DNA from: a virus
Reading direction: 5' to 3' (one strand)
IMG/VR virus record: IMGVR_UViG_3300027777_000104
Coordinates: 1-30,066 of that record
Length of the DNA stretch: 30,066 bases
Positions within the stretch are counted from its first letter, which is position 1. Each line of letters begins with the position of its first letter. Under the pieces are notes generated by a model. It had not been told where the DNA came from. It did no database searches and saw only the letters and a program-made list of their open reading frames with translations. A program made the position numbers and the translations under genes. This document shows, piece by piece, positions 1-30,066 of this stretch.

Positions 1-3000
1 ATCATGGCTATGATATTTGCATCAATTGAGGCTTTTTATAGATTAATGGATGATGTTCACTCAGATGCTTGGTCAAAAAGATTACATCCATATAGAAAGG
101 CCGCGGTTTACGGTGATGACAAGTCAAGTACAACAACTGATTCTAAAAATTTAACACAAACAACAAACACACCAAATTTAAGTAATATTCCAGTTTATCC
201 TTGGCCACAATATTATGTTCAGACAAATTCTGATAAAGGAGAACAATATGAATTAAGATACCCTGGAGACCCAAGAGAAATTTCAAGAACAAAGGCAAAT
301 AATTTTGATGTATGGCCTGAAGTTCAATTTGTTGAGGAATACATGAAAGGATTGGCTCAACGTTCAAGTCCAAACAATGGTCCATCGGGTGATAACAACG
401 AGGGACGTTCAATAAATAAAATTACAATCAACGCAGTTGAATTCCCAACTACAAATATACCTTATACTGATTATGATACTGTTAAGTTTTTATATGAAAT
501 TTATGAAAGGGTTTTATTAGCGACTTATTGGGATAGAATTTCTACATCTGGTGCCACATCATTATCTGTATACAATACCTTATCTGATTTAGAAGTCACC
601 AACATTAGACAATCCTTAACAGGAACAAGTCCTGCATTAACTAAAACTCTTAAAAATATTGCATTTACACCAAATAATTATTTGGGTGTTTTAAGACAAA
701 TATCAAATGATGGTACTGGTACAAGTTGGCAACAACTTATTAGAGGTATTTTTACTTCTGAATACTTAAGAGGAATTACAACAAAAGATTATGCAATTTT
801 AGAAGATAGTTTAATAACCGCAGCATCCACATCTACAGAAAAAAGTGTTGAATCTTTAAAAAATGTTGATGAATATGTTAAATCAACAAAGTCCACAACA
901 ACAGACATTATGGATGTGTATCCATTTAGAAGTGATACGTGGTCTAAACAACATTTAGCAAATATTAAACAAGTTAAGTACGACAGATATACAACAAAAA
1001 ATAGTTTATATCTTAATACTACAAAGAAATATATTACAAACTATCAAGTTGGGGTTACTGATAATAACCAAAACAAACCTTTTGTTAATAATTCATTTTT
1101 AACATCACAAACACCTATAGTAACAACAACCTTTAATAATTTTTATGCGACAAGAAGAGCTACGGAAGTATACCTCCCAACTGAAGGTCCTTTAAATTAT
1201 GTAAATAAAACAGGAAATGTTTTTCCTGAACAAACAGTGTCAATGTTGAATACACCGTTCTTTATTAATGCCTTACAACAAGATGTGCAAGCTGACAGAA
1301 ACAATGGTGTCACATCACCATACATTAAATCCGCATATCTTTTTTTAAATTCATTACCATTGTCAAATCTTAGTGAAAGATATTTTTCATTAGAACCACC
1401 TGATTGGTCTTGGGGTACTGACCCAAATGAGGGTACTTATTTGGATTATATTTTTGCAACATTAACAAAATTTGGCGGTGTTCATAGATTACCATATTCT
1501 TGGATATTAAAATACGGTTCTATTTGGCATAGATATAAAACATTTGTTGAGACAAATGTAGATATTTTAGATTCTGTATGGACAAATGTAAATGCGGCTA
1601 ATTTATATGACCCAGCAACAAATTCGTTAGAAACTCAATATACATTTAAAAATCAAAAAAATGAAAACTTTAATATTGTTGGTCAATTTAACAATACTGT
1701 TAGTGGAAATACAATATCAATAATGAATCTTGGATTTTATCCAAAATTAATGAATGATGTTTATTATTTAATTGCTGGACAAGATTTAATAACAGGATAT
1801 ACAAATACCGAAATTCAAACCGCGGTTAATGAAGGTTTGAATGTTGGTCCTATTAGTAATTCTGCAATTTCATTACAAAATGGTTTTGACCCAAATAACC
1901 CAAATAGAAGTTTAAATATGAATGTTTGGTTTAGTTCTTTTGACACTAAAAACTCAACCAAATTTAAAACATATCAACAACAAAAAACTATTTTAATTCC
2001 AAGTTTTTCAACAAAGTATAATCAAATTAGTTCTGAATGTTTTAAACAAAGTACAACGGGTAATACATTAACTTTAACTCAAGAGGTGTTTAATAACTCT
2101 GCGGTGTATAATGGTTCGGCTAGAACATTTTGGACGGCACCAAATTATGGTTATTTTGAATTACAAAGTATTACTAAACCAAATTACAATGAATATTTTA
2201 AACAAATTTTTACTGGTGATTCAAAACAAAATGCGGTTAAATTTGGTCAAACATATACAAAAATTGAAGATGTTTTTGGAACGTTTAAGAAAGAAATCTT
2301 AGATTCATTTGAAACTGAATTTTTAAATTTTACAAAATCTTATAATGATTTACCTGCCGACCAAATATCAGGTAGTACATTTATTAATAGAAACTTTCAA
2401 TCAATCATGGGAGAAATGTTAACAATACAATATGTTGATAATACCCAATCATATGACAATTATATTACAACTTGTAATAATTCACAAAGAACTAAGATAA
2501 GCGATGTGATTAATTCATTTATGAATTATAACATAGCTTTTAAATATGGTAACCCAAGTAACTTTGATAGAAAATTATTTGGTTCTTTTACAACATTACC
2601 TGAATTTAAAGTTGTTGACCCATATACCTACAAACCTTATGTTCAAAATACATTACCTACTGATGGTGGTACTTTAACATTTGCACAGTCATATACATTA
2701 AATCCCGATGCTTGGAAAGCAATGTATACCAATGTTGGATTTGCAACACAACCAGGTATGACATATTCAAACAATGGTAGTTATTATACTGATTTCTTCC
2801 CAACAATGAATGTTGAGTTTAGTCAGGCTAACGTGGTTAATTTTGCACCTCTAATTAAAATATTTGGTACACAAAAATTAATTAATAATGGTACGTATAA
2901 TGCGTCTTCATTTACAACAGCAATTAATGACTATTACCAAAGTAAAAATTTATTCTTAAATAATACGTTAACTCAATTGTTTTCAACACTTCAAAAAGAT

Positions 3001-4764
3001 TTACCAAATGTCCAACAAACAAATGAAAAACCAATTTTATCGGCAATTGATGGTATACAAACAAAAGTAGAATTTTGGGAAACCTTTAAAGCTTTTAATG
3101 ATAAATGGATTGCGGGTGGTAATTTCAAAGACAGAACATTATTCCAAGATGTTTTATTTTTAGATAGAGCCAATAGAGATATTGGTGATGTTGTTTATGT
3201 TGATATTTTTAAATTAAAAGATTTCTTTTCAGGAACAACATCTTTGGATACCAGATGTATTGATTTCATAAGTAAAATTGTTGCAGACAATCAATTTCAA
3301 ATGATGCCTATGCCGGCATACATTAATTTTTGGGGTGTTGGTGATGTAAAACAAGGTGAAACACCAAATGCAGAACCAACAAATGATATGGCTAATTCTT
3401 TGTTTGGGACATACTTGGATGTTGATTATAGATATTCATCTCCAAGATTTGTATGTTATTTCGCTGGAAAACCAAGTGAACATTTAGATATGCGAGAAAA
3501 TCCTGAATATAAATGGAAAACAGATGCTTTTGATTTTACACCATCTAGAATGCCTTTAATTGATAAATTACAAGGAAAAAAAGATTGGGCGCAATCAAAT
3601 AGGGTTGTTGCGTTTAATGTTGATTTTGGAACACGAAATCAAAGTATGTTTTACAGTATACAATTAGACCAAAATGCTGCCGCGGCAACAACTGAAAGTA
3701 ATAGAGTTATTACAGATATGGGTAACCAAGCTGGCGGTACAAGGTCAAACACTCAAAACAATAGTTTATGGAATTATTATAAAAATAGAAGTTATGAATG
3801 TAGAGTTGAATCAATGGGTAATGCAATGATTCAACCAACAATGTATTTTAATTTACGTTATGTTCCAATGTTTAGAGGTCCTTATATGATACAATCTGTT
3901 GAACATTCAATAGATGCTGGACAATTTAGAACTTTTTTTACTGGAATTAGAATGCCATTATATTCATTACCATTAATAGAACAACAACTTATGACTCTTA
4001 ACACTAGTTTATTGTCTGAATTGGTTCAAGAAGTTAGAAGACTCAAAGAAACTGCAACAACAACTGCCCAAGCAAATGTTAATATTATTACAATTGGAAA
4101 TTCTATCCAACTAAATGGTAAATATACATCTTCTGATTCTGTTGAATGTCTTAAAGATATTCAAAACGCAAATGTTAGATATCAAAAATATACTGGTGTT
4201 GAAAATACAATTCAAAGATTATCATATGGTGATATGGCAACATTGTTAAAGGAAAATGTTAGTTCTAAACCAACTAGAGCAATGATATTCTACACATCTT
4301 ATATAAACGCACATGATGATAATAATTTTGTTACATTTAATTTTGATTTAGCGGGAACTCAATTAGGAGGTACGCCATATCCTAAAATATCATATGCTGA
4401 AAAAGAAGTGTTTTTTACAAAAACATATGCTTGTAAAACAAACCAAAATGGTACTACAACACCATTTGCCGTATTTACTGATTTTAAAAACTCAATAGAT
4501 TTTATGGAAAGTTATTATTTTAATAAACAAGCTGGTAGTTCAAAAAGTTTGATTAATGTTGGTACTAATAAGTGGATAACTAAACAAGATTATATTGATA
4601 GTATGGTGACAACATGGCTTGGATATTGGCCAACTAAAAAGTTTAATAATCCACAAGAAGAACAAACATTTATTGTTAAAAATCAAAATAAAGTACCTGA
4701 TTTGAAAAAAGCGGCATCTGAAGTAGTGGAATTAATGATAAAATTTAATCTTATAAGTTTTTAA
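1..4764 (+). CDS. Giant virion structural protein, possible tail hub (5' partial)
   Basis: The frame is open from base 1 and the first ATG (base 4) leads straight into what reads like mid-protein sequence, so the true start probably lies upstream; at least 1586 codons are present. Composition is rich in Asn, Thr, Tyr and Phe, as in phage structural proteins. Around residues 1286-1319 the segment GPYMIQSVEHSIDAG followed by QFRTFFTGIRMP resembles the end of gpD/gp27-type tail hub domains, where a 'VEHSI...F.T...G.R' pattern recurs. Residues about 1330-1350 look helical. The last ~100 residues (FAVFTDFKNSIDFMESYY, then an aromatic-rich helical tail) faintly resemble glucosaminidase-type peptidoglycan hydrolases, which would parallel the lysozyme domain of T4 gp5. 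Both assignments come from motif resemblance only. The stop is 24 bp before the next gene. Being a virion protein is likely; hub identity is tentative. Confidence 0.6.
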   Translation: MMAMIFASIEAFYRLMDDVHSDAWSKRLHPYRKAAVYGDDKSSTTTDSKNLTQTTNTPNLSNIPVYPWPQYYVQTNSDKGEQYELRYPGDPREISRTKANNFDVWPEVQFVEEYMKGLAQRSSPNNGPSGDNNEGRSINKITINAVEFPTTNIPYTDYDTVKFLYEIYERVLLATYWDRISTSGATSLSVYNTLSDLEVTNIRQSLTGTSPALTKTLKNIAFTPNNYLGVLRQISNDGTGTSWQQLIRGIFTSEYLRGITTKDYAILEDSLITAASTSTEKSVESLKNVDEYVKSTKSTTTDIMDVYPFRSDTWSKQHLANIKQVKYDRYTTKNSLYLNTTKKYITNYQVGVTDNNQNKPFVNNSFLTSQTPIVTTTFNNFYATRRATEVYLPTEGPLNYVNKTGNVFPEQTVSMLNTPFFINALQQDVQADRNNGVTSPYIKSAYLFLNSLPLSNLSERYFSLEPPDWSWGTDPNEGTYLDYIFATLTKFGGVHRLPYSWILKYGSIWHRYKTFVETNVDILDSVWTNVNAANLYDPATNSLETQYTFKNQKNENFNIVGQFNNTVSGNTISIMNLGFYPKLMNDVYYLIAGQDLITGYTNTEIQTAVNEGLNVGPISNSAISLQNGFDPNNPNRSLNMNVWFSSFDTKNSTKFKTYQQQKTILIPSFSTKYNQISSECFKQSTTGNTLTLTQEVFNNSAVYNGSARTFWTAPNYGYFELQSITKPNYNEYFKQIFTGDSKQNAVKFGQTYTKIEDVFGTFKKEILDSFETEFLNFTKSYNDLPADQISGSTFINRNFQSIMGEMLTIQYVDNTQSYDNYITTCNNSQRTKISDVINSFMNYNIAFKYGNPSNFDRKLFGSFTTLPEFKVVDPYTYKPYVQNTLPTDGGTLTFAQSYTLNPDAWKAMYTNVGFATQPGMTYSNNGSYYTDFFPTMNVEFSQANVVNFAPLIKIFGTQKLINNGTYNASSFTTAINDYYQSKNLFLNNTLTQLFSTLQKDLPNVQQTNEKPILSAIDGIQTKVEFWETFKAFNDKWIAGGNFKDRTLFQDVLFLDRANRDIGDVVYVDIFKLKDFFSGTTSLDTRCIDFISKIVADNQFQMMPMPAYINFWGVGDVKQGETPNAEPTNDMANSLFGTYLDVDYRYSSPRFVCYFAGKPSEHLDMRENPEYKWKTDAFDFTPSRMPLIDKLQGKKDWAQSNRVVAFNVDFGTRNQSMFYSIQLDQNAAAATTESNRVITDMGNQAGGTRSNTQNNSLWNYYKNRSYECRVESMGNAMIQPTMYFNLRYVPMFRGPYMIQSVEHSIDAGQFRTFFTGIRMPLYSLPLIEQQLMTLNTSLLSELVQEVRRLKETATTTAQANVNIITIGNSIQLNGKYTSSDSVECLKDIQNANVRYQKYTGVENTIQRLSYGDMATLLKENVSSKPTRAMIFYTSYINAHDDNNFVTFNFDLAGTQLGGTPYPKISYAEKEVFFTKTYACKTNQNGTTTPFAVFTDFKNSIDFMESYYFNKQAGSSKSLINVGTNKWITKQDYIDSMVTTWLGYWPTKKFNNPQEEQTFIVKNQNKVPDLKKAASEVVELMIKFNLISF

Positions 4765-4788
4765 GATATTTATATAAAAACTATAGTT

Positions 4789-5013
4789 ATGAATATTAAA
4801 CAACATTTAGACAATTATCTTGGTAAGAATACCAGATATACCGAAAAAAATGCCGGAAATGGATTTACCGAAGTGTGTGATTTGGACACAGGTAGCTGTT
4901 ACACTGTTAGAGATAGAGATGGTCTTATTGAAAGAGTAGACAACACTTTAAAAACTAATAGAAAAGTCCAAGTTGAAACACCACAAGGTTTTAAACAATT
5001 ATTAAATGGTTAA
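4789..5013 (+). CDS. Small protein of unknown function (74 aa)
   Basis: This is a compact 74-residue soluble protein with no signal peptide or membrane segment. It has two cysteines (CDLDTGSC, residues ~30-37) inside a likely beta-hairpin, then a charged region and a QGFKQLL tail. I do not recognise a family. The start at 4789 is the only ATG near the beginning and follows an AT-rich 24-bp gap containing TATTTAT. Its end overlaps the next start by 8 bp, suggesting translational coupling with the acidic 226-aa protein. It is real by position and frame: it fills the gap between two coding genes on the same strand with no conflicting reading frame. Confidence 0.65.
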   Translation: MNIKQHLDNYLGKNTRYTEKNAGNGFTEVCDLDTGSCYTVRDRDGLIERVDNTLKTNRKVQVETPQGFKQLLNG

Positions 5014-5686
5014 AAAAATGGGAATAGACATTAAAATAATTCAAGAGATTAAGAGACACAACTCAATTAATAACTACATAATGGAGCAAGATGCCTTGGG
5101 AGATGTTCCACCTGCAGACCCAACAGCGGCACCTGCACCCGACGCTGCAGCGGCTCCTGGCGGAGACCCAACATTAACAGCACCACCAGCATCACCTGAA
5201 GTTATTGATACTGCAACAGACACTGAAGTTGAAAAAATTGATAATGTCGGACAAAGCGAAGAATCAGATGATGATTCTGGTAGTGAAGAATTGGATATTA
5301 CAGATTTGGTTAATTCACAAAAAAATGTTGAAAGTAAACAACAAGAATATTTTGACATGATGTTCAAACAAATTGAAGGTCTACAAACCAAGTTAAATGC
5401 TATGGATGATGTATTCAACAAATTGAACAGTATGGAAGAAAAAATTGAACAATACAGACCAAAAACACCGCAAGAAAAATTAGAATTAAGAAGTCTTGAT
5501 AGTGGTCCGTTCAACCAAAAACTTTCTGATTTTTTTGATGACAAACAAGATGACATGGAAAAAACTGGTAAGAACGAATACGTGTTAACATCCGATGATG
5601 TTGAAAACATTGTACCTTCAGATATTAAAAAATCATTTGATGAATACGGTGCTGAACCCACTGGAACTTCATTTAAAATGGGTTGA
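5006..5686 (+). CDS. Acidic Ala/Pro-rich protein with coiled coil, unknown function
   Basis: The 226-residue product has four visible parts: a helical N-terminus (residues 5-30), a low-complexity Ala/Pro/Asp linker (33-66), a strongly acidic stretch (EESDDDSGSEELD, 85-97), and a probable coiled coil (103-150, repeating hydrophobics such as MMFKQIEGLQTKLNAM). A charged C-terminus follows. No catalytic motif is visible. This architecture would suit a scaffold, chaperone or tail-assembly adaptor, but that is inference. The start at 5006 overlaps the previous stop by 8 bp; an in-frame ATG at 5018 (MGIDIKII) is an equally good start. A strong terminator follows directly, so this gene ends a transcription unit. 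A 195-codon antisense frame over it is a low-complexity shadow. Confidence 0.7.
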   Translation: MVKKMGIDIKIIQEIKRHNSINNYIMEQDALGDVPPADPTAAPAPDAAAAPGGDPTLTAPPASPEVIDTATDTEVEKIDNVGQSEESDDDSGSEELDITDLVNSQKNVESKQQEYFDMMFKQIEGLQTKLNAMDDVFNKLNSMEEKIEQYRPKTPQEKLELRSLDSGPFNQKLSDFFDDKQDDMEKTGKNEYVLTSDDVENIVPSDIKKSFDEYGAEPTGTSFKMG

Positions 5687-5710
5687 TTTTTAACAACTTT
5701 TTACTATATT

Positions 5711-5740
5711 AAAGGGGTCACGTTGTGGCCCTTTTTTATT
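5711..5740 (+). terminator. Intrinsic terminator ending the upstream structural unit
   Basis: An 11-bp stem (5711-5721 with 5725-5735, two G-U wobbles) closes a 3-nt loop and is followed by a T-rich tract (TTTATT). It lies 24 bp after the stop of the acidic 226-aa gene and just before the promoter of the gp32 gene. It is the clearest intrinsic terminator in the window and separates the structural genes from the replication cassette. Confidence 0.8.
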
Positions 5741-5752
5741 TGGCGAAATGAT

Positions 5753-5781
5753 TTGACGAACAGAAAAATAACAACTATAAT
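5753..5781 (+). promoter_or_regulatory. Promoter for the gp32 / replication cassette
   Basis: TTGACG (5753-5758) and TATAAT (5776-5781) are separated by 17 bp, close to the canonical housekeeping-sigma promoter. The -10 runs on as TATAATTTA, and the -35 is preceded by T (TTTGAC), so it also partly fits the Bacteroidota pattern (TTTG ... TAnnTTTG). It sits directly after the terminator and 32 bp before the gp32 start, with an A-rich leader. This is consistent with an early or middle promoter read by host RNA polymerase. Confidence 0.6.
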
Positions 5782-5813
5782 TTATAAACTAACAATCTAA
5801 TTAAACAAAAAAC

Positions 5814-6662
5814 ATGATGAGTTCACTTGACGCAGTACTTTCACAGTACGAAAAAAACACACAGTCTTTCGGAGACTCTAACCGAATGTCCCAAGAGGAA
5901 AGAATGAAAAAGTATTTTGCTTGTATTCTTCCACAAGGGCAATCTCAAGGACAACGTAGAGTACGTATCCTTCCTACACCCGATGGTTCTTCACCTTTCA
6001 AAGAGGTTTGGTACCACGAATTACAAGTGGGTGGTAAATGGCAAAAATTCTATGACCCAGGTAAAAATGACAATGAGCGTTCACCTTTGAATGAGGTTCA
6101 CGATGAGTTAATGTCTACCGGCAAAGAGTCAGACAAAGAATTGGCTAAACAATACAAATCTCGTAAATTTTACATCGTAAAGGTTATTGACCGTGATGCT
6201 GAAGACGAAGGTGTAAAGTTTTGGCGTTTTAAACACAATTACAAGAATGATGGTATTCTTGACAAAATCATTCCAATTTGGAGACAGAAAGGTGATGTAA
6301 CTGATTCACAAAAAGGTAGAGACCTTATTGTACAGTTGGTTAAATCTAAAACTCCTGGTGGAAAAGATTACACAACAATCCAAACTATTATGCACGATGA
6401 CCCAGCACCTCTTCACGAGACTGCTAAGGTTATGGAAGAGTGGTTGGCTGATGAGTTGACATGGAATGATGTTTACTCTAAGAAACCTGTAGAATATTTG
6501 GAAGCAATCTCTCGTGGTGAAGAACCTCGTTGGGATAGTGAAACAGGTAAATACTTGTATAGTGATTCAGGAGATATGATGATGGGTGGTTCTAAATCAG
6601 CACCTGCGGCTCCTGCTGACCCACAATTATTTGACGAACCTGCTGAGGACTTACCGTTCTAA
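5814..6662 (+). CDS. 32: Single-stranded DNA-binding protein, gp32 family
   Basis: The 282-residue protein is close to T4 gp32 in length (301) and layout: a basic/polar N-terminus, a central OB-fold core (residues ~34-215, including ACILPQ, RRVRILPTPDG and VKFWRFKHNYKNDGILDKI) and a disordered acidic C-terminal tail. It would coat single-stranded DNA at the replication fork and recruit replication and recombination partners through the tail. Two features are odd. The zinc ligands of T4 gp32 (His plus three Cys) are absent: where T4 has CPVC this protein has SPLN, and its only cysteine is C37. The C-terminus ends in EDLPF, like the tip of bacterial SSB. Two adjacent ATGs (5814, 5817) are possible starts; an A-rich leader rather than a Shine-Dalgarno precedes them. 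It is the first gene after the promoter. Confidence 0.9.
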   Translation: MMSSLDAVLSQYEKNTQSFGDSNRMSQEERMKKYFACILPQGQSQGQRRVRILPTPDGSSPFKEVWYHELQVGGKWQKFYDPGKNDNERSPLNEVHDELMSTGKESDKELAKQYKSRKFYIVKVIDRDAEDEGVKFWRFKHNYKNDGILDKIIPIWRQKGDVTDSQKGRDLIVQLVKSKTPGGKDYTTIQTIMHDDPAPLHETAKVMEEWLADELTWNDVYSKKPVEYLEAISRGEEPRWDSETGKYLYSDSGDMMMGGSKSAPAAPADPQLFDEPAEDLPF

Positions 6663-6673
6663 TAAAACAAAAC

Positions 6674-6709
6674 ATCATGTATGGTATCTTGTATGGTACC
6701 ATACATGAT
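6674..6709 (+). promoter_or_regulatory. Long perfect hairpin between gp32 and uvsX
   Basis: A perfect 13-bp inverted repeat (6674-6686 and 6697-6709) extends, through one G-U and one G-C pair, to a 15-bp stem with a 6-nt loop (TTGTAT). It fills most of the 62-bp gap. There is no run of T after the stem, so a simple intrinsic terminator is unlikely. It may protect the abundant gp32 mRNA 3' end, serve as an RNase processing site, or be a binding site for a dimeric protein or for gp32 itself. Confidence 0.6.
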
Positions 6710-6724
6710 TAATTTATAACACAT

Positions 6725-7735
6725 ATGGCAATCAAGAAAAACGATTTTAATTCAGTAAAGAAGAAATTCTCAACTTCGGCGAAGTATAAACCACAAAGAT
6801 ACTTTGACTTGGGTAAAGATTTCTTGGACGCTGTAGGACTACCAGGACCCGCCATAGGACACTTGAACATGTTCTTGGGTCACTCTGATACAGGTAAGAC
6901 AACGGCTCTCGTAAAGGCGGCTGTATCAGCTCAAAAACAAAACATTCTTCCCGTGTTCATTATTACCGAACAGAAGTGGAGTTTTGAGCACGCAAGACTT
7001 ATGGGTTTTGATTGTGACGAAGTGGTTGACCCCGAAACAGGAGAGTTAGATTGGGATGGATTTTTCATCTTCAATAACAATTTCTCTTACATTGAACAAA
7101 TCACAGATTATATTAATAGTTTGTTAGATGCTCAAGACAAAGGTGAATTGGAATATGATTTATTGTTCCTTTGGGATTCAGTAGGTTCAGTTCCTTGTAA
7201 GATGACTTACGAAGGTAAAGGTGGTAAACAACACAACGCAGCGGTTCTTGCCGACAAGATTGGAATGGGTATCAACCAACGTATTTCAGGTTCTCGTAAA
7301 TCTGATTCAAAATACGAAAATAGTTTGGTTATTGTTAACCAACCTTGGGTTGAACTTCCTGACAATCCATTCGGACAACCAAAGATTAAGGCAAAAGGTG
7401 GTGAAGCAATTTGGTTAAACTCATCTTTGGTATTCTTGTTTGGTAATCAAAAAGGTGCGGGAACAAACAAAATTTCTGCAACAAAAGACAAAAGAACTGT
7501 TAAGTTTGCAATCCGTACAAAAGTTTCTGTTATGAAAAACCACATCAATGGTTTGGGATATGAGGATGGAAAAATCATCGTAACACCACATGGATTCTTG
7601 GCAGGAAAAGACGCAGCAGAAGAGAAAGTATCTATTGAACAATACAAGAAAGAAAATGCTGAGTATTGGAAAGAGATTATTGGGGCTGATGGAGATTTCA
7701 GCTTGTTTGAGGAAAAAGAAAGTGAAACAGTATAA
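6725..7735 (+). CDS. uvsX: UvsX, RecA-like recombinase
   Basis: The 336-residue protein has the RecA/UvsX core. Walker A is GHSDTGKT at residues 52-59, the putative catalytic glutamate is in TEQK (E82), Walker B is LLFLWD at 146-151 followed by SVGSVP, and the loop-2/DNA-binding region lies around VIVNQPW...KAKGGEAIW. UvsX forms filaments on single-stranded DNA and drives strand invasion in recombination-dependent T4-type replication, helped by gp32. It is somewhat shorter than T4 UvsX (391), mainly at the termini, and ends in an acidic tail (FSLFEEKESE). The ATG at 6725 gives a conserved-looking basic N-terminus (MAIKKNDF). It lies 62 bp after gp32, across the hairpin, and 10 bp before the rnh start, fitting one early operon. 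Confidence 0.92.
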   Translation: MAIKKNDFNSVKKKFSTSAKYKPQRYFDLGKDFLDAVGLPGPAIGHLNMFLGHSDTGKTTALVKAAVSAQKQNILPVFIITEQKWSFEHARLMGFDCDEVVDPETGELDWDGFFIFNNNFSYIEQITDYINSLLDAQDKGELEYDLLFLWDSVGSVPCKMTYEGKGGKQHNAAVLADKIGMGINQRISGSRKSDSKYENSLVIVNQPWVELPDNPFGQPKIKAKGGEAIWLNSSLVFLFGNQKGAGTNKISATKDKRTVKFAIRTKVSVMKNHINGLGYEDGKIIVTPHGFLAGKDAAEEKVSIEQYKKENAEYWKEIIGADGDFSLFEEKESETV

Positions 7736-7745
7736 ACAATAAATT

Positions 7746-8756
7746 GTGAAGACACTCTTAGTAGATGGTGATAACCTATTTAAAATTGGATTCCATGGGG
7801 TCAGAGACCTCTTCGTGGAAGGAAACCATATCGGGGGTGTCTTTCATTTTATCAATACCCTCAGAAAACAAATTGATGAACACAACTACGACAAAATTAT
7901 TGTCTTTTGGGACGGTGACGACAACTCTGCCGTTAGACGTAAATTATATCCTAACTACAAGTTAAACCGTAGACAGAGTATGAACGAGTTTAAACTTGAG
8001 TCATACCACACCCAAAAACAAAGAGTAAAAGAATACCTTGAAGAATGTTTTGTTCGTCAGGTAAGAGCAACTGAATGTGAGGCGGATGATTTAATTGCCT
8101 ACTATTGTCAGATTGCTAACGAAGAATCAAAAACAATATTATCGGCAGATAAAGATTACTTCCAATTAATTGATGAACATACATCAATCTATTCACCAAT
8201 TTCCAAAGTCACATTTAAAGTTGGTGATAAAGTTAAATTTGGTGATACAGAATTTCCACACTATAACGTATTGACACTTAAGATATTAACTGGTGATAAG
8301 TCAGACAATATCAGCGGTATATTAAGATTGGGTGAAAAGAGTGTAATAAAATACTTTCCTGAGATGCTTGATTCTATAGTAACTTTTAACCATATTTTAA
8401 CAAAGGCACAGGAACTTTTAGAACAAGACAAAAACAACACAACTTTAAAAAATATTGTAAGTGGAAAAACAAAAGACGGAGAATTCGGAGAATCATTCTA
8501 CCAAACAAACAAAAAAATCGTGGACTTACAGAATCCACTCATTTCTGACGAAGGTAGGGTACTTGTTGAACAATATTATGCCGACACTTTAGACCCTGAA
8601 GGTAGGGGTTACAAAAATCTAATTCGTATGATGACAGAAGATGGATTCTTCAAATATCTCGGTAAGAGTGATGATGAATTTATAAAATTTATACGACCTT
8701 TGATGAAATTGACAAGAAAAGAAAAAAGACAACACAAACAACAAATAGAAAAATAA
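7746..8756 (+). CDS. rnh: Rnh-type 5'-3' nuclease (RNase H / flap exonuclease)
   Basis: The 336-residue protein matches the 5' nuclease (FEN/T4 RNase H) superfamily. Acidic metal-binding residues appear in order: LLVDGDN (D7, D9), VFWDGDD (D56, D58), ECEADD (E110, E112, D114, D115), ADKDYFQ (D135, D137) and LTGDKSDNI (D184, D187). The last begins the helix-turn-helix that grips DNA. In T4 this enzyme removes RNA primers and adjacent DNA from lagging-strand fragments, stimulated by gp32. It is slightly longer than T4 Rnh (305) and carries a highly basic C-terminus (RKEKRQHKQQIEK). The start is GTG at 7746, chosen because the conserved LLVDGDN motif begins three codons later and no upstream ATG is available. 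A role as a general 5'-3' exonuclease (T5 D15-like) cannot be excluded. Confidence 0.88.
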   Translation: MKTLLVDGDNLFKIGFHGVRDLFVEGNHIGGVFHFINTLRKQIDEHNYDKIIVFWDGDDNSAVRRKLYPNYKLNRRQSMNEFKLESYHTQKQRVKEYLEECFVRQVRATECEADDLIAYYCQIANEESKTILSADKDYFQLIDEHTSIYSPISKVTFKVGDKVKFGDTEFPHYNVLTLKILTGDKSDNISGILRLGEKSVIKYFPEMLDSIVTFNHILTKAQELLEQDKNNTTLKNIVSGKTKDGEFGESFYQTNKKIVDLQNPLISDEGRVLVEQYYADTLDPEGRGYKNLIRMMTEDGFFKYLGKSDDEFIKFIRPLMKLTRKEKRQHKQQIEK

Positions 8757-8763
8757 AAAAATT

Positions 8764-9213
8764 ATGAAAGAAACAGATGTAATTAAAATGGAGTTCTTGA
8801 TTACCTTGAACAACAACATCGTAATCCAACGTTACTTTAACGTAAGAGATTACAATCCACAAGCTCGCAGTTCTATGGAATTGTATCAGTATCTAAGAGA
8901 CTTTGTAGAAGGGTTTGAGTACGGACAAAAGATGCGTTCGGTAGTATACCTTTTAGAAAACAAAGACGAAATTTTGGAGAACCCAAGTATCTTGCAAACG
9001 TCAAATACTGATGGTTCAGAAACATTTAACTTTTTAATAAAGGTAGGAGAACAGACAATTTGTCATAGAATTTTAGACGCGAAATTGTTCCCACCTAAAA
9101 TAAGATACACCGTAGATATACGCCAGCAAGTAAAAAGTGTATTAAAGGACTTAACTGACATTTTTTCTGATGAAAATTTTGTTACAAGTTACATGTCTTA
9201 TAGCTTAAACTAA
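8764..9213 (+). CDS. Unknown protein between rnh and the helicase gene (149 aa)
   Basis: I do not recognise this 149-residue protein. It appears soluble and mixed alpha/beta, with no signal peptide, membrane segment or obvious catalytic motif. Residues 10-27 look like beta strands (EFLITLNNNIVIQRYFNV), a helical segment follows (38-65, aromatic and charged), and the C-terminal third has another helix (QQVKSVLKDLTDIF). The start at 8764 is 7 bp after the rnh stop and the gene ends 35 bp before the helicase. That position makes a replication accessory role, such as helicase loading, an attractive guess, but no homology to T4 gp59 is visible. An internal ATG at 8791 is a possible alternative start. 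Confidence 0.75.
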   Translation: MKETDVIKMEFLITLNNNIVIQRYFNVRDYNPQARSSMELYQYLRDFVEGFEYGQKMRSVVYLLENKDEILENPSILQTSNTDGSETFNFLIKVGEQTICHRILDAKLFPPKIRYTVDIRQQVKSVLKDLTDIFSDENFVTSYMSYSLN

Positions 9214-9248
9214 TAGTATTTATCAAAACTAACAAGGGAATTTTAATT

Positions 9249-10637
9249 ATGTCAAACAAGAATTTTGAGTATCTAGGTAACACATTTCAACTACAATTAT
9301 TAAATCAGATTATCTTAGATAAGGACTTCTCACATTCTATCATTGATGTAATTGAACCCTCACACTTTGAAAACAAATATTTCAAAACACTTCTCCAATT
9401 GGTGAAGGAGTACTACGTAAAATACGATTGTACTCCATCATACGAAACACTTTCACAAATGGTGAAAAGTGAGTTCCCACAAGAGTTGATGTTGAAAATT
9501 CTAAACGACACTATCAAACAGATACAAACTGCGTCTATAGAAGGGGCATCGTTTGTACAAGAAAAATCATTGAAGTTTTGTAAACAACAAGAACTTCAAA
9601 AGGCAATCACCAAATCACAAAAAATACTTGATAGTGGAGAATTTGAAAACTATGACAAACTTGAAGAACTGGTAAGAAGTGCTCTCCAAGTAGGGGAAAG
9701 TGGAAACAAGATTGAAGATGTTTTCCAAAACTTGGATGATGTTTTGAATGAAGATTTCCGTCACCCAATTCCAATGGGAATTACGGGTATTGACAAGTTA
9801 TTAAAAGGTGGATTAGCAAAAGGTGAATTGGGCGTAATCTTAGCACCAACTGGCGTAGGAAAAACTACAGTCCTTACAAAAATTGCTAACTCAGCATTTA
9901 ATAACGGTTACAATGTACTTCAGTTATTCTTTGAGGACAATCCAAAAGTAATCCAACGTAAACACTTCACAATGTGGACAGGTATACCACCTGATGACCT
10001 CCCATTACACCGTGAAGAAGTTCTTGAAAAAGCACGTCAGGTCAAAGAAGAAATGACCAACAAATTGTTCTTGAAAAAACTACCTTCAGACCAATTTACA
10101 ATGACTCAAATCAAGAACATGATTAGAAAGATGGTTGCTGATGGACATAAGATTGATATGATTGTTTTAGATTATATTGATTGTATTGTACCTGACAAAA
10201 ATATGGGAGACGAATGGAAAAGTGAGGGTTCCGTTATGAGAGGTTACGAATCTATGTGTCATGAACTTAACGTAGTAGGATGGACCGCAACACAGGGTAA
10301 CAGAAGCTCTATATCTTCTGAGGTTGTTACCACCGACCAAATGGGTGGTTCTATTAAAAAAGCACAAGTTGGACACGTAATCATTTCCGTGGCAAAAACT
10401 TTACAACAAAAAGAAATGAATTTAGCAACCATCGCAATTACCAAGTCTCGTGTGGGTAAAGATGGGGTTATCTTTGAAAACTGTAAGTTCAACAACGAAT
10501 TGTTGGAAATTGATACTGAAAGTTCTGTTACCTTCTTAGGATTTGAAGAAAAGAAAGAAGAAAAGAACAGAGACAGAATCAAAGAACTTATGGAAAAAAG
10601 AAAAGAGCGAGTACAACAACCAAATAACTTTAATTAA
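9249..10637 (+). CDS. 41: Replicative DNA helicase, gp41/DnaB family
   Basis: At 462 residues this is very close to T4 gp41 (475). A helical N-terminal domain (~1-130) precedes a RecA-like motor. Walker A is APTGVGKT at residues 199-206, the catalytic glutamate is in FFEDNP (E229), Walker B is IDMIVLDYID at 302-311, and a DnaB H3-type segment (ATQGNR) follows. The hexamer unwinds the fork 5'-3' on the lagging strand and pairs with a primase, which is not encoded in this window. The C-terminus is highly charged (KKEEKNRDRIKELMEKRKER). ATG 9249 is preceded by AAGGGA nine bases upstream, one of the few Shine-Dalgarno-like sequences here. It lies in the replication cassette between the 149-aa unknown and the reductase. 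Confidence 0.92.
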   Translation: MSNKNFEYLGNTFQLQLLNQIILDKDFSHSIIDVIEPSHFENKYFKTLLQLVKEYYVKYDCTPSYETLSQMVKSEFPQELMLKILNDTIKQIQTASIEGASFVQEKSLKFCKQQELQKAITKSQKILDSGEFENYDKLEELVRSALQVGESGNKIEDVFQNLDDVLNEDFRHPIPMGITGIDKLLKGGLAKGELGVILAPTGVGKTTVLTKIANSAFNNGYNVLQLFFEDNPKVIQRKHFTMWTGIPPDDLPLHREEVLEKARQVKEEMTNKLFLKKLPSDQFTMTQIKNMIRKMVADGHKIDMIVLDYIDCIVPDKNMGDEWKSEGSVMRGYESMCHELNVVGWTATQGNRSSISSEVVTTDQMGGSIKKAQVGHVIISVAKTLQQKEMNLATIAITKSRVGKDGVIFENCKFNNELLEIDTESSVTFLGFEEKKEEKNRDRIKELMEKRKERVQQPNNFN

Positions 10638-10663
10638 TAAAAAAAAATAGTATTTTAAATAAA

Positions 10664-12523
10664 ATGGACGCATCACAAAAGATATTGTCGGACCTAACGG
10701 TCCACATGAAGTATTCAAAATTTATTCCTGAGTTGGAAAGAAGAGAAACTTGGGAAGAGCTTGTAACAAGAAACATGAATATGCACATTAAGAAATACCC
10801 CCACATCGCAAGTCAGATTGTGGACGTGTATCAATATGTGTATACTAAAAAAGTATTACCTTCAATGAGGTCAATGCAATTTGGTGGTAAACCAATTGAG
10901 ATTTCTCCAAACAGAATCTACAACTGTGCTTACCTTCCTATTGACCACTTGGACGCATTCTCAGAAACAATGTTCTTGTTATTAGGTGGAACTGGAGTAG
11001 GATACTCAGTTCAAAAACATCACGTAGAAAAATTACCTGAAATTAGAAAACCTAACCCAAATAGAACAAGAAGATTCTTGGTTGGGGATTCTATTGAAGG
11101 ATGGGCTGACGCAATTAAAGTGTTAATGAAATCTTACTTTGGTGAGCATTTGTCAACACCTGAGTTTGATTTTTCAGACGTTAGACCAAAAGGGGCACAA
11201 CTTGTAACATCAGGTGGTAAGGCACCAGGTCCTCAACCTTTGAAAGATTGTATTCACAAATTGAAAGGTATGTTGGACGCAAAAGAAGATGGTCAAAAAT
11301 TATCATCAATTGAAGTTCACGATATGATATGTCACATTGCAGACGCAGTTCTTGCTGGTGGTATTCGTAGAGCGGCTTTGATTTCTTTATTCAGTGCTGA
11401 TGACAACGAGATGATTGCTTGTAAATCAGGTTCTTGGTGGGAAACAAATCCACAAAGAGGTAGGGCTAACAATTCAGCGGCTTTGGTTAGACATAAAATT
11501 ACAAAAGATTTCTTCATGGACTTGTGGAAAAGGGTTGAAGCATCAGGAGCAGGTGAACCTGGAATCTATTTCACCAATGATAAAGATTGGGGTACTAATC
11601 CATGTTGTGAGATAGCATTGAGACCAAACCAATTCTGTAACTTATGTGAGGTAAATGTTTCTGACATTGAATCACAAGAAGATTTGAACAACCGTGTTAA
11701 AGCGGCGACTTTCATTGGAACACTTCAAGCAGGTTATACTGATTTCCATTACTTGAGAGACGTATGGAAACGTACGACTGAAAAGGAAGCGTTGATTGGT
11801 GTATCTATGACAGGTATCGGTTCAGGTGTTGTATTGGGTTATAACATGAAAGAGGCGGCTAAACTTGTTAAAGAAGAAAACTCAAGAGTTGCTGAGTTGA
11901 TTGGTATTAACAAATCGGCTCGTACAACTACTGTAAAACCTGCAGGGACAACATCTTTGACATTGGGAACATCTTCAGGTATCCACGCATGGCACAATGA
12001 TTATTACCTTCGTAGAATTCGTGTAGGTAAGAACGAGGCAATCTACCAATACTTGGCAATGTATCACCCTGAGTTGGTTGAAGATGAATTCTTCCGTCCA
12101 CACGACACGGCAGTTATTTCAGTTCCACAAAAATCTCCTGAAGGAGCAATTTTGAGAACAGAATCTCCATTCCAATTGTTGGACCGTGTTAAGAAAATCA
12201 CACAAGAGTGGGTAAGACCTGGTCACAGAACTGGTTCAAACACACACAACGTATCAGCAACAATCAGTTTGAAAAATGAAGATTGGGAATTGGCAGGTGA
12301 GTGGATGTGGGAAAACCGTGACTTCTACAATGGTTTATCTGTATTACCTCATGATGGTGGAAGTTACATTCAAGCACCATTTGAAGATTGTACAAAAGAA
12401 GAATATGAAAGATTATTCGCTAAACTTCACACAATTGACTTATCAAAAGTTGTTGAATTACAAGATAACACAGATTTGAGTGGTGAATTGGCTTGTGCTG
12501 GTGGGGCTTGTGAAATCAAGTAA
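10664..12523 (+). CDS. nrdJ: Class II (B12-dependent) ribonucleotide reductase, monomeric RTPR type
   Basis: The 619-residue protein carries the full cysteine set of adenosylcobalamin-dependent ribonucleoside-triphosphate reductase. C88 (IYNCAY) and C325 (FCNL) would be the reducing pair, C314 in NPCCE the thiyl-radical cysteine with E316 next to it, and C611/C616 (ACAGGACEIK) the C-terminal shuttle pair. The spacings of 11 and 5 match Lactobacillus leichmannii RTPR (C408/C419, C731/C736). It reduces ribonucleotides to dNTPs for phage DNA synthesis using coenzyme B12, with no need for a small NrdB subunit or oxygen. It is shorter than the 739-aa Lactobacillus enzyme. T4 itself uses class I NrdAB, so this is a different solution. 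An extra cysteine (C315) sits beside the radical cysteine. The start ATG 10664 is 26 bp after the helicase stop. A hairpin follows its stop. Confidence 0.9.
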   Translation: MDASQKILSDLTVHMKYSKFIPELERRETWEELVTRNMNMHIKKYPHIASQIVDVYQYVYTKKVLPSMRSMQFGGKPIEISPNRIYNCAYLPIDHLDAFSETMFLLLGGTGVGYSVQKHHVEKLPEIRKPNPNRTRRFLVGDSIEGWADAIKVLMKSYFGEHLSTPEFDFSDVRPKGAQLVTSGGKAPGPQPLKDCIHKLKGMLDAKEDGQKLSSIEVHDMICHIADAVLAGGIRRAALISLFSADDNEMIACKSGSWWETNPQRGRANNSAALVRHKITKDFFMDLWKRVEASGAGEPGIYFTNDKDWGTNPCCEIALRPNQFCNLCEVNVSDIESQEDLNNRVKAATFIGTLQAGYTDFHYLRDVWKRTTEKEALIGVSMTGIGSGVVLGYNMKEAAKLVKEENSRVAELIGINKSARTTTVKPAGTTSLTLGTSSGIHAWHNDYYLRRIRVGKNEAIYQYLAMYHPELVEDEFFRPHDTAVISVPQKSPEGAILRTESPFQLLDRVKKITQEWVRPGHRTGSNTHNVSATISLKNEDWELAGEWMWENRDFYNGLSVLPHDGGSYIQAPFEDCTKEEYERLFAKLHTIDLSKVVELQDNTDLSGELACAGGACEIK

Positions 12524-12722
12524 TATAAATCAAAAAGATAATAATGAAGGGGAGGAGGTAAAACTTCTCCCTTCTTCATTTTATATTGAAGATGAAAAAT
12601 ATGTCTTTACCGAAGAATTTCATTTAAGTCGTGGATACTGTTGTGGTAATGGTTGTAGACATTGTGCATATTTTCCTAAATACAAAAAAGGAAATACAAC
12701 TATATTTATAGATAATGGCTAA
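12480..12722 (+). CDS. DUF5522-like cysteine-motif small protein
   Basis: The conserved part is residues ~31-80: FYIEDEKYVFTEEFHLSRGY followed by CCGNGCRHC, which matches my memory of the small DUF5522 family common in Bacteroidota, whose function is unknown. The CC-x3-C-x2-C cluster could bind a metal ion. The start is uncertain. ATG 12480 overlaps the reductase by 44 bp, while GTG 12510 overlaps by 14 bp, and no in-frame ATG lies after the reductase stop. The first ~15 residues of the ATG version are encoded by reductase sequence and may not be translated. The 3' end overlaps the gp25 start by 8 bp, so the gene links the replication cassette to the baseplate genes. Its role in the phage cannot be inferred. 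Confidence 0.7.
   Translation: MVNWLVLVGLVKSSNINQKDNNEGEEVKLLPSSFYIEDEKYVFTEEFHLSRGYCCGNGCRHCAYFPKYKKGNTTIFIDNG
12546..12574 (+). terminator. Possible terminator hairpin after the reductase gene
   Basis: An 11-bp stem with one bulged G and one G-U pair (12546-12557 with 12564-12574) closes a GTAAAA loop, preceded by an A-rich run and followed by TTCATTTTAT. It starts 23 bp after the nrdJ stop, the usual place for a terminator, but lies inside the DUF5522-like reading frame and lacks a clean T tract. It may attenuate rather than stop transcription. Confidence 0.4.
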
Positions 12723-13176
12723 TGGTAAAACATACGGGTTAACCTTCCCCTTCGTAATTTCTTTCAACGGTAAGTATTTGGATTTGTCGGATTACTCTGC
12801 GGAGGAAATCAGAAGTAATCTAATTCACTTATTATTAACAAGAAAAGGTAGTAGATATTTTTTACCTGATTTTGGTACTGGATTGTTGGAATATATATTT
12901 GAACCGTTAGATGGACCAACTTTTAAAAACATTGAATCTGAAATAAGGGATTCTGTACAAAAGTACATGCCACAACTACAATTAACAAATATTAGTATTA
13001 CTGCTCCAACAGGAGAAGCCGCTGGATTAACAGCAAATTCTGCAGGTGGTGCTACTGACCCCCAAATACAGATGACAAATCAAAACGTAACTGAATATAC
13101 AGCAACTGTAAGAATTGATTACGCCATTTCAAATGATGTATTTAACACTAAAGATTTTGTAATACTAAATATTTAA
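12715..13176 (+). CDS. 25: Baseplate wedge protein, gp25/GPW-lysozyme-fold family
   Basis: The 153-residue protein has the gp25 signature: helical RSNLIHLLLTRKGSRYFLP followed by DFGTGLLEYIFEP (residues ~33-64), matching the 'G.R...P.FG.GL...F.P' pattern of the family. T4 gp25 is 132 aa. Despite a lysozyme-like fold, family members are structural: they join wedge proteins to the sheath-initiating part of the baseplate. There is an extra Gly/Ala/Thr-rich loop around residues 100-122. The start at 12715 overlaps the previous gene by 8 bp and the stop is 5 bp before gp6. This gp25-gp6 adjacency matches the gpW-gpJ adjacency of P2-like baseplates and supports both calls. Confidence 0.9.
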   Translation: MANGKTYGLTFPFVISFNGKYLDLSDYSAEEIRSNLIHLLLTRKGSRYFLPDFGTGLLEYIFEPLDGPTFKNIESEIRDSVQKYMPQLQLTNISITAPTGEAAGLTANSAGGATDPQIQMTNQNVTEYTATVRIDYAISNDVFNTKDFVILNI

Positions 13177-13181
13177 CATAA

Positions 13182-15023
13182 ATGGCACAAAGAAAAATAT
13201 CATATACCGTTAGGGACTTCCAAGCAATTCGTCAGGAACTTATCAATTATACAAGGACTTATTATCCTGAGTTGATTGACAACTTTAATGATGCTTCAGT
13301 TTTCTCTGTGTTTTTGGATTTAAACGCAGCCGTAGCCGACAACTTACATTATCATATTGACAGAAGTATTCAAGAAACAGTTCTTCAATATGCACAACAA
13401 CGTTCATCAATTTATAACATTGCAAGAACATATGGATTAAAAATTCCTGGACAAAGACCATCAATGGCTTTGGTAGATTTTTCAATTACAGTTCCCGCCT
13501 TTGGTGATAAAGAAGATGAAAGATATTTGGGAACTTTAAGACGTGGTTCACAAGTATCAGGTTCAGGTCAGATATTTGAAAATTTATATGATGTGAATTT
13601 TGCGTCACCATTTAATGCTGACGGATTTCCAAACAGATTAAAAATACCAAACTTTGACGCTCAGGGTAATTTGATTAATTATACAATTACAAAAAGAGAA
13701 ACAGTTGTTAACGGTATTACAAAGGTATTCAAAAGAGTGATAACACCAAATGATGTTAGACCTTTCTTTGAATTTTTCTTACCAGAAAAAAACGTATTAG
13801 GGGTTTCATCTATTATTCAAAGAGACGGTACAGCATATTCAAACGTTCCTACGGCACAAGAATTCATGGGTGTTCAGGGAAGATGGTATGAGGTACCGGC
13901 ACTTGCTGATGATAGAGTGTTTATTGCTGACCCTTCAAAACCATCTGATGACCCGGCAATTAAAGTTGGGACATATATTCAAACACAAAATAGATTCATT
14001 ACTGAATTTACACCTGAAGGATTTTTAAAGATTACTTTTGGTGGTGGAACAAACACGGCTGAAGACCAACTTAGAGAGTTTGCGGCATTTGATGTTCCAT
14101 TAAAGATTCAGAGGTACCAAAACAATTCAATGTCTTTGGGCTCAGCACCAACGGCCAACACAACAATCTTTATTCAATATAGAATTGGTGGTGGACAAGC
14201 AACCAACTTGGGGGTAAATACAATTACACAAATTGGAGCTGTAGATTTCTTTGTAAACGGTCCTTCAGATATTCTTAACACATCTGTAATTAATTCATTA
14301 ACTTGTAATAACGTAACAGCAGCAATTGGTGGAGCGGGTTATCCATCAACCGAAGAAGTTAGAAACTATGTTACATTTAACTTTACCGCACAAAACAGAG
14401 CGGTAACTGTTCACGATTACGAAGCAATTATCAGAAACATGCCTGGTGAGTTCGGAGCTCCCGCTAAAGTATCTATTACCGAAAATAACAACAAAATCAA
14501 TATTCAAATATTGTCATATGATGCTAGTGGAAACTTAACATCAGAAGTATCACAAACATTAAAGAAAAACTTGGCTGAATACCTTTCAAACTACCGTATG
14601 ATTAATGACTACGTTACAATTGGAAGTGCTGAGGTTATTGACTTGGGTGTTGATGTATCTGTTGTTTTAGATGCAACTCAAAACCAAGGTGTTGTAATAT
14701 CAAGTATTATTGATAGGGTTACAACTTTCTTCAGTCCTGCTGTTAGAGGATTGGGTGAAAATATTGTATTGGCAGAATTGAATAGAATTATCCAAGCGGA
14801 AAATGGTGTGTTAAGTGTTACCGACATTTCAATATTTAATAAAGTTGGTGGACAATACAGTTCGGCTCAGACATCAATGCCATATTCAGATTCGGCAACA
14901 AAGAAAATCAGTTTAGTTGATAATACAATCTTTGCACAACCAAATCAGATATATCAAATTCGTTTTCCAGCAAAAGATATTGTTGTTAGAGTTAAGAATT
15001 ATCAAACAACTAACTTCTCATAA
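13182..15023 (+). CDS. 6: Baseplate wedge protein gp6 (baseplate_J-like)
   Basis: At 613 residues this is close to T4 gp6 (660). The N-terminus (YTVRDFQAIRQELINYTRTY, then NDASVFSVFLDLNAAVADNL) is the typical start of gp6/gpJ proteins, and the region ~395-480 (AQNRAVTVHDYEAIIRNMPG, then PAKVSI) is the recognisable gpJ core. The C-terminal third is beta-rich, with a VVLDATQNQGVVISSII segment. gp6 dimers form the iris-shaped inner ring of the baseplate together with gp25 and gp7. It starts 5 bp after gp25. The 72-bp gap after it is one of the few non-coding gaps in this block. Confidence 0.9.
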   Translation: MAQRKISYTVRDFQAIRQELINYTRTYYPELIDNFNDASVFSVFLDLNAAVADNLHYHIDRSIQETVLQYAQQRSSIYNIARTYGLKIPGQRPSMALVDFSITVPAFGDKEDERYLGTLRRGSQVSGSGQIFENLYDVNFASPFNADGFPNRLKIPNFDAQGNLINYTITKRETVVNGITKVFKRVITPNDVRPFFEFFLPEKNVLGVSSIIQRDGTAYSNVPTAQEFMGVQGRWYEVPALADDRVFIADPSKPSDDPAIKVGTYIQTQNRFITEFTPEGFLKITFGGGTNTAEDQLREFAAFDVPLKIQRYQNNSMSLGSAPTANTTIFIQYRIGGGQATNLGVNTITQIGAVDFFVNGPSDILNTSVINSLTCNNVTAAIGGAGYPSTEEVRNYVTFNFTAQNRAVTVHDYEAIIRNMPGEFGAPAKVSITENNNKINIQILSYDASGNLTSEVSQTLKKNLAEYLSNYRMINDYVTIGSAEVIDLGVDVSVVLDATQNQGVVISSIIDRVTTFFSPAVRGLGENIVLAELNRIIQAENGVLSVTDISIFNKVGGQYSSAQTSMPYSDSATKKISLVDNTIFAQPNQIYQIRFPAKDIVVRVKNYQTTNFS

Positions 15024-15032
15024 TTTATTTTA

Positions 15033-15060
15033 TTGAAACATAAACTATCTTTTATAAAAT
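15033..15060 (+). promoter_or_regulatory. Possible promoter in the gap before the 1590-aa gene
   Basis: In the 72-bp gap, TTGAAA (15033-15038) and TAAAAT (15055-15060) are 16 bp apart, which would suit a host sigma factor. The gap also repeats TAAACTAT (15041-15048 and 15067-15074) and has an imperfect AT-only inverted repeat ending in ACTATTTAT. All of this is AT-rich, so chance matches are a real concern. Confidence 0.3.
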
Positions 15061-15095
15061 AGTGTATAAACTATTTATGAAAGAAAGTAATCGGA

Positions 15096-18000
15096 ATGTC
15101 CAAAACGTATAGAGTTCGCACACAAGTTGGTGTTGATAGACAAGTCAACATTGAAATAGACCAAGATTTTGAACAATTGGAGATATTATCTCTGAAAGTT
15201 AGGTCTGAAGAAGTTTATACAAGAATGTGTGCCGATTATGGTGTCATAGCTGGTCGTGTTATTGCCAATGGTGGTTATGGTGTACCAAATGTTAGATTAT
15301 CTGTTTTCATACCATTAACCGATGATGATGCCAATAATGAAATTATTTCATCTCTTTATCCTTATAAAAATGTTAATAATGATGTTAATGCTGATGGTTA
15401 TAGATATAATTTACTACCATATGTTCAACAACATACAGGACACGTTCCAACAGGCACTTTTCCAACAAGAGAAGATGTACTTACAAATCCAGCCTTAATT
15501 GAGGTTTATGACAAATATTATAAGTTCACCGTTAAAACAAATGGTAGTGGTGATTATATGGTTATGGGAGTTCCAATTGGAACTTACACTTTGGTTATGG
15601 ATATGGACTTATCTGACATCGGTCCTTTTTCTTTATCACCACAAGATTTAGTTAGAATGGGTAGAGCAACTGCCGACCAAATTGATGGTGGTACTTTTAA
15701 AAGCTCAACAAATTTATATGAACTACCACAGATTGTTAATATTAATCAAACGGTAAATGTCCAACCATTTTGGGGTCAACCTGAAATTTGTCAAATTAGT
15801 ATTGCCCGTCATGATTTTGATTTAAGAAAGGCAGGTATTGAAATTAAACCAACATCCATATTCATGGGGTCTTTGGTAACAGGAGTTAATGACGAATCAA
15901 TTACCAAAAATTGTAAACCACCAAGAGAAATGGGTAACCTTTGTAATTTACAAACAGGTCCTGGTGAAATTATTGGTATTAGACAAACAATTTATCAAGA
16001 TACTGATGGTAAACCAATCTTAGAAAAGGCAACCTTACCAAGAGGGGGTAAAGTGATTGATGCTGATGGTACTTGGTTAATGGAAGTCCCAATGAACTTA
16101 GATTATGTTACAACAAATGAATTTGGTGAAACAATTTTTAGTAAAGACCCAAGTATTGGTATTCCAACAAAAGGAAAATATAGATTTAAAATAAAATATA
16201 CACAACCTGCTAATTTTGAAACTAATGAAATTAGAAGAGGTTATTTCTTGGTTCCAAACATTAAAGAACATGGTTGGACCAATTCAACGTCAGACCCATA
16301 TTATTCTGTAAATGTTTTAGGTACACCATACAAACAAGTATTGGGTTCATATTATTTTGGACTTGATTGGAGTGGATATACAAACCCACAAGAAGCAATT
16401 GATTGTAAAGATACTTTTTATGAGTTTCAATACAATAAAGTTTATACAGTCGCTGGACTTATTGACCAATTTAAAAAAGGAACAAACAGGTCTAAATTTA
16501 TTGGTATTAAAGAAATTACAGACCCATCATGTGCTAGTGAAAACAATAGGTTCCCTGCTACAGATGGTGTTAGAAATTTTGATTTTTTTGTGTTCTTGGT
16601 TAATAATTTAATATTACCAATATTTTCAATGTTATTAATTGTGTTGGCACCAATATTACACGTGTTATCAATTGTTTGGCAAATATTAAAACCTTTAATT
16701 GCTTTCATATATGGTTCACTATTATTAATAATTTCGGGTATCTGTAAATTTATTAATTGGTTAGGTGCGGATTTAGATTGTCCTGAGTCAAAAAGTTTTA
16801 GTGATATATTTGATATGTTAGGTAATCCATTTGTTAAAATAACATTACCAAATTTAAGTTATCCTGATTGTCAGGCTTGTGATTGTGCGTCAGCATCTGT
16901 ACCGGCAGATAATCAACAAGCGACATTAGTTAAAAATGCATCACAACAAAACTCAACATCATTAAATTCAGACTTTTTTACAATATCTAATTGGGGTACA
17001 GCAATCAATCAACATAAACAAGTTTTTGCAGGACAAGCTGACGACAATTGGGCAATTAGAACACCAATTAGAAATGTAGATAGTAATGATTATGATTTTA
17101 TTGATAATTTACCACCGTGGGAAGTCATCAATAAATTTAATTTAAAATCAAAGTATTTTGATACTGATAAATATGCTGGTTCAAATAGAATTAAAGTTCA
17201 AGTTGAACCGGCAATTAACCCAACAAAAAATCACTTTGATAATGTTATGGCGGTATTTGTTGACCCAAATACTGAAAGTTATTTTCCGTCTGGTAAATTA
17301 ATATCTTTTTCACAACCAAATTTATCAAAAGACCCAAACTTTTCAGGTTATACTTCAGGATACACTACAGGTATAACAGGTACAACAACTATTGGTGGTA
17401 GTGTTACTGTAAATTTTGCTAATCCCGCAAATTCAACAGGTTTACAAACAATAACTTATAGTTTATCAGGTTCAACAACTGGAACTACTAAAGAATATAG
17501 ATTCCCAACAGATATTGAATACTTCCAAGTAATTACAGGATTAACGTATAATGATTTTATAAGTCAAAATTCAAATACATTATCAACCAGTCTTTTAAAA
17601 CAATTACAACAACAGATTAAATTATATCGTAAAGACGGAAAAGAAGGTGAAGATACTTATACCAATTATCTTAATGAATGGGTTGGAGGTAAACTTAGTA
17701 TGGTCTTTATGGTTAGAGGGGTTGACCCACAAAGTGGAAGAAAGAAAATTAAATATGATTTATCAAGAATTTTTGGGTATAATACCTATGGTAATAAAAT
17801 AATTGAAGGGGAATTCTTTTTAAATATACCAGTTCAACCAGGCCTTAAAACTGTTAGACATAATTTATTAAAGGCAAATACTGATAATCAAAATGGTCAT
17901 TATCTTTATTATCCATCTTATCAATATACTGCAGGAACTCAATATTCTGCGTATACAACAACTTTACAATCTTATTATTCTTCATTAGATACATCACAAA

Positions 18001-19868
18001 TTAATTCTTATTTACCAACAAATAGTAATGGTAATAGTTTATTAACTAGTAAAATGGTTGGTACTGGAACTCAAGGTCAATTATTGGCTTATAGTAATAC
18101 TCCATCAGGAATTGCTTATGATGGATATGAATATATTGAAGGTGGTTCATTTATTTGGTATGGTAATTATAAAGGTGGAAATCACAAAGGGGTAAATAAT
18201 AATTTAAAACCACAATTTTATTACGCACCATCTTACGCAAGATACAGTCCAGGTAAAATGGTTGTTTATAGTAACCGAATGGTTATGAGAGCAGATAGAC
18301 TACCAACAGGTACTGTATTAAATACTGTTGACAATAACGCATTTGCTTGGCAAGCTTCAAATAGTTTAACATATAATTTTTACAGTGATAGTGGAAGTGC
18401 TGAAACAGTAGTTCCTGTACCAAGTTTTTCTTTTGGTGATGGAACAGGTGGCGCTGATGTTGTCACAGGTGGAACAATGAATAAAGTATTAGAATCATTT
18501 TCTTGTCCTGGTATGGTTGATTTAAATTGCTATCAAGGTGTTGGTACTAATTTTACGGTATTACCAGCAACAAATGATTGTAATACAAATGTTGGTGGAA
18601 AAGTAGTTGTTAATGGATGTTATAGTGTTGTTAATCAACCATTAGCTTCTTTGTTTGGTAGAAATAATGACTTTGCATTAATAGCTCAATGGGTTGCAAG
18701 ATTTAGACTAACATTTGCTATTTGTAGAGGTGCATTATCACACACCTTTGTAAATTCATGGGTTAATGGGACTTTATTTGCATTTCCATTTGAAAACAAT
18801 GTATTTTTTGACTCTAATAATAAACCATATGTTAGAACGGTTAATCCAATCACGGGTAATGTTAAATATACTTTTTGTGGTGACGTTTTAGTGTTTGACC
18901 CCGAGTCAAGTAACTATTATTATCGTTCAAGTCCTTGGAATGGTAGTGACTTTATTGGTAGAGATTCAGCAATGGGTTCATCTAATGAGGTTAATAAAAA
19001 AGAATTCATGTTTCCAACAACAATACTTGATTTAGGGCCAAAATATATTTGGACTAAAGATGTTAACTTATCGGCAGATTACTATGGATATCAGATGGAC
19101 AATTTAACATCAACAAGTTGGAGTAGTGAAAAAGACTTATTACAATTGTTTGTTATATCAAGATTGGTAAATGCCAATTATTTAAGTGAAATTTTTGGGG
19201 CTGGTAATGGTTCTGTGGCTTCTTTATTTAGTAGAAATGAAGATAGGGTTGATGGCGATTACGCTCAGATGTTACAGATTAATTCTCAGTACGGTATTGT
19301 TCCATTTACTGCAGAAAATTATGTTGACGACCCAAACAATACATTAGACAATCCGATTTACGTTAGTGGTGATGCGGATGGTAATCCTGTATTTGGTGTG
19401 TTCTATAGTGGATTTACACAAAGTAGAGATTTAATATCGCCAAGAAGATTGGATAGAAATTTAACAGGTAGTACATTAATTGCTGACTACTTGGGAACTA
19501 AATCACAAGAGGTTCCATTTTATACTTGGTACAACAATGGTTGGGGTAATCCATCACAACCTTCAATATTTGGTAATCAAGAAAACACTTGGTCTAGTGC
19601 CAAATTTACATATTCGGCTTACAAACAAAAATATCAAAGTATTGATAGATTAAATGCTCCTATGTTTATTGGTGGAAATCAATACATTCAAAACCGTACA
19701 GGGTATATTTTCCAAAGAAATGCTCAGGGTGGAAACGAAGCCGCAATTCTTCCTGGTACATTAAATCAAACAACATTAACAAGTGCACCTTGGTACTTCT
19801 ATTTTGGATTGAAGAAAGGTTCATCAGCAATGGATAAATTTACACAACTTTATATTGGAACAATATAA
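15096..19868 (+). CDS. Giant virion protein with internal hydrophobic segment (1590 aa)
   Basis: The N-terminal ~170 residues contain a segment like carboxypeptidase-regulatory beta-sandwich domains (GVIAGRVIANGGYGVPNVRL ... GDYMVMGVPIGTYTL). Residues ~497-556 are a striking hydrophobic stretch (from DFFVFLVNNLILPIFSML to LLLIISGICKFINWLG), enough for two or three transmembrane helices, flanked by a Cys-rich patch (CQACDCAS). The rest is rich in Tyr, Asn, Ser and Gly, as expected of a tail or fibre protein. I do not recognise a family. Its place after gp6 corresponds to T4 gp7, but the gpI/gp7-like stretch is in the 985-aa protein instead. The start at 15096 follows a 72-bp gap; the stop shares a base with the next ATG (TAATG). 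It is probably a baseplate or peripheral tail component. Confidence 0.75.
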   Translation: MSKTYRVRTQVGVDRQVNIEIDQDFEQLEILSLKVRSEEVYTRMCADYGVIAGRVIANGGYGVPNVRLSVFIPLTDDDANNEIISSLYPYKNVNNDVNADGYRYNLLPYVQQHTGHVPTGTFPTREDVLTNPALIEVYDKYYKFTVKTNGSGDYMVMGVPIGTYTLVMDMDLSDIGPFSLSPQDLVRMGRATADQIDGGTFKSSTNLYELPQIVNINQTVNVQPFWGQPEICQISIARHDFDLRKAGIEIKPTSIFMGSLVTGVNDESITKNCKPPREMGNLCNLQTGPGEIIGIRQTIYQDTDGKPILEKATLPRGGKVIDADGTWLMEVPMNLDYVTTNEFGETIFSKDPSIGIPTKGKYRFKIKYTQPANFETNEIRRGYFLVPNIKEHGWTNSTSDPYYSVNVLGTPYKQVLGSYYFGLDWSGYTNPQEAIDCKDTFYEFQYNKVYTVAGLIDQFKKGTNRSKFIGIKEITDPSCASENNRFPATDGVRNFDFFVFLVNNLILPIFSMLLIVLAPILHVLSIVWQILKPLIAFIYGSLLLIISGICKFINWLGADLDCPESKSFSDIFDMLGNPFVKITLPNLSYPDCQACDCASASVPADNQQATLVKNASQQNSTSLNSDFFTISNWGTAINQHKQVFAGQADDNWAIRTPIRNVDSNDYDFIDNLPPWEVINKFNLKSKYFDTDKYAGSNRIKVQVEPAINPTKNHFDNVMAVFVDPNTESYFPSGKLISFSQPNLSKDPNFSGYTSGYTTGITGTTTIGGSVTVNFANPANSTGLQTITYSLSGSTTGTTKEYRFPTDIEYFQVITGLTYNDFISQNSNTLSTSLLKQLQQQIKLYRKDGKEGEDTYTNYLNEWVGGKLSMVFMVRGVDPQSGRKKIKYDLSRIFGYNTYGNKIIEGEFFLNIPVQPGLKTVRHNLLKANTDNQNGHYLYYPSYQYTAGTQYSAYTTTLQSYYSSLDTSQINSYLPTNSNGNSLLTSKMVGTGTQGQLLAYSNTPSGIAYDGYEYIEGGSFIWYGNYKGGNHKGVNNNLKPQFYYAPSYARYSPGKMVVYSNRMVMRADRLPTGTVLNTVDNNAFAWQASNSLTYNFYSDSGSAETVVPVPSFSFGDGTGGADVVTGGTMNKVLESFSCPGMVDLNCYQGVGTNFTVLPATNDCNTNVGGKVVVNGCYSVVNQPLASLFGRNNDFALIAQWVARFRLTFAICRGALSHTFVNSWVNGTLFAFPFENNVFFDSNNKPYVRTVNPITGNVKYTFCGDVLVFDPESSNYYYRSSPWNGSDFIGRDSAMGSSNEVNKKEFMFPTTILDLGPKYIWTKDVNLSADYYGYQMDNLTSTSWSSEKDLLQLFVISRLVNANYLSEIFGAGNGSVASLFSRNEDRVDGDYAQMLQINSQYGIVPFTAENYVDDPNNTLDNPIYVSGDADGNPVFGVFYSGFTQSRDLISPRRLDRNLTGSTLIADYLGTKSQEVPFYTWYNNGWGNPSQPSIFGNQENTWSSAKFTYSAYKQKYQSIDRLNAPMFIGGNQYIQNRTGYIFQRNAQGGNEAAILPGTLNQTTLTSAPWYFYFGLKKGSSAMDKFTQLYIGTI

Positions 19869-21562
19869 TGAGTCAAGAAACGGATTTCATAGTAGTTAAA
19901 CCTGATTTAAAATATAAATCAGCTCCTGAGTCAGATATAACTCTTCAAGTTGGTCTTAATCAAACCCAATCTCAGATTACAGAATATGATAGAACTGTGT
20001 CTGTTAATTTGGCAACATTGTTTGATGCTGAAAGACAAAAAGCAACTACATTTAGACCAACAATTAAAATTTCTTATATCTATGAAAACAATTTAGTTGG
20101 ACATACCGATTATACAATTTTTAGAGATAACTTATATTATGTACATCCTGAAAAATCAATTGTTAATGGTATATGGAGTGGATTACCATCCTTTCAAGAG
20201 TTTGAATTTATTAGAACAGATATTGATTCAAAACAATTAGACTTTGTTGCTAAAAGTAGTTCAACATACAATTGGAATATTGTTTTATCATATCCATATG
20301 AAAATGACTACAACGTTCAAATGCAGTATTATTATCAAAATGGAACATCACTGCCAGCTTGGGTATCGGGTGATGGAATACCATTTAAGATAACAACGGG
20401 TTCTGATAACGGAATGCCAATCATACAATTTGTATGTCCTGTAACACACGGAATAACTGTTGGTCAATACGTTCAATTATCATTTTATTATGATAATATG
20501 AATTTATTCCAAGTTAGTAGTTTGGGAAACAATACAATTGGTTCAGATGCCTACATATTCAATCTAAACAATGTTGGTTATACTGGTAGTACATTTGCTG
20601 CTGGTGTTACTGGTGTGTTTAAAAGAATTGCGGACATTTATAATTCAGGGGAAACAATGTCAAGGTATTATGTTAGAAAACATAAGATTATTACAAATCC
20701 TCACGATTCAATCATTACAAGAAATGGTTTTGAATTAAATCCATTTGATGATGGTGCGATGTATCAATTTTCATCATTAACTCCAAACAAAGTTAGCAGA
20801 ATTGCCAATTACCAAAGTTCAAACACATACAATACAACATTTGCCCGAGATTTTGAATTATTAAATCAATTAGATAATAATAAGAAACCTTTAACACAAT
20901 TATTCGCAACATTCCAAAATGTTGGATACTTTGGTTGGTTTAATAGATTAAGACGTGGTTGGAAAATGAATATGTCACCTGGTGATACAAATCCTTGGTG
21001 GGATAGTACAAATCCATTATCAACAGAAGATAACCTTACATCAAGTTATACTAAAACACAAAGTGGTGTGACATATAACTTTACGGTTAACCTACCAAAA
21101 TATAGTGGTGATACAATGTATGGTGATTGGTGTGAGTGGAATGAGATTGAACAAACCGAAAGGGTTATTTCTGAATACATGAACAAGATGACCTACTATC
21201 AGAAGGCATTTACAATACCATCAACCGCTAGTACAAACACAAGTGGTTTTTATTATCAAGTTCATAATCCAATAACATTGAGAGTATTTTCTGATTATGT
21301 TGAAACTGCTCAACCAACAGGAATTGAAGGTATCCCAAACTACGCTTATTTCAGTAATAATAACAAGTTATGGTTATGGAGAGATATTTACACATATGGT
21401 TATGTGGACAATTTAGGTAGAGGGGTTCAATATCCATTTTTAAATAATGCTCACTACCCATTCCAAAATATACCTTTTAGATTATACCCTGAAGGTGCGT
21501 CATTTGACATAACAGAATTGTACCAAGTAGTACCAGACCCAATTATAGATGGATGCGAATAA
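19868..21562 (+). CDS. Tail/baseplate structural protein of unknown family (564 aa)
   Basis: This 564-residue protein is rich in aromatic residues, Asn, Thr and Ser, without signal peptide, membrane helix or enzymatic motif. Beta-strand patterns dominate. A Trp-rich patch (WFNRLRRGWKM ... NPWWD, residues ~357-381) and an Asp/Glu-Trp cluster (GDWCEWNEIE) stand out. Its position between the 1590-aa protein and further structural genes, with a one-base start/stop overlap upstream and a 14-bp overlap downstream, implies coupled translation and a shared assembly. A role as a wedge or wedge-periphery protein analogous in place to T4 gp8-gp10 is inference only. Confidence 0.7.
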   Translation: MSQETDFIVVKPDLKYKSAPESDITLQVGLNQTQSQITEYDRTVSVNLATLFDAERQKATTFRPTIKISYIYENNLVGHTDYTIFRDNLYYVHPEKSIVNGIWSGLPSFQEFEFIRTDIDSKQLDFVAKSSSTYNWNIVLSYPYENDYNVQMQYYYQNGTSLPAWVSGDGIPFKITTGSDNGMPIIQFVCPVTHGITVGQYVQLSFYYDNMNLFQVSSLGNNTIGSDAYIFNLNNVGYTGSTFAAGVTGVFKRIADIYNSGETMSRYYVRKHKIITNPHDSIITRNGFELNPFDDGAMYQFSSLTPNKVSRIANYQSSNTYNTTFARDFELLNQLDNNKKPLTQLFATFQNVGYFGWFNRLRRGWKMNMSPGDTNPWWDSTNPLSTEDNLTSSYTKTQSGVTYNFTVNLPKYSGDTMYGDWCEWNEIEQTERVISEYMNKMTYYQKAFTIPSTASTNTSGFYYQVHNPITLRVFSDYVETAQPTGIEGIPNYAYFSNNNKLWLWRDIYTYGYVDNLGRGVQYPFLNNAHYPFQNIPFRLYPEGASFDITELYQVVPDPIIDGCE

Positions 21563-22322
21563 AGTAAGAATACTGTTTGATAATCAAACAAAATTTTTAA
21601 ACATTCCTTTGGAGCAATCTTGGGATATGTATGGACAACAATTGGACCTTGAAAAGTATGAGGAAGATGTATTAGAAAAAATTCTTAATCCAAATGATGA
21701 TTTTGAGGTAACAAGATTTGACCACCAAACTTATGATGTAACAAAGACATCAATCAATTATGATTTTTATTTGTATCAACAAGATTCACAATTATGGTTG
21801 AATTCATATCAAGCAAAATTCTCAACTAATCAAATATACTATTTTGAAGCACCATTTGACAAATCTTTTTGGAAAATAGATTTTTATGATAGTCCAACAA
21901 CGAGAACACAAAAATCTTATTTTACGGTAATACTACCAGTTCAACAAGGATTAACCCAAGCCACGGTGTTAAACAATACAACACCCGTTACAATTAGAAA
22001 ACCAAAATATGTTTTGGATTATATTGGTGATAAAGAAGGTTTCTTCCTTTATTGGTTAAAAGGTAGAGGTTTCTTAAACATTAACACATTTTATATGACA
22101 GCCAAATTCTTTGATGGAGGTACAGGTCAATTTATTAAAATGATGAATACCCAACAAAACTTATTACCAAATATGTATGACTTTCCACCTGAGAGTTATT
22201 TCTATTATAAAGTTGATTTGGATTATCCAACACAAACATATCAGGTATTTAACTATCCAACAGGAAACAGAGCGGGAACCGTAAGTAATCCCATAAAATG
22301 GTATGAATATACAAACCCATAA
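21549..22322 (+). CDS. Structural protein of unknown family (257 aa)
   Basis: The 257-residue product is dense in Tyr and Phe, with alternating beta-strand patterns (for example INYDFYLYQQDSQLWLNSYQ) and no recognisable domain. The N-terminus is charged and helical up to residue ~55 (LDLEKYEEDVLEKIL). It overlaps the preceding gene by 14 bp and shares one base with the following start (TAATG), so the four genes from 19868 to 24311 behave as one coupled chain. It is very likely a virion component; its exact role is unknown. Confidence 0.68.
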   Translation: MDANKVRILFDNQTKFLNIPLEQSWDMYGQQLDLEKYEEDVLEKILNPNDDFEVTRFDHQTYDVTKTSINYDFYLYQQDSQLWLNSYQAKFSTNQIYYFEAPFDKSFWKIDFYDSPTTRTQKSYFTVILPVQQGLTQATVLNNTTPVTIRKPKYVLDYIGDKEGFFLYWLKGRGFLNINTFYMTAKFFDGGTGQFIKMMNTQQNLLPNMYDFPPESYFYYKVDLDYPTQTYQVFNYPTGNRAGTVSNPIKWYEYTNP

Positions 22323-23401
22323 TGGAATCACAAACAATGTACGTTAGGGTATCCCCTGAAGTATTAAAAACAATAATTCATGATGTAACCTATTCGGGTG
22401 AAACATTTGGTGTGTATTCGTCTATGACTCAAACATTAACTGGTGGAACTAACCATACATCAACACTAACAGGTTTAACGGTTCCCATTTTGTTATTACA
22501 AAATACAGTTGACATGGGATACTATTCAGTGTTTGATGGTGCCATTTCACAGATTAATGTTGTAAACAATTTTATATTCTCATCTACAACAGGAAACTCA
22601 TTTACTTGGAATGTTTATAATACTGCTGATGTAGAATTTAATGCCTATCTGGCACTCTCACAATATTATTTAGATTGGGGTGATGGAAGTCCTGTTATAA
22701 CCGTAACGGCATACACACCTAATTCTTTGGTACACACTTATAATTCAAACCCAAGTGGATATACAATTACATTATCACAAAAAAGTCCTTGGGGTAATAC
22801 AAAGGTATCAAAAAATATTAAAACACCATACGTTGAAGTTCCTGATTTTAATTCAAGTGGAACCGCATACTTTACACCAAACACTGGTTCATGGAGTGCA
22901 ACACCAATATCCTATGATTATATTTTTACGGGAGATAGTGTTAATTTGGTGGACGCTCAAGTATCATCTGATTATGTGACGGTACCATTTACTATTAGTG
23001 GTTATACTGATTCAAGAATTAATGACCTTGCACAATACGGACCAAACAAATTCCAACTATTGGTACCAGTTCAAAAAAATAAAGTTGATTATGGTATCAT
23101 AACAGAAATAAATTTGGTTTATACGGCATACACAATTCAAGATATTGATTATTATGATTATGCGGATGGAACTACAATATACTTTACACAATCATCAGGA
23201 TTAACCGCCGATTGGATGGTTCAAGAACCTATTGTAAAAAATGAATTACTTTTAGGAGTTATTTCTCAACCAGAAGTACAATCTAATGTATTTATTGAGA
23301 GAGGCAAAAACTCCGCACTTGAAAGGATACAAAGAATAGGCGAAGTGGACAATCTCGGAGACCTAATAAAATATGGATATAGATTTTTTAATGTAACATA
23401 A
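22322..23401 (+). CDS. Structural protein with a PKD-like domain (359 aa)
   Basis: Residues ~85-155 contain the hallmark of PKD-type Ig-like domains: LDWGDGSP (117-124), then LVHTY (136-140) and GYTITL. PKD domains are extracellular adhesion or spacing modules and occur in phage tail proteins. The C-terminus (NSALERIQRIGEVDNLGDLI, then KYGYRFFNV) is helical and amphipathic and may anchor the protein to the baseplate. No signal peptide is present, as expected for a virion protein. The start at 22322 shares one base with the previous stop, and the next gene begins one base after its own stop. A receptor-proximal or decorative role is inference. Confidence 0.72.
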   Translation: MESQTMYVRVSPEVLKTIIHDVTYSGETFGVYSSMTQTLTGGTNHTSTLTGLTVPILLLQNTVDMGYYSVFDGAISQINVVNNFIFSSTTGNSFTWNVYNTADVEFNAYLALSQYYLDWGDGSPVITVTAYTPNSLVHTYNSNPSGYTITLSQKSPWGNTKVSKNIKTPYVEVPDFNSSGTAYFTPNTGSWSATPISYDYIFTGDSVNLVDAQVSSDYVTVPFTISGYTDSRINDLAQYGPNKFQLLVPVQKNKVDYGIITEINLVYTAYTIQDIDYYDYADGTTIYFTQSSGLTADWMVQEPIVKNELLLGVISQPEVQSNVFIERGKNSALERIQRIGEVDNLGDLIKYGYRFFNVT

Positions 23402-23402
23402 A

Positions 23403-24311
23403 ATGGCAACAGGAACATACGGAACAATTAGACCGGCAGATGTATCACCCGAAGACGTGAGCATCATAATGAATTACACACCATCAAGAGATGTAACAGA
23501 TAATTTTTTGTTAACTAGTCTTGACGCTGCGGCAATATTGAGACCATACTTTAATAACGCAAGTACTGGTGGAAACACAAACGAAATATTGGGTGGTCTT
23601 TATAATCTAAGATTACCTGCGGATGTATTTACTCAAATTGGTATATACACATTATATATTAGACCCGCCGAAATAAGAACAACAATTACTGATTGTGGTG
23701 TTTTATCGGCACTTCCAAACGTAAAAGGTATTGTTATTGATTTAAGTAATGTACCAAGCCAATATGTTAACAAATTTGTTGCCCAAGGACTTGTTGGTTT
23801 TAGAATAGAATATTTAAATGCTGATGGTAGTAAAATACCTAACTTTTTTAGAATTGTAACATCAAACTTTTATTGTGAACCAGTTATTCAAAACTTAACT
23901 AACACAGTACAAAAGGCGGTCAGATATAGATATACAGAAGGACAAACTAATTTGGTGTTCTGTACATTATCACCAAGCTCATCACCAACAAACAAACCAA
24001 ATGCAACTCCGTACATTGGACAACCAGCTCAAAGTATTATTTTATCAAACACATATTTTAACCCTTTGACTTTAGAAGTTCAAGTTTCGCAGTATGATAT
24101 TGATACATTGGGTATTGCCCTTTACGGTAATCAAACTAAATCTATGGAAGATGGTATCTACACTATCTATGACGCACAAAATAACATTTACCAACAGTAC
24201 AACTTGTATGAAATCAAGGATGACTTTAATAATTTGTTATATGAGGTTAAAGATAATAGAGGTACTAATATTGATTTTAGTAAAAGCTATCAAAATATCA
24301 CAGCACAATAA
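23403..24311 (+). CDS. Structural protein of unknown family (302 aa)
   Basis: I do not recognise this 302-residue protein. The N-terminus (TYGTIRPADVSPEDVSIIMN) looks like an exposed arm. The middle (residues ~65-145) has beta-rich segments (FTQIGIYTLYIRPAEIRTTI), and a Ser/Pro/Thr-rich loop (SPSSSPTNKP) lies near residue 195. The C-terminal third contains repeated Tyr/Asp/Asn segments (GIYTIYDAQNNIYQQYNLYE). It starts one base after the PKD-like gene and shares one base with the 985-aa gene (TAATG). Its conserved position in a coupled structural chain supports a baseplate or tail role. Confidence 0.68.
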   Translation: MATGTYGTIRPADVSPEDVSIIMNYTPSRDVTDNFLLTSLDAAAILRPYFNNASTGGNTNEILGGLYNLRLPADVFTQIGIYTLYIRPAEIRTTITDCGVLSALPNVKGIVIDLSNVPSQYVNKFVAQGLVGFRIEYLNADGSKIPNFFRIVTSNFYCEPVIQNLTNTVQKAVRYRYTEGQTNLVFCTLSPSSSPTNKPNATPYIGQPAQSIILSNTYFNPLTLEVQVSQYDIDTLGIALYGNQTKSMEDGIYTIYDAQNNIYQQYNLYEIKDDFNNLLYEVKDNRGTNIDFSKSYQNITAQ

Positions 24312-27268
24312 TGGCTAAAAAGTTCATACCAAATACAGCGGCTTCAGGAGCAGGTACACCCTTTGATAATATTGTAGGGTTACAAACTGTGCAAGGTGGT
24401 GGACTTACACAAGGTAACTTTGAATTTACTCAAGGAATATCTGAAAAATCAAATCGTAATTTTAATATTGGTGTGTTTCAATCACCAGTTTCATTAGAAG
24501 ATTTAAATTTAGATTCTGTTAATGCTTCAAGAGAATTAATCGCTAAAGAATATAGAGTTTATCCAAATTATGATTTATCACAAGTAACCAACTTTACAAT
24601 CTTTGGTTCACTACAAAAAAGATTTGAAGTTTCTGTTCAAAGAATACTTAATTTTTTCCCTGCGGCTATTGAAGTTGATGCGTTGTATTATGATTTTACA
24701 TCGGGTGAAACAGCGTATAATATAACTTACGATTCAGTTGCAAATGAAACAGAATTAACAATTAATGTTACAAGAATTAAAAATCCATTCTCAATTGATT
24801 ATTCTGTTAATTCAAAAATTAATTTACAAAATAGAGAACAAGAGTTTTCACCATTAAGAGATTTAACAAACAGATATAGAGATTATAGTTTTGTTGTTGA
24901 TGAACGTCCATATCAAATTATTGATTTTACATCATCATCAAGTTTATATAGTGGAATTATAAAAGTAATCATTATTGGTAACCCGTTTAGTGGTGATGGT
25001 TCAACATACAAGTCATTGGTAATTAGACCAAATGATTATTATGTTGAAAAAGCATTCTCTGAAGATTTTGACCAAATAGAACAATTTTTATTAAACAGAT
25101 TAGTTGTCCCAATTTATACGGCAACATTTAATGTTCCTGTTGATTCGGACAATGGTGTTGCCTCAATACAAAATAAAAATGTTACATGGCAAAAAGATGG
25201 TTTATGGAATTTAGATATTAGAACTCAAAGTTTCACAAATTATTTGGAAACATTAAATGTTATTGGTTCTGAATTTGACGCATTTAAAACTAACTTAATT
25301 GCTCGTTTCTTAGTGACAGAATCTTTATTAGAGTTTGATACTAATGACCACAGAGTTGCGAAGGTATTACAAATTTACGGAAGAAGTTTTGACCAAATTA
25401 AACAATTCATAGATGCTTTGGCATATATGAATTCTGTAAACTATACGCCAGGAAATGATATCCCATCAATGTTGTTAAAAAACTTAGCACAAACATTAGG
25501 TTGGAGTACAAACATTTCACCAATTACAAATGAAAACTTTTTAGATTCAGTTTATAACTCAACAGGTGTAACACAATATGCTGGTTATTCAAGAGAGTAT
25601 ACACCATCAGAATTAAACTATCAGTTTTATAGAAATCTTATTCTTAACTCGGCATACTTGTTTAAATCAAAAGGAACAAGACGTTCAGTTGAATTTACAT
25701 TAAGATTAGTTGGAGCTCCTGAGGCGTTGATTGAATTTAACGAACATGTATATGTTGCAGACCAAAGAATCAACATGAAACAATTCAATGAACAGTTTGC
25801 TCAAATTACGGGTGGAACTTATGTTGATAATATAACCACGTATGTGTCTGGTACAACATATTCAATTTACGGAACACAATATACCGCATTTACATCAACA
25901 ACTGAATTATTTTTAGTTGACCAAGTTAGAGATGATTATCCTGTTGATGAATTTGGTTATCCAAAAGCACCTGTTAATACAGATGACTATTATTTTGAAA
26001 AAGGTGCTGGTTGGTTTGAATCTACACCACAACATAGAAGTCCGCAAGTTGTAAACGTAACTCAGTCAGTCTTTACTGGTAATAGTCCAAATGTTCAAAC
26101 AACATTACAACCATTTACATATGGTCAGGAATATTTTAATAAGTTTAGAAAATTCCCTTATATGAATTTGGGCTATAATTTAAAATTAACTCCTGATAAT
26201 AAAAAGAGCTGGCAACCACCAGCATATAGAGTTAGTACAGAATCGGGGTACAATGCTTATTACTACGCAGCAAGTGATAAGTTAGTATTGAATGCCAAAA
26301 ATGTGGATTTATTTATGAATCCATCTCAGGGTATCTTATATAATGTTTGGAAGATGTCACGAGAAAATAATTATCCAATTCCAAATTCAGGTATGTCACC
26401 GACATATCCAAGTTTGGGAACATATGATTGGACATTTATTAATCCTGAACCAAATAAAAAGACATTCTTTGAATTTGCTCAAACATATGTTAATTCAACA
26501 ATTAATGCGAGAAATAGATGGTATTCAAATGATGGTAAAACAAGTGGTTATCCTGAATTGTTAAACATTTATTACAATTACTTATTATCAGAACAAAATG
26601 TTGGAATTCCAAATGATAATTTAACATATCAAAAATTAATTGAATATGTTGAAGGTCTTGGTCCATATTGGATTAGATTAACACAACAAATGATTCCAGC
26701 ATCCACAATATGGAATACTGGTACTCGTTTAGAAAACTCATCACTCCAAAGACAAAAATATGTTTATAGAAGACAAAGAGGTTGTCAGTTAATACCTGTA
26801 ACAAATGACCCATGTTTGGCAAGTGGTCAATTGTTCTCATATGATTGTACAACTGAAAATACAACATGTGCAATTTATCCTTGGATTGGGGTTAATACTT
26901 CAACGGTTAGTTCATTTTCTGAAATTTTATATAGTGTTCTTTATTCTTATTTGAATAGTCAAGGTTATCAACTATCTGATTGTTTAACAAACACATTATA
27001 TTCTCAATGGTACGTTAATGTTAAAATTGACGGAACAACATTGATTAATACCAAATTCTTTGAAGGTTATGGAACATCTCAAGTTCCAAGCAATAGTCAA
27101 TGGAAGTCGGCATTAATATTAAACCTTTCACAATTGATAAATGATGGTTATTATTTCTTTGTGAATGGTAATAGTGTAACAGTATATAACTTAACATGTG
27201 CTACAACAACATCTGTTAGTACATTACAAATAAACGTTGGTGTCAATATTGATATCACTTGTCAGTAA
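24311..27268 (+). CDS. Large baseplate protein with gpI/gp7-like stretch (985 aa)
   Basis: Residues ~325-475 resemble the P2 gpI family of baseplate wedge proteins: helical FLVTESLLEFDTNDHRVAKV, a mid-part with LLKNLAQTLGW, and the motif AYLFKSKGTRRSVEFTLRLV, where 'KGT..S...L...G' is typical. T4 gp7 has a gpI-like part, so this is the best candidate for the gp7 counterpart, completing the gp25-gp6-gp7 core. The flanking N- and C-terminal regions are beta-rich. The last ~110 residues form a separate domain, with QVPSNSQW near residue 930 and a DITC terminus, that recurs in the following gene. The start shares one base with the previous stop. A structural role is very likely; gp7 equivalence is inference. 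Confidence 0.75.
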   Translation: MAKKFIPNTAASGAGTPFDNIVGLQTVQGGGLTQGNFEFTQGISEKSNRNFNIGVFQSPVSLEDLNLDSVNASRELIAKEYRVYPNYDLSQVTNFTIFGSLQKRFEVSVQRILNFFPAAIEVDALYYDFTSGETAYNITYDSVANETELTINVTRIKNPFSIDYSVNSKINLQNREQEFSPLRDLTNRYRDYSFVVDERPYQIIDFTSSSSLYSGIIKVIIIGNPFSGDGSTYKSLVIRPNDYYVEKAFSEDFDQIEQFLLNRLVVPIYTATFNVPVDSDNGVASIQNKNVTWQKDGLWNLDIRTQSFTNYLETLNVIGSEFDAFKTNLIARFLVTESLLEFDTNDHRVAKVLQIYGRSFDQIKQFIDALAYMNSVNYTPGNDIPSMLLKNLAQTLGWSTNISPITNENFLDSVYNSTGVTQYAGYSREYTPSELNYQFYRNLILNSAYLFKSKGTRRSVEFTLRLVGAPEALIEFNEHVYVADQRINMKQFNEQFAQITGGTYVDNITTYVSGTTYSIYGTQYTAFTSTTELFLVDQVRDDYPVDEFGYPKAPVNTDDYYFEKGAGWFESTPQHRSPQVVNVTQSVFTGNSPNVQTTLQPFTYGQEYFNKFRKFPYMNLGYNLKLTPDNKKSWQPPAYRVSTESGYNAYYYAASDKLVLNAKNVDLFMNPSQGILYNVWKMSRENNYPIPNSGMSPTYPSLGTYDWTFINPEPNKKTFFEFAQTYVNSTINARNRWYSNDGKTSGYPELLNIYYNYLLSEQNVGIPNDNLTYQKLIEYVEGLGPYWIRLTQQMIPASTIWNTGTRLENSSLQRQKYVYRRQRGCQLIPVTNDPCLASGQLFSYDCTTENTTCAIYPWIGVNTSTVSSFSEILYSVLYSYLNSQGYQLSDCLTNTLYSQWYVNVKIDGTTLINTKFFEGYGTSQVPSNSQWKSALILNLSQLINDGYYFFVNGNSVTVYNLTCATTTSVSTLQINVGVNIDITCQ

Positions 27269-27301
27269 TGAATAACATAAACCAAATATATTTAGTAAAC
27301 A

Positions 27302-27781
27302 ATGGCATTAGTTAATAAGTTATTTTATAGTTGTGCATTTGGTTTAGGTGTTACAAAAACATTTCAAATTGACACAGCAGGAACTTGGGTTAATAACCAA
27401 AGTAGTGTTATATATTCTGGTGATGGTGCTTGTTATGTTTATACAACTAGTTCATCAATATCTTCACCATTACAATCATACGCTACTGAAGAATATAGTA
27501 CTTGTTCCGCCTGTCAATCGGCAAACCCTGATAATTTATATTATACATTTTCGGCTTGTTGTAATAACACAACATTCAGTTTAAGAAGGGGGGATATTAG
27601 TTTAGAACCTTATTTTTATGATGGGGCAATTTTTTATTGGAACATATCTCCAAGTAGTGGAGGTACACCATTGTTTAGTGGATGCACAACTGCAATAACT
27701 AATTACACTGGAACAACAATTTACTCTGGTAGTTCTTATTCAAGGACTTATATACAAGGTTGGTCGGATTGTGCTGCGTGT
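27302..27781 (+). repeat. Two tandem cysteine modules at the fibre N-terminus
   Basis: Residues ~1-77 and ~80-164 look like diverged copies. Each begins with an aromatic strand and a Cys (LFYSCAFG and LYYTFSACC), has a central Gly-Cys or Ala-Cys site (GACYVY and SGCTTAI), and ends in a paired cysteine motif (YSTCSAC and WSDCAAC). The Cys pairs may form disulphides or bind metal. The role, perhaps attachment to the baseplate, is inferred from the N-terminal position. Confidence 0.5.
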
Positions 27782-30066
27782 GAAGTGTATGCTCCTTGTG
27801 TTGTAACACCAACACCAACTTCTACACAAACGCCAACACCAACTCCTACACCAACACACACTCCAACACCTACAGTTACTCCAACAATTGGTTTAACTTC
27901 AACACCAACACCTACTATAACTTCAACACACACACCAACTCCAACTATTACACCAACAATTAGTGGTTTTGGAAATGGAAATACATTTGGTTATGAATTA
28001 TATGTGACTGGTACTTGTGAGAATGGTGTGGGTAGTATTGAAATTGTTGCCACAGGAGGAACACCACCATATACATTTAATTGGTATGACCCAAATCTTG
28101 GAACGGGAACATATAAAACTAATTTATCGGCAGGAACTTATTTAGTAAGAGCAAATGACTCAACAGCACCTGTAAATAATGAGTTTTACATTAACGCCAC
28201 AGTATCTTCAGGAATATCTTTAAACTTTATATCAGAAACATATACAACTTGTGGATTAAATAATGGTTCATACACTGTTTCCGCGACAAGTGATAATAGT
28301 GAAATAACTTATTATCTATACGATTCTTATGGGCTTATAGATACACAAACGACAAACAATGATTTAGCGGTTTTTAATAATTTATCGGCAGGAACTTATA
28401 ATGTTATTGGTGTAAGTGCTGCTGGATGTTCAGCATCTACTGAGACTTGTATTATATACTCATCAAATACGTTAGAGTATGGATTTTATATTGTTAATGA
28501 TACACAATGTGCTAGCCCAACAGGTAAAGTTTATGTAACAGGTGTTACAGGTAATTCACCATTCACATATTTGTGGAATGACGGAACTACTGGTACATCA
28601 ATAACAGGTTTAACTAAAGGTATCTATGAAGTTACGGTAACATCAGGTGATGGTTGTGTTTTATCACAAACTGCTGTTGTTGATTACGTACCGTCATTAG
28701 GACTTGGTTCTTGGAGTGCACAAACACCTGGTTGTTTTGAAGCCAACGGTTCGTTATTACTTACAATCACAGGTGGAACGGGACCATTTTATTACTCGGC
28801 ATCTACAGGTTATGTTGTTGTAACATACGCAACACAATATTTGTTTTCAGGGTTAAGCGCTGGTGTGTTTAGTGTTGCAGTTACAGACGCCGCATTATGT
28901 AAAGTAGATTTTGGAACCACATTGGCAACGCCAGGAACATTTACAAGTGTTAATATCAATGCGACAAACTCATTCTGTAGTAAAACTGATGGAAAAATTA
29001 GTATTGATATTCAAGGAGGAACGGCACCATTTACATATACAATTATAAGACCTGATTCAACTACAACAAATATTACAACAAATTCAAATACTCATATATT
29101 CACAAATTTAGAAAGTGGTGATTACACAGTATTTGTTTCTGACAACTCATCTTGTGGTTATAGTCAAGACATTACAATTTTTGCCGAAAATAAATATACC
29201 GTAACAACAAGTACCGAAGCAACTGCTTGTGGTATGAATAACGGACAAGCAACAATCACACTTTCAACAGGTGGAACCGCTCCATATCTATATCAATTAA
29301 GTAATGGTGTTTCAATTAACTCAAGTTTATCTGCAACAACATTTAGTTCATTAGGTGGTGGTGATTATACATACACAGTAACAGACGCTGATGGTTGTGT
29401 ACAAACAGGAATAGTTTCAATTGTGACAGGCACACCAATTTTATTTTCATTATACCCAACAAGTTGTGGAACTGGTTCGGGTGGAACAATGACAGCCCTT
29501 ATTTCATCAGGAACACCACCATTTACATTTACTTGGTCTGATAATGTTTCAGGAAACCCACAAGAAATAACTGTATCAGGTTTAACGGGTGGAACATATA
29601 CATTAACATTGGTTGATGCTAGTGGATGTACTCAAACAAGAACATCAAACGTAAGTTGTAATCCTATTGAAACGACATACCAAATTTTTACAATGTGTGA
29701 AAGTGATTTCCAATACACATCAGGAACCAAACATGGTATCCTTCAAATGTTAAATGATGGTTACTATGATTTAACATCAGGTAATACAAATTGTTTATTG
29801 AGTGCGACAACATTTGTGGCACAAGTTGAAGTTAGTGGTATGACATATAGTCAATCATTCTACACAGGTACAACTCTATTAGATATACCAACAGACACTC
29901 AATGGTATGATACTGTTGAAACATTATTATTAACAGTTCCCGGTGTTTCATCGGTGACAATTGATACATCATCAAGTGTTGTTACAATACAAACAAATGG
30001 TGTACTTGCCAACCAACAAGTTATTATAGACTTGATAATCCAATATGATATTAATTGTGTAAGTTA
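27302..30066 (+). CDS. Modular tail fibre/adhesin with SprB-like repeats (3' end at window edge)
   Basis: The frame is open from ATG 27302 to the window end (921 codons plus TA). In order it has two Cys modules ending in CSAC (C71/C74) and CAAC (C157/C160); a Thr/Pro linker (169-219); seven SprB-like repeats (231-786, pattern 'C...NG...GG..P..Y.W...L..G.Y.V.V.D..GC'); and a C-terminal domain (~800-921) resembling the end of the preceding 985-aa protein. SprB repeats are known from Bacteroidota gliding adhesins, so a host-contact fibre is the likely role. No signal peptide is seen. The last complete codons read NCVS and the next bases are TA. Because the related domain upstream ends DITCQ-stop, TAA or TAG just past the edge is likely. 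It starts 33 bp after the previous stop, without a Shine-Dalgarno. Confidence 0.85.
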   Translation, partial: MALVNKLFYSCAFGLGVTKTFQIDTAGTWVNNQSSVIYSGDGACYVYTTSSSISSPLQSYATEEYSTCSACQSANPDNLYYTFSACCNNTTFSLRRGDISLEPYFYDGAIFYWNISPSSGGTPLFSGCTTAITNYTGTTIYSGSSYSRTYIQGWSDCAACEVYAPCVVTPTPTSTQTPTPTPTPTHTPTPTVTPTIGLTSTPTPTITSTHTPTPTITPTISGFGNGNTFGYELYVTGTCENGVGSIEIVATGGTPPYTFNWYDPNLGTGTYKTNLSAGTYLVRANDSTAPVNNEFYINATVSSGISLNFISETYTTCGLNNGSYTVSATSDNSEITYYLYDSYGLIDTQTTNNDLAVFNNLSAGTYNVIGVSAAGCSASTETCIIYSSNTLEYGFYIVNDTQCASPTGKVYVTGVTGNSPFTYLWNDGTTGTSITGLTKGIYEVTVTSGDGCVLSQTAVVDYVPSLGLGSWSAQTPGCFEANGSLLLTITGGTGPFYYSASTGYVVVTYATQYLFSGLSAGVFSVAVTDAALCKVDFGTTLATPGTFTSVNINATNSFCSKTDGKISIDIQGGTAPFTYTIIRPDSTTTNITTNSNTHIFTNLESGDYTVFVSDNSSCGYSQDITIFAENKYTVTTSTEATACGMNNGQATITLSTGGTAPYLYQLSNGVSINSSLSATTFSSLGGGDYTYTVTDADGCVQTGIVSIVTGTPILFSLYPTSCGTGSGGTMTALISSGTPPFTFTWSDNVSGNPQEITVSGLTGGTYTLTLVDASGCTQTRTSNVSCNPIETTYQIFTMCESDFQYTSGTKHGILQMLNDGYYDLTSGNTNCLLSATTFVAQVEVSGMTYSQSFYTGTTLLDIPTDTQWYDTVETLLLTVPGVSSVTIDTSSSVVTIQTNGVLANQQVIIDLIIQYDINCVS
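27806..27958 (+). repeat. Thr/Pro-rich linker-coding tract
   Basis: About 51 codons alternate Thr and Pro (PTPTPTPT, with Ser, His, Ile and Val variants), written mostly as ACA/ACT and CCA/CCT. The DNA is therefore a degenerate 6-bp repeat that may slip. The product would be a stiff, extended spacer between the cysteine modules and the SprB-like repeats. A GVGV-type reading frame on the opposite strand is an artefact of this tract. Confidence 0.85.
27992..29659 (+). repeat. Seven tandem SprB-like repeat units
   Basis: Unit starts lie at about 27992, 28217, 28472, 28697, 28940, 29195 and 29438, each 74-85 codons long. Each unit carries an early Cys, a Gly-rich turn (such as GGTPPYTFNW or GGTAPFTYTI), an 'L.aG.Y.V.V' strand and, in most, a closing 'D..GC'. 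Unit 1 lacks the final Cys. The copies are divergent at the DNA level, pointing to old duplication rather than recent expansion. Confidence 0.75.

Follow-up and report, generated by a model that had tools for sequence, protein, structure and literature searches.

The genes for a baseplate-region protein and a repeat fibre

The window, that is, the whole stretch of 30,066 bases that was analysed, is a virus record (G000) that stops at the window edge, and the stop codon of its last gene was inferred from relatives. Two neighbouring genes occupy this end of the window (Table 1), with 33 bases between the end of P0001 and the ORF of P0002. For P0001, searches of Pfam and PHROG gave no family, and its gene is located 3' of genes resembling gp25 and gp6; the assignment of both P0001 and P0002 as virion proteins rests on this gene neighbourhood. 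The shaft of P0002 matches the SprB repeat of Pfam (PF13573) in three stretches, with 76.9 bits against a cut-off of 28 and an E-value of 8.9e-22. Elsewhere in the window, an 80-aa ORF (12480-12722) carrying a DUF5522 domain (E 2.6e-15) lies directly 5' of the gp25-like gene, and two very long ORFs, at 4-4764 (1586 aa) and 15096-19868 (1590 aa), had no Pfam or PHROG match above the cut-off.

Table 1. Positions in the window of the two genes, the copies of the shared domain and the parts of the fibre.
Feature	Position	Strand	Remarks
P0001, 985-aa baseplate-region protein	24311..27268	+	ORF ending DITCQ-stop; copy A at its C-terminal end
Shared domain, copy A	26915..27265	+	P0001 residues 869-985 (~117 residues)
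Cys 891, copy A	26981..26983	+	Invariant (100/100 sequences); aligned to Cys 831 of P0002
Cys 984, copy A	27260..27262	+	Invariant (100/100 sequences); aligned to Cys 919 of P0002
P0002, SprB-repeat fibre	27302..30066	+	921 aa read (27302-30064), ending DINCVS, then TA, the start of the predicted TAA stop
Optional N-terminal module (residues 1-160) and Thr/Pro-rich linker (161-228)	27302..27985	+	Missing from many relatives
Constant shaft, about seven SprB-type repeats (residues 229-785)	27986..29656	+	PF13573; kept in every relative compared
Shared domain, copy B	29738..30064	+	P0002 residues 813-921 (~109 residues)
Cys 831, copy B	29792..29794	+	Invariant (88/88 sequences)
Cys 919, copy B	30056..30058	+	Invariant (88/88 sequences)

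Comparison of the fibre with its relatives separated a constant part from variable ones. Residues 229-921 of P0002, which comprise the shaft and the terminal domain, were kept in every relative compared, and many of the relatives consist of this core alone (~711 aa). The domain lies within five residues of the chain end in 88 of the 97 complete fibres and at the very end in nearly all relatives of P0001, while the other nine fibres extend 31-422 residues past it through a Thr/Pro-rich linker and a further module. Considering that these nine run on and that the core is present in all relatives compared, the domain is part of the constant core and not simply the end of the chain. The repeat region itself (27986-29650) resembles LR756502.1:517063-518361, from a 642-kb metagenomic phage, at 31% identity and in six places; no other record of the phage collection had a comparable repeat region, and the search for the shared domain found nothing there. 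A literature search on SprB repeats in phages turned up nothing related.

Sequence and predicted fold of the C-terminal domains

An earlier note, made from the letters of the window, had proposed that the C-terminal ends of the two proteins share a domain, and that a profile-profile search and a comparison of AlphaFold models would bear on this proposal. Direct comparison of the two ends by BLASTP was weak and its top segment was off register (E 5e-5), which made profiles necessary. One alignment was therefore used for each family, with 43 sequences for the P0001 family (A1) and 41 for the fibre family (A2), and hhalign of A1 against A2 gave a P-value of 6.9e-6 over 94 columns, collinear as far as the final cysteine. 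A second alignment of both families gave 4.4e-6 over 127 columns, again reaching the last cysteine, and a reciprocal profile search of about 3,000 ORFs recovered the C-terminus of the other family in register, with best E-values of 8.7e-7 and 2e-4. Besides the two cysteines, a proline is aligned between the copies (P926 of P0001 and P863 of P0002) and is present in 100/100 and 87/88 sequences, respectively, so that the motifs lined up in the earlier note coincide with conserved columns (C891/C831, P926/P863, and C984/C919).

The possibility that this likeness reflects chance, or a composition common to virion proteins rich in Thr, Ser, and Val, draws on the weak and off-register BLASTP result and on the identity of just 18% between the families. 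As a control, slices 100-130 residues long were taken from nine genes of this neighbourhood, the remainder of P0001 and P0002 among them, and compared with each profile; three of the 78 slices overlapped the two domains and were omitted, leaving 75 per profile. Two of the nine control genes, the gp25-like and gp6-like genes, were represented by single sequences because the DNA of the relatives stops short of them. The best of the 75 unrelated slices reached 0.012 (A1) and 0.017 (A2), compared with 1.3e-5 and 2.7e-6 for the cross pair. The distance between values of at least 0.012 for slices of the same genes and about 1e-5 for the A1/A2 pair, the reciprocal and in-register hits, the aligned invariant C, P, and C, and the same predicted topology obtained from separate alignments make an origin by chance or composition very improbable. 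Taken together, these profile comparisons confirmed a resemblance above chance and show that the C-terminal domains of P0001 and P0002 are homologous, and the common domain proposed earlier was borne out. The off-register BLASTP segment had raised the idea that the domain is itself internally duplicated, but the sequence does not support this: when one half was compared with the other by hhalign, the values within the families were 0.18 and 0.49, against 0.0084 and 5.8e-5 for corresponding halves compared across the families.

Structure prediction pointed in the same direction. AlphaFold2 models were built from the separate family alignments and compared by the order of their elements. The model of the P0001 domain (mean pLDDT 85) has a helix at 14-28, strands at 36-51 and 54-65, a helix at 73-90, and strands at 92-97, 100-105, and 117-129, and that of the P0002 domain (pLDDT 81) has a helix at 27-39, strands at 43-58 and 61-70, a helix at 79-92, and strands at 96-102, 107-112, and 121-134, with one additional strand at the front. 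The order of elements is the same in both models, and each copy is predicted to be an alpha/beta domain of about 110-120 residues with the topology alpha-beta-beta-alpha-beta-beta-beta. In the models, one cysteine of the pair lies where the first long strand begins and the other where the last strand ends, and it is our guess that the two invariant residues face each other.

When the P0001 domain was used as a Foldseek query against viral predicted structures, the top match was a 714-aa protein annotated as 'SprB repeat' from an uncultured Caudovirales phage (UniProt A0A6J5LD72), with E 2e-4, TM 0.71, and r.m.s.d. 2.9; it ranked above a protein of 985 aa from an uncultured phage. The length of A0A6J5LD72 is like that of the core fibre, and the fibre shaft described here is likewise made of SprB repeats (PF13573); the shared terminal domain falls outside that Pfam repeat. 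A likeness of the fibre model to the 'little finger' of Y-family polymerases (VIA Z up to 7.0) was set aside, because this score lies within the range of models with no clear match and the other copy reached only 4.1. Baculovirus polyhedrin, a T7-type nozzle, and the other rows returned by Foldseek were weak and were not used.

Distribution, age, and the end of the fibre gene

Profile searches of nine related contigs of 111-326 kb found two copies of the domain in each, in these two genes only, and no third copy. The genes for P0001 and the fibre are adjacent and on the same strand in 97/97 distinct pairs; partial loci excepted, the loci in which no fibre was found were those whose sequence broke off no more than 1.8 kb from the first gene. 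Beyond this group, no relative of the shared domain was found among cultured phages, in the phage collection, or in the 84,980 prokaryote genomes sampled, and sequence searches of the PDB returned best E-values of 0.03-1.7, all to unrelated proteins. The domain is a new family, previously unnamed, and it fits a pattern of tail evolution that is already understood.

Mean identity was 55% within family A, 58% within family B, and 18% between A and B, and the split between the two families received a support of 1.0. Since sequences of different families are so much less alike than those within each family, the duplication is old and predates the divergence of these phages. Thus, of the duplication within the locus that the earlier note had considered, common ancestry stands, while a recent event at the locus does not agree with so ancient a split. 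Among distant relatives of P0001, the domain showed 38-47% identity compared with 54-62% for the remainder of the protein.

The shared domain had also been taken to predict a stop codon, TAA or TAG, at the window edge. The nearest relative (L003) is 92.8% identical across the final 8.77 kb and was the sole match in an exact search with the last 21 bases of the window; its fibre ends AAT TGT GTA AGT TAA (DINCVS-stop), with the final A shared with the ATG of the next gene. The stop was TAA in 11/11 of the near relatives listed, and the 97 complete fibres ended with TGA in 62 cases, TAA in 35, and TAG in none. Judging from these relatives, the fibre of the window very likely stops as TAA straight after DINCVS, which agrees with the TA read at the window edge, and TAG is unlikely. 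The predicted placement of the stop was therefore correct, but the argument behind it has about 10% exceptions: the nine fibres that continue past the domain make it an unreliable marker of the end of a gene, and a terminal domain common to neighbours is a good but unsafe guide.

Proposed role of the domain pair

We suggest, with a probability of about 0.5, that the domain serves in assembly or docking and was duplicated between two neighbours, the baseplate-region protein and the fibre. According to this proposal, which draws on analogy with other phages, the domain would serve in docking or oligomerisation: copy A would terminate the baseplate-region protein and copy B would cap the constant SprB-repeat shaft, and the two proteins could be joined by the pairing of like domains or be bound to one common partner in the virion. 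The domain pair derives from an old duplication within this phage group, and host-recognition modules would be added or swapped outside the core, at the N-terminus of the fibre or beyond the domain, via Thr/Pro-rich linkers. Docking is supported by the homology and the common predicted topology of the two copies, by their occurrence in exactly two adjacent genes, and by the fact that the domain belongs to the portion of the fibre that is always kept, with outer modules that vary among relatives; the faster divergence of the P0001 domain relative to the remainder of the protein counts against it, as the most constrained joint would predict otherwise.

Homologous domains in neighbouring tail proteins are known from other phages. 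In T4, gp10, gp11, and gp12 follow one another, have a common fold, and interact (PMC3004832), and the locus described here likewise has adjacent genes, of the baseplate periphery and the fibre, whose products have a common predicted C-terminal fold of common ancestry. However, the T4 flower motif consists of one helix, a three-stranded sheet, and two to three further strands, and its likeness is undetectable by sequence (PMC3004832), whereas two helices are predicted here, the likeness is detectable by profiles, and interaction is known for the T4 proteins. No chain of gp10, gp11, or gp12 appeared among the structure matches listed, although a missing row does not exclude a relationship. In phage CBA120, homologous XD domains are found in both TSP2 and TSP4, and an association of the two through XD2 has been proposed; XD2 and XD3 of these proteins and of T4 gp10 are beta jellyrolls near the N-terminus, with about 60 aligned residues (PMC8825819). 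These are likewise homologous domains of neighbouring tail proteins that act as assembly sites of fibres or spikes, a role that we infer for the present pair. In contrast, the domain described here is alpha/beta, spans about 110-120 residues, and is mostly C-terminal, and an XD-type jellyroll fold was ruled out by the two long helices in both models.

Trimer caps often sit at the very end of a chain. A private cap for trimerisation or folding registration, with neither a common partner nor contact between the two copies, would fit the terminal position of the domain in most relatives, but it is a less probable alternative, considering that the domain is internal in nine fibres, followed by linker and module, and that such a cap leaves the occurrence of copies in exactly two adjacent genes unexplained. 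A self-removed intramolecular chaperone seems unlikely, as the same nine fibres do not have the domain at the extreme C-terminus. It is less probable still that both domains are exposed on the virion and bind receptors or glycans: SprB repeats occur in cell-surface adhesins and the P0001 domain is more variable than the rest of its protein, but every relative compared retains the fibre domain, unlike the N- and C-terminal modules, which come and go, the core residues and the cysteine pair are invariant, and the structure searches gave no match to a lectin-like fold.

Returning to docking, a more specific version can be put forward only tentatively: in large uncultured phages that form a widespread lineage, an unnamed docking domain, recognisable by sequence and unlike known fibre-attachment folds, may pair like with like and hold an adhesin-type (SprB/Ig) fibre, with interchangeable modules at either end, on a baseplate protein. 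The domain pair is thus a candidate for the joint between fibre and baseplate, and two anonymous virion proteins of hundreds of environmental phage contigs become a testable pair with a marker profile. Moreover, the boundary between the constant part of the fibre and its exchangeable modules has been located, which is needed to find receptor-binding parts without cultured relatives.

Whole modules are gained or lost at either end of the fibre, always via Thr/Pro-rich linkers, in L034, L060, L020, L025, L036, L128, and L075; an HMA domain in L036 (E 0.0027) was below the cut-off and was discarded. In the fibre of L031 (10943-13258), about 45 inserted residues interrupt the domain, whose pieces lie at residues 588-652 and 698-772. 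Beyond the fibre of L003 lie a 115-aa ORF (8766-9113), whose ATG overlaps the fibre TAA, a Thr/Pro-rich protein of 420 aa (9188-10450), and a long GTSGTSG-repeat protein (10479-12251), which are likely to represent further fibre genes past the window edge.
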